A DNA stretch of 64,000 nt from Pseudooceanicola lipolyticus (GTDB taxonomy: Bacteria; Pseudomonadota; Alphaproteobacteria; Rhodobacterales; Rhodobacteraceae). Under the pieces are notes generated by a model. That model saw only the letters and a list, made by a program, of their open reading frames with translations, did not search any database and was not told the DNA's origin. The position numbers were made by a program, and so were the translations under genes. The stretch spans positions 35,604-99,603 of the forward strand of contig NZ_PGTB01000006.1 in assembly GCF_002786325.1 (NCBI RefSeq). Direction: 5' to 3'. Position 1 is the stretch's first letter, and the number at the start of each line of letters is the position of its first letter. Positions 1-64,000 of the stretch are shown in pieces.

Positions 1-783
1 CAATTCCAGCCCGAGGCCGACATCGGTCGAGACCCCCGCAAACCCGCCCAGCAGTATTCCTGCGATCACCGCGGATACCGATGACAGGACAAAGGCGGCG
101 ATCCGAACCCGCGCCACCGGCACACCGGCCAGAAGCGCGGCGCGCGGATTGTCACCAACCGAGTGCAACAGTTTGCCATAGTTGGTGCGATGCATCGCCC
201 ACCAAAGCAGCGCACAGATGATGACCATAACGATCACCGCGATCGGCAGGATGGTGACCAGCGGGACATCCTTGAGAATATAGCGCCCGAAAAAGCGATA
301 GCTGTCGGGCAGATAGCCGCGCGGCGCACCGCCGGACCAGGTCAGAGCGATGCCGCCGAGTGAAATCATCATGCCCAGGGTGGCGATGATCGATGGCACC
401 TTCAGATAGGACACCACCACGCCGTTGATCACGCCCACAACAACCCCGGCAGCCAGCATGGCCGGGATCACCAGCCAGACCGCCTCTGCGTTGCCGCCCA
501 ACAGGATCGAACTGCCGATCACCGTCAGCGTCACCAGCGCGCCCTGGCTCAGATCGAAACCTCCGGAGGTCAGCACGAAGACCTGCCCGGCGGCCAGGAT
601 CGCGATTGGCGCCGCGCGTTTCAGGAAATTCATATAGCCGAACGGCTGCAGAAAGGCGGGCGACAGGATGACGATGGCGATCAGCAGCACGGCCAGCAAC
701 CAGACCGCGGGATTGACGCGTCCCAAAAGAGCGCCGGGACCGGGCCGGTTGCGCCGCGCGGGATCGATGGCTTTGTCGGTCAT
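1..783 (-). CDS. Sugar ABC transporter permease, RbsC type (3' part beyond window)
   Basis: This is a membrane permease of the ribose/xylose-type ABC family (BPD_transp_2), and it would form the sugar channel with the second permease and the ATPase upstream. The frame runs 261 codons from an ATG at 783 to the left edge without a stop, so the C-terminus is missing. Hydrophobic segments follow a short basic N-terminus. The stretch VFVLTSGGFDLSQGALV (about residues 73-89) is the family's conserved first-half motif, and SVGDNPRAALLAGV (about 206-219) is its typical cytoplasmic loop. The start overlaps the stop of the upstream permease (ATGA), so translation is probably coupled. No periplasmic binding protein is visible in the window; it probably lies past the left edge. 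Confidence 0.88.
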   Translation of the reverse strand, partial: MTDKAIDPARRNRPGPGALLGRVNPAVWLLAVLLIAIVILSPAFLQPFGYMNFLKRAAPIAILAAGQVFVLTSGGFDLSQGALVTLTVIGSSILLGGNAEAVWLVIPAMLAAGVVVGVINGVVVSYLKVPSIIATLGMMISLGGIALTWSGGAPRGYLPDSYRFFGRYILKDVPLVTILPIAVIVMVIICALLWWAMHRTNYGKLLHSVGDNPRAALLAGVPVARVRIAAFVLSSVSAVIAGILLGGFAGVSTDVGLGLEL

Positions 784-1736
784 GCCGTGATCCTTTTGCT
801 GCGTGCCACGTAAAAGGCGACGGCGGCGATAATTATGACGCCGCGCAAGATCTGTTTCGCAAAGGCGTCGATACCGGCGAGATTGAAAGTGGCATCAATC
901 AGCGAAAAGATCATCACCCCCATAAGTGTGCCCCAGACACCGCCGCGCCCCCCCGCAAGCACGGTGCCCCCGATCACCACGACAGCGATGGATTCCAGGT
1001 CATAGACACCATCCCGGCCGATCCAGGGTGCCCCGGAACGCAGGCGGCTGGCCAGATAGAGGCCGGCGATCGCCGCGCAGGTCGAACACAGGACATGCGC
1101 CATGATCTTGACCCGGTCCGTCGCAATGCCGGCAAGCTTGGCAGCGGCTTCATTCCCGCCCACCGCGTAGAAATTCGACCCCGGCCGGGTAAAGCGCAGG
1201 AAAACCCAGGCGAGCACGGTCAGCGCCAGCAGAAACACCAAGCTGACCGGCAGTCCTGCAACCGTGCCATAGGCAAAGCTCTGGAACGACTCGGGCACCG
1301 CGCCGGCAAAATTGTTGAATGATGCCGACAGCAGCCCCTGCAGGATCAACGCCATGCCCAGCGTGGCGATCAGCGGGTTCACCTGCAACTTGGCTATGAC
1401 CAGCCCGTTCACCAGCCCGATCAGAACTCCGACGGTCAGCACCAGCGCGATGGCGGGCAACATCCGCGACGGGTCGCCATCCATGACAAAGGATGCCAGG
1501 ACCGCGGAAACCGAAATCAGGTTCGCCACCGACAGATCGATCGAGGCAACCAGGATTGCGAAGGTCTGCCCGACGGCGGTGATCCCCAGCGCGATGGAAC
1601 GCCCGAGGATGGTCAGGATGTTGTCAAAGCTGAGATATTGCATCTGACCGGTCCCGACGGCGACACCGGCATAGACCGCCAGCGCCGTCGCAAGCAGCAG
1701 AAGCGGGACAAGGGTGGTCAGGCGCAGGCGCGGCAT
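780..1736 (-). CDS. Sugar ABC transporter permease, RbsC type
   Basis: A 318-residue integral membrane protein of the ribose/xylose/autoinducer-2 ABC permease family. It has about eight to ten hydrophobic segments. The motif TFAILVASIDLSVANLISVS (about residues 59-78) matches the family hallmark, and AVGGNEAAAKLAGI in the second half matches the loop that contacts the ATPase. Its ATG overlaps the last base of the ATPase stop codon, and its own stop overlaps the next permease start, so ATPase and both permeases form one tightly packed operon. Two different permeases imply a heterodimeric channel. The substrate is not readable from sequence; the neighbouring epimerase and LacI regulator point to a monosaccharide or polyol. 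Confidence 0.92.
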   Translation of the reverse strand: MPRLRLTTLVPLLLLATALAVYAGVAVGTGQMQYLSFDNILTILGRSIALGITAVGQTFAILVASIDLSVANLISVSAVLASFVMDGDPSRMLPAIALVLTVGVLIGLVNGLVIAKLQVNPLIATLGMALILQGLLSASFNNFAGAVPESFQSFAYGTVAGLPVSLVFLLALTVLAWVFLRFTRPGSNFYAVGGNEAAAKLAGIATDRVKIMAHVLCSTCAAIAGLYLASRLRSGAPWIGRDGVYDLESIAVVVIGGTVLAGGRGGVWGTLMGVMIFSLIDATFNLAGIDAFAKQILRGVIIIAAVAFYVARSKRITA

Positions 1737-3247
1737 CAGGCGACCCTTTCCTGCGCATGGGCCCCGTGCGTCGCGGCCCGCATCACCGCCGCCTCGGTCG
1801 CGGACCGGTCGAATTCGGCCACGATCCGACCTTCCTGCATCACCAGAATCCGGTCCGAAAGACCCAGCACCTCGGGCAGGTCCGATGACACCACCAGCAC
1901 CGCGGCGCCTTCGTCGGCGATCCGGCGCATCTCGGCATAGATTGCGGCCTTGGTGTTCACGTCGATGCCACGGGTCGGCTCGACGAACAGGAACACCCGT
2001 GGCGCCAGCGCCATCCAGCGCGCGACGATGGCTTTCTGCTGGTTGCCGCCCGACAGCGCGCCGATGGGAATGCCGTAATGCGCGGCGCGCAGATCCAGCG
2101 CGTCGAACCGCCGGGACATCGCGGCGGTATCGCCATGCGGGGTCCGTTCCGGCCGGCCGGCCAATGACGAAAAGGCGCGCGGCCCCAGCATTCCGTTGTC
2201 GAGCACCGACTGGGTCAAGGCCAGGCCTTCGGATTTCCGGTCCCCCGGCAGCAATCCGATCCCCGCCTGGATCGCGTCACGCGGACGGGTCATCCGCAAC
2301 GCCGTGCCATCGATCGTCACTTCGCCTTGCTGGAACGGCTCTGCGCCGAACAGCGCCATCGCCAGGGCGGCGCGCCCCGCCCCCTGCACCCCCGCCAGCC
2401 CGACGATTTCGCCGCCATGCAAGTCGAGGTCGATGTCATGCAGCCGGTCGTTCCCGCCGCCCCGCACCGTCAGGCGCACCGGGCCGCGCCGCTCGCCCGC
2501 CTCGGGGTAGAATTGCTCGATGTCCCGACCCACCATGGCATTCACGATCCGGTCGGCCGCCGGCACGTGATCGAAGCTCGCCGTCACCGCGCCGTCCTTG
2601 AGCACCGTGACCCGGTCGGCCAGCCGCTGGATCTCGGGCATGCGGTGGCTGATGTAGACGATGGCGTGGCCCTCGTCGCGCAACCGGTCGATCAGGTCGA
2701 AGAGGATGGCGCATTCCGCGTCGTTCAGCGCGGCCGTGGGCTCGTCCATCACGATGACCTTGGCCGCGCGGGACAGCGCCTTGGCGATTTCCACCATCTG
2801 CTGTTCCGAGATCGCCAGATCCCCCACCCGCGTGTCAGGCCCGAAGCGGCGCATTTCGCCGAAAATCCGCAGCGCCCGCTCGGTATCGGCGGCCATCCTG
2901 CGCCGATCGAGGAACCCATGCCGCTCAGGCTCGCGCCCCAGAAAGATGTTTTCCGCGACCGAGCGGTCGGGCAGCAGCGACAATTCCTGGTGAATGACAC
3001 AGATGCCGGCGTTCAGCGCCTCCAGCGGCGTGGCAAAGCGGCTGGGAGTCCCGCCCATGAGGATCTCGCCGGCATCCGCGTGATAGACACCCGAGAGGAT
3101 TTTCATCAGCGTCGATTTTCCGGCGCCGTTCTCGCCCACCAGCGCATGCACTTCGCCGGTTCGGCAAATAAAATCCACCGTCTTGAGGGCGCGCACACCG
3201 GGAAAGCTTTTCTCGATGCCCCTCAATTCAATGATCGCGCTGCTCAT
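1736..3247 (-). CDS. Sugar ABC transporter ATP-binding protein, two nucleotide-binding domains (RbsA/XylG type)
   Basis: A 503-residue double ATPase that powers sugar import. The N-terminal half has Walker A GENGAGKST (38-46), a signature region around LAISEQQMVEIAKAL, and Walker B VIVMDEPTAAL. The C-terminal half has the usual degenerate Walker A (VQGAGRAAL) and a clear signature LSGGNQQKAIVARW. The length is typical for RbsA-like proteins. The ATG at 3247 was chosen because it overlaps the upstream epimerase stop (ATGA) and starts right before the conserved IIELRGIEKSFPGV strand. A longer in-frame reading would add 26 low-quality residues inside the upstream gene. It is cotranscribed with the two permeases downstream. 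Confidence 0.93.
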   Translation of the reverse strand: MSSAIIELRGIEKSFPGVRALKTVDFICRTGEVHALVGENGAGKSTLMKILSGVYHADAGEILMGGTPSRFATPLEALNAGICVIHQELSLLPDRSVAENIFLGREPERHGFLDRRRMAADTERALRIFGEMRRFGPDTRVGDLAISEQQMVEIAKALSRAAKVIVMDEPTAALNDAECAILFDLIDRLRDEGHAIVYISHRMPEIQRLADRVTVLKDGAVTASFDHVPAADRIVNAMVGRDIEQFYPEAGERRGPVRLTVRGGGNDRLHDIDLDLHGGEIVGLAGVQGAGRAALAMALFGAEPFQQGEVTIDGTALRMTRPRDAIQAGIGLLPGDRKSEGLALTQSVLDNGMLGPRAFSSLAGRPERTPHGDTAAMSRRFDALDLRAAHYGIPIGALSGGNQQKAIVARWMALAPRVFLFVEPTRGIDVNTKAAIYAEMRRIADEGAAVLVVSSDLPEVLGLSDRILVMQEGRIVAEFDRSATEAAVMRAATHGAHAQERVA

Positions 3248-4089
3248 GCCGGCTCCATGGCGGAGCGAATGGCCTGCGCACCGTCGCGAAACAGCGTCTC
3301 GAGATCCGGGAAGAGCGGCCGCCAAACACGGGTCGCCGCGGCCAGATCGGGCAGACCCGACCCGAAGGCCTCGACCACAACGGGCCCGTCGAACCCGGTG
3401 GCCTTCACCGCGTGCAGGATCGCCGGAAAATCCACCTGCCCGGTTCCCGGCACGCCGCGGTCGTTCTCCGACACATGCAGTACGTGGATCGCCTCCCCCA
3501 GATGCGCGATCGCGGCCAGTTGGTCCTTTTCCTCGATATGCGCATGAAAGGTGTCGTACATGATACCGAAGGCCGGATGATCGACCCGTTCCACATAGGC
3601 GCGTGCCTGTTCGGCCGTGTTCAGGAAATGGGTCTCGAAGCGGTTCAGCGGTTCCAGCGCAAGCAACATGCCGCGGCGCTGTGCCTCTTCCGCCATCTGG
3701 TGATGCGCCTCTGCGCCGCGGGCCAACTCCTCCTCGGTCGGACCGGCCCAGCTGAATTCCCCGATAGGCGCGTGGAAAGGGCCGCCCACGGTCTCCGCCC
3801 CCAGCGCCTCGGCACAGTCCAGAATCCAGGCGAGATGCGCGCGCCCGGCCTCGCGAATGGCAGGATCAGCACTGGTCGGATCCGCGTCCGGATGGGTGAT
3901 CGCCGTGCACCCCCGGCTTAGGCCGACCTTGTCCAGACGCGCGGCGGCGCGGGCATAGTCCTGCGGACCTCCTGACAGCATGGGCAGTTCGATATGATCG
4001 AACCCCGCCTCCTCCGCCAGCTCAAACAGCGAAAACTGTTCCGGCCCGACATGACCGGAAGCGCACAGCAGATTGATGCCGAGCCGCAT
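3244..4089 (-). CDS. Sugar phosphate isomerase/epimerase family TIM barrel (D-tagatose/D-psicose 3-epimerase-like)
   Basis: A 281-residue AP-endonuclease-2-type TIM barrel. All four metal ligands of the ketose 3-epimerases appear in order: Glu in LALEPLNRFETHF, Asp and His in YDTFHAH, His in LHVSENDRG, and Glu in VVVEAFGSG. The Arg of SENDRGVPG would contact substrate. It is the first gene of the ABC importer operon (stop/start overlap with the ATPase) and diverges from a LacI regulator, so it probably isomerises the imported sugar or its keto form in the cytosol. The family also includes hydroxypyruvate isomerases and inosose enzymes, so the exact substrate is open. A LacI-type palindrome lies about 60 bp upstream of the start. 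Confidence 0.85.
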   Translation of the reverse strand: MRLGINLLCASGHVGPEQFSLFELAEEAGFDHIELPMLSGGPQDYARAAARLDKVGLSRGCTAITHPDADPTSADPAIREAGRAHLAWILDCAEALGAETVGGPFHAPIGEFSWAGPTEEELARGAEAHHQMAEEAQRRGMLLALEPLNRFETHFLNTAEQARAYVERVDHPAFGIMYDTFHAHIEEKDQLAAIAHLGEAIHVLHVSENDRGVPGTGQVDFPAILHAVKATGFDGPVVVEAFGSGLPDLAAATRVWRPLFPDLETLFRDGAQAIRSAMEPA

Positions 4090-4149
4090 GGTTCCTCCCC
4101 CTGCCGGATTTCCCGGCCTTAGGTTGAGATGAGCATAGGAACCGCCCTG

Positions 4150-4163
4150 TGTAAAGGTTTACA
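4150..4163. promoter_or_regulatory. LacI-family operator
   Basis: TGTAAAGGTTTACA is an inverted repeat with perfect 6-bp arms around a GG/CC centre, the usual size and form of a LacI/GalR-family operator. It sits midway between the divergent epimerase/ABC operon (start 4089) and the LacI gene (start 4202), where it could control both. Confidence 0.7.
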
Positions 4164-4201
4164 TTCGACTTCTGCAGCGCGCGCCCCTAAGATCACCCGC
4201 G

Positions 4202-5230
4202 ATGAAACCGCCCGAAAAGAAAGCCACGATTGCCGACGTCGCCCGCATGGCCGGGGTGTCGACCGCAACGGTCAGCCGCAGCCTGAGCGCCCCCGGCATC
4301 GTGTCGGCGGAAACCCGGGCGCGGGTGACCGCCGCAGTCTCGCAGACGGGCTATATCGCGAATTCCGCCGCCCAGACCCTGCGCCGCCGCCGGGCGGATG
4401 CTGTTGTGGTGGCGGTCCCGGATCTCGGCAATACGTTCTTTTCCGAAATCATCTCGGGAATAGAAACCCTGGCCCGCGAACGTGGTGTTGCGGTCCTGGT
4501 TTCCGATGTGCCCCGAGGCGGCAACGCCGGTCAGCGCCTGTCCGACCTGCTCGACGCCGGGCGTGCCGACGGTGCGCTGGTTCTGCATGGTGCGCTCTTG
4601 CCCGGCGCCGCCGCAAAGGGGCGGCACTGGAAACTTGTCACCGTGTCAGAACAGCTTCCCGCGTCCGGTGAAGAGGAAGCGACCTTTGCACATGTGGGGA
4701 TCGACAACACCGCCGCCGCCGCAGATGCGACGCGCTTTCTGATCGGGCTGGGTCACCGGCAGATTCTGCATCTCACCGGCCCGACAAACTCGATTCTGAC
4801 AAGCCAGCGCGCCGCAGGGTACCAGCAGGCCATGCAAGAGGCGGGACTTGCCACGGCGTTGGCAAGCAGAGGCGGCGACTTCACCATTGCCAGCGGCTAC
4901 AAGGCCGCCCGCGCCTTGTTGGCCACGGGCGACCTTCCCGATGCACTGTTCTGCGCCAATGACGAAATGGCGATTGGCGCGATGAACGCCCTGGTCGGTG
5001 GCGGCATTTCCGTTCCCGGAGATATTTCGGTGATCGGACTGGATGATATCGCCTTCGCCGCCTGGTCCAATCCGCCGCTGACGACGATCCGACAGCCGCG
5101 CCGCACAATCGGACAACTAGCCATGAAAGAACTGCTTGCGCAGATCGACGGCGCTCCCCCCTCGGCACCGGTTCACGTCGCGCATGACATCATAGAACGA
5201 AACAGCACCCGCTTGCGGCGGACCAGCTGA
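4202..5230 (+). CDS. LacI-family transcriptional regulator
   Basis: A 342-residue sugar-responsive regulator. The N-terminus carries the LacI helix-turn-helix TIADVARMAGVSTATVSR (about residues 9-26) and the hinge helix region (NSAAQTLRRRRADAV). The rest is a periplasmic-binding-protein-like effector domain with the conserved ALFCANDEMAIGAMNAL and SVIGLDDIAFA motifs. It diverges from the epimerase/ABC importer genes with a perfect palindrome between them (4150-4163), so it is probably their repressor and autoregulated. The YjlB-like cupin gene follows about 100 bp downstream on the same strand and may be part of the same sugar programme. Confidence 0.93.
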   Translation: MKPPEKKATIADVARMAGVSTATVSRSLSAPGIVSAETRARVTAAVSQTGYIANSAAQTLRRRRADAVVVAVPDLGNTFFSEIISGIETLARERGVAVLVSDVPRGGNAGQRLSDLLDAGRADGALVLHGALLPGAAAKGRHWKLVTVSEQLPASGEEEATFAHVGIDNTAAAADATRFLIGLGHRQILHLTGPTNSILTSQRAAGYQQAMQEAGLATALASRGGDFTIASGYKAARALLATGDLPDALFCANDEMAIGAMNALVGGGISVPGDISVIGLDDIAFAAWSNPPLTTIRQPRRTIGQLAMKELLAQIDGAPPSAPVHVAHDIIERNSTRLRRTS

Positions 5231-5334
5231 ACCTGTCAGCACATTTTTCTTAACAGATAAGTTTGCATCGGTCAGGCTGCGCCCGTCGGACAACACATCG
5301 AGATGCGACAACGACGCCAATGGGAGGAAACAAG

Positions 5335-5904
5335 ATGTCGAACGCGCCTGAAACCTATCAGTCGGGGCCAAACGGAATGATCCCGAACAGCCGTTTTCCG
5401 CTGCTGATCCATCGCAACGCGGTTCCCGGCGGCGGCGAGAAAGCCGTTCGGCAACTGTTTCAGAAGCATGGCTGGCTGAACAACTGGAGCTATCCGGGCA
5501 TTTATACCTACGGCCATTTTCACTCAACGACGCATGAATGCCTGGGCTGCGCCGCGGGGTTTATGGAGATCGAAATCTTTGGCATGGGGGGCACCCGCGT
5601 TCGAGTAGATGCGGGCGATGTCATTGTCATGCCCGCGGGGGTGTCGCATGCGATGACCGACAATTCCGACGACGTTCTGATGGTTGGCGGTTATCCCGAC
5701 GGGCGCGAGTGGGACAACCTGCCCGATGACAGCCTCACCCCCAGGTCGCGCTATCTGGCGGCGAAGCTGATCATGTCCCTGCCGATCCCTTCCCGCGATC
5801 CGGTCACCGGCGGAGCCATGCGGGAATGGCTGGACCTGCCCTCTTCGGTCGATTCCGGCTGGAACGACTATCGCGACACCTTGGATTCCGAACGGGACTG
5901 GTGA
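5335..5904 (+). CDS. YjlB-like cupin-domain protein
   Basis: A 189-residue single-domain cupin resembling Bacillus YjlB and its relatives. The N-terminal part (MIPNSRFPLLIHRNAVPGGG) and the first cupin strand region with HFHSTTHECLGCAAG followed by VRVDAGDVIVMPAGVSHAM are visible; the histidines and Glu could bind a metal. The ATG at 5335 has a strong ribosome site (GGGAGG, 5322-5327); upstream in-frame codons do not. Function in the family is not established; cupins of this kind are often sugar-acid or keto-sugar binding or isomerising proteins. Its place behind the LacI gene suggests a link with the imported sugar, which is inference. Confidence 0.8.
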   Translation: MSNAPETYQSGPNGMIPNSRFPLLIHRNAVPGGGEKAVRQLFQKHGWLNNWSYPGIYTYGHFHSTTHECLGCAAGFMEIEIFGMGGTRVRVDAGDVIVMPAGVSHAMTDNSDDVLMVGGYPDGREWDNLPDDSLTPRSRYLAAKLIMSLPIPSRDPVTGGAMREWLDLPSSVDSGWNDYRDTLDSERDW

Positions 5905-6223
5905 ATGGCAGGGCGGGCGCCGATCTGCGAGGTCCTCAACAGGATCCGCAGCGGTTTTCATGTTGCCAAACATTATCCAGAACCAGCCACGTGGCGGTGT
6001 TCACGCATCGCGGGGGAATATGCGTTTGCCGATTAACTGGTGATCAATTCTCCGCAATTGAAGCCTCCGGCAAACGCGGCGCGAATAACTGCCACAGCAA
6101 TTGATGTCTTGACTCCAACAAGCAATCCAAGGTCTTGAGAATTGGGGGACAATCCTGACCTCTTGTGTGTTTAACAGTGCAAGGCTCAGCTTGGCTGGCC
6201 TGTGATTTGTAGAAAGGCTTAAT
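5905..6223. other. Intergenic region, no gene seen
   Basis: About 320 bp between the cupin and the RTX-like gene, visibly richer in A+T than the flanks. I found no open frame with coding character. It contains a nested inverted repeat (6022-6077, listed separately). The downstream gene has only a weak ribosome site (GAAAGG). Confidence 0.5.
6022..6077. repeat. Nested inverted repeat (possible structured RNA or binding site)
   Basis: Outer arms GCGTTTGCCG (6022-6031) and CGGCAAACGC (6068-6077) are perfectly complementary. Between them an inner pair TCAATT (6044-6049) and AATTGA (6056-6061) is also perfect around CTCCGC. The two stems together would fold into one hairpin with an internal loop. 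No U-tract follows, so a simple terminator is unlikely. It lies about 150 bp upstream of the RTX-like gene. Confidence 0.45.
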
Positions 6224-7285
6224 ATGACCATTATCTCTGGCACCCGTTTTGATGACGTAATCAGTGCAACTTCGCGCCAGGGTGACATCTTGAAGGGACT
6301 GGTTGGAAACGACACGTTCGAATTTTACGGCATGAGCCAAGAGGATCGATTTGTCGGTGGGCGCGGGGATGACACGCTCACCGGTATCGAGATCGATATC
6401 GAAGCGGCAGCATTTGAAACGCAGGCGCTTGGAACCACATTTGTCGGTGGCCGGGGGGTGGACACCGTCGAATACTCGATATCGGTCACTCTGCCCACGC
6501 TGAAGCTGAGCAGCTTTGGCATGAAACTAAATAGCGTCGAATTCCGCGACTACGATCTTACGCTCACGGGGAATTACGCGGGCCCGGAAGATACGTTTAA
6601 GATTCTCGGAAAAAACGCGGCGGAGATTGTAGCGATCCGCGATGTGCTTCTTCTCAGTGATATCGACACGCTGAAGGTTAATCTTCGCGGCGGCAATGAC
6701 ACGCTCACGGTGGATGTCGGGTCGCTCGACCATATCTTTGTCAACACCGGCGGCGGCGGCGATACCGTGGTGATGCACAGTTCCGTCGACGGTGCCGTCA
6801 TCAATCTCGGGGCCGGCAATGACCGGATCATCATGGACAGCTATCACCGTGAAACGGTCAAGGCGGGCAAGGGCAATGACACCATCGTCCTGGACCACGC
6901 ACTTTGGACCGTTCACACCGATACGGTGACGACCGGTGGCGGCCGCGACAAGATTATCGTTGGCGGACAGCCAATCGTGACGGCTCCTCTGGGCAACGTG
7001 GTCGATTTCAATGCCAAGCGCGACAAGATCGGCCTGGCGGTTGATGGCAATGGCACCAAGCCTTTCGATGTCGTGTATTCGCAACAGGAACTCACCCAAG
7101 AACTCGCGACCAATCCCGATGCCTATCGCACCGAGTATTGGTTGATGGACAACAAGGCCGGCACGCTTGGCTTTGTCTATAACGGGGCGGTCAAGGAAGT
7201 CCTGGATTTCGGCGGGTCGATCGCGCTTGATGATCAGAACTTCTTCAAGGTCGACGAGAATTACGGCTATGATTTCCTGCTCTAA
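6224..7285 (+). CDS. RTX-like calcium-binding repeat protein, probable type I secreted
   Basis: A 353-residue acidic protein without a Sec signal peptide. Degenerate RTX nonapeptide motifs are spread through it: VGGRGDDTLTG, VGGRGVDTVEY, LRGGNDTLTV, TGGGGDTVVM, LGAGNDRIIM, KAGKGNDTIV and TGGGRDKIIV. They are single or widely spaced rather than in a compact array, as in short RTX/M10C-C-terminal-like exoproteins of roseobacters. The C-terminus ends in aromatic and hydrophobic residues (VDENYGYDFLL), as in type I secretion signals. No HlyB/HlyD/TolC genes are in the window. Function beyond calcium-dependent folding and export cannot be stated. Confidence 0.75.
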   Translation: MTIISGTRFDDVISATSRQGDILKGLVGNDTFEFYGMSQEDRFVGGRGDDTLTGIEIDIEAAAFETQALGTTFVGGRGVDTVEYSISVTLPTLKLSSFGMKLNSVEFRDYDLTLTGNYAGPEDTFKILGKNAAEIVAIRDVLLLSDIDTLKVNLRGGNDTLTVDVGSLDHIFVNTGGGGDTVVMHSSVDGAVINLGAGNDRIIMDSYHRETVKAGKGNDTIVLDHALWTVHTDTVTTGGGRDKIIVGGQPIVTAPLGNVVDFNAKRDKIGLAVDGNGTKPFDVVYSQQELTQELATNPDAYRTEYWLMDNKAGTLGFVYNGAVKEVLDFGGSIALDDQNFFKVDENYGYDFLL

Positions 7286-7498
7286 CGCCGTGGCCTGAGC
7301 CGGGTGGCCGACCTTGGCGCTGCCCGGTTCCGGGGGCGGCGCCCATCACGTCGTGAGCACCGGGATATTCGCCGTCGTGAACGGCATCCGCGAATTGTTT
7401 CCGCCGCACCGAGACGAGCGAACCGTCAGGGCCTTGCGCGGTCATTCCGGCGTCAGAGGTGGTGCGGGGGGCGCGGCAAAGGAAGGCCAGTCAGACTG

Positions 7499-8215
7499 TC
7501 AGGCAATGCCGGCGTGGTCAGTGATGCGCGCCCTCGCCTGCAGCAAGTGATAGGCCATCGCGACACCCGCGGCCTCGCCGTCACCCGCGCGGATCGCCTC
7601 CAAAATCTGCCGGTGTTCGCTGATCACCACGTCGATCCGGGCCTGCGTGCCCTCGCGAGTCAGCTTTTGCGCCACATCGATACCCTGTTCGATAGCATCG
7701 CGCGCGCAATCGAGCATTTGCACGAAAACGTCGTTGCCCGAGGCAATGGCGATGGCGTGGTGAAACTGGTAATCGGCTTCAAAGGAGGGCGTGCGCGCCT
7801 GCATGGAATCCTCAAGCGCCTGCAGCGCCGCTTCGATCCGCGCGATGTCCTTGGAATTTGCACGCAACGCGGCCATGCGGGCCGTCGCCTGCTCGACCGT
7901 GATGCGCGCCTCTACCGCGCGCATCAAGCCTGCGACGGAACCGGCCGTGGCATATTCGATCAGCTTTTCCGACGGGCGGCGTCGCACGAAGGTCCCGACC
8001 CCGCGACGCGCCTCGACCAGCCCGTCTTCCTGCAGCTTGCGCAAGGCCTCGCGCACAACCGGCCGCGACACGCCGAAGGCGGTGGCGATCTGGTTTTCTG
8101 AGGGCAGCTTCTCGCTCTGGGCGAGCTTGTTTGAGACGATCTGCTCGAGGATCTGCCCGTAGAGCTGATCGGCCAGCGTCTGGCGCTTCTTGATCTTCAG
8201 TTTTGGCGCATCCAC
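7499..8215 (-). CDS. GntR/FadR-family regulator (FCD domain), last gene of the larE-larB operon
   Basis: A 238-residue GntR regulator. The winged helix covers about residues 13-75, with LPSENQIATAFGVSRPVVREALRKL as its helix-turn-helix region. The C-terminal half is an all-helical FCD domain with histidines (YQFHHAIAIASGN, ISEHRQIL, AYHLL) placed as in metal- and carboxylate-binding FCD proteins. It starts 3 bp after the larB stop, so it is cotranscribed with larE and larB. A second, different FCD regulator heads the same operon. FCD regulators commonly sense small carboxylates, which fits control of a 2-hydroxy acid pathway. Confidence 0.9.
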   Translation of the reverse strand: MDAPKLKIKKRQTLADQLYGQILEQIVSNKLAQSEKLPSENQIATAFGVSRPVVREALRKLQEDGLVEARRGVGTFVRRRPSEKLIEYATAGSVAGLMRAVEARITVEQATARMAALRANSKDIARIEAALQALEDSMQARTPSFEADYQFHHAIAIASGNDVFVQMLDCARDAIEQGIDVAQKLTREGTQARIDVVISEHRQILEAIRAGDGEAAGVAMAYHLLQARARITDHAGIA

Positions 8216-8218
8216 CGG

Positions 8219-8926
8219 TTACTCCCCCGATTTCGCGCGGCGCATCATATTGGCCAGTCTCAACGCCGAAGTCGCCGCGCCATAGCCATTGTCGATGTTC
8301 ACCACCGTCACACCCGGTGCACAGCTGGCCAATATCGAATCGAGCGCGACCCTCCCGCCGCGGGCAACACCATAACCGACCGAGGTTGGCACACCAATAA
8401 CCACCCCCGGAACCAGCCCGGCAACAACCGACGGCAGCGCCGCATCCATCCCCGCGAAGACGATCACCACATCCATCTCGCGCAGCAATTGCTCGCGCGC
8501 GAGCAGGCGCCAGAGGCCTGCGACGCCTACATCCGAGACTTCACTTGCGTCCATCCCGCCATAGGCCAGCGTGCGTTTCGCTTCGGCCAGCGGGACATAA
8601 TCAGAGGTACCGGCACTGACCAAGGCGATGCGCGGATTCTTGGACAAAGGTCCGATTTTGCCCAGAATGGCGGTGCGGGATGCCGCGCAATAGTCGACCG
8701 ATCGGCGCAGGTCGTCCGGCAATGCGGCAAATTGGTCAGCCGTCAGCCGCGTCAGCAGAAGCCGGCGGTCCTCGTCCCGCGCATCCGCCAGAATACCGGC
8801 GATCTGGCTGACCGACTTTTGCCCGCAGAGCACCGCCTCCTCGATCCCGATCCGGTGGCCTCGGCCCCGGTCGAAGGTCACGTCAGGATGCCTGTCCGGG
8901 CCTGCCTCATTGATGGACAAATGCAC
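8219..8926 (-). CDS. larB: LarB, nickel-pincer cofactor biosynthesis (NaAD carboxylase/hydrolase)
   Basis: LarB carboxylates the pyridinium ring of nicotinic acid adenine dinucleotide and hydrolyses it, the first step of nickel-pincer nucleotide synthesis. The protein has the AIRC/PurE-like C-terminal domain with VSAGTSDYVPLAEAK, DVGVAGLWRLL, VIVFAGMDAALPSVVAGLV and GVPTSVGYG, all characteristic of LarB. The N-terminal part contains the conserved ARLDHHR-like region as VTFDRGRGHRIG. I chose the GTG at 8926 (235 residues). A purine-rich ribosome site (GAGAGGA) lies just upstream and fits better still with a TTG at 8920. A longer reading to 9049 overlaps larE too far. The larE stop lies inside the first codons, so translation is coupled. 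Confidence 0.88.
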   Translation of the reverse strand: MHLSINEAGPDRHPDVTFDRGRGHRIGIEEAVLCGQKSVSQIAGILADARDEDRRLLLTRLTADQFAALPDDLRRSVDYCAASRTAILGKIGPLSKNPRIALVSAGTSDYVPLAEAKRTLAYGGMDASEVSDVGVAGLWRLLAREQLLREMDVVIVFAGMDAALPSVVAGLVPGVVIGVPTSVGYGVARGGRVALDSILASCAPGVTVVNIDNGYGAATSALRLANMMRRAKSGE

Positions 8927-9692
8927 TTCCTCTCGAATAGGCGCGCAGGCGTATCGGCCGGTCATCGGCGGTGAACCGCTGCACCTGCGCCACGATTTCC
9001 GCGCGCTTCTGCGCGGAAAGGCTGGCCAGCGCAAGCCGATCGAGTTCAACAGCCCAGCCGCCGCGCAGCAGGCGGCAGCGCAGGGTCACGTTGCCCAAAA
9101 GCCCTCTGAGCATCATCTCGACCCGGTCGATCACCTGCAGATCCGCAGGTTCCACCCGCAGACCGGTTTCGATCCGGCTGGCCAGACAGGGCGCCGCGGG
9201 CAATTCCGCCAGATCGCCAAGCCCGAGCATACGCGCCAGCACCCGCACATCCGCCTTGGACATTTCCGCATCGACGAAAGGATGCAGCACCCCATGTTCC
9301 GCTGCCGCCTGCAATCCGGGTCGGTAATCGGACAGGTCATCGGTATTTGTTCCCGCCGCCACCAGCGGCCCCATGCGGGCAAGCGTGCCATAGAGGTTCG
9401 ACTTGCAGAAATAGCAGCGGTTCACCGGATTGGCGCGATAGGCCGGATCGGCGAATTCTCCCGCATCGACCAGTTCGAGATGCAGCCCCCGGTCTGCCGA
9501 AAACGCCTTGACCCGCGCCGTGGCGGCGGCGGGCACAGCGGCAGAGACAGCATGGCAAAGCGTTACCCTATCGGCGCCACGCACATCGGCCGCGGCGGCG
9601 GACAGGGTCAGGCTGTCGATCCCACCGCTCAGGGCAATGGTCAAGGACGCGGGTGCCTCGAGCGCAGCGTAGAGGGCCGCCGGTACGCTCAT
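8907..9692 (-). CDS. larE: LarE, ATP-dependent sulfur insertase of nickel-pincer cofactor synthesis
   Basis: LarE adenylates the dicarboxylated nicotinic acid mononucleotide made by LarB and converts its carboxylates to thiocarboxylates. The protein has the PP-loop ALSGGIDSLTLSA (residues 20-32), an ATP pyrophosphatase fold, and AAGTNTDDLSDYRPG. Cys169 in PAAPCLASRIETG matches the sulfur-donor cysteine of the Lactobacillus enzyme. There are two further cysteines in NRCYFCKSNLY (93 and 96). A CxxC plus the later Cys is the three-cysteine set of [4Fe-4S]-dependent LarE proteins such as that of Thermotoga, so this enzyme may be catalytic rather than sacrificial (inference). Start overlaps the upstream gntR stop (ATGA). 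Confidence 0.93.
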   Translation of the reverse strand: MSVPAALYAALEAPASLTIALSGGIDSLTLSAAAADVRGADRVTLCHAVSAAVPAAATARVKAFSADRGLHLELVDAGEFADPAYRANPVNRCYFCKSNLYGTLARMGPLVAAGTNTDDLSDYRPGLQAAAEHGVLHPFVDAEMSKADVRVLARMLGLGDLAELPAAPCLASRIETGLRVEPADLQVIDRVEMMLRGLLGNVTLRCRLLRGGWAVELDRLALASLSAQKRAEIVAQVQRFTADDRPIRLRAYSRGSAFVHQ

Positions 9693-10444
9693 CCGCTCAG
9701 GCCATCTTTCATCTTGAACCGCGCCAGCAGCCGCGCGCTCGACATCTGCAAATGGTCCCGCATCCGCTGCCGCGCGCTCTCGGCGTCGCCCTTGGCGATG
9801 GCGGCGGCGACGGCGTGGTGTTCCTGCACGGCATCCCGGCTTTCGCCGCCGACCTTGATGGCCTGCAGCCGCCCGGCCAGCATGGTCTCGCGCAGGCTGG
9901 CGCCTAGGTAGTTGAACAGGCTCAGGTAATAGCTGTTCCCGGTCGCCTCGCAGACCGCACGGTGAAAAGCCAGATCGGCGTTCACCCCCGTATCCACAGC
10001 GGGGCCGGCGCCACGGATGGCGCGGCCATAGGCGTCCGCGGCGCGCTGGATGCCTTCCCGCGCCTCGGGCGTGGCGCGGGCGGCGGCAATCGCCGCGGCC
10101 TCGATCTCCAGCCCCATGCGCAATTCGAGAATCTGTTCCAGCTTGCGCTGGCTCTCCATATCGCGTTCGGAAATCGCAAAGCCTTGACGGGGCCGGTTGC
10201 TTTCCACGAAGGCCCCGCGCCCCTGTCGGCTGGACAACATGCCTTCGGCCTTCAGCCGCGCTACGGCTTCGCGGATCACGGTGCGGCTGACATCGAAATA
10301 ACCCGCCAGCGTGCTTTCGGAAGGCAGCACCTCTCCGACGCTCCAGACACCGTTTACAACGTTCTGCCGCAGGACCTCGGTCACCTGGTCGCTGAGCGTC
10401 GCCCCGTCGACAAGCGGCGCTGGCGCCTGAAGATTTCCTGTCAT
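9689..10444 (-). CDS. GntR/FadR-family regulator (FCD domain), first gene of the larE-larB operon
   Basis: A 251-residue regulator with a GntR winged helix (LPSESTLAGYFDVSRTVIREAVARLKAEG) and an FCD effector domain (LAFHRAVCEATGNSYY, DAVQEHHAVAAAI). The ATG at 10444 has a good ribosome site (AAGGAAG) about 6 bp before it; a longer reading to 10486 lacks one and would run through the operator. It diverges from the TAXI-TRAP operon, with the palindrome at 10481-10493 directly in front of its start, so it is probably autoregulated and controls both transcripts. It overlaps larE by four bases. FCD regulators of lactate or glycolate genes (LldR, GlcC) are the closest functional analogues. Confidence 0.9.
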   Translation of the reverse strand: MTGNLQAPAPLVDGATLSDQVTEVLRQNVVNGVWSVGEVLPSESTLAGYFDVSRTVIREAVARLKAEGMLSSRQGRGAFVESNRPRQGFAISERDMESQRKLEQILELRMGLEIEAAAIAAARATPEAREGIQRAADAYGRAIRGAGPAVDTGVNADLAFHRAVCEATGNSYYLSLFNYLGASLRETMLAGRLQAIKVGGESRDAVQEHHAVAAAIAKGDAESARQRMRDHLQMSSARLLARFKMKDGLSG

Positions 10445-10480
10445 GGTATCAACTTCCTTTTGCCGAATGGTACTCCTGTA

Positions 10481-10493
10481 TGACAAGTTGTCA
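10481..10493. promoter_or_regulatory. Candidate GntR/FCD operator
   Basis: TGACAAGTTGTCA is a perfect inverted repeat of 6-bp arms around one base; the flanks extend it imperfectly (GTAT on the left, AATAC on the right). It lies 37 bp in front of the gntR-larEB start and in the shared region with the TAXI-TRAP operon, where a regulator encoded here would be expected to bind. A TTGACA hexamer occurs nearby at 10582-10587. Confidence 0.6.
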
Positions 10494-10697
10494 ATACTGA
10501 CGCTTTTCCGCTAAAATCCCCGCTTTCAGCCGCATACAACATGACAGGGACCGCGATTTTTCCACAAATTTGTATTTATTATTGACAGGCTATTGAAACC
10601 ACCGCAGTCTGCAAAATCACGGCAAGCGGGTGTCAGGGAGGGCCCGGAACCCATCCAGATTCTGCCGACACACAGTCAAAACTCGGGAGGAGTTTCA

Positions 10698-11657
10698 ATG
10701 TCACTTATCTTCAAGACGATTCGCCAGACAGCGGCGGCCACCATCCTTTTCACCGCCACCGGCATGGCCGCACAGGCGCAAGACATAGTCATGGCCACCG
10801 GCCAGCAGGGCGGCTCCTGGTATCCGGTGGGCGGGGCCATCAAGGCGATCATGGAGCGTGAAAACCCCGACATGGACATCACCGTGATGCCGGGCGCCGG
10901 CGTCTCCAACGTGGTGGGCGTGGATGCGGGCCGCTTTGGCATCGCCTTTGCCAATTCGATCTCCACCGTGGACAGCATGTCCGGCAAGGAGCCCTTCCGC
11001 AAGGCCACCACAAATGTGTGCAACCTTGGCATCCTCTACCCGCAATATTTCCAGATCGTCGCGCTGGCCGATTCCGGCATCGAGACGGTCGCCGACATGA
11101 AGGGCAAGCGCCTGACCACGCAGCAGCTGGGCAACACGGGCGAATTCCTGACCCGTGAACTGCTCTCCACCGCCGGCATGACATTCGACGACCTGTCGAG
11201 CGTGGCCAACACCTCCTATTCCGACTCCGCCTCGCAGATGAAGGACGGCCAGGCCGATTTCTTCACGCTGGGCTCGTCGCTGCCGACGGGTTCGGTGATG
11301 GATCTGGCCTCCTCACGCAAAATTCGCCTGATCGATGTGGATGAGGAAACCTTTAAATACTTCAAGGACAAGAATGCGGCCTTCCAGCGTCGTGAAGTCA
11401 AGGCCGGTGCCTATCCGGGCTTCGACGAAACCGTCCATGCCATCAGCTATGACACGCATCTGGTCGCACCCTGCGACTTTGACGGCGAGATCGTCAAATC
11501 CGCGCTCGCCGCGATTGCCGACAACAACGACAGCTTTGCCGCCATCAGCAAATCCATGGCGAACCTGACCGTCGAGGAAATGGCCACCGACATCGGCGTG
11601 CCGTTCCACCCTGCCGCAAAGGAGTTCTACGCCGAGCGCGGCGTTTCGGGGATGTAA
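10698..11657 (+). CDS. TAXI-family TRAP transporter solute-binding protein
   Basis: A 319-residue periplasmic binding protein. Residues 1-26 form a Sec signal peptide ending in AAQAQ. The mature N-terminus has VMATGQQGGSWYPVGGAI, the hallmark of TAXI proteins, then DITVMPGAGVSNVVGVDAGR and the IAFANSIST segment. The ATG at 10698 is preceded by GGGAGGAG; an earlier in-frame start lacks a ribosome site and would bury the signal peptide. It is the first gene of a plus-strand operon with the fused TRAP permease, a ThDP enzyme and a FAD dehydrogenase. TAXI systems are known for glutamate, 2-oxoglutarate and other carboxylates; here a 2-hydroxy acid is the likely ligand (inference from neighbours). 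Confidence 0.93.
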   Translation: MSLIFKTIRQTAAATILFTATGMAAQAQDIVMATGQQGGSWYPVGGAIKAIMERENPDMDITVMPGAGVSNVVGVDAGRFGIAFANSISTVDSMSGKEPFRKATTNVCNLGILYPQYFQIVALADSGIETVADMKGKRLTTQQLGNTGEFLTRELLSTAGMTFDDLSSVANTSYSDSASQMKDGQADFFTLGSSLPTGSVMDLASSRKIRLIDVDEETFKYFKDKNAAFQRREVKAGAYPGFDETVHAISYDTHLVAPCDFDGEIVKSALAAIADNNDSFAAISKSMANLTVEEMATDIGVPFHPAAKEFYAERGVSGM

Positions 11658-11785
11658 TCCACCGCTGACAAACAAAGGGCCGGCCGGGGAATGTGCTCCG
11701 CCCGGCCCACAGTCACCAGTTCCATGGCGCGGACGGCTGCAATCCGGCGCGCATGGCTGCCCCCACTCTAGACGCGAGAACCCCC

Positions 11786-13660
11786 ATGCAACTGTCGATC
11801 TTTTTTGACAAGATGCCCCTGATTACCCGCATCGCAAGGCTGATCCTGATTGGCATGGCGGTCTGGCATCTCTACGTCGCCTTCGTCGGCCCGCCCAACC
11901 CCTATATCATGCGCGGCGTTCACGTCGCCCTGGCGCTGCTGCTGATCTTCATCACCGTAAACCGCAAAGGCCTGCGCCATGAAGTCCCGCGCTGGTACGA
12001 CGTGGTGCTCGGTCTGGTGGCCATGGGTGCGGCGCTCTATCCTTCACTCAATCTCGACTACATCACGCAGCGGTTTCTCTATGTCGACCCGCTGCTGCCG
12101 ATCGACATCGTGGTGGGGATCATCCTTGTCGTCCTGCTGCTCGAAGCGACGCGCAGGATGCTCGGGCCGATGCTGCCCATCACCGCGATTCTCTTCATGG
12201 CCTACGGGCTGACCTTCACCTCCACACTCCCTTCGGTGATCCTCGAACAACTGTTCATGACGCCCGAAGGCATCTTCGGCATCCCGATCGCGGTCTCGGC
12301 CACCTATATGGTGCTCTTCATCCTCTTCGGCTCGCTCGTCGAACGTATGGGCGTCGGCCAGCTGTTCATGGATTTCGCCGTGGCGCTTACCGGACGTCAG
12401 GTCGGCGGCCCGGCCAAGGTGGCCTGCGTGACCTCGGGCCTCTTCGGCTCTGTGTCCGGCTCGGCGGTGGCCAATGTGATGACCACCGGCACCTTTTCCA
12501 TCCCGCTGATGAAGCGCATGGGCTTCAAGCCCGCCTTCTCTGGCGCGGTCGAAGCCGTGGCCTCCACCGGTGGCCAGATCATGCCTCCGGTCATGGGTGC
12601 GGCGGCCTTTGTCATGGCCGAATACCTCGGTGTCGGCTACCTGACGGTGGCGAAATACGCGCTTGCCCCGGCCATTCTGTTCTATGTCGCCCTCTTTGCC
12701 GCGGTGCATTTCGAAGCCAAGCGCAAGGGCATCGGCTCGGTCCCGAAAGAAGACCAGGTGCCGCTCAAGCAGGTGCTGACGGAACGCGGGCATCTGTTCC
12801 TGCCGCTGGCGATCATTGTCGGTGTGCTGATGATGGGCTATTCCGCGCCCTACGCCGCGCTCTGCGGGATCATCTCGATCGTGCCGGTTGCCGCCTTGCG
12901 CAAGACCACGCGGCACTACGTCAATATCGACAACATCCTCGACGCGCTTGAAAGCGGCGCGCGCAATGTGCTGTCGATTGCCGCGGCCTGTGCCTGTGCG
13001 GGCATCGTCGTTGGCGTGATCGACATCACCGGCCTCGGCCTGACCTTCTCCAACTTCGTCATCGAAGCGGCGCAGGACACGCTGGTTATCGCGCTCTTCC
13101 TGTCGATGATCGCCGGCATCATCCTTGGCATGGGGATGCCGACGACACCGGCTTATATCGTGCAGGTTGCCCTTCTGGTGCCGGCGCTGGTGAAACTGGG
13201 CGTGCAGGTCGAAGCGGCGCATCTCTTCGTCTTCTACTTCGCGATCCTCTCGGCCATCACCCCGCCCGTGGCCATGGCGGTCTATGCGGCCAACACCCTG
13301 TCGCAAGCCAAGATCGTCGCGGCAAGCTGGGCTGCCGTGAAACTCGGGGCCACCGGCTTCATCGTGCCTTTCATGTTCGTCTATGAACCGGCGATCCTAA
13401 TGCAGGGCTCGGCCATGCAAGTGACGCTTGTGCTGCTGCAGGCCACCATCGGGGTGATTTTGCTGGCCGCCGCCCTCCAGCGTTACTACTTTGGCAGGCT
13501 ATCCAGCGCATTGTCGGTCGTCCTCTTCGGCGCCTCGCTGCTGCTGATCTATCCCGATCTGCGGCTTACCGCCTCGGGCCTGGTCATCGCGGCGATCATC
13601 CTGGCCTTCCAGGTGGCCAGGAACCGCAATGTGAACAGCCAGCCTGCCACACATTTCTGA
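11786..13660 (+). CDS. TRAP transporter fused permease (4TM/12TM), TAXI type
   Basis: A 624-residue membrane protein that joins the small (DctQ-like) and large (DctM-like) TRAP permease subunits, as is usual for TAXI systems. It works as a sodium-coupled symporter with the preceding binding protein. The DctM part holds GSLVERMGVGQLFMDFAVAL, the GSVSGSAVANVMTTG motif and GMGMPTTPAYIVQVALLVPAL. The ATG at 11786 gives a normal short N-terminus (MQLSIFFDKMPLITRI); its ribosome site is weak, and a reading from 11693 adds a non-conserved 31-residue leader. The gap to the binding-protein gene is 128 bp, long for this operon. Confidence 0.93.
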   Translation: MQLSIFFDKMPLITRIARLILIGMAVWHLYVAFVGPPNPYIMRGVHVALALLLIFITVNRKGLRHEVPRWYDVVLGLVAMGAALYPSLNLDYITQRFLYVDPLLPIDIVVGIILVVLLLEATRRMLGPMLPITAILFMAYGLTFTSTLPSVILEQLFMTPEGIFGIPIAVSATYMVLFILFGSLVERMGVGQLFMDFAVALTGRQVGGPAKVACVTSGLFGSVSGSAVANVMTTGTFSIPLMKRMGFKPAFSGAVEAVASTGGQIMPPVMGAAAFVMAEYLGVGYLTVAKYALAPAILFYVALFAAVHFEAKRKGIGSVPKEDQVPLKQVLTERGHLFLPLAIIVGVLMMGYSAPYAALCGIISIVPVAALRKTTRHYVNIDNILDALESGARNVLSIAAACACAGIVVGVIDITGLGLTFSNFVIEAAQDTLVIALFLSMIAGIILGMGMPTTPAYIVQVALLVPALVKLGVQVEAAHLFVFYFAILSAITPPVAMAVYAANTLSQAKIVAASWAAVKLGATGFIVPFMFVYEPAILMQGSAMQVTLVLLQATIGVILLAAALQRYYFGRLSSALSVVLFGASLLLIYPDLRLTASGLVIAAIILAFQVARNRNVNSQPATHF

Positions 13661-13693
13661 TAATCTGAACGATCGGAACGGAGCACTTTCAAC

Positions 13694-15400
13694 ATGCTGC
13701 AAAAAGTATCCCTCAAGGCGCGGACGGGCGGACAGATCCTCGTGGATCAACTGCTGATCCACGGTGCCGACACCGCCTATTGCGTGCCTGGTGAAAGCTA
13801 TCTTGAGGTGCTCGATGCGCTCCATGACGTGCAGGACAGGTTCAAGCTGGTCAACGCGCGGCACGAGGCAGGGGCGGCCAATATGGCCGAGACCTATGGC
13901 AAGCTGACGGGCAAGCCGGGGATTTGCATGGTCACGCGTGGCCCCGGCGCCTGCCACGCGGCCATCGGCGTGCATATCGCGCAACAAGACAGCACGCCGA
14001 TGATCCTGCTGGTCGGTCAGATCGCCCGTGAAACCACCGATCGCGAAGCCTTTCAGGAAATCGATTACCGCGCGATGTTCGGCCCCATTGCCAAATGGGC
14101 CACCCAGATCGACGATCCGGCCCGCGTGCCCGAATATATGGCCCGCGCCTTTCGCGTGGCCACTTCGGGCCGCCCCGGCCCGGTGGTGATCGGCCTGCCC
14201 GAGGACATGTTGACCGAGGTTGTCTCGGTCCCGGACGCGCGGCCCTACAGTGCCACCCATGCGGCGCTTTCGGCCGAAAATCTCGCCATGCTGAAAACCC
14301 AGCTTGTGCAGGCCGAGCGCCCCCTGATGCTGCTTGGCGGGTCCGGCTGGTCGGATGAAAGCGCCGCAGCCATCACCCGCTTTGCCGAGACGAACCAGAT
14401 CCCGGTTGCGACCTCCTTCCGCCGTCAGGACATCGTCGACAATCTCTCGCCGGTCTTTGCCGGGGATTTCGGCACCTCCACCGCACCCAGCCTCTATGCG
14501 CATCAACGCGAGGCCGACCTTCTGCTCGTCATCGGCGCACGTTTGGGCGAAATGACGACCAAGACCTATACCACCATCCAATCGCCCAACCCGGCAACAC
14601 GTCTGGTGCATCTCTATCCCGACCCGGATGAGATCGGCCGCGTCTATTCGCCGGATCTTGGCATCGCCGCGGCCCCTGTCTCGGTGGCCGCCGCGTTGGA
14701 CGGCGTCGATCTGGGCCGAGCGCAGGCCTGGGGCGGCTGGTGCGAAACTTTGCACGCCGATTACCTGGCCGATACCGAAGCACCCAATGGCGGCGAATGG
14801 GATCTCGACATGGGCGTGGCCCTTGCCCAGCTGCGTGATCTACTGCCCGATGATGTCGTGGTGACGCTGGACGCCGGCAATCACACCGGCTGGGCGCAGC
14901 GGTTTTTGCGGTTTGGCCGGCCCGGCCGCATCATCGGCTCGACCTGCGGCGCAATGGGCTATTCCGTGCCGGCGGCCGTTGCCGCATCGATTGCCCGGCC
15001 GGACCGCCTGACCCTGTCTTTCGTCGGCGACGGCGGTTTCATGATGAGCGGCAACGAACTGGCCACCGCCGCACAATATGGCGGACGTCCCATCGTGCTG
15101 CTGTTCAACAACGGCATCTACGGCACGATCCGCATGCATCAGGAACGCGACCACCCCGAGCGGGTTTCAGGCACCACGCTGCAGAACCAGGATTTCGTCA
15201 AGATGGCCGAGGGGCTTGGTGCCCATGCCGAGCGGGTCACCAGGACCGCCGATTTCGCCGATGCTTTTGCCCGCGCCCGCGACAGTGGCCGCCCGGCCTT
15301 GATCGAACTGGTGACCGATCCCGAACAAATCTCGACTCGCACCACCATCAGCAAGCTGCGCGAGGCAGCTCGGAAAAAGGCCGAAGCCGGCCAGCGTTGA
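13694..15400 (+). CDS. Thiamine-diphosphate-dependent enzyme (acetolactate synthase-like 2-oxoacid decarboxylase/ligase)
   Basis: A 568-residue three-domain ThDP enzyme of the acetolactate synthase/benzoylformate decarboxylase superfamily. The PYR domain carries the catalytic Glu in NARHEAGAANMAE (about residue 58) and VTRGPGACH. The central domain is Rossmann-like. The PP domain has the ThDP/Mg motif SFVGDGGFMMSG followed by IVLLFNNG. It lies between the TAXI-TRAP permease and a FAD 2-hydroxyacid dehydrogenase, so the natural role is to act on the 2-oxo acid the dehydrogenase makes: decarboxylation, or carboligation to a second molecule. The true acetolactate synthase is unlikely since no IlvH small subunit is adjacent. 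Confidence 0.88.
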   Translation: MLQKVSLKARTGGQILVDQLLIHGADTAYCVPGESYLEVLDALHDVQDRFKLVNARHEAGAANMAETYGKLTGKPGICMVTRGPGACHAAIGVHIAQQDSTPMILLVGQIARETTDREAFQEIDYRAMFGPIAKWATQIDDPARVPEYMARAFRVATSGRPGPVVIGLPEDMLTEVVSVPDARPYSATHAALSAENLAMLKTQLVQAERPLMLLGGSGWSDESAAAITRFAETNQIPVATSFRRQDIVDNLSPVFAGDFGTSTAPSLYAHQREADLLLVIGARLGEMTTKTYTTIQSPNPATRLVHLYPDPDEIGRVYSPDLGIAAAPVSVAAALDGVDLGRAQAWGGWCETLHADYLADTEAPNGGEWDLDMGVALAQLRDLLPDDVVVTLDAGNHTGWAQRFLRFGRPGRIIGSTCGAMGYSVPAAVAASIARPDRLTLSFVGDGGFMMSGNELATAAQYGGRPIVLLFNNGIYGTIRMHQERDHPERVSGTTLQNQDFVKMAEGLGAHAERVTRTADFADAFARARDSGRPALIELVTDPEQISTRTTISKLREAARKKAEAGQR

Positions 15401-15412
15401 AGGATTGAAGAG

Positions 15413-16861
15413 ATGACCACTCTGAGCGCGCCGCCGACCGCGCCCGAAGCGGACGGTCGGGACCACACCGCCCTGCTGGCAAGCCTGCGCGAAGCCATCG
15501 GTGCCGCCCATGTCGTGACCGAGGCCCAGGACATGGCCGCCCGGCTCGTCGAGGATCGCGGCTTGCGGCAGGGCACGGCGCTGGCCTTGCTGCGGCCCGG
15601 CAGCACCGAAGAGGTCGCCACCTGCCTGCGCCTGTGCAAGGCGGCCAAGATGCCGGTCACCCCGCAGGGCGGCAACACGGGCCTTGCGGGCGGCGGTGTG
15701 CCGGATGGTGGGATCATCCTGACCACCGACCGGCTGAACCGCATCCGCCAGGTCGATCCGACCAATGCCACGATCACGGTCGAAGCGGGCTGCATCCTTG
15801 CCAATATCCAAGCCGCCGCCGATGCGGTTGACGCCCTTTTCCCGCTGTCACTGGCCTCTGAGGGCTCTTGCCAGATCGGCGGCAACCTCTCGACAAACGC
15901 AGGCGGCACCGCGGTGCTGCGCTATGGCAATGCCCGTGATCTGGTGCTCGGCATCGAAGCGGTGCTGCCCGATGGCCGGGTGCTGAACGACCTCAACGGG
16001 CTGCGCAAGAACAACACGGGATTTGACCTCAAGAACCTCTTCATCGGCGCCGAAGGCACCCTGGGGATCATCACCACCGCGGTTCTGAAACTCTTTCCAA
16101 AACCCAGCGCCCGTGCCACGGCGCTGGTGGCCTGTACCGGCCCGGACCCGGCGCTTGCGCTTTACGCGAGGATGCGCAGCCAGACCGCCGATACGCTCTC
16201 GACCTTCGAATATGTCGAACGGCTTGGCCTGGAAATGGTGATCGACCACACCCCGGGCTGCAGCGATCCGATGAGCGAAGCGCATCCGGCCTATTGCCTG
16301 ATTGAACTTACCGGCAATGGCGCGCAGGCCGACCTCGACACACGGCTCGAAGGCGCACTCGAAGTGGCCTTTGAAGCCGACCAGATTGTCGACGCCGTGA
16401 TCGGCGCATCCGAGGCGCAGAAAGACGCGCTTTGGGCATTGCGCGAAAACCTGTCGGAAGCGCAGAAACATGAGGGCGCCTCGATCAAGCACGATGTGTC
16501 GGTCCCGGTGTCCCGCGTTGCAGATTTTATCAAGGTCGCAACCCAGGCCTGTATGGATCACATGCCCGGCCTGCGCCCCTGTCCCTTCGGGCATTTCGGC
16601 GACGGCAATCTGCATTTCAACCTGACGCGCCCGGTGGACATGGCGGATGCCGACTTCCTCGCCGAGTACGGCGCATTTAATCGCATCGTGCATGACATCG
16701 TACACGAGATGGGCGGGTCCTTCTCGGCCGAACACGGGATCGGCACCTTCAAGCGGGCCGAGCTGCGCCGCTACAAGGATCCGGTGGCGCTTGAACTCAT
16801 GGCCCAGATCAAGGCCACCCTGGACCCCGATGATCTGATGAACCCGGGCAAGGTGCTCTGA
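15413..16861 (+). CDS. FAD-binding 2-hydroxyacid dehydrogenase (D-lactate dehydrogenase/glycolate oxidase GlcD family)
   Basis: A 482-residue flavoprotein of the FAD_binding_4 plus FAD-oxidase_C family, which includes D-lactate dehydrogenase (cytochrome), GlcD and D-2-hydroxyglutarate dehydrogenase. The FAD-binding part has TPQGGNTGLAGGGVPDGGI and NLSTNAGGTAVLRYG. The C-terminal substrate domain has CPFGHFGDGNLHFN, whose histidines bind a metal in D2HGDH-type enzymes, and AEHGIGTFKR. It starts 12 bp after the ThDP gene in the same operon. Predicted role: oxidation of the D-isomer of a 2-hydroxy acid to the 2-oxo acid, with electrons passed to quinone or cytochrome. Substrate not readable. Confidence 0.92.
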   Translation: MTTLSAPPTAPEADGRDHTALLASLREAIGAAHVVTEAQDMAARLVEDRGLRQGTALALLRPGSTEEVATCLRLCKAAKMPVTPQGGNTGLAGGGVPDGGIILTTDRLNRIRQVDPTNATITVEAGCILANIQAAADAVDALFPLSLASEGSCQIGGNLSTNAGGTAVLRYGNARDLVLGIEAVLPDGRVLNDLNGLRKNNTGFDLKNLFIGAEGTLGIITTAVLKLFPKPSARATALVACTGPDPALALYARMRSQTADTLSTFEYVERLGLEMVIDHTPGCSDPMSEAHPAYCLIELTGNGAQADLDTRLEGALEVAFEADQIVDAVIGASEAQKDALWALRENLSEAQKHEGASIKHDVSVPVSRVADFIKVATQACMDHMPGLRPCPFGHFGDGNLHFNLTRPVDMADADFLAEYGAFNRIVHDIVHEMGGSFSAEHGIGTFKRAELRRYKDPVALELMAQIKATLDPDDLMNPGKVL

Positions 16862-16993
16862 ATCCCCGTGCGGTATCGGGCATCGACATTGCCTAAACGG
16901 TCACAAAGCTCGCCTTCGTGGGCGCGACGGACTTAACCGTTGGCATACGCGGCTGGGTGGCGGGCAAGCAGGAATATCCAAAGTGCCCACGCG

Positions 16994-18175
16994 TCAGGTC
17001 TCTGCCGCACGGGCCCGCATCCGCCGCTCGTGCAGCGTTTCGGCATCGGCCAGATCGTCGCTTTCGGCCTTGATGGTTTCCTGCCCGCCGGGCCGCTGCG
17101 CCCGCTTGCGCCGCACCGCGCCAGCCATGTCACTTTCGCGCGGCAGGATCAGGCGGTCCACGACCGCACGCCTCAGCCCGAGCGTCGAGGTCAGCTCGAA
17201 CAGCCGCGTGGCGATGGCGTCTGCGGACGCGGGCCGCACCAGCAATTCCATCCGAGTGACCGGGCGGGATTTCTTCCCCTGCCCGGACAGCAGCAGCAGA
17301 TCGACCACCCCCGGCAGATCGCGCAGCCTGTCAACCGCCGCACCAAGCTCCTCGCCCGTCATATCGTCGATGTCGCAGGCCAGCTGGACCAGGCTGTCCT
17401 GATGAAACCCCGCCTCATCGGTGTCGAAGACGCTGACGCGCAGGATATTGGGCAGCCCTTTCATCACCCGAGTCCCGGCCCCCGATCCGGTGCCGCGCAG
17501 CCGCCCCGGCGGGCGGCTCACCGTCGGGCAACCGCCGGTGACATGGGCGAGGATCGCGGCCCCGGTGGGGGTAACGCGCTCGCCCGGCACACCGTCGTCA
17601 TGCCAGTCAAAGCCCTGCAGGATAAGCGCTGTGGCGGGTGCGGGCACCGGCATTTTGCCATGTGCCGTATCGACCAGCCCGCCCCCGAGCGGAAGGGGGG
17701 CGAGCGAGAATGTTGCCCCGCTGAGCGCGGCGCAGATGCTCCCGGCGGCGGTGACATCCATCAGCGCGTCCCAATCGGCAATCTCGTGAAAATGTACCCG
17801 GTCGATGGGAATGCCGTGCACTTGTGCCTCGGCCTCGGCGATCCGGTGCAGGATGGCACAGGCCGCCGCGGCGGTGCCCTCCAACAGCGGCGCCCGCTCC
17901 AGAAGGTCGCGCATCGCGCGGTAGGTGGTCTCGGCCCCGTGGCGCGATCCCGCGCCTTCGGCTGCCAGCACCAGTTCAAACCGTCGGGCGGTGATGCCCG
18001 AGGCGATATGTTCGGACAGTTCTGCCCGCCCCACCTCTGCCGGCAGCACCGCGGCCACATCGGCCAGCGCGCGCTCGACGAGATCGGGGAAGGCATCGAG
18101 CATCGCCGCGATGAACATGTCTCCCGCAGCGCCCCCGACCGGGTCGAGATGCAGGTGCAGTCCCTGCCCTCCCAT
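16994..18175 (-). CDS. larC: LarC, nickel insertase of nickel-pincer cofactor synthesis
   Basis: LarC inserts nickel into the bis-thiocarboxylate made by LarE, using CTP. The 393-residue protein begins LHLHLDPVGGAAGDMFIAAM, the LarC N-terminal motif (compare YLDCFSGISGDM). It carries PIDRVHFHEIADWDALMD in the middle and the C-terminal LarC2 part with LACDIDDMTGEELGAAVDRL. In Lactobacillus the full protein needs a programmed frameshift between larC1 and larC2; here both parts lie in one uninterrupted frame. The ATG at 18175 shares its A with the TGA of the larA homologue (TGATG), so translation is coupled. It converges with the FAD dehydrogenase gene. Confidence 0.92.
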   Translation of the reverse strand: MGGQGLHLHLDPVGGAAGDMFIAAMLDAFPDLVERALADVAAVLPAEVGRAELSEHIASGITARRFELVLAAEGAGSRHGAETTYRAMRDLLERAPLLEGTAAAACAILHRIAEAEAQVHGIPIDRVHFHEIADWDALMDVTAAGSICAALSGATFSLAPLPLGGGLVDTAHGKMPVPAPATALILQGFDWHDDGVPGERVTPTGAAILAHVTGGCPTVSRPPGRLRGTGSGAGTRVMKGLPNILRVSVFDTDEAGFHQDSLVQLACDIDDMTGEELGAAVDRLRDLPGVVDLLLLSGQGKKSRPVTRMELLVRPASADAIATRLFELTSTLGLRRAVVDRLILPRESDMAGAVRRKRAQRPGGQETIKAESDDLADAETLHERRMRARAAET

Positions 18176-19488
18176 CAATGTACCTCCGGCCATGGATTGT
18201 GCAGAAGTCCAGCGCTGAACTGCATCTCTTGCAGCGCGCCAATCACCTCCAGCCCCGGCCGCTCGCGCAGTTCCGGCAGCATGGCCTCCGAGGCATAGAT
18301 ATATTCCAGCTTCAGCGTGTTCGGGATCCGCAGCAGACGCACCTTGGCGATATCCTCGGCTCCGCATGTCTTGATCGCCGTCTGAATCGCAGTGCGGTCA
18401 CACGGCATGACCATCGGGATCTTGGCCTGTTTCACCACCTGCGAGGTGATCGCATTGGCATAGACCGCCTCGCGATCGAAATCCGCCTCCAACCGCCGGG
18501 TGATGACATCCGCCCGCGCGGCGCCGTTGCCATTGCCGTTGCTGCGCGGCGACAGGCCAAGCGCCACCAGCCGCGCGATATGCAGGTGCACCTGCATCTT
18601 GTCGCTGGTGAAGCGATGGGTGATGTTCGGATCCATCCCGGTACCCGAAAATTCCTTGCCGATCTCATCGACCACCAACACGTCGAGATCTCCCGAGGCG
18701 GTCGGCGCCTCGAGTGGCCCCAGCGGCAGGCGCGGCATGTTGCGCATCGCCTCCTGCAACAGCGGCGCTTCGGCCTCCAGCATGCCCTCGCTGTCCAGTG
18801 CCACGACCCGCGCCAGCCCGTCATAGGCGTTCTCGATCGTGCCGATCCCGAACAGCACCTTGCAACGCGCCAGCTTCATCCGCGCCATTTCGGCCACGAA
18901 GGTACCGACATTGTCGATGCCCCGCGAATGGCAGGTCTCGGCCCCCGACTGCTTGCCCAGGCCAATTGAGAGCATCTTGGCCAGCCCGCTCTCATTGGGT
19001 GCGCGGAACGACGTATGCGGTTTGATCCGGTTGAACAGGATGATGCCGTCGGCGGAATTGGCATGACGGTCCATCCGCACCGACAGACCATTGTCGAGCA
19101 CGCCGATCTCGTCCGTATCCATCGACGAACGGATCTCGCAGCCGAGGCTTTCTTCAGTCACGCCCAGCTTGGCCAGCAATGCGGTCTGCCCCTCGGCGGT
19201 GGCACCGCCGTGGCTGCCCATGGCGGGAACGACGAAGGGATGCGCGCCGCGCTCGCGAACCTCGTGGACAATCGCGGCCAGCAGTTCCGGCAGGTTGGCC
19301 AGCCCGCGGCTTCCGGCGGTGATGGCGATGGACATACCGGGGCGCACCTTGTCCACGCAGGCGGCTTTCATCGCCTCGGCCACGGCGGCCTGCGGCACCT
19401 CGATCTGGGTGGCTGCGAATTCCTGGCGGCACAGCGCAATGCGCGGCAGCGGCGTGTTTTCGACCAGTTTCACATAGTTCGGTTTCAT
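18175..19488 (-). CDS. LarA-family nickel-pincer-dependent 2-hydroxyacid racemase/epimerase homologue
   Basis: A 437-residue LarA homologue. Lactate racemase LarA of Lactobacillus uses Arg75, His108, His174, Lys184 (bound to the pincer), His200 and Lys298. Here the equivalents by order and spacing are Arg61 (TAGSRG), His93 (AMGSHGGAT), His158 (RIKPHTSF), Lys171 (SGLAKML), His187 (ETCHSRG) and probably Lys278 (DEIGKEFSG). The spacing differs by about one residue in the first half, and three residues are inserted between His158 and Lys171, so it belongs to a LarA subgroup other than lactate racemase. It is cotranscribed with larC, and larB and larE lie 8 kb away, so all cofactor genes are present. 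Substrate unknown; a 2-hydroxy acid imported by the TAXI system is likely. Confidence 0.85.
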   Translation of the reverse strand: MKPNYVKLVENTPLPRIALCRQEFAATQIEVPQAAVAEAMKAACVDKVRPGMSIAITAGSRGLANLPELLAAIVHEVRERGAHPFVVPAMGSHGGATAEGQTALLAKLGVTEESLGCEIRSSMDTDEIGVLDNGLSVRMDRHANSADGIILFNRIKPHTSFRAPNESGLAKMLSIGLGKQSGAETCHSRGIDNVGTFVAEMARMKLARCKVLFGIGTIENAYDGLARVVALDSEGMLEAEAPLLQEAMRNMPRLPLGPLEAPTASGDLDVLVVDEIGKEFSGTGMDPNITHRFTSDKMQVHLHIARLVALGLSPRSNGNGNGAARADVITRRLEADFDREAVYANAITSQVVKQAKIPMVMPCDRTAIQTAIKTCGAEDIAKVRLLRIPNTLKLEYIYASEAMLPELRERPGLEVIGALQEMQFSAGLLHNPWPEVH

Positions 19489-19924
19489 CTGCGCTGTCCT
19501 TCCAGACGTTTACCCAGTTCAGCCCATGACCCCGATGGGCCAGGGTGCCATTTCTCTTCGCCGGGACGAAACGCCTCGGGTATTGCTTTGCTCACCCGAG
19601 GCATTGGCCAGGATAGGTTCGATGCGTGCTGGCCCCAGTTCTTCGAGGCTCTGTTCGCCGCCGACACCGGGCCGCCGGCGGTGTCCCTATCGTCGCACAG
19701 CCTCCTTGCCTTCCGCGATGTGCGCGCCGTACCGCCGAGATGCTGCGCCGAACGGGTCGCGACAACGCCACTCTCCGTGGGTGACAGCAGCATCACCCTT
19801 GCCTCCCTGTCTTCTGGCATGGTCTGGCTGCCCATCGGATGCTTTCTTTCGGGGGCCAAAAAAATCGCTTCGGTCAGATGCGATCAACTGATATATTAGA
19901 TTTAACAGCTATGGAAGAGCCCGC
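19489..19924. other. Intergenic region between divergent larA homologue and gntR
   Basis: About 440 bp. It should hold both promoters. A perfect 8-bp inverted repeat, GCCTCGGG (19573-19580) and CCCGAGGC (19595-19602), could form a hairpin in the larA leader. Close to the gntR start lies TGATATATTA (19889-19898), a motif that recurs at 23666, 41823 and 47158. Open frames here show no recognisable protein. Confidence 0.45.
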
Positions 19925-20701
19925 ATGACTTCATTGAACAAGCCTGCAGCGCAGAGTGCACAGGCTTTTGCCAAAAGCATCCTCGGCGGCGGAGCAGGTT
20001 TGGGCTTGTTTGAAGGCGGCCCAACCGGGCGTGGGGTCTATGACACGCTGCGCGATCAAATCGTCAAGCTCGACCTGCCGCCGGGCACGCCACTTTTGCG
20101 GGCCGAGCTCGCGGAAATCCATGGCGTCAGCCTCACCCCCTTGCGCGACGCGCTGCAGCAGCTGGCCAAAGAGGGGCTGGTCAAAATCTACCCCCAGTCC
20201 CGCACATTGGTCACCCCCATCGACATGTCGGCCATCCGCGAGGCGCAGTTCATGCGCATCGCGCTGGAAACCGAGGTGGTGCGCCGCCTTGCCGAGGAAA
20301 TCGCAGCCGAGGCGCTGACTCGTCTGCGCAGCATCGTTGCCCTGCAAAGCAGCATCATGGATCAGCCCGGCGACGTGCTGACCTTTCAGGAACTCGACGA
20401 AGTGTTTCACCAGACCCTGTTTGTCGCGGCGGGTCATGTTCAGAGCCAGCGCATCATGCGCAGCCATGCAGGCCATCTGGAACGCCTGCGCCGCCTGAAC
20501 CTGGAAGACAGCGACGACGCAGGGCGCCTTCTGAACAACAGGGAAGTCATCCAGGGCCATAGCCAGATCCTCGACGGCATCGAAGCAGGCGATGCGGCGC
20601 GCGCGATGGATGCCTTGCGCCAACACCTGCAGCGCACGGTTGACCGGATGTCGGAAAAGCAGGCGGCTTTTCCGGAGTACTTCACGCCGGAAAAACCCTG
20701 A
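19925..20701 (+). CDS. GntR-family regulator (FCD domain) divergent from larA-larC
   Basis: A 258-residue regulator. An unusual 35-residue leader (Ser/Ala/Gly-rich) precedes the winged helix (VYDTLRDQIVKLDLPPGTPL, then LRAELAEIHGVSLTPLRDAL). The FCD domain follows, with ELDEVFHQTLFVAAGH and VIQGHSQILDGIEAGD. It diverges from the larA homologue, so control of larA-larC and of itself is the natural proposal. It is the third FCD regulator in the Lar region; its recognition helix (SLTPLRDALQQL) differs from the other two (SRPVVREALRKL and SRTVIREAVARL), so it should read a different site. It converges with the DapA-family gene, which it might also control. Confidence 0.9.
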   Translation: MTSLNKPAAQSAQAFAKSILGGGAGLGLFEGGPTGRGVYDTLRDQIVKLDLPPGTPLLRAELAEIHGVSLTPLRDALQQLAKEGLVKIYPQSRTLVTPIDMSAIREAQFMRIALETEVVRRLAEEIAAEALTRLRSIVALQSSIMDQPGDVLTFQELDEVFHQTLFVAAGHVQSQRIMRSHAGHLERLRRLNLEDSDDAGRLLNNREVIQGHSQILDGIEAGDAARAMDALRQHLQRTVDRMSEKQAAFPEYFTPEKP

Positions 20702-20930
20702 CGCCGCGCTTGCCCTCTGGGTCCGGTCTCGAAGGTCACCCGCGGCGGAGTTTCGGCGACGCGAAACGTGCCCGCCTGGTTTCAATCTTCACGCGTGGGA
20801 ATGTCGCCCAGGGTGATGGCGGGCCGACCCGAATTGCGCGCCTTGCCTGCCAATGGCTCGCCCCAAGGCCCCCTGATTGCGCAAGCTGCGCTTGTGAAAT
20901 CAGCGGCCGGTTTCTCCCGCCCGGCTGGGT

Positions 20931-21851
20931 TTATGCCGGCTCTTCGCTCAGCTGATCCAATCGGTTTTCAGCTATGAATTGATCAAGCGCCGCCTGCTGC
21001 CGTTCAGTCAAAGGCCAGGCAGAGGGCGGCCGTGTCGCGCCGCAGTCCTGCCCGATCGCCATCAGCGCGGCCTTGACACCGGTGACATTGGTGCCGTTGT
21101 GTTCTTCCGCGCGGATGTCCTCGAACAGACGCATTCCAGCAATCAGCCGGTTCGCCTGTGCATAGTCACCCGCATCTAGGGCGGCGTGAATCGCGACCGA
21201 CCGCTCTGGCCAGACATTGATCAACCCCGAGGTAAAGCCGCGCGCCCCCACCGCATAAAGCGGCGGCGCCCAGACCTCGGCCAAGCCGCCGACCCAGACG
21301 ATATGATCAGGGGCGGCGCTGATGGCGCGGGCAAGGTTCAGCGGGTGGGGCGTGGCCCATTTGACGCCCATGACTCCCTCAATCTCGCAGAGGCGCGCGA
21401 TGCCCTCCGGCCCCATCGCGTCATTGCGCAGATACAGCATGATCGGCAGCCCGCCCGAAGCATCGCGCACGGCACGCACGTAATCCACCGTGCCACGGGG
21501 CGAGACGAACGGGTCCGGCGGCTGGTGGATCATCAGCGCATCCGCGCCCGCATCGGCGCTGGCCCGCGCCAATGCACAAGCATCGCGTATGCCGCGACCG
21601 ACCCCGGCCAGCAGCGGCGCGCGCCCGTCGACCATTCCGGCCACTTCGCGCACCATGGTGCAGGCCTCTTCGTTGGTCAGCGCGTAATATTCGCCGGTAT
21701 TGCCGTTCACGACCGGGATATGCACCCCGGCCTCGAGCGCCCGGTCGATGACCGGCGCAAGCTTGCCCGGGGCGATTTCCCCTTCCGCATCATAGGGTGT
21801 CACGAGGATACCCGAGATTCCGGTCAGCGCCTTTTTCAGATCATGTGTCAT
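20931..21851 (-). CDS. Dihydrodipicolinate synthase family lyase/aldolase (2-keto-3-deoxy sugar acid type)
   Basis: A 306-residue DapA/NAL-family TIM barrel. The Schiff-base lysine is in EIEGVMGVKWATPHP, the conserved Tyr in PIMLYLRNDA, and the substrate-carboxylate loop is PVVNGNTGEYYALTNEE (Gly-Asn-Thr-Gly-Glu in place of the GTTGE of DapA). It is 11 bp downstream of an IlvD/Edd-family sugar-acid dehydratase in the same operon. That pairing is typical of non-phosphorylative pentonate or hexonate degradation: the dehydratase makes a 2-keto-3-deoxy acid, and the DapA homologue either cleaves it or dehydrates it further. Real lysine-pathway DapA is unlikely in this context. Confidence 0.88.
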   Translation of the reverse strand: MTHDLKKALTGISGILVTPYDAEGEIAPGKLAPVIDRALEAGVHIPVVNGNTGEYYALTNEEACTMVREVAGMVDGRAPLLAGVGRGIRDACALARASADAGADALMIHQPPDPFVSPRGTVDYVRAVRDASGGLPIMLYLRNDAMGPEGIARLCEIEGVMGVKWATPHPLNLARAISAAPDHIVWVGGLAEVWAPPLYAVGARGFTSGLINVWPERSVAIHAALDAGDYAQANRLIAGMRLFEDIRAEEHNGTNVTGVKAALMAIGQDCGATRPPSAWPLTERQQAALDQFIAENRLDQLSEEPA

Positions 21852-21862
21852 CCTCGCCCCCT

Positions 21863-23605
21863 TCAGAAAATGTCCGGCTCACCGGCCGCCCTGCCAAAGC
21901 CCGAGGTTAGGTAATCAAAGTCACAGCCCTTGTCGGCCTGGCCCACATGGCGCTGGAACATATAGCCCCAGCCGCGTTCGAACCGGGGTTCCGGCGCCTG
22001 CCATGCGGCGCGGCGGGCGGCAAGTTCTTCCTCATCCACCAGCATATCCAGGCTCCGCGCCTCCAGGTCCATGCGCACGATATCCCCGGTCTTGAGCAAC
22101 GCCAGCGGCCCGCCGACAAAGGATTCCGGTGCCACATGCAAGATGCAGGCGCCGTAGGACGTGCCCGACATCCGCGCGTCCGAGATGCGCAGCATGTCGC
22201 GGTGCCCCTGTTTGAGCAGCGCCTTGGGCATCGGGAGCATCCCCCATTCGGGCATGCCTGGGCCACCTTGCGGCCCGGCGTTGCGCAGCACCAGCACATG
22301 ATCCGGCGTCACATCGAGGTTTTCGTCGTCGATCGCCTGCTTCATCTCGGGGTAGCTGTCAAAAACCAGCGCCGGGCCTTCGTGGCGGTGGAACTTCGGG
22401 TTGCAGGCGGCGGGTTTGATCACCGCTCCGTCGGGGCAGAGATTGCCCTTGAGCACCGCGAGCGACCCTTCCTTGTAGACCGGGTTCGACAGCGGGCGGA
22501 TCACATCGTCATTATGAACCGGCGCTCCGGCGATACCTGTTTCCAGTGGCTTGCCCGTGCAGGTGATCGCCGTGCGGTCCAGCTTGTCGCCCAATTGATC
22601 CATCAGCGCCCGCAGCCCGCCCGCGAAATAGAAATCCTCCATCAGGTAGTTACTGCTACCGAGGGGCCGGATATTGGCGATCAGCGGCGTGATCCGGCCC
22701 AATGCATCCAGATCATCGAGGTTCAGCTCGACCCCGGCGCGGTGCGCCATGGCCAGCAGATGCACCACCGCATTGGTTGAACAGCCCGTCGCCATCGCCA
22801 CCGTCGCCGCATTCTGAACGGCGGCCGGCGTGATGATCTTGTCCGGCGTCAGATCCTCCCAGACCATGTCGACGATCCGCCGCCCGCAGGCCGCGCTCAT
22901 CCGCTTGTGGCCCGCATCCGCCGCAGGAATCGACGAGGCCCCGGGCAGGGTCAGCCCCATCGCCTCGGCAATGGCCGTCATGGTCGAGGCCGTGCCCATC
23001 GTCATGCAATGCCCATAGGATCGCGCGATGCCGCCCTCGATACCGACCCATTGCTCGGCCGAAATCGTGCCGGCGCGGCGCTCATCCCAGAATTTCCAGG
23101 CATCCGAACCCGAGCCAAGCGCCTGCCCAGCATAGTTGCCGCGCAGCATCGGACCGGCAGGCAGAAAGATGAAAGGCACGCCCGCGCTGATCGCACCCAT
23201 GGTCAGACCGGGGGTGGATTTGTCACAGCCCCCCATCAGCACCACGCCGTCCAGGGGATGCGAACGGATCGTCTCTTCGGTCTCCATGGCGATCATGTTG
23301 CGATAGAGCATCGAGGTCGGTTTGGTGAAACTCTCGTCGATGGAGATTGTCGGAACCTCCAGCCCCAGGCCGCCGGCCTGGGCGATCCCCTTTTTCACAT
23401 CTTCCGCACGGTCGCGGAAATGCAGGTGGCAGGGGTTCAGCTCGGACCAGGTGTTCAGGATGCCGATCACGGGCCGGCCCTCCCAATCCTCGGGCGCCAG
23501 CCCCATCTGCATCATCCGGGAACGATGCCCAAAACTGCGCAGATCGTCGGGTCCGAACCAGCGCGCGCTGCGCAATTGGTCGGCGGTCTTTTTGTCATCG
23601 GCCAT
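21863..23605 (-). CDS. IlvD/Edd-family sugar-acid dehydratase (L-arabonate dehydratase-like)
   Basis: A 580-residue iron-sulfur dehydratase that would convert an aldonic acid to its 2-keto-3-deoxy form. Cluster cysteines are visible in SELNPCHLHFRDRA, LMGGCDKSTPG and SYGHCMTMGTASTM. The N-terminus ARWFGPDDLRSFGHRSRMMQ is typical of the L-arabonate/D-xylonate group and not of the valine-pathway enzyme. The ATG at 23605 is preceded by GAGG at a spacing of five; a GTG two codons earlier is possible. It is the first gene of an operon with the DapA-family lyase. Its promoter lies in or next to an IS30 remnant. Confidence 0.9.
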   Translation of the reverse strand: MADDKKTADQLRSARWFGPDDLRSFGHRSRMMQMGLAPEDWEGRPVIGILNTWSELNPCHLHFRDRAEDVKKGIAQAGGLGLEVPTISIDESFTKPTSMLYRNMIAMETEETIRSHPLDGVVLMGGCDKSTPGLTMGAISAGVPFIFLPAGPMLRGNYAGQALGSGSDAWKFWDERRAGTISAEQWVGIEGGIARSYGHCMTMGTASTMTAIAEAMGLTLPGASSIPAADAGHKRMSAACGRRIVDMVWEDLTPDKIITPAAVQNAATVAMATGCSTNAVVHLLAMAHRAGVELNLDDLDALGRITPLIANIRPLGSSNYLMEDFYFAGGLRALMDQLGDKLDRTAITCTGKPLETGIAGAPVHNDDVIRPLSNPVYKEGSLAVLKGNLCPDGAVIKPAACNPKFHRHEGPALVFDSYPEMKQAIDDENLDVTPDHVLVLRNAGPQGGPGMPEWGMLPMPKALLKQGHRDMLRISDARMSGTSYGACILHVAPESFVGGPLALLKTGDIVRMDLEARSLDMLVDEEELAARRAAWQAPEPRFERGWGYMFQRHVGQADKGCDFDYLTSGFGRAAGEPDIF

Positions 23606-23637
23606 GGGCACCTCGCCAGCAGAAACTCTATTGCAAA

Positions 23638-24017
23638 ATGGGTCGAACTCTCGTTCATCTGAAACTAATATATTACAGTATCAACCCGAATGTCGATACC
23701 GCGGGTTGGATTCGATCCCTTTTGCAATGCGGGAGCATACGCCGGCATGTCCGGGTAGGCGGGCAATGCGTTGCGAGATCTGAACGGGTATCATGCCACG
23801 ATTTCTCGGACAGGTATGAGAAGCGGCACGCGCGAACCCTCACAAGATGGTCGTTCACCCCGAGCCGAGGGCCGCCATCCAGGATCGGCTCAAGGCTGGT
23901 TGGTCACGAGCACAGATCGCGGATCGCCGCGACGCGCATGTCTGTCGCACTTTCCCCAAGCACCGTCGCCGCCCCAGACCAAGTGGCCATCGCAGCACCA
24001 ACGGAAGGCAAATTTTC
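23638..24017 (+). pseudogene. IS30-family transposase remnant (several frameshifts)
   Basis: Pieces of one transposase appear in succession in different frames: MGRTLVHL from 23638 (IS30 proteins start MGRTYSHL), then DLNGYHATIS near 23774, DRYEKRHARTL near 23810, then from 23847 HPEPRAAIQDRLKAGWSRAQ followed by IADR, the family's GWSPEQIAGR region, and FPKHRRRPRPSGHRSTNGRQ near the end. The HETIY segment and the catalytic DDE part are missing. No intact terminal repeats were recognised. It marks an old insertion between the sugar-acid dehydratase operon and the TRAP/FAH operon. Confidence 0.6.
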
Positions 24018-24538
24018 GAGGTGCTGAGATTCTTGCTCAAGCCAGAAAACTTCTCTGGGCGTGGAAAGTTTGGCGACTGGGCGCGCGGCCTGAGGCAGTT
24101 TCGCAAAGCATATTGCAAGATGAAGGGCACCCCCGGTGGGCGAACCCATCAGAAACCATGAGGTTGTCACTCACAATCGCGCCGCGGCAAACGGATATCC
24201 AAACGCGCCCCGAGGCGAAACGACATCGACAATCCCGTCAAAACGGCTTCATAAAATCCGGTCGGGCGAGTTTTTCCCGAAAGGCCTTTTTCATGTGCGA
24301 CGGGTCCCAGTCAATTTTTGGGCAGACATCGAATTTGACTTCGGCAATCTCTGGCAGCTGCTCAAGTTTCGCTTTGGCCTCGATGGCAAAATGCGGCGCC
24401 ATCATACAGCAGGGCGATCGATGGCGCCCCTATCCTGCCGTCTGACTTGCCCTCGCTGCACGCGATGTTCCGCGTCCCGGTCAGTGATCGGAATAACCGG
24501 GACGCCTGCGAAGGGGTATCGGACGGAGCGGGCTTGGA
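24018..24538. other. Intergenic region downstream of the FAH operon with a gene fragment
   Basis: About 520 bp between the IS30 remnant and the end of the FAH-family gene. It contains the small minus-strand fragment at 24238-24405 described separately. The rest shows no coding character. The base composition is less GC-rich around 24160-24400, in keeping with decayed or foreign DNA. Confidence 0.4.
24238..24405 (-). pseudogene. Possible C-terminal fragment of a MIP18/DUF59 (PaaD/SufT-like) protein
   Basis: A 55-codon frame from 24405 with a coherent, charged sequence: APHFAIEAKAKLEQLPEIAE, then VKFDVCPKIDWDPSHMKKAF and a short tail ending in KPF. In DUF59 iron-sulfur assembly proteins the same order occurs: a Pro-x-Cys turn, a helix, GVxxVxVxLxWDPPW and a final helix. 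Reading upstream in frame gives SPCC and then a stop codon, so the N-terminal half is missing. I take it as a relic of a gene, not a functional protein; the family match is by eye. Confidence 0.35.
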
Positions 24539-25480
24539 TCAGGCGCCGCGCACCACCCGGTTGCGCAGCGTTCCGATGCCGTCGACGGTCAGTTCCACCT
24601 CATCGCCGTCGGACAGGAACTCGAACCGCTCCAGGCCACAGCCATCATCAACCGTGCCGCCGCCGATGATCTCGCCCGCGTGCAACGTCTCGGCGTTGGA
24701 GATGAAGGCGATCATGTCCTCGAAGCCGTGCAGCATCGCGCCGAGGCGGCTGTCGGTCACCAGCTTGCCGTTGATCTTGGCGACACAGCGCAGGTCGCGG
24801 TAATCCGCGATCTCGTCACGGGTGACAATCCAGGGGCCAAAGACATTCCCGGCGTCAAAGCTCTTGCCCTTTGCGGGCCCAAGCATGCCCTGCATCTCGC
24901 GCAGCTGGGTGTCGCGGGCGGAGAAGTCGTTGAAGATGGTGAAGCCGAAAACATGCTCCATCGCGTCGGCGGCGGCGATGTCGCGCCCCCCCTTGCCGAT
25001 CACCACCGCGACCTCGAGCTCGTAATCCATATAGTCGGAATAGCGTGGCCAGGTGATGGTATCGCCGTGGCCCGCCACGCTGAAACGGTTGGTGATATAG
25101 AAGATCGGCTGTGCCTTGTAGATGTCCGGCACGGTGCCCTCAAACGGGCCGGGATCACCATCGCCCGTCAGCACCGCCGCAAGGCGCCGCATTCCGACCG
25201 GCGCGTTGGCGATATGGCGCGGTGCCGTCGACGCGTCGCGGATCTGCGGCGGCAGCGGCAGGGGCGCCAGCAAACGGACATCGGCCAGCGGAACGGTCTC
25301 TGCGGCCTCTTCCAAGGCGGCCCGCGCGGCTGCAAGCCCCTCGGCCCCGGCCTCGATCAGCGCCTGCATCGAGGCAAGCATCGGCTGGCCGGTGGAGGTG
25401 AGGCAGACGAGTGTCTCGCCATCTGCCGCCAGGGCGCCCAGGCGGGCGCCGCGCCCGCCCTCGAATGTTGCGAGTTTCAT
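24539..25480 (-). CDS. Fumarylacetoacetate hydrolase (FAH) family protein
   Basis: A 313-residue FAH-family enzyme; members hydrolyse or decarboxylate oxo-acids (acylpyruvases, 2-keto-3-deoxy acid hydratases/dehydratases, oxaloacetate decarboxylases). The C-terminal catalytic domain shows DYELEVAVVIGKGGRDI, with metal-binding acids, then GFTIFNDFSARDTQLRE, KSFDAGNVFGPWIVT and GEIIGGGTVDDGCG. The ATG at 25480 has GGAGACC as ribosome site; a reading from 25741 lies inside the upstream gene and is not conserved. It is last in the TRAP operon, after the cyclase-family hydrolase, so it should act late on the imported compound. Confidence 0.9.
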   Translation of the reverse strand: MKLATFEGGRGARLGALAADGETLVCLTSTGQPMLASMQALIEAGAEGLAAARAALEEAAETVPLADVRLLAPLPLPPQIRDASTAPRHIANAPVGMRRLAAVLTGDGDPGPFEGTVPDIYKAQPIFYITNRFSVAGHGDTITWPRYSDYMDYELEVAVVIGKGGRDIAAADAMEHVFGFTIFNDFSARDTQLREMQGMLGPAKGKSFDAGNVFGPWIVTRDEIADYRDLRCVAKINGKLVTDSRLGAMLHGFEDMIAFISNAETLHAGEIIGGGTVDDGCGLERFEFLSDGDEVELTVDGIGTLRNRVVRGA

Positions 25481-25491
25481 GTCGGTCTCCT

Positions 25492-26262
25492 TCAGTCCCG
25501 GATGATGGCGACAGGGCGGCACCAGCCGGCCGAAGCCCCCTTGATCTTGACGGGGAAGCATTGCACCTCGAACCCGGTGGCCGGAAGCTGTTCGAGATTG
25601 GCAAGCTTCTCGATATGGCAATAGCCGCGATCCATCCCGGCGCGGTGGCCTTCCCAGATCAGCGAGGCATCGCCGGTTTCGGCCACCTTCTTCGCGGTGT
25701 GGACAAAAGGCGCGTCCCAGCTCCAGGCGTCGGTGCCGCAAACCCGCATGCCCCGCTCGGTCATCCAGTTGGTTGCCGCGCGGCCGATGCCGCAGCCCGA
25801 CGGCACATATTGCGGCGTGCCGTAATGCGCGGCGGCGGCGGTGTTCACCAGCACGATATCACCCGGTTGCAGGTCATGGCCGATGCGCTCGAACTCGGCC
25901 ACCACGTCTTCGGGAGTGACAACATATCCGTCCGGCAGCGCCCGGAAATCAAGTTTGACCCCGCGCCCGATGCACCAGTCGAGCGGCACTTCGTCGATGG
26001 TGATCGCCCGTTTGCCGCCATCCATCGTGGTATGATAATGATACGGCGCGTCAAGATGTGTGCCGTTATGGGTCGACAGGGTCACCTGCTCGACCGCCCA
26101 GCCCTCGCCGCCCGGCAGATCGTCGCGGCTTACCCCGGGAAAGAACGAGAGGATCTGCTCGGCCGTCTCCTGGTGGGCGAAATAGGTGATCTTGGGGCCA
26201 AGCCCCGGCGGATCGGCATAGTCCGTGTTTTCGAGTGGTCGAGAGAGGTCGATCAGGCGCAT
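25492..26262 (-). CDS. Cyclase family protein (kynurenine formamidase-like metal hydrolase)
   Basis: A 256-residue metal-dependent hydrolase of the cyclase family (Pfam Cyclase; KynB, isatin hydrolase). The hallmark HxGTHxDxPxH is visible as STHNGTHLDAPYHYHTT, which binds Zn or Mn. Further family segments are DIVLVNTAAAAHYGTP and CGTDAWSWDAPF. The ATG at 26262 follows AAGGACAG; the frame remains open through the upstream dctM gene, but that part is a shadow. In the operon it sits between the TRAP permease and the FAH enzyme, so it probably opens a lactone, lactam or formamide ring of the imported substrate (inference). Confidence 0.9.
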   Translation of the reverse strand: MRLIDLSRPLENTDYADPPGLGPKITYFAHQETAEQILSFFPGVSRDDLPGGEGWAVEQVTLSTHNGTHLDAPYHYHTTMDGGKRAITIDEVPLDWCIGRGVKLDFRALPDGYVVTPEDVVAEFERIGHDLQPGDIVLVNTAAAAHYGTPQYVPSGCGIGRAATNWMTERGMRVCGTDAWSWDAPFVHTAKKVAETGDASLIWEGHRAGMDRGYCHIEKLANLEQLPATGFEVQCFPVKIKGASAGWCRPVAIIRD

Positions 26263-26276
26263 GAATCTGTCCTTTG

Positions 26277-27578
26277 TCAACGGCCCAAAAGGCCGGTTGC
26301 GATTTGCGGGATGAGGATCAGCGCGACCAGGGTCAGCGTCATGATCAGGGCAAAGGGCGCGGCCCCCCGGAACACCTCGCCCAGGGTGATGCCGGTATCC
26401 TTGAGGGTTGCGTGGACCACGAAAACCGACAGGCCCAGCGGTGGGGTCAGCAATCCGACCTCGACAGCCAGCACGGTGATCAGGCCGAAATGCACGATGT
26501 CGATGCCCATCTGCTGGGTCACCGGATAGGCCAGCGGCACCGTCACCAGCATGATCGACGAACTGTCCAGAACGGTGCCCAGCAGCACCAGCAGCCCGGC
26601 AAACAGCATCAGGAAGCCGACGGGCCCGATGCCCGAGCCGATCGCGGCCTCGGTAATCGAGGCAGGCAACCCGGAAAACGCCAGCATGCGGCTGTAGATC
26701 GAGGCGCCGATGATCAGAAAGCAGACCGCCGCGGTGATATGGCCCGTCTGCACCGCGATCCGCCAGGCAGCCCGGGCGCCGATCCGGCGCAGGACGATGC
26801 CGATGATCACCGCCGCCGCCGCCCCGACAGCGCCGGCCTCGGTGGGGGTGAAGAAACCCAAGTAGATCCCCGACAACACCAGCGTCGCCAGGCCGAGCAC
26901 CGGTAGAATGGTCCAGGTGGGCGTTGTTTCGCCTTCTTCCGCGGGGTTGATCCCTTCGAAGTACTGCGGCCGGGCCACGCCAAGACCGCTGAGATACAGG
27001 ATGTAGGCCCCGGCCAGCAGCAGCCCTGGACCGACGCCGCCGATGAACAGGTCGCCAATCGAGGAATCCGTCAGGATCGCGAAAAGGATCAACAGCAGCG
27101 ACGGCGGGATCAGCATGCCCAGCACCGAAGACCCGGCGACAACCCCGACGGCAATGCTGCGATTGGTCCCGGCGCGCACCATTTCGGGCACTGCCACCTT
27201 GGAAAAGACTGCCGCAGAGGCGATGGAAATGCCCGTGATCGCGGCGAAGACGGCATTGGACAGCACCGTCGCAACCCCGAGGCCGCCGCGCCAACGACGC
27301 AGTCCGCGCGAGATAACCGCGAAAGTATCGCGGCCCATGCCGCTTTCCGAAACGGCGAGGCCCATCAGCACAAACAGCGGCACAACGCCAAACGTATAGT
27401 CGGCAATGCTGTCCGTCGCGGCAAGCGCCACGAAGTTCATGGCAAGCTTGAGCTTGCCGGTGATTGCCCAGACCCCGAAGAGCGACACACCGGCCAGGGC
27501 AATCGCAACGTGCAGCCCGGCATAGATGGCAATGCCAATCGCGACCAGCGACAGGTATCCGACGGTGATTGGGTCCAT
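26277..27578 (-). CDS. dctM: TRAP transporter large permease (DctM)
   Basis: A 433-residue membrane protein, typical length for DctM, with about twelve hydrophobic segments. Conserved elements are FVLMGLAVSESGMGRDTFAV near the N-terminal third, AVFAAITGISIASAAVFSKV, the GSSVLGMLIPPSLLLILFAI gate motif, and LLTPPLGLSVFVVHATLKDT in the C-terminal half. It forms the sodium-coupled channel with DctQ immediately upstream and the binding protein. The gap to dctQ is only two bases. The substrate is likely the precursor acted on by the downstream cyclase-family and FAH enzymes. Confidence 0.94.
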   Translation of the reverse strand: MDPITVGYLSLVAIGIAIYAGLHVAIALAGVSLFGVWAITGKLKLAMNFVALAATDSIADYTFGVVPLFVLMGLAVSESGMGRDTFAVISRGLRRWRGGLGVATVLSNAVFAAITGISIASAAVFSKVAVPEMVRAGTNRSIAVGVVAGSSVLGMLIPPSLLLILFAILTDSSIGDLFIGGVGPGLLLAGAYILYLSGLGVARPQYFEGINPAEEGETTPTWTILPVLGLATLVLSGIYLGFFTPTEAGAVGAAAAVIIGIVLRRIGARAAWRIAVQTGHITAAVCFLIIGASIYSRMLAFSGLPASITEAAIGSGIGPVGFLMLFAGLLVLLGTVLDSSSIMLVTVPLAYPVTQQMGIDIVHFGLITVLAVEVGLLTPPLGLSVFVVHATLKDTGITLGEVFRGAAPFALIMTLTLVALILIPQIATGLLGR

Positions 27579-27580
27579 GA

Positions 27581-28117
27581 TCAGGCGTTCCGGTGTTCTT
27601 TGAATCGGGTCGCGGCGGTCAGCAGGAAGGACAGCGCCAGCAGGATCGAGCCCAGCACGATCAGGAACAGGAAGGGCCAGACCGGCAGGGTGAAATGCCC
27701 CTGCACCCCCTCCATCTCGCCACGTTCATAGGCGCGCACCACCTTCGGCCAGACCGCCCAGGCCAGCGTCAGGGCGAAGGCCGCGCCGCAAAGCTGCGCG
27801 ATCAGGTCCAATGTCAGGCCGGCTGTCGGCCAGCGCCTGCGCACCATGCCCAGGATGCCGTCAGAGCGGATCATCTCGCCCTTGCGGTGGGTATGGGCGA
27901 TTTGCAGAAAGACAATGCCGACGATGGAATATTTCACCATCTCCGGCACGCCCGCGATCGGGCGCCCCAATGTCTCGCGCCCCAGCACGTCGGCCACGAT
28001 CAGCACCATCAGCCACAGGATCCACAGCGTCGCCACCACATTGGCAGTGCCCATCACCACGTCTGCAACCTGGTCGAGGCGCCCGCGCGCCCCGACCCGG
28101 GTGATGTCCTGCGTCAT
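27581..28117 (-). CDS. dctQ: TRAP transporter small permease (DctQ)
   Basis: A 178-residue protein with four hydrophobic segments: about residues 21-50, 65-80, 100-125 and 145-170. IADVLGRETLGRPIAGVPEM and the following hydrophobic VKYSIVGIVFLQIAHTHRKG are the typical DctQ region. Its start overlaps the stop of the binding-protein gene (ATGA), and dctM follows after two bases. Needed for assembly of the TRAP importer. Confidence 0.92.
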   Translation of the reverse strand: MTQDITRVGARGRLDQVADVVMGTANVVATLWILWLMVLIVADVLGRETLGRPIAGVPEMVKYSIVGIVFLQIAHTHRKGEMIRSDGILGMVRRRWPTAGLTLDLIAQLCGAAFALTLAWAVWPKVVRAYERGEMEGVQGHFTLPVWPFLFLIVLGSILLALSFLLTAATRFKEHRNA

Positions 28118-29178
28118 TCCGCCGACCAGTCACGCGGCAATGCCACGCCCGCATCTTTGAGGTGGTTGATATAGGTGGTCAGCACCACGGTTCCGGGGAT
28201 CCCCTTGCCGTCAAGATCCTTGGCCCAGTCCATCGCGATGTTCGGCAGGGTGTTTGCCCAGTTGCTGCGCTCTTCCTCCGACATTTCGGAAATCTGGGCG
28301 CCGCCCGCTTCCATCGCCTTGAAGGCCCCGGCAACCCGCGCTTCCAGTCCGGTGCGATAATCCGCGGCAAAGGTGTCGGCCGCCGCGCGCAGGGCCTCTT
28401 GCACCACCGCGTCCTGCTCGTCGAACCAGCTTTTCTTGGCAACAATGCCGCCCGCAAATTGCGCGCCGAAATGCACGCGGGTCACGTAGGGTGCAACCTC
28501 GAACAGCTTGGCCGCCGCCGCCGCCGTCGGGAACACGATCACGCCTTCGGCAACACCCGACTGGATGTCATTGTAATAGGTGGTCAGATTGCCCGAAACA
28601 CCGACTGCGCCGGTCTCTTTCAGCCAGTTTACCGCCGGTCCCGGGGCGTTGATCTTGCGGCCTTCGAGGTCGGACAGGCTGGCCACCGGGAAGGTGGTCA
28701 TCAGCAGGTAATCCTCGAGCCCGAAGCCGCCGCCGAGATATTCAAGGTCCAGATCTTCCCAGAGTTTCCGCATCGCCGGGATGTCGTCATGCATGGCATC
28801 GACGGTGGAAAGCACCAGATCGACATCGGGCGAACCGAAGGGGGTCACGTAGGTGACGTTCTGAAGGCTCAGCAGCGAGGGCTCGAACAGCGACGACACG
28901 ATCCCAACCTGTGCCAGGCCGTCCTCCATCGCCTCCATCTCGCCCCCGACCTTGGCCAGCGTACCGCCATAGGCTTCGGTCCAATCGATGGAATAATCGG
29001 TACCCTCCAGCGCTGCGTTCACCGCCGGAATATAGGATTCCGAAAGTGTCTTGACCCACAGAAAGACGGGCGGATGGCCCGCAACCGCTGTGACATCCAA
29101 AACTTCGGCCCGCACGCTTGCGGCACAGGTTAGCGTTGCGGCCAGCGTGCAGCTGGCCAGCGCTCTTGCGAGATTCAT
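28114..29178 (-). CDS. dctP: TRAP transporter substrate-binding protein (DctP type)
   Basis: A 354-residue periplasmic protein with a signal peptide (MNLARALASCTLAATLTCAA, cleavage after VRA). DctP-family features are GTLAKVGGEMEAMEDGLAQV, the carboxylate-binding Arg in DLEGRKINAPG, and YYNDIQSGVAEGVIVFP. The ATG at 29178 is preceded by GGGAGGAAAC; a much longer open frame continues upstream through the divergent TetR gene but is a shadow. It leads the five-gene operon binding protein, dctQ, dctM, cyclase-family hydrolase, FAH enzyme. The presence of the conserved Arg implies a carboxylate ligand. Confidence 0.93.
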   Translation of the reverse strand: MNLARALASCTLAATLTCAASVRAEVLDVTAVAGHPPVFLWVKTLSESYIPAVNAALEGTDYSIDWTEAYGGTLAKVGGEMEAMEDGLAQVGIVSSLFEPSLLSLQNVTYVTPFGSPDVDLVLSTVDAMHDDIPAMRKLWEDLDLEYLGGGFGLEDYLLMTTFPVASLSDLEGRKINAPGPAVNWLKETGAVGVSGNLTTYYNDIQSGVAEGVIVFPTAAAAAKLFEVAPYVTRVHFGAQFAGGIVAKKSWFDEQDAVVQEALRAAADTFAADYRTGLEARVAGAFKAMEAGGAQISEMSEEERSNWANTLPNIAMDWAKDLDGKGIPGTVVLTTYINHLKDAGVALPRDWSAE

Positions 29179-29313
29179 CAAGGTTTCCTCCCAGTTGCGC
29201 CGAAGCAAAAGCTCCGGCATTCTCTCCTTCAAACAAACTATCTGAACGTATGTATAAAAAGTCAACAACCGGATATCGAGGCCTTGCGAAATCCATAATC
29301 GGAGAACCAGCGC

Positions 29314-29991
29314 TTGCGACAATCGCTTGAAGAAACTGATAATTCCCGCACCACCGACGGCCGGCTCGCCCGCGGCGAAGCGACCCGCGAGCGGGTCCTG
29401 GATGCCGCCGAGAGATGTTTTGCCGCGGACGGGTTCGAGGCCGTGTCGATTCGACAGATTGCCCGCGAAGCCGAGGTAACCCTGGGAGTTGTCGGCTTTC
29501 ACGGCGGCTCGAAGGAAGAACTTTTCAAAACGGTGCTTGCCCGGCGTTCCACCACGCTGGATGACCTGCGCACCGCCGCCCTGGCCGAATTGCACGCGCG
29601 TGGCGACTTCACCATCCGCGATCTGGTGGATGCCTACCTGACGCCCTATCTCGACATTGCCTCGCGCGGTGATCCGCAGTGGCGCGCCTATGCCGAACTG
29701 ATCGCCCGGGTGGCCTCGACCGACCATTACGTGCCTCAGATCCGCGACCTCTATGACCCTACCGCACGGCTCTACATCGCCGAGATCCAGCGCCTGCGGC
29801 CCGGTGCCAGCGCCGAGGCGCTTGCAACCGTCCTGACCCTGACCGTCGCTTCGATGCTGTCCATCGTCGCCAGCCGGGCCCGCATTGTCGGACTCAGCGA
29901 AACCGCAACCTGCGATGAGCCGATGGATTACCGCAAAATCTTGATCGATTTTTGTACTGGCGGGATCGAAACGGCACTTTCGCGCGTTTAG
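29314..29991 (+). CDS. TetR/AcrR-family regulator, divergent from the TRAP operon
   Basis: A 225-residue TetR regulator. The N-terminal DNA-binding domain reads ERVLDAAERCFAADGFEAVS followed by IRQIAREAEVTLGVVGFHGG, with the usual Tyr-x-His-Phe replaced by Gly-Phe-His. The ligand domain is C-terminal. The start is a TTG at 29314 with GGAG nine bases upstream; no better ATG precedes the conserved region. It diverges from dctP across 135 bp of relatively AT-rich DNA, so repression of the TRAP operon is the likely role. No clear palindrome stood out between them. Confidence 0.87.
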   Translation: MRQSLEETDNSRTTDGRLARGEATRERVLDAAERCFAADGFEAVSIRQIAREAEVTLGVVGFHGGSKEELFKTVLARRSTTLDDLRTAALAELHARGDFTIRDLVDAYLTPYLDIASRGDPQWRAYAELIARVASTDHYVPQIRDLYDPTARLYIAEIQRLRPGASAEALATVLTLTVASMLSIVASRARIVGLSETATCDEPMDYRKILIDFCTGGIETALSRV

Positions 29992-30061
29992 ACCGCAGTT
30001 CACCGGTTTGCAGTGGCGTGTTAAGATTGCGTCGACGTCTGGGCCATAAGGACGAAAGAGG

Positions 30062-30601
30062 ATGATGTTCGGACATATCTTGATCCGCCTGGCCCTGCTG
30101 AGCTGTCTCGCCTTCGCGGCGCCGGCGGTTGGGGCCACGGGGCTGTCCGGCACCTTTGCCTCCATCGACGGCGGCACCCTGTCGGTGGAAAGCTGGCGCG
30201 GTAGGCCCGTCCTGGTGGTGAACACCGCCTCGCGATGCGGGTTTACCGGTCAGTATGACGGCTTGCAGCGGCTTTACGAACGCTATCGCGACCGGGGGTT
30301 GGTGGTGCTCGCCGTGCCGTCAAACGACTTCCGGCAAGAGCTGGGCACCGCGCAGGAGGTCAAGGAATTCTGTGCGTTGAATTTTGCCCTGGATCTGCCG
30401 ATGACCGACATCACCCAGGTGCGCGGACCCGACGCGCATCCGTTCTACGCGGCCGTAGCGGCGGAGACCGGATTTGTACCCAGCTGGAACTTCAACAAGA
30501 TCCTGATCGGACCCGACGGCACCGTGGTCGACACCTGGAGAGCCGCAGTCGAGCCAGACTCACCGGCGATCCGGGATCGGGTGGAAGCGCTACTGGACTA
30601 A
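30062..30601 (+). CDS. Glutathione peroxidase family thiol peroxidase, exported
   Basis: A 179-residue GPx-fold protein with a signal peptide (hydrophobic LIRLALLSCLAFAAPAVGA), so it probably acts in the periplasm. The peroxidatic residue is Cys (VVNTASRCGFTGQYDGLQ), not selenocysteine. The WNFNK motif is present as VPSWNFNKILIGPDG. The second-loop motif is VPSNDFRQELG, so the usual catalytic Gln of CNQF is Asp, as in many bacterial periplasmic members. A second Cys (VKEFCALNF) could be the resolving residue for a thioredoxin-dependent cycle. It stands alone, 70 bp after the TetR gene. Confidence 0.93.
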   Translation: MMFGHILIRLALLSCLAFAAPAVGATGLSGTFASIDGGTLSVESWRGRPVLVVNTASRCGFTGQYDGLQRLYERYRDRGLVVLAVPSNDFRQELGTAQEVKEFCALNFALDLPMTDITQVRGPDAHPFYAAVAAETGFVPSWNFNKILIGPDGTVVDTWRAAVEPDSPAIRDRVEALLD

Positions 30602-30772
30602 GCGCCAGTCGCCGCCCTCCTGCTGGACGGGGCGCGCGCAGGGCGCCGGCATCATCTGGCGGGCGTGCAGTTTCGGTTGCCAAATTTGTTCTCAGTGGCG
30701 GGGCCAGAGATGGACGACCCCCTATGCGTTACCGCCGGTCGCGCGCGTCCGTGCTGGCCTGACAAGATCGGA

Positions 30773-31030
30773 CTAGGCGAAGACGTTTGGATCGATCTGG
30801 TCTACCGGCGTGATCACATCAGCCGGAATATTGAGCCTTTCAGCAGCACGGCGCAACGCATCGGCGTCCGGTGCTTCGTAGAGGCAATAGGTCTTGCGTT
30901 TGTCGGCACTCAGAAACGAGAAAATCCATTCGACCCCTTCGGAGTCATTGATCTGCTTGATCTGCAATTTCCCATCGTCTGACAGGGCCAGTTCCTTGGC
31001 AAAGTTCCGTTCGATAATGAAACGTGGCAT
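30773..31030 (-). CDS. DUF4242 family small protein
   Basis: An 85-residue protein that starts MPRFIIERNFAKELALSDDG and contains EWIFSFLSADKRKTYCLYEA and ADALRRAAERLNIPADVITP, matching the DUF4242 (nickel-binding-like ferredoxin fold) family, whose members have the same MPRFxIER start and KTYCxYxAP core. Biological role unknown. It lies 26 bp downstream of the cyclase/ATPase gene on the same strand, so it is probably cotranscribed. Small DUF4242 genes are often next to class III cyclase/ATPase regulators, a loose association. Confidence 0.8.
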   Translation of the reverse strand: MPRFIIERNFAKELALSDDGKLQIKQINDSEGVEWIFSFLSADKRKTYCLYEAPDADALRRAAERLNIPADVITPVDQIDPNVFA

Positions 31031-31056
31031 CGTTCGACCCTCTGGGCTTGGCGGTC

Positions 31057-34000
31057 TCAGTTGAGATCGCGGCGAAGTGAAGCACTGAGTCCTATCATAC
31101 CAAACTTCACCGCCGTTGCCATGGCTTCATCCAGCAGTCCGTCGATATGTTCCCTGTCGCTGCTGCGGCCACGCTTGTGCATGGCCAGAGCAAACCCGGC
31201 CTGCGATCGCGCGATCCAGGGCGTGGCCCTCATGCCTGTATCCAGGTCGAGGGCAGCCTGGAAATGCTCTTCCATCGCTGTCCAATTCCCGCATTCGGCG
31301 GCGAGGGCACCCAGCCTCCGGTCGGCCGATCCATAACAGACCGTGGCAACGCCGATGGTGATGGTCATCCCGCGATAGGGCAGCAGACGGTCGTAGAGCG
31401 TCTGGCACATCTCGGTATCGCCAATCATGACGGCGGTATCGGCGAGATAGCTGAGCGTGGCGCTGTATTTCGCGTCAAGCGGCAGGTTGAAACCGGTCGC
31501 CGCCATCTCGTTCATCATGCGCCGGGCGGCATCGAGATGCCCGAGTTCGGCCGCGATCAGGGCAAAGCCGGGCCGCCAGCTGGCATCGCCTTCGTCGTCG
31601 TCCAGCAGCCGCTTAATCACCGGTGCGACCTCGGCCAGCCGCCCCTGTTCACGCCGGATCGAGAACATCTGGACGCCAAACAGACCTTCGACATGGCTGC
31701 CATGTGTCGTCACCCCAAGCCGCAGCGCTTCGTTGGCGAGCCGCTCGGCTTCGGCGAACTCACCGTCCAGGATGGCCTTCATCGCGTGCCCGTGCCGGGC
31801 GACCCAGTCCATGTGCATGTGCTGGCGCGCGGCGCCCACATCGTCGAGACGTTGCAGCGCCTCTTCCATCAGGCCGCGGTCGCCCATTTCGGTCGCGACA
31901 TAGATGGCGATGGCAGAGGCGCGCCCACGGTCGGCATCATCCGTCAGATCTGCCAGCGCCAGAAGTTGCCCGATGCGCTCGCGCCAATTCGCCACCTCGT
32001 CGGGATCGCGGGCCACGACCGGCGCCAGAAACCGCGACATCATCTGGTTGAACAGGGCGTTGTTGTCGCCAAGTTTCCGGGCCATCGCCTCGGCCTCGCG
32101 CCCGAAACGGGTGCTTTCCACGAAACTGCCGTTCATCATGTGCCCGCGCGCCAAATGCGCCATCAGCTTGCATCTCAGGCGGATGTCGTCGATCCGGGGA
32201 TTGGCCAGGGCTTCCTCGCACAGCGCAATCGCGGCGGTGGGGTTATAGGCCGACAGCATGACGCTATCCATGTAGGTGATCGCCGCATCGGCAAACAGCA
32301 GGGGATCGTCCAGCGCCCTGGCCTCTTCGGCGGCGCGCCATGCTGACTTGAGGGCCGTCGGCAGGCTGCCGGCATGGGTGTGCGCTTCGGCCAGCAGGAT
32401 GCGCGCGGCGATCACGCTGGGATGCGGACTGATCCCTGCCGCGATGCTTTCGGCGGCGGCCAGTGCCTCCTTGGCATGGCTGACGGCCTCGTAGGTCGCC
32501 GATCGTTCCAGCGCGCGGCGGGCCGCCGCTTCCCATCGGCTGAGGGCTTCGGCGGTTTCGCCGGCTTCGGTGAAATGCCGCGCGGCAAGCTCGGGTTCGC
32601 GATCGACATCCGAAGCTTTCAGCCGCTCCAGCATACGCGCCAACTTGCCGTGCAACAGGCGGCGGTTCCGGCGTAACAAGGCCTGATAGGCCGCATCCTG
32701 GATCAGCGCGTGGCGAAACGCGAAGCTGCCCGGAACGATCCCGCTTTCATAGATGATATTGGCGCGGCGCAGCTCGATCAAAGCGGCCTCAAGCTCGGCG
32801 GGGGGCACATCGGCCAGAGCGCCAAGCAGGCTACGGTCGAACTCGCGCCCGATGACCGAGGCAACCAGCGAAACGCTGCGTGCCTTGCGCGACACCCGGT
32901 CAAGCCGGGCCAGCAGAACCCCCTGAAGGCTATCCGGGACCGCCCCCTGCAAATGCCCATCCTCACTGTCACCGATGGCGCGCGCCAGTTCCTCGACAAA
33001 CAGCGGCACCCCATCCGTCCGGTCGACAAGTTCCTCGATCAGGGCGGGCTCGATCGGACGTTCAAGCACACCCTCGATCAGTCTGGCGATATGCTCGCCG
33101 CTCAGCGGGCCGAGCCGCAGGACCGAGACATGCGGATGATCGACCGGCCAGGTCGAGGTCCATTCGGTGCGATGGGTAACCAGCAGCATCACCGGCAGAT
33201 CACCGCAAATCTCCACCACGCGTTCGAACGCCTCCAGGCTCGACGGATCGATCCAGTGGGTGTCCTCGACCAGCATCAACAACGGGAATCTTTCCGCCCG
33301 CGCCACAACCGACCGGGCCAGGGTTTCGATGATGCGACGCTTGAGTTCCTGCGGCTCCAGGCCGGTCAGCAATTCCGGATTTGGCGGAGTCAGGCCCAGC
33401 AGCTTGGCATATACCGGCGCGTCGCGATCCGGGTCCAGAAAATGCGAGCGCACCAGTGCCTCGACCCGTTCATAGCTTTCGCCGGGGTCGTTGGTCATGC
33501 GCAGTTTCGCGGCGCGGCGCAATCGATCGACAATCGGGTGAAAGGCCGAATTGGCGTGATAGGGCGCGCATTGATAGCGCAACAGCTCGCCGGGGCCATC
33601 TCCGATGCGTTCGATGAAGGCCTGCGCGATCCGCGATTTGCCGATCCCGGCCTCGCCGGACAGCATGATCACCTGGCCCTTGCCGTTCAGCGCGGCCTCC
33701 CAGGTGCGCAGAAGCAGCGCCATTTCCTCGTCCCGGCCCACCAGCGGAACGTCGCTTTCGCTGCGCGTGGCCTCGAACCGCGTTTCGAGCGAGCGTTCAG
33801 AGGTGGCCAGATAGACCTCGCGCGGCAGTTCGAAGCCCTTGAGCGTGCGGGGCCCGAGGCTTTTCAACTCGAAGGATCTGCCGATCAGGTCGCGCGTCTC
33901 GTGCGACAGCGCGACCGAGTTGCTTTCCGCTTCGGCCTGCAGGCGGGCGGCGAGGTTGACCACCGCCCCGACCATGGCGTGATCTTCGCGCATCTGTTCA

Positions 34001-34619
34001 CCAACCAGATCGCCGACCACCACCTGACCCGAGGCAATCCCGACCCGAACCGCATAGGCAGCGGATTTTCCCGCAGCGCGCGCCGCGGTGCCTCCGACAA
34101 TCGCGAGGCCCGCACGCACCGCCCGGTCCGCGTGATCCTCATAGGCGGTGGGCCAGCCAAAATAGGCCAGAACACCGTCGCCCATATATTTGGCGACATG
34201 GCCCCGAAGCGTTCAACCTCGGCCGTGACCCGGTCCTGATAGCGGCGCAGAAGGTCGCTCATGTCTTCGGGTTCCAGCGTTTCGGCCAGCTGGGTCGATC
34301 CGGCCATATCCACGAAGGCAATGCTCAGATGCCGGAATTCTGCCTCGCTATCGGCTTTGGCGCGCAGATCCGGGGCCGCCTCGGGCTCGGGTGTCAGCGC
34401 CACCGCAATCTCAGCGTCGCGTTCTGCAACAGCTGGCGCCTGGAACGCCTTTACCGCGGCAAGGAAAACCCGACGATGTCCCAGAGACAAGCCAAGTTCG
34501 CGAAGATCGTCTTCGGTCAGATGCGGCAGCGCCCGCATATCGACATCGTTGTCTCGAAAAACCTCGCAGTATTTCCCGAGACCTTGCTCCACGAGCCAGT
34601 TTTCAGCGTCAGCTGCCAT
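31057..34619 (-). pseudogene. SAM domain - class III adenylate/guanylate cyclase - AAA ATPase - TPR protein, single-base frameshift
   Basis: Read with one base restored, this is a 1187-residue regulator. It has a SAM domain (about 1-65, from WLVEQGLGKYCEVFRDND), then a class III cyclase domain (about 95-260: SIAFVDMAGSTQLAETL with the first metal Asp, KYMGDGVLAYFGWP with the second, and VVNLAARLQAEAES with the Asn/Arg pair). An AAA_16 ATPase follows (Walker A LSGEAGIGKSRIAQAF, then LMLVEDTHWIDPSS), and a long TPR-like helical tail. The frame breaks at the C-run 34202-34205 (sense GGGGCC where GGGGGCC restores RFGGHVAKYMGDG). Either a recent inactivation or a sequencing error. The intact right part can be read from 34185 (1042 residues). 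Confidence 0.8.
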
Positions 34620-34776
34620 CGTGCTGGTCCATGAATCTGAAGCGCGACGATTCCAACTATGCGCGCTCCGCGCGATATTGGCTATGCCCGCGACGGGGCT
34701 GGCCGCGCCCCAGAAAATCGTAGCGCGCCGAATAGTGGCGAGGCGAGGCAGCGCGCAGGCCGTTGCCGCGCAACCC

Positions 34777-35469
34777 CTAGCTCACCAGCTTTTTCTGTGC
34801 CGCGAACGGGCTCAGCCCAAGCCAGCGCTGCATGGACTCCGCGATCTCGCGCGAGCCGGTCAGCTCGAATTTGTCCCGTTCGGCAGAGACCTTGGTAAGC
34901 CCCATCCAGATTGCCGTCATGGTTCGCAGATCGACATTTACGTACAGATCCACCTCGAAACCCGGATCGGACCAGCACAGGTCGGTCTCGCCAGTGGGTT
35001 CAACCACAAGCCACCAATCCCGCTTGCTCGACGGCTGGTCATGAAACACGAATTGCAGCACCGCGCGCCGGCCGACGAGCGGTTCCGGGTTCAGGTTCCG
35101 GCGCATGTCCCACATCAGCAGCGATGCATCGAGATTTCCCAAAGACAGCGAGGATTCCACCCATTTCTGACCCCACATTCCCATCGCGATCACGACGTCG
35201 TACAGATCCTCTCCCGCCTGGGTTAGACAGTATTCGAAGACACCCCGCTCGGACGGGACGGGCCGCTTGATCACAACACCCGCCGCCTCCAGGTCTTTCA
35301 GGCGTTGCGACAGCAGCGTGGGCGACATCTTGGGTACGCCGCGCCGCAGGTCGTTGAACCGCGTCGATCCCGCGATCATCTCGCGCACCAGCACCATGGT
35401 CCAGCGCGTGCACAGCACCTCGGCCGCCATGGCGAGCGGACAGAACTGTTTGTATCCGGCATGTGGCAT
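34777..35469 (-). CDS. HxlR-family transcriptional regulator
   Basis: A 230-residue protein with an N-terminal HxlR winged helix: FCPLAMAAEVLCTRWTMVLV followed by REMIAGSTRFNDLRRGVPKM and SPTLLSQRLKDLEAAGVV. The C-terminal half (about residues 110-230, including DQPSSKRDWWLVVEPTGETD) is an extra SCP2-like or effector part that most HxlR proteins lack. The ATG at 35469 has a very strong ribosome site (GGAGGGGGG). It diverges from a FAD-linked oxidase, which it probably represses in response to the substrate. Confidence 0.88.
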   Translation of the reverse strand: MPHAGYKQFCPLAMAAEVLCTRWTMVLVREMIAGSTRFNDLRRGVPKMSPTLLSQRLKDLEAAGVVIKRPVPSERGVFEYCLTQAGEDLYDVVIAMGMWGQKWVESSLSLGNLDASLLMWDMRRNLNPEPLVGRRAVLQFVFHDQPSSKRDWWLVVEPTGETDLCWSDPGFEVDLYVNVDLRTMTAIWMGLTKVSAERDKFELTGSREIAESMQRWLGLSPFAAQKKLVS

Positions 35470-35674
35470 GGTTCCCCCCTCCTGACCGCCCCCATCATAG
35501 CATGGATCTCTGCCCACTTGGTCCAGATCCTGTACCGCCCGATTCAGTTCCGTGACTAGTTTTGGCCTGGATCTTCATGCCAAGCTTGTCCCGTTCGACG
35601 CAGTACCTGCGCCTAAAGGGAAAGACCGGCCGCTGATCCAACGGCCGAGGGGACTGCGAACAGGGAGAAAACCA

Positions 35675-37045
35675 ATGACCGCAAAGACACCAGCTGACTT
35701 GCGCGACCAGGTTCGTGGACAAGTCATCGTTGAAGGCGACGCCGGTTATGATGCGGCGCGCAAGGTTCACAATGGCATGATCGACAAACGCCCGGCTGTC
35801 ATCCTGCGGGCCGCCAATGCCGGCGACGTGATGACGGCTGTCAACTTTGCCCGCGACACCGGGCATGACCTGTCGGTGCGCGGCGGCGGGCATAGCGGGC
35901 CGGGATTCGGCACCAATGACGGCGGCGTCGTCATCGACCTGTCACTGATGCGCGGGGTCCGGGTCGATCCGAAGGCACAGACGGTGCGCGCCGAAGGCGG
36001 CGCGACCTGGGGTGATTTCAACTCGGCGACCCACGCCTTCGGCCTGGCCACCACGGGGGGCATCATTTCGACAACGGGTATCGCCGGGCTGACCCTAGGG
36101 GGTGGGATCGGCTATCTGGCGCGCGGTCACGGCCTGTCGCTCGACAATCTGATTTCGGCCGACGTGGTGACGGCCGATGGAAAGATGCTGGTCGCCAGCG
36201 AGACAGAAAACGCCGATCTTTTCTGGGCGATCCGCGGCGGTGGCGGCAATTTCGGCGTCTGCACCTCGTTCGAATACAAGCTCCAGCCGGTGGAGACGGT
36301 CTATTGGGGGCCGATGTTCTACGAGATCGACGAGACCGAGACCGTCTTCAAGTTCTTCCGCGACTACATCAAGACCGCCCCGCGCGAGATGGGCGCATTT
36401 CCGGCCTTTCAGATCGCCCCGCCGCTGCCCTTCATCCCGGAAAACCGCCATGGCGACATGTTCTGTGCCATCGTCGCCTGTTGGTCGGGGGATCCTTCGG
36501 AAGGTGAAAAACAGTTCAAGGCCTTCCACGATGTTGCCGAGGTCAAGGCCGAACATGTCGGCCCCCTCCCCTATCCGGCGATCAACGCGGCTTTTGACGG
36601 GCTGTTCCCAACCGGGATCCGGCAATATTGGAAAGGCAACTTCGTCAAGGAGCTGAGCGACGAGGCGATTGCCGCCCATGTCCGGCATGGTCCCAACGCG
36701 CCAACGGTCAGTTCGACGATGCACCTTTATCCGATCGACGGCGCCTGCCACGACGTTGATAGCGACGCCACCGCCTTCGGGCACCGGGACGCGGATTTTG
36801 CCATGGTGGTGCTGGCCGCCTCGGACGACCCGGCCGCCGACTCGGCCCATACCAAATGGGTGCGCGACTATTCCGACGCCGTCGCGCCGCATTCCGAACC
36901 CGGCGGCTATATCAACTTTATGGATGACGATGACAGCGGGCGCGTGCGTGACAATTTCGGCGGCAATTACGACCGGCTGCTGAAACTGAAACGCCACTAC
37001 GATCCGGACAACCTGTTCCGGCACAATCAGAACATCGCGCCGTAA
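35675..37045 (+). CDS. FAD-linked oxidase, berberine-bridge/6-hydroxynicotine oxidase-like
   Basis: A 456-residue flavoprotein with an FAD_binding_4 domain and a C-terminal BBE segment. DLSVRGGGHSGPGFGTNDGG contains the His that carries FAD covalently in this family. It is followed by VRAEGGATWGDFNSATHAFG, GGIISTTGIAGLTLGGGIGY and LFWAIRGGGGNFGVCTSFEY. The C-terminus ends RLLKLKRHYDPDNLFRHNQN, the BBE signature. The ATG at 35675 has AGGGAG upstream; a reading from 35552 would add an unconserved leader. It diverges from the HxlR gene. Substrate unknown (sugars, alcohols and amines are known in the family). Confidence 0.92.
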   Translation: MTAKTPADLRDQVRGQVIVEGDAGYDAARKVHNGMIDKRPAVILRAANAGDVMTAVNFARDTGHDLSVRGGGHSGPGFGTNDGGVVIDLSLMRGVRVDPKAQTVRAEGGATWGDFNSATHAFGLATTGGIISTTGIAGLTLGGGIGYLARGHGLSLDNLISADVVTADGKMLVASETENADLFWAIRGGGGNFGVCTSFEYKLQPVETVYWGPMFYEIDETETVFKFFRDYIKTAPREMGAFPAFQIAPPLPFIPENRHGDMFCAIVACWSGDPSEGEKQFKAFHDVAEVKAEHVGPLPYPAINAAFDGLFPTGIRQYWKGNFVKELSDEAIAAHVRHGPNAPTVSSTMHLYPIDGACHDVDSDATAFGHRDADFAMVVLAASDDPAADSAHTKWVRDYSDAVAPHSEPGGYINFMDDDDSGRVRDNFGGNYDRLLKLKRHYDPDNLFRHNQNIAP

Positions 37046-37076
37046 AGCGGGGAAGCGCGGGGGACCTCCCGCGATC

Positions 37077-37775
37077 TCAGCCTGTGCCAAGGCGGCGGTT
37101 TGTCCCCGCGGACGAGTCCCGCCGTTCGACCGCGCCGCGTTCGATCAGCAGCGTTTCGTCCGCGATGCTGTCCAACAGCTTAGGCGAGGATTCGGTGACC
37201 AGGATGCACAGGTCCGACCGGTCGTCCCGCAGCCGCGACAGCGTGCGCGCATAGTCCAGTGCCAAGGCCGGGGCGAGGCCCTGGAAGGGCTCGTCAAGGA
37301 ACAGCACCTTGTCGGCCACCATCAGCGCCCGGCCCAACGCCACCATCTTGCCCTGCCCACCGGACACGCCGCCGCCGGGCCGGGATTTCAGCTTCACCAG
37401 TTCGGGCATGAAGTCATAAACCTTGGCCAACCGGCTTTCGCGCTCGTCCTTCGGCATGTTCAGTGCGATGGCCGGCAACAGGATGTTATCCTCGATGCTG
37501 AAATGACCGATCAGGCGGCGGTCCTCGGGGGCATAGCCGATGCCGATGCGCGCCCGGTCCTGGCTGGGCCGGTCCTGAATATCCTGCCCGTCCAGAACAA
37601 TCCGCCCCGATTGGCGCGGCAGCAGGCCCATGATCGACCGCAAGGTCGTGGTCTTGCCGGCCCCGTTGCGCCCGATCAGCACGGTACAGGTGCCTGAGGT
37701 CAGCTCAAAGCTCAGGTCGCGCAGCACCTGAACACCGGCAATATCGACCGAAAGGTTTTCGATTTTCAGCATCAT
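37077..37775 (-). CDS. Branched-chain amino acid-type ABC transporter ATP-binding protein (LivF)
   Basis: A 232-residue ATPase: Walker A LIGRNGAGKTTTLRSIMGLL (about residues 36-55), YAPEDRRLIGHFSIEDNILL, signature VSGGQGKMVALGRAL and Walker B KVLFLDEPFQGLAPAL. It is the last gene of a five-gene importer operon (binding protein, two permeases, two ATPases) and overlaps the LivG gene by four bases. Substrates of this family include amino acids, urea, short amides and aromatic acids; the amidase nearby suggests an amide or aromatic compound. Confidence 0.92.
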   Translation of the reverse strand: MMLKIENLSVDIAGVQVLRDLSFELTSGTCTVLIGRNGAGKTTTLRSIMGLLPRQSGRIVLDGQDIQDRPSQDRARIGIGYAPEDRRLIGHFSIEDNILLPAIALNMPKDERESRLAKVYDFMPELVKLKSRPGGGVSGGQGKMVALGRALMVADKVLFLDEPFQGLAPALALDYARTLSRLRDDRSDLCILVTESSPKLLDSIADETLLIERGAVERRDSSAGTNRRLGTG

Positions 37776-38518
37776 TCCATCCCGACCACACGTTCCAGGA
37801 CGCGCGGGTCCTTCATGACCACATCGGCCGCGCCCTCGGCCAGCACCTGCCCGGAATCCCAGACCACGACGCGGTCGGCGTATTTCTCGACGATTTCCAT
37901 GTCGTGTTCGACGAACAGCGCGGTCATCCCGCGGCTGCGCATCGCCGTCATCAGCGTTTCCATCAGCTGGAACCGTTCCAGCGCCGAAACCCCCGACGTC
38001 GGCTCATCCAGCAACAGCAGCATCGGCTGCAGCGCCATCGCCACCGTTACATCCGCCAGCTTGCGCAGACCCTCGGGCAGGGTCCCGGCCAAGGTACCAG
38101 CCTGCTCGGCCAGGCCCAGCAGGTCCAGCAGTTCCATCGCCTCGGCCCGGTAATCCGGCCGGTCCAGCGGATTCAGCGCCTGCCAGATGCCGCGATGCGC
38201 CGCGATGGCCAGCATCACGTTTTCCAGCACCGTCTGATCGGTGAACAGCTGCGGGATCTGGAACGCCCGCGCGATCCCCTGCCGCGCGATCCGCCGCGGC
38301 GGCAGCGAGGTGATCGGCATGTCCCGCAGGATCACTTCGCCGGCCACCGGCCGGACATAGCCGGTGCAGAGGTTCAGAAAGGTCGTCTTGCCCGATCCGT
38401 TGGGGCCGATGATGGCGACGAATTCGCCTTCGTTGATGGTCAGGTTGACCCCGTCGGCGGCCTTGACGCCGCCAAAGGCAACTTCGAGGTCACGGGCAAT
38501 CAGAAGCGGTTTGCTCAC
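37772..38518 (-). CDS. Branched-chain amino acid-type ABC transporter ATP-binding protein (LivG)
   Basis: A 248-residue ATPase: Walker A IIGPNGSGKTTFLNLCTGYV, the LivG-specific GIARAFQIPQLFTDQTVLEN, signature LPEGLRKLADVTVAMAL (a Glu-Gly form of LSGG) and Walker B LLLLDEPTSGVSALERF. It starts with GTG at 38518, which overlaps the permease stop (GTGA); a longer frame from 38635 lies within the permease gene. Pairs with the LivF-type ATPase next to it. Confidence 0.91.
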   Translation of the reverse strand: MSKPLLIARDLEVAFGGVKAADGVNLTINEGEFVAIIGPNGSGKTTFLNLCTGYVRPVAGEVILRDMPITSLPPRRIARQGIARAFQIPQLFTDQTVLENVMLAIAAHRGIWQALNPLDRPDYRAEAMELLDLLGLAEQAGTLAGTLPEGLRKLADVTVAMALQPMLLLLDEPTSGVSALERFQLMETLMTAMRSRGMTALFVEHDMEIVEKYADRVVVWDSGQVLAEGAADVVMKDPRVLERVVGME

Positions 38519-39474
38519 AGCTCGGCCTCCCCCTGGCGGGATTTGACCCCGGTCAACCGTTCGAACAACCCGAACAGCCCGCGCGGCAGGAAGAAGATCA
38601 CCACCAGCATCGCCACCCCGATGATCATGTTCCAAGCCTCGGCAGCATAGCCAACCGCGACGGTGTGCACGAGTTCAAGGAAGATCGAGCCCAGGAACGG
38701 CCCGGCAATCCCGGCGATGCCGCCCAGAACCGCGGTCAAAACAAGATGGCCGGATTCCGTCCAGAACGCGTATTCCGGAAGCACATGGCCGATCGACACC
38801 GCCGCGATGGCCCCGCCGATCCCCGCCAGCGTGGCCGAGATCGTGTAGGCGGCCAGAAGCGTCGACCGCGCGGACACGCCCAGATATTCCAGCCGCACCT
38901 CGTTGCTGTGCACCGCCGAGAGCGCATGGCCCAGCGGGCTGCGCATATAGCGGTGTATCAGGAAGCCGACGACGCCCATCAGCACCACCGCCAGGTAGTA
39001 CAGCACGACATCAAAACCGGCCTTGTCCAGCGTTGCGCCCAGCACGGTGGGCAGCGGCACCCGCAGCCCGTCGGTGCCGCCGGTGATGCCATAGGCCTTG
39101 GACACCAGCGAATAGGCCACCATGGACACGGCAAGGTTCAGCATGGCGAAAAAGATCGCCCGATAGCGCACCAGGAACAGGCCGACGATCAGCCCGGATA
39201 GCGCTGAGGTCACGATGGCGAAGGCGAAGATCGCGAAAATGTCGGTGATCCCAAGCCGGGTGGCTAGGAAGGCTGCCGCATAGGCGCCCACCGCATAGAA
39301 CATCGCATGCCCCAGCGAGATCAGCCCGGCGCGCAGCAGCAAAGCGACCCCAAGCGCGGCAAAGCCCTTGGCGATGGCGATGGTCAGCACGAACTGGGTG
39401 AAGGGGAACAGGACAGGCGCGATCGCAAGAAGGATCAGGCCGGCCATCAGGAACGTGGTGAAACGCGACATCAT
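38515..39474 (-). CDS. Branched-chain amino acid-type ABC transporter permease (LivM)
   Basis: A 319-residue permease with about nine hydrophobic segments. The family motifs GLISLGHAMFYAVGAYAAAF (near residues 50-70) and SPLGHALSAVHSNEVRLEYL (middle) are clear. Its start overlaps the LivH stop by four bases. Forms the channel with LivH. Confidence 0.92.
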   Translation of the reverse strand: MMSRFTTFLMAGLILLAIAPVLFPFTQFVLTIAIAKGFAALGVALLLRAGLISLGHAMFYAVGAYAAAFLATRLGITDIFAIFAFAIVTSALSGLIVGLFLVRYRAIFFAMLNLAVSMVAYSLVSKAYGITGGTDGLRVPLPTVLGATLDKAGFDVVLYYLAVVLMGVVGFLIHRYMRSPLGHALSAVHSNEVRLEYLGVSARSTLLAAYTISATLAGIGGAIAAVSIGHVLPEYAFWTESGHLVLTAVLGGIAGIAGPFLGSIFLELVHTVAVGYAAEAWNMIIGVAMLVVIFFLPRGLFGLFERLTGVKSRQGEAEL

Positions 39475-40364
39475 ACCCTCCGCGCGGTTTCAGCGCCAAA
39501 CAGGCCGTAGGGGCGCACCATCAGAACGACAAGCATCACCAGATACGGCGCGACAGCGTCCAGCGAAGGTGCAAAATAGATCGCCAGCACCTTGGCAAAG
39601 GCGACGATGATCGCGGCAATGGCCGCGCCTTCCACCTGGCCCAGTCCGCCGATGGCGGCGACGGCGAAGGCCAGCACCATGGTGTCGGCGCCAAGACCCG
39701 GCGAAACGCCCGAGGTCGGTGTCGCCAGCGCGCCGCCAAGCGCCGCGAGAAAGACCCCGACGCTGAAGGCGATGACGAACATGCGGCTGGTGTCGATGCC
39801 CATCGCCTGCGAAACCTCTCGGTCTGCCACCACCGCCGACAGCAGTTTGCCGACCCGCGAATAGCTGATGAACAGTTTCAGCGCGATCAGGGTGAGGATG
39901 GCCAGCCCGATCAGAAGCAGCTGATAGGTCAGGTAGACGATGCCGCCGATCTCGACCACGCCAAGCAGGGTCATCGGCGTATCCTGATAGACCGACTGCA
40001 CCCCGAAGACCATCCGCTGTAGATCCTCCAGGATCAGGAACAGCGCGAAGGTGACCAGGACCTGGACCGCCTCGCTTTTGCCATAGGTCCAGCGGATCAG
40101 CGTGCGTTCGACGATGGGCCCGCAGATCACCGCAACCAGGATCGCCGAGAGCAGCAGGATCGGAAAGGTCAGCCAGCCGGGCGCCCCTGCGGACACGACC
40201 CACAGCCCGGCACTGGCCGCGAGATAGGCGCCGATGGAATAAAAGCTGCCATGCGCCACGTTCAGGATGCGCAGCACGCTGAACACAAGGGTCAGGCCGA
40301 CGGCGACGAAGAAGATCAAGGCTGCATTCGCCAGGGCATCGACGATGAGGGGGATAAAAACCAT
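39471..40364 (-). CDS. Branched-chain amino acid-type ABC transporter permease (LivH)
   Basis: A 297-residue permease with VLRILNVAHGSFYSIGAYLA, the LivH N-terminal signature, and SRVGKLLSAVVADREVSQAM and FAVAAIGGLGQVEGAAIAAI in the second half. The ATG at 40364 follows a GTG one codon upstream; neither has a strong ribosome site. Between this gene and the binding-protein gene upstream is a 99-bp gap with a GC-rich hairpin (40422-40443). Confidence 0.92.
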   Translation of the reverse strand: MVFIPLIVDALANAALIFFVAVGLTLVFSVLRILNVAHGSFYSIGAYLAASAGLWVVSAGAPGWLTFPILLLSAILVAVICGPIVERTLIRWTYGKSEAVQVLVTFALFLILEDLQRMVFGVQSVYQDTPMTLLGVVEIGGIVYLTYQLLLIGLAILTLIALKLFISYSRVGKLLSAVVADREVSQAMGIDTSRMFVIAFSVGVFLAALGGALATPTSGVSPGLGADTMVLAFAVAAIGGLGQVEGAAIAAIIVAFAKVLAIYFAPSLDAVAPYLVMLVVLMVRPYGLFGAETARRV

Positions 40365-40421
40365 CACTGTGTCGGGTCCGGTGGTTCGGGGCGCAGGCTT
40401 CGCGCCGATCTTGGGATCACC

Positions 40422-40443
40422 CCGCGGCGCCGGGGCGCCGCGG
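40422..40443. terminator. GC hairpin between binding-protein and permease genes
   Basis: CCGCGGCGCC and GGCGCCGCGG are perfect 10-bp arms around GG. No U-tract follows on the minus strand. Such hairpins downstream of a binding-protein gene often stop or stabilise the 5' transcript so that the binding protein is made in excess over the membrane parts. Partial terminator or mRNA-end stabiliser. Confidence 0.55.
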
Positions 40444-40463
40444 AGCGGGGTGGAGGCGGGCGA

Positions 40464-41756
40464 TTACTCGTAGCTGCCCGGTTCCGGCAGCGTGTCGAGG
40501 AAGTCGGGGCCCAGCGAGCCGATCCATTCGATCGGATCCGAGCCCAGCGGCGGCAGCAGGGCCGCCCCCTCGTAACGCACCATGTTGCCCAGCACCGGAT
40601 AGTCGATGCCCTCGACAACCGTGGTCATGCCCACGACCTGATCGATGACGCCGTCATTATCCTCGCGGAAGGTCATCTCGCCGGTCAGCGTCTGCGTGGT
40701 CAGACCTTCAAGCGCTGCGACCACCTGCTCTTCGGTCGGCCAGGCGCCGTCATTCTCGGCAATCGCCTTTTCATACCCCGCCTTCATCACCAGAAAACTG
40801 TTGGCCATCTTGATTGCCGGGAACACCGGGTCTTCGCCGAATTTCTCGGCATAATCCGCCGCGAAATCCGCGGCCATGCCGATGCTTTCAGCATCGGGCG
40901 ACCGCCACCAGCCGTCGCCCAGCACGCCGACCACAACGCCTTCGGGCAGGTCAGAGCGTTGCAATACGGCTTCGCCCAAGGCCAGCACCGCCTGGCTTTG
41001 CCGGAAGATCCCGCGCGGCGCGGCCTGGCGGATGAAGTTCTCGAGATCGCCGCCCCAGAGGTTCGAGAAGATCACGTCCGGACGGGTTGCCGCGAGCCGG
41101 GAAATCTCGGTCTGATAGGTGGCCGAGCCCAGCTTGGGGAACAGTTCGGCCACCACTTCGACGTCGGGCTTCATCGCGGCCAGCGTCGCCTTCACGATTT
41201 CCGCCGCGTCATGGCCGAAGGAATAGTCCGGGTTGATGATCGCGACGCGGCTGACATCGGGGTTCTGCTTCAGGAAATACAGCGTATAGGCCATGAACTC
41301 GGCAATCGTGTTGCCGTTCGGGCGATAGAAGTAGTCGTGCGATTCCTTGAACAGCTGATGCGTGTCGCAGTTCCAGCCGATGGTCGGCATCTTCAGCTGA
41401 TCAGCGATCGGAGCCAGGGCCAGGCAGTTGCCCGAAGACAATGCCGCGATCATGAAATCGGTCTCGCCTTCGGCAAGGCGGCGATATTCCGAGATGACGC
41501 CTTCGGCGCCCTGTGCCTCGTCGACGAAGGTGGCGTTGATCGGCACGCCACCGATCCCGCCCTGGGCGTTGATCCGTTCGATCATCACCTCGGCGCCCTG
41601 CCGTCCGGGCATGCCATAGGCGGCTGCCGGGCCGGACATGAAGGTGAAGACTCCAAGATCAAGGCTTTCCGGCTTGTCCTGGGCAGCAGCGGTGGTTGCA
41701 GCGGCCATCAGGGCCAGTGCCGAGATCGCGGTTATTAAGGTGTGAACTTGTGTCAT
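40464..41756 (-). CDS. ABC transporter substrate-binding protein, Liv/urea/amide type
   Basis: A 430-residue type I periplasmic binding protein with a signal peptide (MTQVHTLITAISALALMAAA, cleavage near TAAAQ). Family segments: GVFTFMSGPAAAYGMPGRQG, IAALSSGNCLALAPIADQLK, VAIINPDYSFGHDAAEIVKA and DVIFSNLWGGDLENFIRQAA. It resembles the branch that binds urea, short-chain amides and other non-amino-acid ligands. It leads the importer operon. The element at 41820-41835 in front of it resembles the palindromes near 54.5-54.8 kb and suggests control by the GntR regulator at 42091. Confidence 0.9.
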   Translation of the reverse strand: MTQVHTLITAISALALMAAATTAAAQDKPESLDLGVFTFMSGPAAAYGMPGRQGAEVMIERINAQGGIGGVPINATFVDEAQGAEGVISEYRRLAEGETDFMIAALSSGNCLALAPIADQLKMPTIGWNCDTHQLFKESHDYFYRPNGNTIAEFMAYTLYFLKQNPDVSRVAIINPDYSFGHDAAEIVKATLAAMKPDVEVVAELFPKLGSATYQTEISRLAATRPDVIFSNLWGGDLENFIRQAAPRGIFRQSQAVLALGEAVLQRSDLPEGVVVGVLGDGWWRSPDAESIGMAADFAADYAEKFGEDPVFPAIKMANSFLVMKAGYEKAIAENDGAWPTEEQVVAALEGLTTQTLTGEMTFREDNDGVIDQVVGMTTVVEGIDYPVLGNMVRYEGAALLPPLGSDPIEWIGSLGPDFLDTLPEPGSYE

Positions 41757-42090
41757 TTTGCTTCCCTGTTGCGTGGTGGGTGCCCTGAGTGACGGGCGGA
41801 GATCTTACATCTGAAACGCTTGTGATATTTTACAGTGGTATTTGTGTTCCCGCATTGTCAAGGGGCAGGGCCAGAACTGGAGAGGGCTAAGTCAGGTGGG
41901 CCAGGCGAATTGCCTGAAAAGCGTGCCAAGCCGGTTTTCGCGGCTTTTCCCGGTTATTGATCGCTGTTGCCGTAGGGCGTCACCTGGGCGCCATTCGCTT
42001 GCAATCCGCGTGCTCTTCGTTCTTCTATGGTGTTGAAAACAGGCTGAATGAGCGTCTGAAACTTCACCAGCACAGGTGAAATGCGAAGCG
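41757..42090. other. Divergent regulatory region, importer operon / gntR
   Basis: About 330 bp without a gene. It contains the operator-like element at 41820-41835. AAGCC (from about 41929) and GGCTT around GGTTTTCGC, followed by TTCCC, could be a weak hairpin. The rest shows nothing recognisable. Confidence 0.45.
41820..41835. promoter_or_regulatory. Candidate GntR operator, copy 1
   Basis: TTGTGATATTTTACAG matches the perfect palindrome TTGTGAAATTTCACAA (54769-54784) at 13 of 16 positions. It lies 64 bp upstream of the binding-protein start and between it and the divergent gntR gene. Confidence 0.6.
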
Positions 42091-42768
42091 ATGAGCACCA
42101 TGTCAAAACCCACCAGCCAAACCGGAAAACGGGTGTCTTTGCGTGGGCAAGCCTATGACACGCTGAAGCAGCGTATTCTGCGTTGCGAGTTGAAACCGGG
42201 CGAGGCGGTGACCGTTGCGGCGCTGGCGAGCGATCTGGGCCTTGGCCGTACGCCGGTGATTCAGGCCGTGGACCGGTTGATGCTGGACGGGCTGGTCGAG
42301 GTGATGCCGCGCAAGGGCGTTGTTGTCAGCGCGGTCTCGCTGGAAGATCTGGTCGAAATCATCGAAGTGCGGCTGCTGAACGAATGCCGCGCTGCGCGAT
42401 GGGCGTCGGAACGGATCACCGACAAACAGATCAAGGCGCTGCGCGAAAACCTGAAGACGATGAAAAAGACCGCGGCGTCGCGGGATGTCGAACAGCTGAT
42501 CTCCCTGGACAGCGCCTTTCACGAAATCATCAGCCACGCCACCGGGAACACGATCCTGGCCGAGCTTCTGGGCAACCTGCATGACCGGTCGCTGCGCTTC
42601 TGGTCCCTGTCGCTGCAGGTTCCGGAACATAACGACCGCGTGGTGGAACAACACAGCGCCATCGTCGAGGCGCTTGCCAATCACGACGCCGACGCCGCGG
42701 AAGAGGCCGTGCGCAACCATATCGCCGCCTTCCAGAGCAATATCGTCGACCGGGTGATGCGGCGCTGA
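42091..42768 (+). CDS. GntR-family regulator (FCD domain), paralogue of the one at 57273
   Basis: A 225-residue regulator. The winged helix (LRGQAYDTLKQRILRCELKP, then LGLGRTPVIQAVDRLMLDGL and VEVMPRKGVVVSAVSLEDLV) is nearly identical to that of the regulator at 57273-57947. The FCD domain has LISLDSAFHEIISHATGNTI, LHDRSLRFWSLSL and VVEQHSAIVEAL. The start is uncertain: GTG 42076, ATG 42091 or ATG 42100. It diverges from the ABC importer operon and converges with the amidase gene. Since both paralogues share the recognition helix, they probably bind the same sites, found in front of at least three operons of the island. Confidence 0.9.
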   Translation: MSTMSKPTSQTGKRVSLRGQAYDTLKQRILRCELKPGEAVTVAALASDLGLGRTPVIQAVDRLMLDGLVEVMPRKGVVVSAVSLEDLVEIIEVRLLNECRAARWASERITDKQIKALRENLKTMKKTAASRDVEQLISLDSAFHEIISHATGNTILAELLGNLHDRSLRFWSLSLQVPEHNDRVVEQHSAIVEALANHDADAAEEAVRNHIAAFQSNIVDRVMRR

Positions 42769-42796
42769 GCCTGTTCCGTACAGCCGGGTCATCAAG

Positions 42797-44128
42797 CTAT
42801 CTTCTCAGCAGGGTTTCAAAGCTGCGCGCCATGGCGAACATCCGGTGGTCGTCCATCGTCTCGCACATCAACATCAGACCGGCCGGCAGGCCGGTGCTGC
42901 GCATCGGCAGGCTGATTGCACAGCGGTCCAGCAGGTTAGCCACGGTGGTGTTGCGCAGCGCCAGCAGGTTGGCACTGCCATAAGCGGCGTCCTCCGCCAT
43001 CTCCGCGAAACGCGGCGCCTCCATCGCCACGGTCGGCATGATCAGCGCGTCATAATCGGCGGTCAGCGCATCGGCCTGCGCGATCATGTCGGCCCGGGCC
43101 TTCAACAGCGCCTGGTATTCGCCGGGCTGTTGCGTTTCGCCCTTGCGGATACGGATGCTGACGCGCGGGTCATAGCCCGCCCCGGAACTGGCCAGCAGCT
43201 CGCGGTGCTGCGCCAGCGCCTCGGCCGCAATGATGCCGCCGCGCGCGTTCAGTTCCGGCAGATTGTCCAGAAACGGCAGCGTAACGCGGCTGATCCGCAG
43301 CCCGGCCTTGGCCAGCGCGGCTACCTCGGCTTCAAACGTGGCTGCGACCAGCGGGCTCAGATCGTCCAGGACGTAATTGTCCAGCACCGCGACATGCAGG
43401 TCTGATAGGTCGGGCGGCGCGGCCGGGGAGACCTGTTCGGCGCTGATCACCTGATCCAGCGCTTCGCAACAGCCCACGGTCTGGCCAATGCCGCCGATGG
43501 AATCGAACGACTCGGAGAGCGGATAGGTCCCGTCCATCGGGATGCGGCGGGCCGTCGGTTTATAGCCGGTCAATCCGCAGAAGGCGGCCGGGATGCGGCA
43601 GGACCCGCCGGTATCGGTGCCCAGCCCCACTGCGCACATCCCCTCGGCCACCGACACCGCCGCCCCCGACGACGAACCGCCGGGAATCCGCGTCGGATCG
43701 GCGGGATTGGCGGGGGTGCCGTAATGCGGGTTCAGCCCCAGGCCGGAATAGGCGAATTCGGTCATGTTGGTGTGACCCATGATCACCGCGCCAGCCTGCC
43801 GCAGCCGCCGGACCACCTCGGCATCGGCAGCGGCCGGAGGCGCGTCGGCCAGCACCCGCGACCCGGCATGGGTCACATGACCCTGAAGGTCGAACAGCGC
43901 CTTCACCGAAACCGGCACCCCGCTGAGCGGCGTGGTCGCTTCCCCGGCTGCGCGCGCCGCGTCGGCCTGTTCGGCCTGGGCGATGCTGCGGTCGGGGTCG
44001 ATCATGGTAAAGACCGTCGCCCCCTGCCCCTCCGGGTCCTGAATGCGATCGAGACAGGCGGTGGTCAGGTCGAGAGCGCGGGTCTCTCCCTTGGCCATCC
44101 GGTCCAGAAGAACGGGGACAGAGTGCAT
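42797..44128 (-). CDS. Amidase (amidase signature family)
   Basis: A 443-residue amidase-signature hydrolase. The Ser-Ser-Lys triad is visible: Lys in GVPVSVKALFDLQGHVTHAG, the cis-Ser in IPGGSSSGAAVSVAEG, and the nucleophile Ser in GLGTDTGGSCRIPAAFCG. It hydrolyses a carboxamide to acid and ammonia; members also include ureidomalonase, allophanate and aryl-amide hydrolases. It is last in the operon marR, flavin reductase, hpaB homologue, cupin, amidase, with its start overlapping the cupin stop (TGATG). Together with the urea/amide-type importer across the gntR gene, this suggests that the island handles an amide-containing compound. Confidence 0.91.
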   Translation of the reverse strand: MHSVPVLLDRMAKGETRALDLTTACLDRIQDPEGQGATVFTMIDPDRSIAQAEQADAARAAGEATTPLSGVPVSVKALFDLQGHVTHAGSRVLADAPPAAADAEVVRRLRQAGAVIMGHTNMTEFAYSGLGLNPHYGTPANPADPTRIPGGSSSGAAVSVAEGMCAVGLGTDTGGSCRIPAAFCGLTGYKPTARRIPMDGTYPLSESFDSIGGIGQTVGCCEALDQVISAEQVSPAAPPDLSDLHVAVLDNYVLDDLSPLVAATFEAEVAALAKAGLRISRVTLPFLDNLPELNARGGIIAAEALAQHRELLASSGAGYDPRVSIRIRKGETQQPGEYQALLKARADMIAQADALTADYDALIMPTVAMEAPRFAEMAEDAAYGSANLLALRNTTVANLLDRCAISLPMRSTGLPAGLMLMCETMDDHRMFAMARSFETLLRR

Positions 44129-44514
44129 CAGACCTTCTCTTCGTAATAGTGGATTTCCATCAGCACGCAGCCGCCTTCGGACTTGAACGGCCCGTGATAG
44201 GCCCCCGGCGGACGGCAGGCATAGGTGTGCACCGGATAGGCCTCGCCACCCTTGCCATTCTCGTCATTGCCGACGGTCAGGTCGCCCTCGACCAGATACA
44301 CCTCTTCCCAATAGTCGTGGACGAAGGGAGCGGTGGTGAACACGCCCGGTGCAAAGCGCAGAAGGCGGGTGCGATGGCCCTGCTTGCCGTCCTCGTCCAG
44401 CGATCCCGCGATGATCTTCTGCTCGATCCCCTCGGGATAGCCCGGCGGGGTTTCCCAGCCCTCGGTGCCCATATCGATCGTATGGAATTCCTTGTGTTCT
44501 TTGTTGATGGCCAA
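44128..44514 (-). CDS. Cupin-domain protein
   Basis: A 128-residue single-domain cupin. VHDYWEEVYLVEGDLTVG holds the His and Glu residues of cupin motif 1 in a modified order, and HTYACRPPGAYHGPFKSEGG carries the His of motif 2. It resembles small cupins annotated as anti-sigma ChrR-like or acetylacetone/aryl dioxygenase-like proteins, so it could be a metal-dependent dioxygenase or isomerase. The start is a TTG at 44514 with GGAG nine bases before it and overlapping the end region of the hpaB homologue; an internal ATG (MGTEGWETPP) would cut the fold. It is cotranscribed with the flavin monooxygenase and amidase. Confidence 0.75.
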   Translation of the reverse strand: MAINKEHKEFHTIDMGTEGWETPPGYPEGIEQKIIAGSLDEDGKQGHRTRLLRFAPGVFTTAPFVHDYWEEVYLVEGDLTVGNDENGKGGEAYPVHTYACRPPGAYHGPFKSEGGCVLMEIHYYEEKV

Positions 44515-44519
44515 TGGTC

Positions 44520-46007
44520 TTACTCCGCTGCGGTTTTGATTTGGGCCAGCTCGCTTTCCAGCGAGTAGGTGTCGAGCATCCTGTCGACCAGGCCGGTGCA
44601 ACGGTCCCAGTCGAAGGTGCGGAAGGAATGTCCCTTGGTGACGAAGGTCGCCCCGGCATAGAACATTTCATATTGAGTGTGCCGCGAGGCGAATTCCGAG
44701 CCGACGGCATCCCAGGCCAGCTTGAAGAACTTCACCCGGCCTTCCGAGGTGGTTGTCGGCGATTGCTGTGTTTTGCCGATCAGCGTTGCGATCTCGGGGT
44801 TGGCGAAGTCCTCCACCGACGAGGGCAGCATGATCATGCCACCGCCTGCGAGGTCGCGCAGCGTGGTGATCACGGTCGCATAGAGCTGCTGTGTCAGCAC
44901 CTGCGCGGCATAGAGCGTGTGCCGGTCGGGAACGAAATAATCGCCCCGCATCTCGCCCTTGATCTCCATCGCGTGGACCAGCGAGTCGACCATGGCGCAT
45001 TGCGCCGCCAGCTGGCCCAGCGTTTCACGCACCTGGGGAAAGCCGACCACGCCATTGGTTTCGGCGGTCTTGCGGGCAATCCCCATGAGAAAGCGCATCT
45101 TGACCATCAGCCGCACCTGGGCCTGGTAGTTCTGGTAGACATGCGCCGGCGTCGCGTGGAACTGCTTGTTGCACATCTCGGTGTCCTGGTTGATGAACAC
45201 CCGGTCCCACGGCACCTTGACGTCGTCGAAATACAGCACCGCGTCATTTTCGTCGAAACGGCTGGCCAGCGGGTTGTCAAAGACGCTGGTGGCCGAGGCC
45301 TCGTAGGATTTGCGTGACAGGATCTTCAGCCCCTTCGCATTCATCGGAATGGCGAAGGAAATCGCATAGGGCTCTTCGCCTGCGCGCAACGGCTGAATGC
45401 AGGTCACGAAGACTTCGTTCGCCATGATCCCACCGGTCGCCAGCATCTTGGCGCCCCGGATCGTCAGGCCCTCGTCATCCTCGGCCACCACACCGGCGGT
45501 CAGGAACGGATCGGCTTGCTCATCCGCCGTCTTCGATCGATCGGCCTGCGGGTTGATGATGACGTAGGTAAGGTAAAGCTCGTTGTCCCGCGCATATTTG
45601 TAATAGTTCGACAGCGCGGTGGCACGGTCCGGGTCATGCGCTTCGAACGCGTCCAGCCCCATATACATACCGGAAATACACGAGGCGACGTGATCGGGCG
45701 CGCGGCCCAGAAAGCCGCCATGCAACTCGGTCCAGGCCTCCAGGGCCTTGCGGCGCTCGACCAGTTCGGCATGCGAAGTCGGCAATTGCCAGATCCGGTT
45801 GGCCCGTTCCCCGCCGGATCCGGGGATCTCGTAGGTCATCAGTTCGCGGTTTTCTTCCGCGGACTGGAAATCATAGATCCGTGCCATCGAATGCACCACG
45901 TTGGTAAAGGCCGGATGCGTGGTGACATCCTCCACTTCGGCACCGTCAATGAAGATCCGGCGCCCGTCGCGCAGGCTTTCCAGGTATTGCTGTCCGGTCT
46001 TGAGCAT
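44520..46007 (-). CDS. 4-hydroxyphenylacetate 3-hydroxylase family monooxygenase (HpaB-like, FADH2-dependent)
   Basis: A 495-residue acyl-CoA-dehydrogenase-fold monooxygenase that uses free FADH2 to hydroxylate a phenol or to attack a related substrate. Family features are SGMYMGLDAFEAHDPDRATA, LYLTYVIINPQADRSKTADE, GAKMLATGGIMANEVFVTCI, DDVKVPWDRVFINQDTEMCN and the C-terminal GGGMIMLPSSVEDFANPEIA. A separate flavin reductase gene lies 30 bp upstream in the same operon, as required for a two-component system. Members of this family act on 4-hydroxyphenylacetate, chlorophenols, pyrrole-2-carboxylate and 4-nitrophenol; which one applies is unknown. Confidence 0.93.
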   Translation of the reverse strand: MLKTGQQYLESLRDGRRIFIDGAEVEDVTTHPAFTNVVHSMARIYDFQSAEENRELMTYEIPGSGGERANRIWQLPTSHAELVERRKALEAWTELHGGFLGRAPDHVASCISGMYMGLDAFEAHDPDRATALSNYYKYARDNELYLTYVIINPQADRSKTADEQADPFLTAGVVAEDDEGLTIRGAKMLATGGIMANEVFVTCIQPLRAGEEPYAISFAIPMNAKGLKILSRKSYEASATSVFDNPLASRFDENDAVLYFDDVKVPWDRVFINQDTEMCNKQFHATPAHVYQNYQAQVRLMVKMRFLMGIARKTAETNGVVGFPQVRETLGQLAAQCAMVDSLVHAMEIKGEMRGDYFVPDRHTLYAAQVLTQQLYATVITTLRDLAGGGMIMLPSSVEDFANPEIATLIGKTQQSPTTTSEGRVKFFKLAWDAVGSEFASRHTQYEMFYAGATFVTKGHSFRTFDWDRCTGLVDRMLDTYSLESELAQIKTAAE

Positions 46008-46037
46008 CGGTCTCTCCCGTTCGGTCGTTCGTTTCGG

Positions 46038-46562
46038 TCAGTAGTGAATGGCCAGCGGCCATCCGGTATCGGCACGTTCGCGGGTTTCCAGCGCGGCATA
46101 GCGGCCGCGCGCAAAGACCAGCGGGTCGCGGTCGGGGTCGCTGGAATGGCGCTCAACCCGCGCGATGAACAGCATGTGGTCGCCGGTGTCCTCCACCCGC
46201 CAGGCCGCACATTCCAGAACGGCCGTGACCCCGGATAGGATCGGCGCCTGGTGCAGGCCCGCGGTATGGGTCACCCCGGCCCATTTATCGCCGGGCCGGG
46301 CAAAGCGGTTCGACAGCTCCTGTTGCGTCGCAGACAGGATATGCACCGCATAACCCGCGGCCTTTTCCCACTGAGGCAGGCTGCGCGCCCGCTTGTCGAT
46401 GGAAAACAGGATCAAAGGCGGCGTCAGCGACAGGGAATTGAACGAGGTCATCGTCATCCCCAGGTTTTCATCCCCGACAGCGCAGGTGATCAGGCAGACG
46501 CCGGTGGGGAATTGGCCGAGCGTGTTGCGCAGGGCTTTCTGTTCCGCGACGCTCTGGCTCAT
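46038..46562 (-). CDS. Flavin reductase family protein (HpaC-like)
   Basis: A 174-residue flavin reductase that would supply FADH2 to the HpaB-like monooxygenase from NAD(P)H. Flavin_Reduct features are ALRNTLGQFPTGVCLITCAV, GMTMTSFNSLSLTPPLILFS, AGYAVHILSATQQELSNRFA and ECAAWRVEDTGDHMLFIARV, followed by an Asp/Arg tail. Its start overlaps the marR stop (ATGA). Two-component partners in one operon are the usual arrangement. Confidence 0.93.
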   Translation of the reverse strand: MSQSVAEQKALRNTLGQFPTGVCLITCAVGDENLGMTMTSFNSLSLTPPLILFSIDKRARSLPQWEKAAGYAVHILSATQQELSNRFARPGDKWAGVTHTAGLHQAPILSGVTAVLECAAWRVEDTGDHMLFIARVERHSSDPDRDPLVFARGRYAALETRERADTGWPLAIHY

Positions 46563-47104
46563 TTTTCGGCCCCGCGGCTCTGCAGCAGGTAGTCGGACAA
46601 CAGCAGCGCCTTTTCCGCGCTATCGTTCAACTCGCGGGCCAGCGTTTCCAACATCCGGAAATTCTCGGCCGTTACCGGCTCGAACAGTTGGTCGTTGATC
46701 TCTTGCTGCTGCGGTGCCAGCGTTTTCAGCAATTCCTCGCCGCGATCGGTGACCGACAGAATGACCCGGCGCCCGTCCTCGGGGTTTGGCCACTTGTTCA
46801 GCACCCCCAGCTTGGCAAGCTTATTGGTCTCGGCCGTCACGAAGGCAGGCGAATGTGACAGGTGCGCCGCCACCGCATTGGCGCCGACACCGGCATCGCC
46901 CTGCAATTGTCGGACGGTGATCAGGATGGTGTATTGCGGTCCGCTCAATCCGATGAACGCCGCGAACTGGCCGCGGATCTGCTGCAGCCGGGCCGAGAAG
47001 GCCAGAAGATTGTGCAGCATGGTGCGGAAGGCAGCATCGCTTCCATCCTGCAACAGGTCCTCCCGGCTTACGGTCAGGCGCGTGTTGATCGAATCGTCGG
47101 TCAT
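46559..47104 (-). CDS. MarR-family transcriptional regulator
   Basis: A 181-residue winged-helix regulator with an 8-10 residue longer N-terminus than most. Core motifs are IGLSGPQYTILITVRQLQGD, AVAAHLSHSPAFVTAETNKL and the wing WPNPEDGRRVILSVTDRGEE. The ATG at 47104 has GAGGAG six bases before it; a GTG two codons earlier is possible. It heads the operon with flavin reductase, monooxygenase, cupin and amidase and presumably regulates it from the palindrome ACTTAATTAAGT (47140-47151), with the aromatic substrate as inducer, as is common for MarR proteins. Confidence 0.9.
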   Translation of the reverse strand: MTDDSINTRLTVSREDLLQDGSDAAFRTMLHNLLAFSARLQQIRGQFAAFIGLSGPQYTILITVRQLQGDAGVGANAVAAHLSHSPAFVTAETNKLAKLGVLNKWPNPEDGRRVILSVTDRGEELLKTLAPQQQEINDQLFEPVTAENFRMLETLARELNDSAEKALLLSDYLLQSRGAEK

Positions 47105-47139
47105 CTTCACTCCTCGGCGTTGAGGATGATAGTGAAGTA

Positions 47140-47151
47140 ACTTAATTAAGT
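47140..47151. promoter_or_regulatory. Candidate MarR operator
   Basis: ACTTAATTAAGT is a perfect 12-bp palindrome 36 bp upstream of the marR start, an AT-rich site of the kind bound by MarR homodimers. It would allow autoregulation of the monooxygenase operon. Confidence 0.6.
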
Positions 47152-47165
47152 CGTCAATGATATAT

Positions 47166-47181
47166 TACAGAAATTTCACAG
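47166..47181. promoter_or_regulatory. Candidate GntR operator, weak copy
   Basis: TACAGAAATTTCACAG matches TTGTGAAATTTCACAA at 12 of 16 positions; the right half is nearly perfect and the left is degraded. It lies upstream of the marR operon, beside a TGATATATTA motif (47158-47167). Confidence 0.4.
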
Positions 47182-47214
47182 CGGCAGTTTCGCTACCCGA
47201 ATTACCCGATCCCG

Positions 47215-47242
47215 CCCGTCGGGATTGCGAATCCGCAACGGG
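47215..47242. terminator. Nested hairpin downstream of the CoA-transferase operon
   Basis: CCCGT and ACGGG enclose a second perfect pair, GGATT and AATCC around GCG. It lies 80 bp past the CoA-transferase stop and upstream of the marR promoter, so it could end the long minus-strand operon. There is no U-tract. Confidence 0.4.
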
Positions 47243-47323
47243 CCCGCTTCCGAACCAGAAGCAGGCCGTATGAAAATGGTGGAAAACGGCGGTGCAGCGC
47301 CCCCTAAGAGGGGCTGACGGCCA

Positions 47324-48475
47324 TCAGGCGCGGCTTAAGTCACCGTCAAGCTCCTGCAGAACTTCTTCGGTATGCTCACCCAAAAGTGGCGGAGCGACCT
47401 GGGGCTGGCTGTCGCGGTTGCCATCGATCCAAACCGGGTTGCGCACCGCTCGCACAGTGCCCTCGGCGGGGTGTTCGAGATCCATGAACGAACTCAGATG
47501 TTGCACCTGAGGGTCGTCGAACACTTCTTCTACCCTGTTCACCGTGGCAAACGGCACGTCTGCTTCGGCCAGTTTTTCCTGCCAGTGGCTCAGCGGGTGT
47601 TCGGCAAAGGTTGGGGCGGCTTCCCGGCTCAGGTCGAAATAGTTCTCGATCCGCCCGGCACGCTCTGCAAACCGCGCGTCAGCGGCCAGGTCTTGCCGTC
47701 CGGTCGCGACCAAAAAACCCTGCCAGAACTTCTCTTGCGATGACATGTGCACATTGACAAGCCGCCCGTCCGCACAACGGAAAACGTAAGACTGTGACGT
47801 GCGCACCCTGAGGTAGGGATCCGACTGCAAACCCATCTGGGTGAAATAGCCGAAGGGATCGGGCATGAAGGCCATCGTCGCCTCCAGCATGTTGACCTCG
47901 ACCCGCCGCGCCGGGCCGCCGCGTTCGCGTTCCAGCAGCGCGGACAGAATCCCGTAGCCGGCATAGATGCCGGTGACATTGTCGGAAATCGTGGGCCCCG
48001 TCAGCGCCGGCGCCTCGGGTTCGACAAACAGGCTGGACATGCCGCTGATCGCCTGGGCCACCGCATCATAAGCCGGGCGCTGCGCATAGGGGCCGCCGGT
48101 GCCGAAACCGCTGATCGAACACCGCACCAGGCCGGGATTCAGTGACAGCAACCTGTCGTCGGAAAAACCGAGCCGATCCAGAACCCCCGGCCGAAAGTTG
48201 TCAAGCAGCACGTCTGCCCGTTCGATCAACCGCGTCAGCGCGGCTTTGCCGTTGTCCGATTGCAGATCCAGCGCAACGCTGCGCTTGTTGCGGTTGTAGG
48301 AACAGAAATGCGGGCTGTAGGCGCCCCCGCGAAAGCTGCGGAACGGGTCGCCACCATCGGGACGTTCGACCTTGATGACATCGGCGCCCATATCCGCCAG
48401 CAACATGCCTGCCAGCGGCGCGGTGATCATTGTCGAAAGTTCGACGACACGAAATCCTGAAAGCGGCGCAGTCAT
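47324..48475 (-). CDS. CoA-transferase family III protein (CaiB/BaiF)
   Basis: A 383-residue class III CoA-transferase. Motifs: VVELSTMITAPLAGMLLADM, GADVIKVERPDGGDPFRSF, YNRNKRSVALDLQSDNGKAA, VLLDNFRPGVLDRLGFS and TGPTISDNVTGIYAGYGI, the last with the Asp that forms the acyl anhydride in formyl-CoA transferase. The ATG at 48475 has GGAG about ten bases upstream. It is the last gene of a seven-gene operon that starts with the hydratase/lyase homologue at 54450. It would activate the imported acid by CoA exchange before the dehydrogenase and hydratase steps. No adenylating CoA ligase is in the island, so the CoA transfer has to do this job. Confidence 0.91.
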   Translation of the reverse strand: MTAPLSGFRVVELSTMITAPLAGMLLADMGADVIKVERPDGGDPFRSFRGGAYSPHFCSYNRNKRSVALDLQSDNGKAALTRLIERADVLLDNFRPGVLDRLGFSDDRLLSLNPGLVRCSISGFGTGGPYAQRPAYDAVAQAISGMSSLFVEPEAPALTGPTISDNVTGIYAGYGILSALLERERGGPARRVEVNMLEATMAFMPDPFGYFTQMGLQSDPYLRVRTSQSYVFRCADGRLVNVHMSSQEKFWQGFLVATGRQDLAADARFAERAGRIENYFDLSREAAPTFAEHPLSHWQEKLAEADVPFATVNRVEEVFDDPQVQHLSSFMDLEHPAEGTVRAVRNPVWIDGNRDSQPQVAPPLLGEHTEEVLQELDGDLSRA

Positions 48476-48513
48476 CGGCGTGGGGTCTCCTTGTCTGGGA
48501 AGGTCGGGCGGGC

Positions 48514-49302
48514 TCACAGGCCAGCGGTCAGAAGATCGACCAGGACGTCTCGCGCCTCGTAGGTCGGGAAATGGCCGATACCGGGCAGGATGATCGGACT
48601 GACCCCAAGCCGTTCGGCCACGGATTGAACCGCGTCTGGCGGGGCAACCGGGTCGAGGTCGCCGCCGATCACCTGTACTGGCAGGACACCCGGCACAAGC
48701 AGCCGCAGAAGGTCCGCAGCGCACAGCATATGCCAAGCCTGAAGATAGGACTCCGCCGGGATCTCGGCCATCGTCGCGATGATCTGTCGCAAATCCTGAT
48801 CTTCGGCGGTCGGGCCGACGATGGATTCCGTGCGCGCCTCGGCAAACTGCTGCATGCCCCCTGACCTGATTTCATCGGCCCGCGCCGCTTGCGTGGCGGC
48901 CCTGGCGGCCTCGGGCAAGTTACCGGCGCCAACCACGGGACAGATCAGGTCCAGGCGCGAGACAAGCTCCCGACAGCTTCCGGCCAAGGCGGCGACCACG
49001 ACGGCGCCCAGCGAATGGCCCACCACCCGTGCCGGGCCAATGCCGCGCCGGCGCAGAAAATCCGCCAGCCGGTCGGCATAGTCTTCCGCTTCGGGGCGCG
49101 GTGACGTCAGGGCGCGGGCGCCGTTATAGCCGGGAAAGCTCCACGCCAGGACGTGATAGCGTTGCGCCAGCGCCTCCAGCACCGGGCTCCAATTGTCGGT
49201 GGTGCCACCAATGCCGTGAACCAGGACCAGCGGCGCGCCGCTGCCCGCCTCAACCCAGCTGTGCCCCGCTTCGGTCTGCAAGTCGTAAGTGATGGTTGTC
49301 AT
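48514..49302 (-). CDS. Alpha/beta-fold hydrolase
   Basis: A 262-residue hydrolase. The oxyanion region is LVLVHGIGGTTDNWSPVLEA, the nucleophile elbow ARVVGHSLGAVVVAALAG (Ser in GHSLGA), the acid VQVIGGDLDPVAPPDAVQSV and the His PGIGHFPTYEARDVL, so the triad is complete. Similar to 3-oxoadipate enol-lactonase and C-C bond hydrolases. It lies 38 bp before the CoA-transferase gene and 9 bp after the TctA gene. Possible roles are ester or lactone hydrolysis, thioester hydrolysis, or cleavage of a ring-opened product. Confidence 0.88.
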   Translation of the reverse strand: MTTITYDLQTEAGHSWVEAGSGAPLVLVHGIGGTTDNWSPVLEALAQRYHVLAWSFPGYNGARALTSPRPEAEDYADRLADFLRRRGIGPARVVGHSLGAVVVAALAGSCRELVSRLDLICPVVGAGNLPEAARAATQAARADEIRSGGMQQFAEARTESIVGPTAEDQDLRQIIATMAEIPAESYLQAWHMLCAADLLRLLVPGVLPVQVIGGDLDPVAPPDAVQSVAERLGVSPIILPGIGHFPTYEARDVLVDLLTAGL

Positions 49303-49311
49303 GTTCGCGTC

Positions 49312-51270
49312 CTACAGCCACCAGGATGGGTACCAGGCCACATGGATGACCTGATCGAAGATGCCCCAAAGAAGCAGCGTCACCCCGCCGGCATAGACAC
49401 ATGCCAGAACGGGTTTGGCACGGGCCTTCAGCAACAGGAAGGCCAGCGTGAAAACCGGCAGCGCGAACATCTGCCCGAAGGCCACCGTCAGCAGAACGAT
49501 CCCGCCCAGCCACAAGGAAAATTCAACCAGAACACCCAGCGGGAAAGGGTCGGACCGATGGTCGCTGAACCGGCGGCGCCAGTCGGTCGTTCCGGCCAGG
49601 ACCGCGCAGATCAATCCGGGTACCGCCATCGCAACCGGGAAGGCGGCCAGCGCCGCCGGCCAGCCCCGCGCCTCCCAGAGGGCAAAGGCGAAACCGGCGG
49701 CGGCAACCACCGCGAACACCACGCCGAACCGGGCGGATCCGGCCTGTTCGGCCGGTGTAATCTGCCGGTCTTCCGGCTGCGGCCCGGCCTTGGCGCGGGC
49801 CTTCTGCTGCAGGGTCTTGCGGACGGACATCACGATGGTCAGAACCGCGACCGCCAGCAGAATCAGCACAATCGGCCGGCCCAGCCAGGCAATGCCGTAG
49901 GATTGGCGTGAGATATGCAGCGCGTTTTCGAGGATCGGGGCGATGATGAAGCCCAGGATCAGCGGCGGGCGCGGCCAGGCGGCCCGTTTCATCGCGATGC
50001 CAAGCGCGCCGGCGGCGAACAGGGCTATCCAATCCCCCAGTTGAAAGGTGCTCATCCACGCCCCCATCAGGGTAAAGACGGTGACCGCAGGCACCAGCAA
50101 AAGCGCAGGAATGAAAATCAGGCGGGCAACATATTTTGACAGGACGAAAAGCAGGCCCGCCGCCACGACATTGGCAATGACCAGGGTCCAGATCAGGCTG
50201 AAGGTCAGCGACAGGTTGGTGCTGAGCATCGAGGGTCCGGGCGCGACCCCCTGGATCAGGAAGCCCCCCAGCAACAGCGCCATCGGCGGGCTACCGGGGA
50301 TACCGAAGGCGATTGTGGGCACCAGGCCCCCGCCTTTTACCGCATTGTTGGCCGCTTCGGGGGCGATCACGCCCCGAATGTCGCCATTGCCAAATTGCGG
50401 GTCCTTGCGGGTGGATTGCACCGCGTGGCCATAGGCGATCCAATCCGCGATTCCGGCGCCGAGGCCCGGCAACATGCCGATATAGACCCCGAGAATGGAA
50501 CAGCGCAGCGTCAGCCACCAGTTCCGCACCGCGTCGCGCACACCTTTCATCAGCCCGCTGCCCTGCCCCGGCGCCGCCGAAACCGACGCGATGCCACCAT
50601 TGCCCTTCATCAGGTCCAACAGTTCCGGGATGGCAAACAGCCCCAGCACGACGGGCATCAGCGGAAGACCGTCGATCAGGTAAAGCACGTCGAACCAATA
50701 GCGCGGAATCGCAACTTGCTGGCCATAGCCGACACAGGCGATCAGCGTGCCCAGAACAGCGGCGGCAATCCCCTTGGTGATCGATCCGCCACTGAGCGAC
50801 CCGACCATGGTCAGGCCAACCACGCCCAGCATGAAGAACTCCGGGGATGAGAACGCCATGATGATCGGCTGCAGCATGGGGATCGACACGATCACTGCAA
50901 TCGCGCCGATTACGCCGCCGACCGCCGACACGGTAAAGGCCGCCCCAAAGGCGCGTTCGGCCTCGCCGCGCTTGGCCATTGGGTGGCCATCCAGCACCGT
51001 GGCCTGCGACGCGGCGGTTCCGGGTATTCCCAGTAGAACCGAGGATAACGTGTCAGCGGTCGAGGTGACCGCATACATGCCCAGCAGGAAACACAGCGCC
51101 GGCACCGTTTCCATCGTGAAGGTGAAGGGCAGCAGGATCGCCATGCCGTTCAGGCCGGACAGGCCTGGGATCACGCCAAAGACGATGCCGATCAGGATCC
51201 CCAGAAACAGGAAACCTATCGCAGGCCAAACAAGCAGTTGTGCCGCACCCGCCAGGGCCTGCTCGAGCAT
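49312..51270 (-). CDS. tctA: Tripartite tricarboxylate transporter permease, TctA fused to a TctB-like domain
   Basis: A 652-residue membrane protein. Residues 1-500 are TctA: GIVFGVIPGLSGLNGMAILL, LLGIPGTAASQATVLDGHPM, SLSGGSITKGIAAAVLGTLI and TIAFGIPGSPPMALLLGGFL. About 150 further residues (after AKAGPQPEDRQI) hold four hydrophobic segments like the small subunit TctB, and no separate tctB is present, so the two are fused. It works with the TctC binding protein encoded just upstream. The imported ligand is an organic acid, probably the one passed to the CoA-transferase. Confidence 0.92.
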   Translation of the reverse strand: MLEQALAGAAQLLVWPAIGFLFLGILIGIVFGVIPGLSGLNGMAILLPFTFTMETVPALCFLLGMYAVTSTADTLSSVLLGIPGTAASQATVLDGHPMAKRGEAERAFGAAFTVSAVGGVIGAIAVIVSIPMLQPIIMAFSSPEFFMLGVVGLTMVGSLSGGSITKGIAAAVLGTLIACVGYGQQVAIPRYWFDVLYLIDGLPLMPVVLGLFAIPELLDLMKGNGGIASVSAAPGQGSGLMKGVRDAVRNWWLTLRCSILGVYIGMLPGLGAGIADWIAYGHAVQSTRKDPQFGNGDIRGVIAPEAANNAVKGGGLVPTIAFGIPGSPPMALLLGGFLIQGVAPGPSMLSTNLSLTFSLIWTLVIANVVAAGLLFVLSKYVARLIFIPALLLVPAVTVFTLMGAWMSTFQLGDWIALFAAGALGIAMKRAAWPRPPLILGFIIAPILENALHISRQSYGIAWLGRPIVLILLAVAVLTIVMSVRKTLQQKARAKAGPQPEDRQITPAEQAGSARFGVVFAVVAAAGFAFALWEARGWPAALAAFPVAMAVPGLICAVLAGTTDWRRRFSDHRSDPFPLGVLVEFSLWLGGIVLLTVAFGQMFALPVFTLAFLLLKARAKPVLACVYAGGVTLLLWGIFDQVIHVAWYPSWWL

Positions 51271-51332
51271 GGTTAATCTCCTGATTCAGCCGGGGGGACG
51301 GGCGCGGCACCGCGGGTGCCGCGCCGTGCTGC

Positions 51333-52406
51333 TTACTGGTTTACGTAAGCTTTGAAGTTCTCGACGAATTCCGGAGACAGGTCACCCAGTTCGTTGATGA
51401 TCTCTTGGCCGGTATCGCCAACGGTCATGCGCGGCTCGATTCCCACGGTCTTGGCATAGTCCGCGATGAAGTCGGGATCCTCGGACAGGGCCTGAAACGC
51501 CGCGCGCATGATCTCAACCGCGTCATCGGGCGAATTCGGCGGCATGAACACCGAGCGGTACATCGCTTCCATGATGTTGTTGATCAGGCGCAGCGCTTCC
51601 CAGTTCTCGCCCGAGGGCATCGCGTCCGCGCCATGTTTGGCACGGTAGAGGTCCAGGAAGGTCACGGTGTTATACTGGTCCAACAGCGGGTCGGGATGGA
51701 ACGCGCCGTCTTTTTCCACGTCGAAGTGGAACAGCGGGGTTGCCAGACCGGGTTCGATCAGCATCGGAATAATCGCCGAGGAATAGCTGGTCAGCGACCC
51801 GTTCGACAGTTGCACCTCGTCCTGCAACACCGCGGTCGCAACATCCTTGAGGCCCTTATATCCGCTCACCAGGTTGAAGGGCACCTCCAGGATGTCCAGC
51901 GCCAGCCGCGTGCGGACCGTCTGGTGAATCGTCGGCGAGAGGGACCCGGCCTTGAATCCGCTGGTCTTCAGCAGATCTTCGGGCGTTTCGACACCGGGCT
52001 CCACATCCTTGCGCATGTAGAAGATCGTCGGCTGCGAGATGCCGGCGACAAAGTCGAAATCGTTGTATTTGATCATCAGCCCGGGCGCGTCGATGATCTG
52101 GTCGATCGGGTTCCAGGTAAAAAACCCAACCGTCATGCCGTCTGCCTTGGCCGAAGTACCCAGATAGTTCGAGCCGATATTGCCGCCGCCCCCGGGCATG
52201 TTCTGCACGATAATGTCGGGATTGCCGGGAATATGTTTGCCCAGGTGGTTGGCGATCAGGCGGCCTTCGACATCGGTGGAACCACCGGCACCGTAATTGA
52301 TCAGCAGCGTGACCTGTTCGCCCTCATAGCTGGTCTGGGCGAGGGCCGGGCCGAACCCGGCAACCATCAGCGCCGCGCCCGCTGCAAGTGTCTTCACAAG
52401 TTTCAT
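51333..52406 (-). CDS. tctC: Tripartite tricarboxylate transporter substrate-binding protein (TctC/Bug family)
   Basis: A 357-residue periplasmic protein with a signal peptide (MKLVKTLAAGAALMVAGFGP, cleavage after ALAQ). TctC features: LLINYGAGGSTDVEGRLIAN, IIVQNMPGGGGNIGSNYLGT and the late AFQALSEDPDFIADY. The first residues of the mature chain form the carboxylate loops of Bug proteins. It lies between the acyl-CoA dehydrogenase gene and tctA in the long minus operon, an unusual position, which suggests that transporter and enzymes act on the same compound. Confidence 0.92.
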   Translation of the reverse strand: MKLVKTLAAGAALMVAGFGPALAQTSYEGEQVTLLINYGAGGSTDVEGRLIANHLGKHIPGNPDIIVQNMPGGGGNIGSNYLGTSAKADGMTVGFFTWNPIDQIIDAPGLMIKYNDFDFVAGISQPTIFYMRKDVEPGVETPEDLLKTSGFKAGSLSPTIHQTVRTRLALDILEVPFNLVSGYKGLKDVATAVLQDEVQLSNGSLTSYSSAIIPMLIEPGLATPLFHFDVEKDGAFHPDPLLDQYNTVTFLDLYRAKHGADAMPSGENWEALRLINNIMEAMYRSVFMPPNSPDDAVEIMRAAFQALSEDPDFIADYAKTVGIEPRMTVGDTGQEIINELGDLSPEFVENFKAYVNQ

Positions 52407-52442
52407 GTTACATCCTCTGTTGGGGGGTGGTTTTTTTGGTTG

Positions 52443-53600
52443 CTATTGCGCGTAGTCCTGCAGGACTTTCTGTGCGAGAGAACCGCGCAGGATCTCTTCG
52501 GGGCCTTCGGTGATCATCATCGAGCGCTGATCGCGCCAGAATTTCTCGATCGGCAGGTCGATGGTCAGACCGGAGCCGCCATGGATCTGCATGCAACGGT
52601 CCATGGCCTCAAAGGCCATGCGGTCGCCCTGCATCTTGACGATATAGGCGTCGTGGCGAACGTCCTCGCCAAGGTCGTATCGCATGGCGGTGTCATAGAC
52701 CATCAGCCGCAGGGCCTTGAGATCAAGGTAGGAATCCACCAGTTTCCACTGCACCGCCTGGCGCTCTGACAGCGGTTTGCCAAAGGTCTTGCGCCCGGTC
52801 GCCTGCGCCACCGCCATTTCCAGGCTACGCTCGATCACGCCGATGGCGCGGGCACCGTGGCGGATCCGTCCCTGGTTGATCCAGTCCTGCGCCAACGCGA
52901 AGCCGCGCCCTTCCTGGCCGATCAAATTGGCGGCAGGGACACGGACATTTTCGAATGACAATTCGCAGGGGCGGTCGCCCATCATGGTCTGCTGTTCGCG
53001 GGTGATCTTTAGCCCCGGCGTGTCCATATCCACGAGGAAAGAAGATATTCCCCCCTTCCGCCCCTTCACCGGGTCGGTCACGGCCATCACCTGCGCGAAA
53101 TCCGCAGTTTGCGCCCCGGTGATAAAGATCTTGTACCCGTTGATGACATAGGCGTCGCCATCGCGGATCGCGGTGGTGCGGATGTTGCCCGGATCGCCAC
53201 CGGCATCGGGTTCTGACAGCGCAAAACAGGTGGTTTTCTCGCCCCTCATCACCGGGAACAGGTAGTCCTTCTGCTGCTCAGGCGTCAGGTTGAACAGGAT
53301 CGGAGAAACTTCAGGCCCGAAAATACTCTGCTTGCGGGGTGGGCAGGCGATCGTGCGGCCCATCTCTTCCCACAGCAGAACGCGGGCGATCAGGCCAAGG
53401 CCCAGACCGCCCTGATCCTCGCTCAGTTCCACGAACCAATAGCCCAGTTCCTTGGTCATGGCCTCGAAACGGGCGCGGTACTCCGGCTTCATGTCAAAAC
53501 CGTCAGTCGCCTCGCGCTCGACCGGGATGATCTCGGTGTCGACAAAGCGGCGGATCTGCGCCTTCAGCATTTTCAGATCGTCGGAGAGTTCCAGAGTCAT
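52443..53600 (-). CDS. Acyl-CoA dehydrogenase
   Basis: A 385-residue FAD enzyme that introduces a 2,3-double bond into an acyl-CoA. Motifs: ELSEDQGGLGLGLIARVLLW, CFALSEPDAGGDPGNIRTTA, YVINGYKIFITGAQTADFAQ, QIHGGSGLTIDLPIEKFWRD and the C-terminal MMITEGPEEILRG, whose Glu aligns with the catalytic base of medium-chain dehydrogenase. The ATG at 53600 starts at MTLELSDDLKMLKAQI; a longer frame overlaps the upstream gene. It lies ten bases after the hydratase/lyase gene, so the pair would convert a saturated side chain to its 3-hydroxy or cleaved product. Confidence 0.92.
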   Translation of the reverse strand: MTLELSDDLKMLKAQIRRFVDTEIIPVEREATDGFDMKPEYRARFEAMTKELGYWFVELSEDQGGLGLGLIARVLLWEEMGRTIACPPRKQSIFGPEVSPILFNLTPEQQKDYLFPVMRGEKTTCFALSEPDAGGDPGNIRTTAIRDGDAYVINGYKIFITGAQTADFAQVMAVTDPVKGRKGGISSFLVDMDTPGLKITREQQTMMGDRPCELSFENVRVPAANLIGQEGRGFALAQDWINQGRIRHGARAIGVIERSLEMAVAQATGRKTFGKPLSERQAVQWKLVDSYLDLKALRLMVYDTAMRYDLGEDVRHDAYIVKMQGDRMAFEAMDRCMQIHGGSGLTIDLPIEKFWRDQRSMMITEGPEEILRGSLAQKVLQDYAQ

Positions 53601-53610
53601 GTGCCGTTCC

Positions 53611-54450
53611 TCACTTCGTCTTGTCGGAAACCGAGGTGTAAGAGGACTCGGCCGGCCGATAGCTTTTGTCGTCGACGAATTGCCTGATCGCCGTTTCCTG
53701 CGCGCCGGACCCGGCACGCATGCGCAACTCGCCGATCTTCGCGGCGAGGTAATCCTCGGCTTCGCGTACCGGGATGTTGCGGACATAGCGAAGAGCGTGC
53801 TTGGTGGCGCGGTAGGCCTCGGGATCCTTGCCGATCAGCAGCTCGGCCAGCGCACGGGTCCGGGCCTTGAGTTCGGCCGCCGGCACCGCCTCGTTGATCA
53901 GCCGCAGCTTCGCGGCCTCGGTTCCGTCGAACTTGCGCCCGGTCAGGCACAGGTCCAGCGCGTCGCGATAGCCAAGCGCCTCGGTCAGCACGCGGGTTAC
54001 CAGGCCACCAGGGATCTGACCCCAGTTGATCTCTGACAGGCAGAAGGTTGCATCCTCGGCGGCAATGGCAAAGTCGCAAGCGATCATTTGCGTGAAGGCG
54101 CCGCCAATGCAGACGCCCTCGATCATCGCGATGGTGGGCTTGTCGAACACTTCAAGCCGGTGCCAACGCCAGTCATTGGCGTTCCGCTGCGCCTTTTTCT
54201 GCGCCACGGGATCGCCTGAAAGGTCGCGAAAGAACTCTTTCAGATCCTGCCCGGCACTGAAGGCGCCGCCCCGGCCGCCAATCACCACGCAGCCAATCCC
54301 GGAGTCGGCCTCGAGTTCCTCCAATACCGCCAGCATCTCGGCATGCAGCTTGGGGTTCATCGCGTTCTTCTTCTCGGGACGATTCAGATAGACCCAGGCG
54401 ATGCGCCCTTCGACTTCGACCTCGACCGTGGTCAAACCTTGATACGGCAT
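53611..54450 (-). CDS. Enoyl-CoA hydratase family, p-hydroxycinnamoyl-CoA hydratase/lyase-like, altered phenol pocket
   Basis: A 279-residue crotonase. It aligns along its length with hydroxycinnamoyl-CoA hydratase/lyase (HCHL): NRPEKKNAMNPKLHAEML, AGQDLKEFF, WRWHRLEVFDKPTIAM, FCLSEINWGQIPGGL and the C-terminal FVDDKSYRP. The catalytic Glu is kept (Glu140, HCHL Glu143). The residues that bind the 4-hydroxyl of feruloyl- or coumaroyl-CoA are not: HCHL Tyr75 is Phe73, Tyr239 is Ala236 and Ser123 is Thr120. So a hydratase (or lyase) for a different enoyl-CoA is likely. HCHL residue numbers are from memory of the Pseudomonas enzyme. First gene of a seven-gene operon. ATG at 54450. Confidence 0.85.
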   Translation of the reverse strand: MPYQGLTTVEVEVEGRIAWVYLNRPEKKNAMNPKLHAEMLAVLEELEADSGIGCVVIGGRGGAFSAGQDLKEFFRDLSGDPVAQKKAQRNANDWRWHRLEVFDKPTIAMIEGVCIGGAFTQMIACDFAIAAEDATFCLSEINWGQIPGGLVTRVLTEALGYRDALDLCLTGRKFDGTEAAKLRLINEAVPAAELKARTRALAELLIGKDPEAYRATKHALRYVRNIPVREAEDYLAAKIGELRMRAGSGAQETAIRQFVDDKSYRPAESSYTSVSDKTK

Positions 54451-54547
54451 CGGATTAACCTTTCGCGGCGCAAACGGGCCGGGCGGCGGCACGACGCAGC
54501 GACATGCAGGGGGAGGCGGGATAGATGGACATCGGGTCTCCTGCGAC

Positions 54548-54563
54548 TTGTAATATTTCACAA
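54548..54563. promoter_or_regulatory. Candidate GntR operator, copy 2
   Basis: TTGTAATATTTCACAA matches the perfect site at 54769 at 14 of 16 positions; with flanks it forms ACTTGT-N8-ACAAGT, 6-bp perfect arms. It lies 98 bp upstream of the hydratase/lyase start. Confidence 0.65.
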
Positions 54564-54768
54564 GTGTTACACATGACCCCTTTTTCACGTCAACTGTCTT
54601 GTGAATTTCGGGCATTTTCCACGGCATCCTAGTGCAATATGCGGCCCAATTTCGCCTCACCACGGCGAAAGATGTCAGTTAAATCATTGTATAAATGAAT
54701 TTTTTCCATATACCCGCTCATAAAACAGGCAGCACTTCTTCCATGTGAAGCGAAGTCCCTGACAGATC

Positions 54769-54784
54769 TTGTGAAATTTCACAA
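54769..54784. promoter_or_regulatory. Candidate GntR operator, copy 3 (perfect palindrome)
   Basis: TTGTGAAATTTCACAA is a perfect 16-bp palindrome 100 bp upstream of the DUF2848 gene. It is the best copy of an element repeated at 54548, 41820 and, weakly, 47166, near two GntR paralogues with the same recognition helix. Confidence 0.7.
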
Positions 54785-54884
54785 AGGCATTAAAACGGAG
54801 GCTGAAGCGGCTTTTTCCGGCGCCATCCGGCCCAGCGGAAAAGGCAGGCACCCCTGTTACCGGCCCAAGGAAGGACACCCAGAC

Positions 54885-55568
54885 ATGACCAAACTTTCCC
54901 TGCGGATCGACGAGCTTAGCGGACCATCCCAGGCCGAGATCGACGTCGCCAGACTCGTCGTGGCGGGGTGGACCGGGCGCAACAAAGAGGCGATGGAACA
55001 CCATATCGCGGAGCTCGAGGCGCTTGGCGTCAAACGCCCGGCGGCGACACCGATGTTCTACCTGGTTTCGGCCGCGCGGCTGACCCAGTCGGACAGGATC
55101 GAGGTGATCGGCGAGGGATCAAGCGGCGAGGCGGAATTCGTGCTGATCGGTACGGAGGACGGGTTGCTCGTCGGTATCGGGTCGGATCACACCGACCGCG
55201 AGGCCGAAACCGTGGGCGTCACCCTGTCCAAGCAGATGTGCGACAAACCCGTCGGGAACGCGGTCTGGCGCTATGACGAGGTCAAGGAGCACTGGGATCA
55301 GATCATCATCCGCAGCTACGCCACCATCGGCGGAGAGAAGATGCTCTATCAGGAGGGAACCGTTGCCGCGATGCTGGCGCCCGAGGCGTTGATCGCGCAA
55401 TTTGAACAGGAAACCATCGCGCCGGGCACCGCCATGTTCTGCGGCACATTGCCGGCCATCGGCGGCGTGCGAGGCTCCACCGATTTCACCTGCGAGCTGG
55501 AGGATCCAATCCTCAACCGCAAGATCACCGCCCATTACGACATCAACACGCTTGAGGTGCGCGGCTAA
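54885..55568 (+). CDS. DUF2848 family protein
   Basis: A 227-residue protein of DUF2848. Recognisable family stretches are RLVVAGWTGRNKEAMEHHIA, ELEALGVKRPAATPMFYLVS, VGIGSDHTDREAETVGVTLS and KQMCDKPVGNAVWRYDEV. GSDHTDRE has His and Asp residues that might bind a metal; the fold resembles fumarylacetoacetate-hydrolase-like proteins, a loose comparison. The ATG at 54885 follows AAGGA. It is the first gene of the plus operon DUF2848, ThDP enzyme, gntR. Function not established; the context of amidase, CoA and ThDP enzymes argues for a catabolic hydrolase, isomerase or decarboxylase. Confidence 0.8.
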   Translation: MTKLSLRIDELSGPSQAEIDVARLVVAGWTGRNKEAMEHHIAELEALGVKRPAATPMFYLVSAARLTQSDRIEVIGEGSSGEAEFVLIGTEDGLLVGIGSDHTDREAETVGVTLSKQMCDKPVGNAVWRYDEVKEHWDQIIIRSYATIGGEKMLYQEGTVAAMLAPEALIAQFEQETIAPGTAMFCGTLPAIGGVRGSTDFTCELEDPILNRKITAHYDINTLEVRG

Positions 55569-55600
55569 ACAGCCATGCGGTCGGTACGGAGAGCGGCAGG

Positions 55601-57226
55601 ATGAAACTTCACGAGGTCGTCGCCGACGGGCTTAAGCAACTGGGGGTCACCCATCTCTATGGCTTGATAGGTGATGCCAACCTGTTCATGGTGAACAGCT
55701 TTGTCACCTCCGGTTGCGGTCGCTATATTGCCTGCAACCACGAGGCCAATGCGGTGCTGGCTGCCATCGGTCATGCCCAGGTCACCGGGCGCACGGGGGT
55801 GGCCACGATCACCCACGGCCCGGCGCTGACCAACGCGGCAACCGCGCTGACCGAGGCGGCAAAGGGCGGCAACCCTCTGGTTTTGATCTGTGGCGACACC
55901 GCGCCGGGCGACCTGCAACACCTTCAGAATACCGACCAGAAAGCCCTGGTTTTGGCCACCGGAGCGGATTTCATCGACCTGCGCCGCGCCGATACCGCGC
56001 TGGAAGACATGGAACGCGCCTTCCGCCGTGCCAGCCTGCTTCGCAAACCCGTGGTTCTGAACATGCGCGTGGACCTTCAGTGGGACGAAACCGGCCCTCA
56101 GAAAATCGGCTTCGAACCGCCCGCCCCAGTGCTTGCCCCGGCCTCGGGCGCCCTTCTCGAAGAGGCGGTGGGAATGCTCGCCTCGGCCAAGCGGCCCCTG
56201 ATCCTTGCTGGTCGGGCCTGCATCGGGGACGCGGCGCGGCAGGCACTTGTCGCTCTGGCCGACCGCATCGAGGCGCCGCTGGCCACCACGCTGAAAGCCC
56301 AGGGCCTGTTCGACGGACATCCGTTCAATATCGGTATCAGTGGCAATCTCAGCCATCCGACGGCGACCGAGGTCATCATGCAGTCCGACTGCATCTTGGC
56401 CTTCGGTGCCAGCCTTAGCAAATATACCACGGAAGACGGCGCCTATACGCAGGGCAAGCGGGTGGTCCAGATCCTGCCCGACGCGCTGGAAACGCCGCGC
56501 ATGGCACCGCCGACGATCCGATTGATCGGCGACATCGCCGGCACCGCCAATGCCATGACCGCGCTTCTTGACCTGGCCGAGATCCCCGGCTCGGCCGCCA
56601 CCGATACGGCACTGGCCGAACGGCTGAACGCCGAGGCCGCGGCCTTCGACACCCTCCCAGCGGAGGTCGCAACCGCGCCGGGCACCGTGGACATCACCAT
56701 GGCCCTGCGGCGGCTGCACCAGTCCTTGCCCCGGCGGCGTGTTCTTGTCGCCGATCTTGGGCGCTTTGTGTTCTCGGCCTGGCGCAACTTGCCGGTGACC
56801 CAACCGCGTGACCTGGTGTTCACCTCGCATTTCGGCGGCATCGGCTGCGGCATCGGTCAGGCGATCGGAACCGCCACGACCATCGACGATTGCCCGACGG
56901 TGCTGGTGGCCGGGGATGGCGGCATGCTGTTATCTGCCCTGGGCGAACTATCAGTCATCCGGCGGGAAACGCCGGACCTTGTGATCATCGTCTGCAACGA
57001 CGGCAGCTATGGCGCCGAACATGTGCAATTCACCAATCGCGCTCTCCCGCCCGACCTGTCGATGACCGACCCGCCGGACTTTGCAGCGATGGCCCGTGCC
57101 GCCGGCCTGGACGCGGTTACAATCAGCAATGCCGAGACACTTGAAGCGGCCTGCAGCGCGATCGCCGACAGGCAAGGCCCGCTTCTCATTGACCTGCGGC
57201 TCGACCCCGAGAAAGTGTTCAAATGA
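55601..57226 (+). CDS. Thiamine-diphosphate-dependent enzyme (benzoylformate decarboxylase/acetolactate synthase-like)
   Basis: A 541-residue ThDP enzyme. The catalytic Glu is in IACNHEANAVLAAIGHA (about residue 49). THGPALTNAATALTEA is the conserved turn of the PYR domain. The PP domain holds VLVAGDGGMLLSALGELSVI and the downstream VIIVCNDGSYGAE, the ThDP-Mg motif. It is only distantly similar to the ThDP enzyme at 13694. It lies 32 bp after the DUF2848 gene. Predicted role: decarboxylation of a 2-oxo acid to an aldehyde, or carboligation, in the pathway of the 42-58 kb island. Confidence 0.87.
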   Translation: MKLHEVVADGLKQLGVTHLYGLIGDANLFMVNSFVTSGCGRYIACNHEANAVLAAIGHAQVTGRTGVATITHGPALTNAATALTEAAKGGNPLVLICGDTAPGDLQHLQNTDQKALVLATGADFIDLRRADTALEDMERAFRRASLLRKPVVLNMRVDLQWDETGPQKIGFEPPAPVLAPASGALLEEAVGMLASAKRPLILAGRACIGDAARQALVALADRIEAPLATTLKAQGLFDGHPFNIGISGNLSHPTATEVIMQSDCILAFGASLSKYTTEDGAYTQGKRVVQILPDALETPRMAPPTIRLIGDIAGTANAMTALLDLAEIPGSAATDTALAERLNAEAAAFDTLPAEVATAPGTVDITMALRRLHQSLPRRRVLVADLGRFVFSAWRNLPVTQPRDLVFTSHFGGIGCGIGQAIGTATTIDDCPTVLVAGDGGMLLSALGELSVIRRETPDLVIIVCNDGSYGAEHVQFTNRALPPDLSMTDPPDFAAMARAAGLDAVTISNAETLEAACSAIADRQGPLLIDLRLDPEKVFK

Positions 57227-57272
57227 TCCCGGCCCGACGCCGGCAGCAATTGATGGCCGGGATCCACTTTAG

Positions 57273-57947
57273 ATGAAACTGCTTAACGGGACGCAGGGCA
57301 AAGGTACGAAGGCCTCGCTCCGAGAACAGGCCTACGACACGCTCAAACGCCGCATTCTCACCTGCGACTTGCGCCCCGGCGAGGCGGTGACCGTGGCCGA
57401 ACTCAGCGGATCGCTGGGCATCGGACGCACCCCGGTAACCCAGGCGATAGATCGCCTGATGCTGGACGGGCTGGTGGATGTCATGCCGCGCAAAGGCGTG
57501 GTGGTCAGCCCCGTTTCGCTGGACCACCTGGTCGAGATCATCGAGGTCCGGCTGTTGAACGAGGTGCAGGCCGCAAGATGGGCCACCCGGAACGTCACAG
57601 CGCAACAGATCCAGCAGATGCGCGATAACATCCAGATGATGCACAAGGCGGCCCAGACTCGCGAAATTGCCGATCTCATTGCGCTGGACAGCGCCTTTCA
57701 CAAACTGATCGCCAAATCCGCCCGAAATGGCATCGTGGCCGAACTGCTGAGCAACCTGCATGACCGGTCGCTGCGCTTTTGGACCCTCTCACTTCGCATA
57801 CCCGATCGAAACAACAGGGTCTGCGAACAGCACTCAGCCATCGTCGACGCGCTGGAACTGGGCGATGCCGACGCCGCCGCCCAGGCGTTGATTGACCATA
57901 TCACCGATTTCCAGGCCAGCATCATGGGCCAGATCAACCGCTTCTGA
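57273..57947 (+). CDS. GntR-family regulator (FCD domain), paralogue of the one at 42091
   Basis: A 224-residue regulator. The winged helix LREQAYDTLKRRILTCDLRP, then LGIGRTPVTQAIDRLMLDGL and VDVMPRKGVVVSPVSLDHLV matches the regulator at 42091 in almost every position, including the recognition helix. The FCD domain shows LIALDSAFHKLIAKSARNGI, LHDRSLRFWTLSL and VCEQHSAIVDAL. It closes the operon after the ThDP enzyme. The effector domains are less alike than the DNA-binding domains, which suggests two ligands read through one operator set. A hairpin 82 bp downstream (58029-58058) ends the operon. Confidence 0.92.
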   Translation: MKLLNGTQGKGTKASLREQAYDTLKRRILTCDLRPGEAVTVAELSGSLGIGRTPVTQAIDRLMLDGLVDVMPRKGVVVSPVSLDHLVEIIEVRLLNEVQAARWATRNVTAQQIQQMRDNIQMMHKAAQTREIADLIALDSAFHKLIAKSARNGIVAELLSNLHDRSLRFWTLSLRIPDRNNRVCEQHSAIVDALELGDADAAAQALIDHITDFQASIMGQINRF

Positions 57948-58028
57948 CCGCCCGTGAGGAAGGCGTTGCTGGCCTGCCCCGAGGATGTTCCCTGCTGCAC
58001 CCGGGCTGCAAGCCTGTCCCGGCGCAGA

Positions 58029-58058
58029 ACCGGCGGCATGTTGGGGCATGCCGCCGGT
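58029..58058. terminator. Bidirectional hairpin between convergent gntR and RTX gene
   Basis: ACCGGCGGCATG and CATGCCGCCGGT are perfect 12-bp arms around TTGGGG. It lies between the ends of the plus-strand gntR (57947) and the minus-strand RTX gene (58066). There is no U-tract on either side, but the stem is strong enough to end or protect both transcripts. Confidence 0.6.
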
Positions 58059-58065
58059 GTGGCAC

Positions 58066-59868
58066 TCAGACGAAAGCGATATCGTCGCTGAGCGCCTTCC
58101 AGGTGTTGACGCCGAGGACCGTCAGTTCGTTGCTGCCAAAGTCGAAGAACAGGCCGCCGTCGATCTTCTCGGCCATCTTCTTCAAGTCGGACTTGCTCAG
58201 GTCGTTGCCGCCCTTACCAAGATCGCTGTCGAACAGAACCGTATCCTGGTTGTTCTGGAAGTCGGTGATCTTGTCCTTACCCTTGTTGAAGAGGAAGCTG
58301 TCACGTCCGCCGCCGCCGGTCATCACGTCGTTGCCGGTGCCGCCGTCCAGCCGGTCATTTCCGGCGCCGCCCAGCAGCTTGTCATTGCCGCTACCGCCGA
58401 TCAGCGTGTCATTGCCGTTGCCGCCCTTGATCGTGTCGCGCCCGCCGCCGCCATCGACATAGTCGTCCTTGGCCTTGGTGACGAATTTTTCGTTCTTGTT
58501 GGTCCCGACGATGTGCTGGGCCTGCTTGGCACCATAGCCGGTGACGTCAAAGACCTTGGCCATTACTGCGCCGTCGTCTTTGTCCCCGGTGCTCGACGTC
58601 CAGGTGACCGCGACATCGCCGTTGTTCAGCGTGGCCAGCGCGGAATCGTTTTGATCGCCGGCAGCCTTGTCGTTCACCATCACCTCCTCGCCCAGCTTCC
58701 AGCCCTTGCTGTTGAAACGTTGCAGCATGACGTCATCGTTGCGTCCCGAACTGTCCGTCCAGGTGATTGCAAAGCCGCCATCCTTGAGCGCGGTGATCTC
58801 GGGGAGGGTCTCATCCGAACTGCCGGTGTCGACGGTGATCTTGCCCGCGCGCGGAGTGAAGTCCTCGTTATAAACCTGCACATAGGTGTCGTAATGAAAC
58901 TTCGAGGCGTTGCCGCCGCGTTCGTCGTGCTCCTGCCAGGTGATGGCAAAGCCGCCGTCTTTCAGCACCGCGACATGCGGTTTTGACGCGCTGCCGGTTG
59001 CACCGGAATTGGCAACGTCAAAGCGGTCGTTGTAATCGGTGAACAGGCGGGTGTCGTAGTTGAACGACCCATCCGTCAGATCCTGCTGGAAGATCTGGAA
59101 GATGATCTTGCCATCGCTGGCATCGGGCGAGCCCGACTGGCTGGAGACCACGATATACTCTTCGAGTTTGCCAAACCGGCGGTCGGTCACCTCGCGCAGC
59201 AGGGCGACATCCCCCCAGTTGGTCGAGCCGAAGGGTTCGGCGATCCCGAACAATTCCTCACCGCTGACATTCGTGCGATAGGTATTGGCATCGACGCTTT
59301 CGACCATGAAGGCATATTCGTCGCGCGGCTCGTCCTTGCTGTACCACGCGGTTAGGAACCGGTCGCCGCCCAGCGAGTGCACCGAGATGTCGATCAGGTC
59401 ATCGTCGAGGTTGCTATTGCTTTGCGTGTTCTCGCGCTGCACCTCGTAGGGGATATAGGTCACGGTGGGGGAGTCGGAATCAAATCCGAACAGCTTCGAA
59501 CGCACCTCGTAGTTCACGCCCGGAAAGGTCGTGGGCACCGGCGGGGTATCGGCATCGGGGGAAAGCGCCATCTGCATGGTCGATTGCCAGACCCACATGC
59601 CGCTGCCATCCTCGTTGAAGGCAACATCGGGGCTTTCCTGGTCGCCATCGGTCAGGTCGGCGATGGAGATCTCGCTGCCGACCTTCTGGCCCTTGGCGTT
59701 GAAATTCTGACCGTAGACGCCCCACAGGAACCCGTCCTGCCCGTCGCTCTGCCAGACGATCTGGAAGCCGCGCGTCGAAGGGTTGGCAGCGATGTTCGGG
59801 GATTGCTGGGCGTCGGAAGTATAGGTGTTGACCCGGAACTCTGAATCAAGCTGAGAAAAAGCAGCCAT
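58066..59868 (-). CDS. RTX calcium-binding exoprotein, type I secretion
   Basis: A 600-residue acidic protein without a Sec signal. The N-terminal 420 residues contain repeats of the form GGFAITWQE, GGFAITWTD and GDVAVTWTS at roughly 50-residue spacing (beta-propeller-like units). Then comes a compact RTX array: GGGGRDTIKGGNGNDTLIGG, SGNDKLLGGAGNDRLDGG and TGNDVMTGGGGRDSFLF. The C-terminal part (TDFQNNQDTVLFDSDLG, ending DDIAFV) is the type I secretion signal region. A LuxR-hydrolase fusion gene is divergent, with a palindrome just upstream of this start, so regulated export is likely. No HlyBD genes are in the window. Enzymatic function not recognised. Confidence 0.88.
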   Translation of the reverse strand: MAAFSQLDSEFRVNTYTSDAQQSPNIAANPSTRGFQIVWQSDGQDGFLWGVYGQNFNAKGQKVGSEISIADLTDGDQESPDVAFNEDGSGMWVWQSTMQMALSPDADTPPVPTTFPGVNYEVRSKLFGFDSDSPTVTYIPYEVQRENTQSNSNLDDDLIDISVHSLGGDRFLTAWYSKDEPRDEYAFMVESVDANTYRTNVSGEELFGIAEPFGSTNWGDVALLREVTDRRFGKLEEYIVVSSQSGSPDASDGKIIFQIFQQDLTDGSFNYDTRLFTDYNDRFDVANSGATGSASKPHVAVLKDGGFAITWQEHDERGGNASKFHYDTYVQVYNEDFTPRAGKITVDTGSSDETLPEITALKDGGFAITWTDSSGRNDDVMLQRFNSKGWKLGEEVMVNDKAAGDQNDSALATLNNGDVAVTWTSSTGDKDDGAVMAKVFDVTGYGAKQAQHIVGTNKNEKFVTKAKDDYVDGGGGRDTIKGGNGNDTLIGGSGNDKLLGGAGNDRLDGGTGNDVMTGGGGRDSFLFNKGKDKITDFQNNQDTVLFDSDLGKGGNDLSKSDLKKMAEKIDGGLFFDFGSNELTVLGVNTWKALSDDIAFV

Positions 59869-59901
59869 AACTGTCTCCTACAATAATGAGGGTAAAAGCG
59901 G

Positions 59902-59915
59902 TCTCGACGTCGAGA
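59902..59915. promoter_or_regulatory. Candidate LuxR-type operator upstream of the RTX gene
   Basis: TCTCGACGTCGAGA is a perfect 14-bp palindrome 34 bp upstream of the RTX start and 140 bp upstream of the LuxR-hydrolase start. Size and place suit a LuxR-type dimer. Confidence 0.5.
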
Positions 59916-60054
59916 ACCTCCCCCTGCGAGACCTTCTGGACCCGGCCAGCCGATCCGACATTATCAATTTTGATAGGGACGGTTGTTTTTTTGCTGCTAG
60001 CCTCTGTCGGGCGCCGGCCAGCCCCGGCGGCGTCTCGGAAGGAACAGGTGGCAG

Positions 60055-61794
60055 ATGGAGCCCGACAACACCGGCAGCGTCGACACGACGGACAGACAGG
60101 CGCTGTTCACCGAACTCGTGCAGCTGACCTATGCCACCATCGCCGAACCCGAGAAATTCCACGACCTGATCGAGTTGTGGGAAAAGTGCCTGACCTCGCA
60201 GATCGTGACCGACGGAACCGGGGACGCAACTGAATTCACCGGGCACCTGAACAGTGCGCTGCAGATCTTCGACCGGATTGGGCGGATCCAACGCGATACC
60301 GATCGGGCCAGGCGGTTGCTGGAATCCTTCACCATGCCCGCGCTTATCTGCGGGTCTCAGCGGAACATCCTACATATCAATACGCGCCTGCGCGCCAAGC
60401 TGGGCGAGGAGGATCCGCTCGAACTTTTGGCGCAGAGCGAACTGGGCGACCAGGTTGCCAATTGGCCCGATACCCAATCGGTGGCCTTCGCCCAGACCTC
60501 GACCGGAACGGCCGGGATTCAGACGGCCATCATCACCCGGCTGCCCGCCGCCTTCGGCAACGATATCGGGTCAAGCCGAAACTTCCTTGTCATCTTCAAC
60601 GACATAAGCGAGGCGAACGAGGTCTGGGGCATGATTGCCGAGAAATACGGTCTGACCCAGGCCGAGACCCAGGTGCTTGTGCTTCTCGCGAAGGGGATGA
60701 AGGCCGAAGAGATTGCCGCATTGCGCGAGGTTTCGATCAACACGGTCCGCGCCCATATTCGTGGCCTGCTCGAAAAATCCGACAGCAAGTCTCAGGGCGA
60801 CCTGGTGCGGTCCAGCGTCTTTCTGATCGCCCAGGTGCAAAGCCTGAACGTCGTCTCGCAGGCGCTTCACCCGGCCGAGGACGCGCCCGCGGATCGCGAG
60901 GCACGGCTGATCCTGCCAAGCGGTCGGATGATCAGCTATCGCGAATACGGCGCGCGGGACGGGCGCCCCGTGTTGTACCTGCACGGTATGATGGCGGGGC
61001 CGGACCTGCCCGAAAGCGTCAAGAGCGACGCGCTCCGCAACGGCATCCGGATCCTTGCCCCCTCGCGCCCCGGATTTGGCCGGACCGACACCATCCCGGC
61101 CGAGGGGATGGAACTGATCCGCCAGTCCTGCCGCGACCTTTTGGCCTTTATCGACACGCTGTCGCTGGAGCGTGTCTTCGTGATTGGCAATCTCTCGGCG
61201 GTCGGGATCGCGGTCAACTTTGCCGACCGGTTTCCCGACCGCTGCGTCGGGGTGTTGAACACCGGATACAGTGGCGTTGTCACCGATGACCTGATCGAGG
61301 GCATGTCGACCATGTCGCGCGCTTTTGCCCGTACCTATCAGCGCTCGCGTACCGCGATCCGGTTCCTGACACGGGCCGCCATCGCCTCGGTCGATTTCCT
61401 GGGCGCGCACCGGATGATGCAACGCCACCTGCGCGCCTCCCCTGTCGACCTTGCCTATTGCGAGCGGGCCGGCTGTCTCGACATGATGGCGGAAGGTCTG
61501 AAACACGCCATCGCCCAGGGAGGCGATGCCTTTATCAAGGACGGCTATCTTGCCGTGACCGACTGGAGCGGCGTGATCGCCTCGCTCGAAGGCCGGGTTC
61601 CGGTCTCTGCGATGCTGGGAAGCAAGGACCAGATCGCCCCGCATGCGCGAGTACGCGACCGTCTTGCCGAGCTTGGGCATTACCACGTCGAATTTCTTGA
61701 GGATGCAGGGCAACTGGTGCTGTTCCAGGAGTGGCCCAGTGCGGTCAGGCGGATCGACGCCGCCTTTGCAACCCGGCCCGCCCTGCCCGAATAA
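60055..61794 (+). CDS. LuxR-type regulator fused to a degenerate alpha/beta-hydrolase domain
   Basis: A 579-residue fusion. Residues 80-190 look PAS-like (SFTMPALICGSQRNILHINT, then NFLVIFNDISEANEV). Residues 195-255 form a LuxR helix-turn-helix: KYGLTQAETQVLVLLAKGMK, then AEEIAALREVSINTVRAHIR. Residues 290-575 form an alpha/beta-hydrolase fold: GRPVLYLHGMMAGPD, APSRPGFGRTD, then the elbow VFVIGNLSAVGIAV with Ser381, acid Asp525 (LGSKDQIAPH) and, where His is expected, Gln553 (EDAGQLVLF). The elbow has Asn and Val where GxSxG has Gly. So the domain probably binds a ligand without turning it over. Strong ribosome site (AAGGAA) before the ATG at 60055. Divergent from the RTX gene. Confidence 0.88.
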   Translation: MEPDNTGSVDTTDRQALFTELVQLTYATIAEPEKFHDLIELWEKCLTSQIVTDGTGDATEFTGHLNSALQIFDRIGRIQRDTDRARRLLESFTMPALICGSQRNILHINTRLRAKLGEEDPLELLAQSELGDQVANWPDTQSVAFAQTSTGTAGIQTAIITRLPAAFGNDIGSSRNFLVIFNDISEANEVWGMIAEKYGLTQAETQVLVLLAKGMKAEEIAALREVSINTVRAHIRGLLEKSDSKSQGDLVRSSVFLIAQVQSLNVVSQALHPAEDAPADREARLILPSGRMISYREYGARDGRPVLYLHGMMAGPDLPESVKSDALRNGIRILAPSRPGFGRTDTIPAEGMELIRQSCRDLLAFIDTLSLERVFVIGNLSAVGIAVNFADRFPDRCVGVLNTGYSGVVTDDLIEGMSTMSRAFARTYQRSRTAIRFLTRAAIASVDFLGAHRMMQRHLRASPVDLAYCERAGCLDMMAEGLKHAIAQGGDAFIKDGYLAVTDWSGVIASLEGRVPVSAMLGSKDQIAPHARVRDRLAELGHYHVEFLEDAGQLVLFQEWPSAVRRIDAAFATRPALPE

Positions 61795-62110
61795 AGCGGG
61801 TCCTTTGGCCTGCCTGAAATGATTGTGCCTGCGCAATTTGTCTCGGCCACGGCCAAGCGCCGGTCAGGATAAAAACAACACAGTAGCCGGTGCGTCGTCA
61901 GCAAAGCCTGTGACTCGGATGCCGACCGGCGGTATTCTACCGAAGCCTTGCTGTGGCCCGGGTCGGCAATGCCGCACCGTTGATGCCCGCCTGGAGGCGG
62001 CGCTTTATGTCAAAACTTCTAAGATTAACCGCCGCACCTGTTTGTGCTTTTCTGCGTCCGATAAAATATCGCGTCGGACAGGGTTTCGCGAGGGCGAATG
62101 TCCGCGAGCA
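61795..62110. other. Intergenic region, no gene seen
   Basis: About 315 bp between the convergent LuxR fusion and RES toxin genes. No hairpin or coding frame stood out. The middle (about 61850-62060) is less GC-rich than the flanks. Confidence 0.4.
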
Positions 62111-62647
62111 TCAGGGCGGGTTGTCCCCGCCCCCGGTCGCGCGGGACGGTCCGCCGCCCAGCCGCGTTTCATCATCCACCAACCGCAGTTGCGCCGCGCT
62201 ATTCGGCCCCCACTCCCACAGGATGATGTTCAGGCTGTCATGCCGGGCGCCACGCGCAAAGCTGGGCACCGCCATTCCCGGATGCCCCGCCGCGATAAGC
62301 GCCTCGGCCATGTCCTGCGTCGGAACCGCCTCGCCCCGCTGCATGCGCAGACGCCAGGCCGGGTCGGCCAATGCTGCCTGCGTCATGCCATAGCGGGTGA
62401 GCAGTTCCGTATCGCGGACATCGGCCAACCCGGTGATCTCGGTCTCGAACTCGACAATCACCGACGGCTGGAACGCACCGCCGCGGGCGATCTCGAACCG
62501 CAGCGTATCGAAATCCCGCGCCAGGTACAGCGCCACCCTGCCCCGCCGATTGAACCGGCCGCCATGGCGCCGGGCCCCCTCTCCTGACAACGGCTCATGG
62601 GCGTAATACGGGTGCAGGGCACGGAACAGCGGCCCGCGATACTCCAT
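62111..62647 (-). CDS. RES-domain toxin (NAD+-degrading family)
   Basis: A 178-residue RES-domain protein; characterised members (MbcT, ParT, RES-Xre toxins) destroy NAD+ or modify enzymes with ADP-ribose. The Arg-Glu-Ser motif region is seen in LFRALHPYYAHEPLSGEGAR, HGGRFNRRGRVALYLARDFD, TLRFEIARGG and the late SLNIILWEWG. The ATG at 62647 lies two bases past the antitoxin stop, so the pair is cotranscribed with antitoxin first, the usual order for RES-Xre modules. The longer reading to 62698 would overlap the antitoxin. Confidence 0.88.
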   Translation of the reverse strand: MEYRGPLFRALHPYYAHEPLSGEGARRHGGRFNRRGRVALYLARDFDTLRFEIARGGAFQPSVIVEFETEITGLADVRDTELLTRYGMTQAALADPAWRLRMQRGEAVPTQDMAEALIAAGHPGMAVPSFARGARHDSLNIILWEWGPNSAAQLRLVDDETRLGGGPSRATGGGDNPP

Positions 62648-62649
62648 GC

Positions 62650-63000
62650 TCAGGCAAACACGCCCGCATCGATCGACGCAATCCAGTCGCGCACCCAATC
62701 GGCATGGCCGTCCTGCACCAGGTCCATCGCGGTCATCCCGTCGAAGCCGTCCAGCGGTTCGGACCGGTACCAGGCATAGGCAATCGCCGCGCTGCCCAGG
62801 CGCGGCGCCATCAGGTTGACGATCTCTAGCATTTCGCGCAGCCGCCGCTGCGTGCGCGCCGAGCCAACCCGTTCGCGCCGCGAGACCGCATCGCGGCCCA
62901 GCCCGACGGTACGCGCGATTTCGTCGCGTGTGGTCATCAGAGCGGTTGCGATGCGCTCGGGCTGGAACAGGCCGCCCTTTTGGTAGTCAACAATCGACAT
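62650..63000 (-). CDS. Xre/MbcA/ParS-type antitoxin
   Basis: A 116-residue antitoxin of the MbcA/ParS (DUF2384) family. The N-terminal half holds a helix-turn-helix (ATALMTTRDEIARTVGLGRD, then AVSRRERVGS). The C-terminal toxin-binding part is GSAAIAYAWYRSEPLDGFDG, then MTAMDLVQDGHADWVRDWI, the family's hallmark. It neutralises the RES toxin and represses its own operon. The operator is probably the 12-bp inverted repeat at 63012-63044, directly before the start. Confidence 0.9.
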   Translation of the reverse strand: MSIVDYQKGGLFQPERIATALMTTRDEIARTVGLGRDAVSRRERVGSARTQRRLREMLEIVNLMAPRLGSAAIAYAWYRSEPLDGFDGMTAMDLVQDGHADWVRDWIASIDAGVFA

Positions 63001-63011
63001 TGCATATCTCC

Positions 63012-63044
63012 ACGCGCATTGACATATAATGCGTCAATACGCGT
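63012..63044. promoter_or_regulatory. Inverted-repeat operator of the RES/Xre operon
   Basis: ACGCGCATTGAC (63012-63023) and GTCAATACGCGT (63033-63044) pair at 11 of 12 positions around a 9-bp AT-rich spacer. The element lies 12 bp upstream of the antitoxin start, over the expected promoter, with a further partial copy (GCGTCAAC) at its right. Likely antitoxin binding site. Confidence 0.65.
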
Positions 63045-63047
63045 GCG

Positions 63048-64000
63048 TCAACGAAGGTTCGAGCTCAGAAGCGCTTCCAACTCGCGCATCGTCGTTTCAA
63101 CCAGCTCGCGATCCACCCGCTTGCCGCTGAGCCGGATTAGCCAGCCCTTGCCGTCTTCTTCGGCCTGCAAGCTGATGCCCGATTTCAGCGCCACCGAAGG
63201 CCCCGCGCCGAACGTCTTGCGCGGCCGCCCGCCCCGCGCCGGATCGGCCTTGGACGGCATCAGGCGCGCCAACGCCGCCTCAATCAGCGCCGCCTCTTCC
63301 TCCGCCGTTTCCGGTACCTTCTCGGCCAGCGCGGCGCGCAGCCGCCCTTCGGCCCCGTCCCGCAACGCCGCGGCCAGCTTCAGACCGTCGCGCTCCTTGA
63401 TCAGGTCGGGAAAGCTCAGCATGTCACCCAGCTCCTCGAAGATCACCGCGAAGGACCGGATCTTTGACCGTTTCGCCTTGGACGCTGTTGGAAACAGCGC
63501 CGCCACCGCTTCCTCGACATTGCCAAAGGCGCCCTGCTGCACCGCGATCACCGCGATCCGCCCGCGCTCGTAGTGGCTGAGCGAGGCGCGGATCTCGTTC
63601 TCTTCCACCATCGCGGCAAAAGTGCCGCCCATCGCTGCGGGGTCGCGGATCACCGCCTTGATGGTGGCGAATGTCGGTTCGGACGACGCCGCCCGCAATT
63701 CGCGCATGGCCTGCAGACGCCGATAGCCGGAGAGCAGCCCGTAGGGTTTCTTCGCTCCCTCGGGCGACGGAAACACCTCGATCGGCAGGCGCAGCCCGCC
63801 GCGCTGGATCGACTTTTTCAGTTCGCCCATTTCCTCGGCATCCAGAACCATCCGGTCGCGCACCAAGGCATCGGCATCGATATCGTCGACCGGCAGCTCC
63901 AGCATCACCAGCCCCCTGCCCTCGGCGTCGCGCAACCGTTCGGCATCGGCACGGTCGCGGGCGCTGGCCGCCCGGGCCTCGGCCGGCCGCGGGTCGAAGG
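63048..64000 (-). CDS. ParB/RepB-type partition protein (5' part beyond window)
   Basis: A ParB N-terminal-domain protein with 316 codons visible; the frame is open to the right edge, so the true start lies outside. Motifs: LPVDDIDADALVRDRMVLDA, then EEMGELKKSIQRGGLRLPIE, LLSGYRRLQAMRELRA (ParB box I), and MVEENEIRASLSHYERGRIA (box II). The C-terminus (GWLIRLSGKRVDRELVETTM) is typical of the RepB-like proteins of Rhodobacterales plasmids. It would bind centromere-like sites and partner a ParA/RepA encoded upstream (not in the window). A RES/Xre addiction module next to it supports an extrachromosomal replicon. Confidence 0.85.
   Translation of the reverse strand, partial: FDPRPAEARAASARDRADAERLRDAEGRGLVMLELPVDDIDADALVRDRMVLDAEEMGELKKSIQRGGLRLPIEVFPSPEGAKKPYGLLSGYRRLQAMRELRAASSEPTFATIKAVIRDPAAMGGTFAAMVEENEIRASLSHYERGRIAVIAVQQGAFGNVEEAVAALFPTASKAKRSKIRSFAVIFEELGDMLSFPDLIKERDGLKLAAALRDGAEGRLRAALAEKVPETAEEEAALIEAALARLMPSKADPARGGRPRKTFGAGPSVALKSGISLQAEEDGKGWLIRLSGKRVDRELVETTMRELEALLSSNLR

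Follow-up and report, generated by a model that had tools for sequence, protein, structure and literature searches.

A group 22 LarA homologue beside TAXI-TRAP, FAD dehydrogenase and ThDP enzyme genes: a possible sugar-acid catabolic set in roseobacters

Described systems and composition of the locus

The mandelate pathway (mdlA-mdlB-mdlC) consists of a racemase, a flavin dehydrogenase and a ThDP decarboxylase acting on the 2-oxo acid; its racemase is an enolase-superfamily enzyme and its dehydrogenase an FMN enzyme. The non-phosphorylative L-arabinonate route comprises AraD, a DHDPS-type dehydratase and KGSA dehydrogenase, and we know of no part played in it by LarA. LarA homologues form a large superfamily in which a reaction has been assigned for only some groups. 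According to the sections of PMC7583248 consulted, a LarA homologue of Thermotoga maritima converts mannonate to gluconate (the GntE route).

The initial annotation of a 64,000-nucleotide stretch of DNA from Pseudooceanicola lipolyticus, related to the marine roseobacters (hereafter the window), listed larB, larE and larC at 7499-20701 together with a homologue of larA, an importer of the TAXI-TRAP type, an acetolactate-synthase-like ThDP enzyme, three FCD regulators and a flavoprotein of the GlcD type. All are present (Table 1), and the cluster extends past 20701 into a DHDPS-family gene and then an L-arabinonate-dehydratase-type IlvD/EDD gene, both missing from that annotation; two further genes, UxaA-like and RraA-like, survive in the window only as remnants. 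The locus resembles the racemase/flavin dehydrogenase/ThDP plan of the mandelate pathway but with other enzyme families, having a LarA-type fold and a VAO-type FAD enzyme (FAD_binding_4/FAD-oxidase_C) instead. As in the L-arabinonate route, AraD-type and DHDPS-type genes adjoin the module, whereas the aldehyde dehydrogenase relative of this genome (69% identity) lies on another contig.

Table 1. Features of the cluster, with window coordinates, strand and supporting matches
Feature	Coordinates	Strand	Evidence
FCD/GntR-family regulator FCD1	7499..8215	-	Pfam GntR + FCD; 89.9% identity with L003 copy
LarB, nickel-pincer cofactor biosynthesis	8219..8917	-	NF033503 240.5 bits, cut-off 175; start 8917 chosen by us, listed ORF begins at 9049
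LarE, sacrificial sulfur transferase	8907..9692	-	TIGR00268 236 bits, cut-off 150
FCD/GntR-family regulator FCD2	9689..10486	-	Pfam GntR + FCD; divergent from importer operon
TAXI-type TRAP solute-binding protein	10593..11657	+	TIGR02122 209.6 bits, cut-off 84.35
Fused TRAP permease	11693..13660	+	TIGR02123 618 bits, cut-off 321
ThDP enzyme, PRK08199 subfamily	13694..15400	+	NF006052/PRK08199 788 bits, cut-off 539
FAD-dependent D-2-hydroxy-acid dehydrogenase, D-2-hydroxyglutarate-dehydrogenase type (predicted)	15413..16861	+	Pfam FAD_binding_4 + FAD-oxidase_C
LarC, nickel insertion protein	16994..18187	-	TIGR00299 160, cut-off 90; NF052512 94, cut-off 50; start 18187 chosen by us, listed ORF begins at 18367
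LarA homologue, NPN-dependent isomerase group 22	18175..19488	-	NF052515 484.1 bits, cut-off 400
UxaA/GarD-like dehydratase gene remnant	19522..19835	-	tblastn pieces, L003 protein residues 1-27 + 468-515
FCD/GntR-family regulator FCD3	19925..20701	+	Pfam GntR + FCD
RraA-like gene remnant	20707..20856	-	tblastn residues 36-85, 50% identity, E 1e-8
DHDPS-family protein, 2-keto-3-deoxy sugar-acid dehydratase type by likeness	20931..21851	-	PF00701
IlvD/EDD dehydratase, L-arabinonate dehydratase type (AraD)	21863..23611	-	NF009559 (PRK13016) 1079.9 bits, cut-off 882

The TAXI, TRAP permease, ThDP and FAD genes are co-directional, with gaps of 35, 33 and 12 bp, and 106 bp separate FCD2 from the TAXI gene. 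A second ThDP relative lies in the window at 55721-57217. In an alignment with TtGluBP, the TAXI protein has, by our mapping, Trp and Asn at the places of VcGluP Tyr45 and Gln93, the glutamate-type pair being absent. The AraD-type enzyme was assigned by its score with the L-arabinonate dehydratase model, and the best NCBIfam relatives of the DHDPS-family protein are 5-dehydro-4-deoxyglucarate dehydratases, under their cut-off. Parts of both ends of the UxaA/GarD-like gene are kept and most of its middle is gone. In Sulfitobacter, the UxaA-like protein consists of one chain of 515 residues, for which galactarate dehydratase is the only NCBIfam match at E 1e-45, below cut-off. A sulfolactate racemase system (racemase, sulfopyruvate decarboxylase and sulfo-lyase) was dropped as a candidate because of this single, galactarate-dehydratase-like chain, and the decay of the gene in the window also counted against it.

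Family and residues of the three central enzymes

The LarA homologue lies above the NCBIfam group 22 cut-off and matches Pfam Lar_N (28.5, cut-off 23.3), which agrees with its annotation as a non-lactate member. Classical lactate racemase was discarded, as phmmer gave no PDB match at E 0.001 and, with the limit raised to 10, nothing but a cytochrome (E 0.021); a 58-row profile likewise matched no PDB sequence at E 0.01. When the predicted structure (pLDDT 92.5) was searched, 18 of the 19 PDB folds at E <= 0.001 were LarA-family, and these were the 18 best (E 8.7e-13 to 3.1e-9, query TM 0.44-0.56). R61, H93, H158, K171, H187 and K278 are invariant in 58 sequences, the first five being the counterparts of His108/His174 and NPN-binding Arg75, Lys184 and His200 of LarA. 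H158 was matched by profile alignment (35 columns), in which it aligns with the His of the classical EPH motif, and the others by motif and spacing; the Lys-to-His spacing is 16 in both proteins.

The fold, the two catalytic His and the cofactor-holding Lys and His are shared with the LarA superfamily as presented in the consulted sections of PMC7583248 and PMC11770544, and genes for LarB, LarC and LarE adjoin the homologue as they do there. In contrast to that superfamily, it has no counterpart of catalytic Asp72 (Ala or Val stands three residues before the Arg in a manual alignment of seven sequences), its loop after the second His is three residues longer, and TAXI and ThDP genes are neighbours. 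That His is followed by Thr159-Ser160, which fits no signature quoted in those sections, including that of D-gluconate 2-epimerase (GntE; Glu then Val/Ser). The malate and 2-hydroxyglutarate racemases described there fall into different LarAH groups, whose signatures differ. We take NCBIfam 'group 22' to follow the 25 LarAH groups of PMC7583248; the consulted text of neither paper gives an activity for this group.

The nearest solved chains to the FAD enzyme are 3pm9 and human D2HGDH. In the human enzyme, Arg386, His434, His441, Glu475 and His476 contact the metal and the lactate moiety, and Thr390, Lys401, Tyr432 and Asn443 the distal carboxylate (PMC7801405). All of the former are kept (R344, H394, H401, E440 and H441); of the latter, K359 and N403 are kept, while Ser348 replaces Thr and Phe392 replaces Tyr. 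The residues expected of the annotated D-2-hydroxy-acid dehydrogenase are therefore present, but its suggested likeness to lactate or glycolate enzymes did not hold up: judged from these positions, the predicted pocket is polar or charged distally and D2HGDH-like. The GlcD subunit model TIGR00387 scored 259.1 bits, under its cut-off of 567.9; COG0277 is the GlcD family. This dehydrogenase group is noted in the context of LarAH groups in the part of PMC7583248 consulted.

The ThDP enzyme contains the activating Glu58 (RHEAGA motif) and scores 317.3 bits with the acetolactate synthase equivalog TIGR00118, under the cut-off of 538.35. Glyoxylate carboligase lacks the activating Glu, and this branch was dropped in view of Glu58 and a score of 237.5 bits with NF008431 (cut-off 791). 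No 2-oxoglutarate or oxaloacetate decarboxylase appears by name among the 25 of 54 NCBIfam models listed. Relatives of the enzyme also occur without lar genes, once in an araD (arabinonate-type) operon, so it may be only loosely tied to LarA. In Paracoccus yeei, a ThDP relative (51%) adjoins a relative of the FAD enzyme (44%) with no lar genes in the stretch, which supports the two working as a pair.

Conservation and gene context

The gene set is kept on Sulfitobacter and Pseudosulfitobacter plasmids. Among the megablast matches listed, 13 Sulfitobacter plasmid records contain the cluster at 81.5-83.3% mean DNA identity, and dN/dS against locus L003 is 0.044-0.128 in 13 of 13 genes compared, which are under purifying selection; given this conservation and these low ratios, the cluster is more than chance. 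The proposal that the genes travel together is upheld by their co-occurrence on these plasmids and by genome G534, from another genus of the same family, where the set is split into two blocks about 18-20 kb apart: the TAXI-ThDP-FAD operon stays beside larB/larE, and LarA/LarC lie elsewhere on the same contig. No arabinonate genes were found near the G534 core set, araD being on another contig, nor was a UxaA-like gene found near that core. In four Sulfitobacter/Pseudosulfitobacter plasmids, a UxaA-like gene adjoins larA with AraD and aldehyde dehydrogenase genes nearby (4/4), and an HpcH aldolase is near the set in three; the Sulfitobacter version adds an NADP aldehyde dehydrogenase. Close relatives of the FAD enzyme (at least 60%, 59 records) and of LarA (at least 80%, 60 records) in the plasmid collection come from the same two genera, a comparison of genus counts and not a record-by-record pairing. 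Diatoms or other algae were a frequent source of the plasmid-bearing strains. Each part is of a known family; among the literature matches listed, no description was found of a Lar enzyme, a ThDP enzyme and a TAXI importer together, and the earlier statement to this effect stands.

Of the 63 full-length group 22 loci surveyed, 53 have sugar-acid genes near the LarA relative, either uronate-to-gluconate genes or IlvD/EDD dehydratases. Loci under 19 kb (17 of the initial 80) were set aside to arrive at the 63, and near relatives are favoured in the sample because the 80 were the top-ranking among 587 confirmed matches. Matches were called by tblastn at E 1e-15 to 33 reference proteins. Some of these come from counted loci (L041, L043, L070 and L077) and some, the FGGY and PfkB kinases, from broad families, which means that a matching gene does not necessarily encode a sugar-acid enzyme; ALDH, SDR, DHDPS and 2-HADH matches were excluded from the count. 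Glucuronate isomerase, 6-phosphogluconate dehydrogenase, mannonate oxidoreductase, KGSA dehydrogenase and galactonate dehydratase occur above cut-off, and a gluconokinase-like kinase below its cut-off. Ten of the 63 loci, including L026 and, from the same LarA clade, L022, lack any counted sugar-acid gene. In Neobacillus, one group 22 locus has the uronate-to-gluconate set of the GntE route (glucuronate isomerase, mannonate oxidoreductase, 6-phosphogluconate dehydrogenase and the below-cut-off gluconokinase-like kinase), whereas the same search found none of these near larA in the window. Among the best 80 of 587, the closest LarA relatives outside the clade (61-63%) adjoin PdxA and DUF1537-type kinase-like genes. 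The kinase calls are weak (one 101 bits against a cut-off of 450, the other only Pfam NBD_C), and the PdxA genes score above the cut-off of the general PdxA model but stay under that of the D-threonate-4-phosphate model (340 and 288 against 583).

More distant members do not show this context: in 11 regions from other families of Alphaproteobacteria, the same search found an IlvD/EDD, UxaA/GarD or gluconokinase-type gene in none, which counts against a sugar-acid reading. Within the window's own family, an IlvD/EDD gene lies near group 22 LarA in 7 of 11 regions, and ThDP, FAD or TAXI genes in 0 of 11 within the stretch fetched, one of these genomes having all three 18-20 kb from LarA. Based on the context of near and of Bacilli/Clostridia group 22 relatives, the LarA homologue is likelier to be a sugar-acid C2-epimerase than a simple-acid racemase, and 'inversion to the D-isomer', as first proposed, is too narrow. 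The survey thus gives group 22 a candidate substrate class, sugar acids, and one Bacilli clade a predicted reaction, mannonate to gluconate.

A possible pathway and competing explanations

The set probably imports a sugar-like acid, inverts one carbon centre, and then oxidises and shortens the molecule. The TAXI-TRAP system would bring a polyhydroxylated 2-hydroxy acid into the cell, LarB, LarE and LarC would produce the nickel-pincer nucleotide, and the group 22 homologue would flip carbon 2 by proton-coupled hydride transfer between two His, as in LarA. The D2HGDH-type flavoprotein would oxidise one epimer, and the resulting 2-oxo acid would be the substrate of the ThDP enzyme, perhaps for decarboxylation to an aldehyde one carbon shorter; we prefer this to carboligation only tentatively. 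Where araD and DHDPS genes are present, as in the window, an epimer may also be dehydrated towards 2-oxoglutarate. We have reasonable confidence in a sugar acid, most likely C4 or C5, as the substrate class; the order LarA, FAD enzyme, ThDP enzyme has somewhat less than an even claim, and so does the reading as a whole, of the island as a roseobacter catabolic set for a polyhydroxylated 2-hydroxy acid.

The main competitor, rather unlikely in our view, is that two separate units are neighbours sharing an island and regulators, lar with AraD/DHDPS forming an epimerase/dehydratase route and TAXI-TRAP-ThDP-FAD another pathway. The family regions just described, with IlvD/EDD but not the operon near LarA, favour such a division, as do the finding of ThDP, FAD and TAXI relatives in only one of the 63 full-length loci each, three different ones, and the occurrence of the ThDP enzyme without lar genes, with araD, alone or with the FAD relative. 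However, the G534 operon stays with larB/larE, with LarA/LarC on the same contig and araD on another, and this retention of the core set without nearby araD counted for the LarA-FAD-ThDP explanation. The shared genera of the plasmid collection also speak against two units, and L020 and L023, two Sulfitobacter loci among the 63, have flanks too short to reach the point where their relatives have the operon.

The first reading, in which a chiral 2-hydroxy acid of simple structure, or a dicarboxylate (malate, 2-hydroxyglutarate), is racemised, oxidised by the FAD enzyme and decarboxylated by the ThDP enzyme, appears improbable. The gene set is conserved as first listed, and the Lys and Asn with which human D2HGDH holds the distal carboxylate are retained in the FAD enzyme, but many group 22 relatives sit in a sugar-acid context, the known racemases for these acids have other signatures, and the models listed for the ThDP enzyme name no matching decarboxylase. 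Slightly less probable still, LarA might only feed dehydratases, interconverting C2-epimers so that UxaA/GarD- and IlvD/EDD-type enzymes of fixed stereochemistry reach the same 2-keto-3-deoxy acid, with FAD and ThDP enzymes handling a later C2 product such as glycolate and glyoxylate. The neighbourhood on the four plasmids would suit this; the decay of the UxaA-like gene in the window and the failure to find one near the G534 core would not, nor would an FAD enzyme without the small glycolate pocket or a ThDP enzyme with the Glu and a carboligase score far under cut-off.

If the LarA-FAD-ThDP reading is true, it places a nickel enzyme in roseobacter sugar-acid catabolism, on plasmids, and suggests a candidate role for the ThDP subfamily PRK08199. 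More speculatively, and with considerable doubt, the set could be a carbohydrate version of the mandelate pathway built on a nickel-pincer enzyme, in which a C4/C5 sugar acid would be epimerised at C2 by the group 22 LarA, oxidised by the D2HGDH-type enzyme and decarboxylated by the PRK08199-type enzyme. The product would be an aldose with one carbon fewer, reached with no phosphorylation or dehydration step. Erythronate/threonate and ribonate/arabinonate are examples of epimer pairs for such a route.

Layout and conservation of the lar island

Every gene that the initial annotation had assigned to a LarA-based 2-hydroxy acid module was found within 7499-20701, and two further genes, one of the DHDPS family and one of the L-arabinonate dehydratase type (araD), extend the cluster to 23611. 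Intergenic gaps are -4, -11 and 3 bp in FCD2-larE-larB-FCD1 (minus strand) and 35, 33 and 12 bp in TAXI-TRAP-ThDP-FAD (plus strand), and larA and larC (minus strand) overlap by 13 bp; these figures depend on the start codons of larB and larC, which were our choice. In all 13 genes compared with the copy at locus L003, dN/dS was 0.044-0.128 (simple Nei-Gojobori script). Two decayed genes were also detected (see table), and the genome's second group 22 larA copy has a UxaA relative (56% identity) about 7 kb away. Judged by its nearest relatives, the host probably belongs to the Rhodobacteraceae group of the Alphaproteobacteria. The source assembly comprises 439 contigs and 5.23 Mb, with completeness estimated by the tool at 99% and contamination at 5.7%, which calls for caution on wider genome content.

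Features of the island, its surroundings and the second larA copy
Feature	Position	Strand	Content or location
ThDP enzyme	13694-15400	+	
FAD enzyme	15413-16861	+	
UxaA-like remnant	19522-19835		Between larA and FCD3; pieces of both gene ends only
RraA-like remnant	20707-20856		Between FCD3 and DHDPS gene; one piece
TRAP region	24539-30225		FAA-hydrolase-family gene, then DctP/DctQ/DctM TRAP system
ORF of 1042 residues	31057-34185		Guanylate-cyclase and AAA ATPase domains
ABC importer region	37077-51270		Branched-chain-type ABC importer, amidase, HpaB-type monooxygenase, type III CoA-transferase, TctA-type permease
Second ThDP relative	55721-57217	+	Distant, 27% identity
Second group 22 larA copy (L002, L125)	G000:C187:4925-6148		Same genome, 52%; AraD-like, UxaA-like, LarC and LarE relatives nearby

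The expected co-occurrence of these genes in related genomes was borne out by plasmids and by G534, a genome of another genus of the same family. A 17-kb query matched 100 plasmid records, with at least 80% of its length in one place in 11, and the 20 plasmid matches listed belonged to Sulfitobacter and Pseudosulfitobacter. Among the listed records, those of Pseudosulfitobacter are mostly 82-kb plasmids that resemble one another, and they therefore represent few independent events. Four annotated plasmid regions were read; all hold the same genes plus a UxaA-like dehydratase, an NADP aldehyde dehydrogenase and a NIPSNAP gene between the halves, and three additionally hold RraA, HpcH aldolase and 2-hydroxyacid dehydrogenase genes. 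In protein searches, 60 of the 109 plasmid records matching LarA did so with at least 80% identity (13 Sulfitobacter, 47 Pseudosulfitobacter); for the FAD enzyme, 59 of 61 records reached at least 60% (13 and 46, respectively; limit E 1e-150). The two tallies were made separately, by organism. The ThDP enzyme reached at least 80% identity in 67 of 200 matching records. G534 holds NIPSNAP-FCD1-LarB-LarE-FCD2-TAXI-TRAP-ThDP-FAD, and AraD, DHDPS and UxaA were not found in the 63 kb around its two blocks (E 1e-10). Relatives of AraD (71%) and the aldehyde dehydrogenase (77%) lie close together on a different contig. Because G534 keeps the genes first named without AraD, DHDPS and UxaA nearby, that list approximates the minimal conserved set.

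The LarA homologue and its group

NCBIfam assigned the LarA homologue to group 22 of the NPN-dependent isomerases. No PDB relatives were retrieved by phmmer (E 0.001) or with a 58-row profile (0.01). Its AlphaFold2 model has a pLDDT of 92.5, and the first 18 of 19 structure matches at E ≤ 0.001 were LarA-family proteins. Arg61, His93, His158, Lys171, His187 and Lys278 are invariant across 58 sequences, and His158 aligned with the EPH-motif His of a classical LarA (profile comparison over 35 columns; E 1.2e-4, probability 55%). In both proteins, Lys and His stand 16 positions apart. The His158-Lys171 loop is three residues longer than in three classical LarA proteins, and by manual alignment Ala or Val replaces the Asp of the classical Asp-x-x-Arg in the seven sequences compared. 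Group 22 is rare: counting the own genome both times, it was present in 11 of the 385 genomes from the class and in 11 of the 395 from the family. Among 14 control genomes, Haloferax volcanii gave a match. A quick tree placed the protein with Sulfitobacter/Pseudosulfitobacter, then Salinicola and Xanthobacteraceae (SH-aLRT 100). Haloarchaeal plasmids (H155-H170) carry group 22 relatives, mostly annotated DUF362, in up to four places per record.

Context was tallied about 10 kb around larA in the 63 full-length loci among the best 80 of 587 confirmed matches in the genome-contig collection. A counted sugar-acid gene was present in 53 of these loci: IlvD/EDD in 20, gluconokinase-like in 28, UxaC in 14, 6PGDH in 16 and UxaA/GarD-like in 17. 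For IlvD/EDD, the 20 of 63 compare with an expectation of about 0.03 per 20 kb, a rough yardstick from the seven such genes of the own genome alone. In the Neobacillus locus L043, glucuronate isomerase, 6-phosphogluconate dehydrogenase and D-mannonate oxidoreductase reached NCBIfam cut-offs and the FGGY kinase fell below (486 of 648.6); the gene set fits the route of GntE, the mannonate-to-gluconate LarA homologue of Thermotoga maritima. Group 22 larA lies amid glucuronate isomerase, mannonate oxidoreductase, gluconokinase-like and 6PGDH genes in L043, L035, L055 and other Bacilli, and we predict that these loci, of which L043 was scanned, encode a second mannonate-gluconate epimerase family. 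Two genes at other loci also reached their cut-offs, one for KGSA dehydrogenase at the Lihuaxuella locus L041 and one for galactonate dehydratase at the Domibacillus locus L070.

An AraD/IlvD relative was detected in 7 of 11 regions of the window's family, one being the own second copy. The Salinicola and Xanthobacteraceae larA genes have PdxA genes nearby that pass the TIGR00557 cut-off and fall below that of the D-threonate-4-phosphate dehydrogenase model. They also have a kinase that weakly resembles D-threonate kinase (101 of 450 bits) or has an NBD_C domain only, as well as DHDPS and 2-hydroxyacid dehydrogenase genes. The adjacent transporter genes look, to our reading, like TTT types. 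This PdxA/kinase-type context hints at four-carbon acids. No counted sugar-acid gene was found in 10 of the 63 loci, including L022, a member of the window's LarA clade, and L026, which has PdxA genes outside the reference set tallied. Nor was one found in any of 11 regions sampled within the class but outside the window's family, where LarA is 37-44% identical; these hold SDR in three and aldehyde dehydrogenase, DHDPS, 2-HADH and distant ThDP matches in one each. ThDP, FAD and TAXI relatives were absent from the 11 fetched regions of the window's family and each present in one of the 63 loci. Given the loci without sugar-acid genes and this scarcity, group 22 may span several functions.

The FAD, ThDP and TAXI proteins

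We take COG0277 to be the GlcD family. The nearest solved relatives of the FAD enzyme are 3pm9 and human D2HGDH. It keeps all five lactate-moiety and metal residues of the D2HGDH pocket as described in PMC7801405 and PMC10589216; at the distal site, Lys401 and Asn443 (human numbering) are kept, Thr is Ser and Tyr is Phe, a pattern shared by six relatives. PMC7801405 states that, yeast DLD2 and DLD3 excepted, this Lys and Asn are missing from GlcD and D-lactate dehydrogenases. From the two kept residues, the substrate should have a polar or charged distal end, like a sugar acid or dicarboxylate.

The ThDP enzyme scored above the cut-off of subfamily PRK08199 and below those of the acetolactate synthase and glyoxylate carboligase models. 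Its Glu58 aligns with the Glu that activates the cofactor in ThDP enzymes. In Alloyangia, a 67% relative lies directly upstream of araD. The stretch also contains genes for 2-hydroxyacid dehydrogenases, DHDPS, aldehyde dehydrogenases and RraA; lar genes are absent from it. In Shinella and in two Paracoccus, relatives near 50% adjoin hydantoinase/oxoprolinase genes; other relatives have neither type of neighbour. At the Shinella and Paracoccus loci L103, L104 and L107, the PRK08199-type gene stands beside genes for a PLP aminotransferase and for hydantoinase/oxoprolinase A and B; at L104 a relative of the FAD enzyme also adjoins it.

The mandelate pathway combines a racemase, a flavin dehydrogenase and a ThDP decarboxylase. 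Read most simply, and tentatively, the conserved genes may well form one route: TAXI-TRAP would import an acid, the LarA homologue would invert it at C2, and one epimer would be used by the FAD and ThDP enzymes. A less likely alternative is that lar plus araD and TAXI-ThDP-FAD are two separate units. Some plasmids hold the blocks apart (in NZ_CP054608, larB to FAD near 41-50 kb and larA-araD at 64-73 kb), and in G534 FCD3-LarA-LarC lies 18-20 kb from the other block on the same contig. One of the Sulfitobacter records with a ThDP enzyme at 80% or more has no lar gene within the 19 kb shown. In Paracoccus yeei, a relative of the FAD enzyme (44% across 428 residues, E 9e-102) lies just upstream of the ThDP gene in a stretch without LarA, LarB, LarC or LarE; the FAD-ThDP pair thus occurs without LarA in one of seven non-lar contexts. 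For the import step, alignment with TtGluBP places Trp and Asn at two residues essential for glutamate binding in VcGluP. No link between Lar, ThDP and TAXI was seen among the matches listed from open-access literature, most subscription papers lying outside its reach. Table 1 of PMC7583248 numbers its enzymes by group, and none of the 13 tested there belongs to group 22; in the Results of PMC11770544, LarAH numbers are not tied to groups, and a group 22 member may be among them.

Genes beyond the island

The start of DctP in the TRAP region is doubtful, because the ORF is unusually long (703 aa) and the match is confined to its C-terminal part. The ABC importer region is possibly an aromatic or amide degradation cluster.
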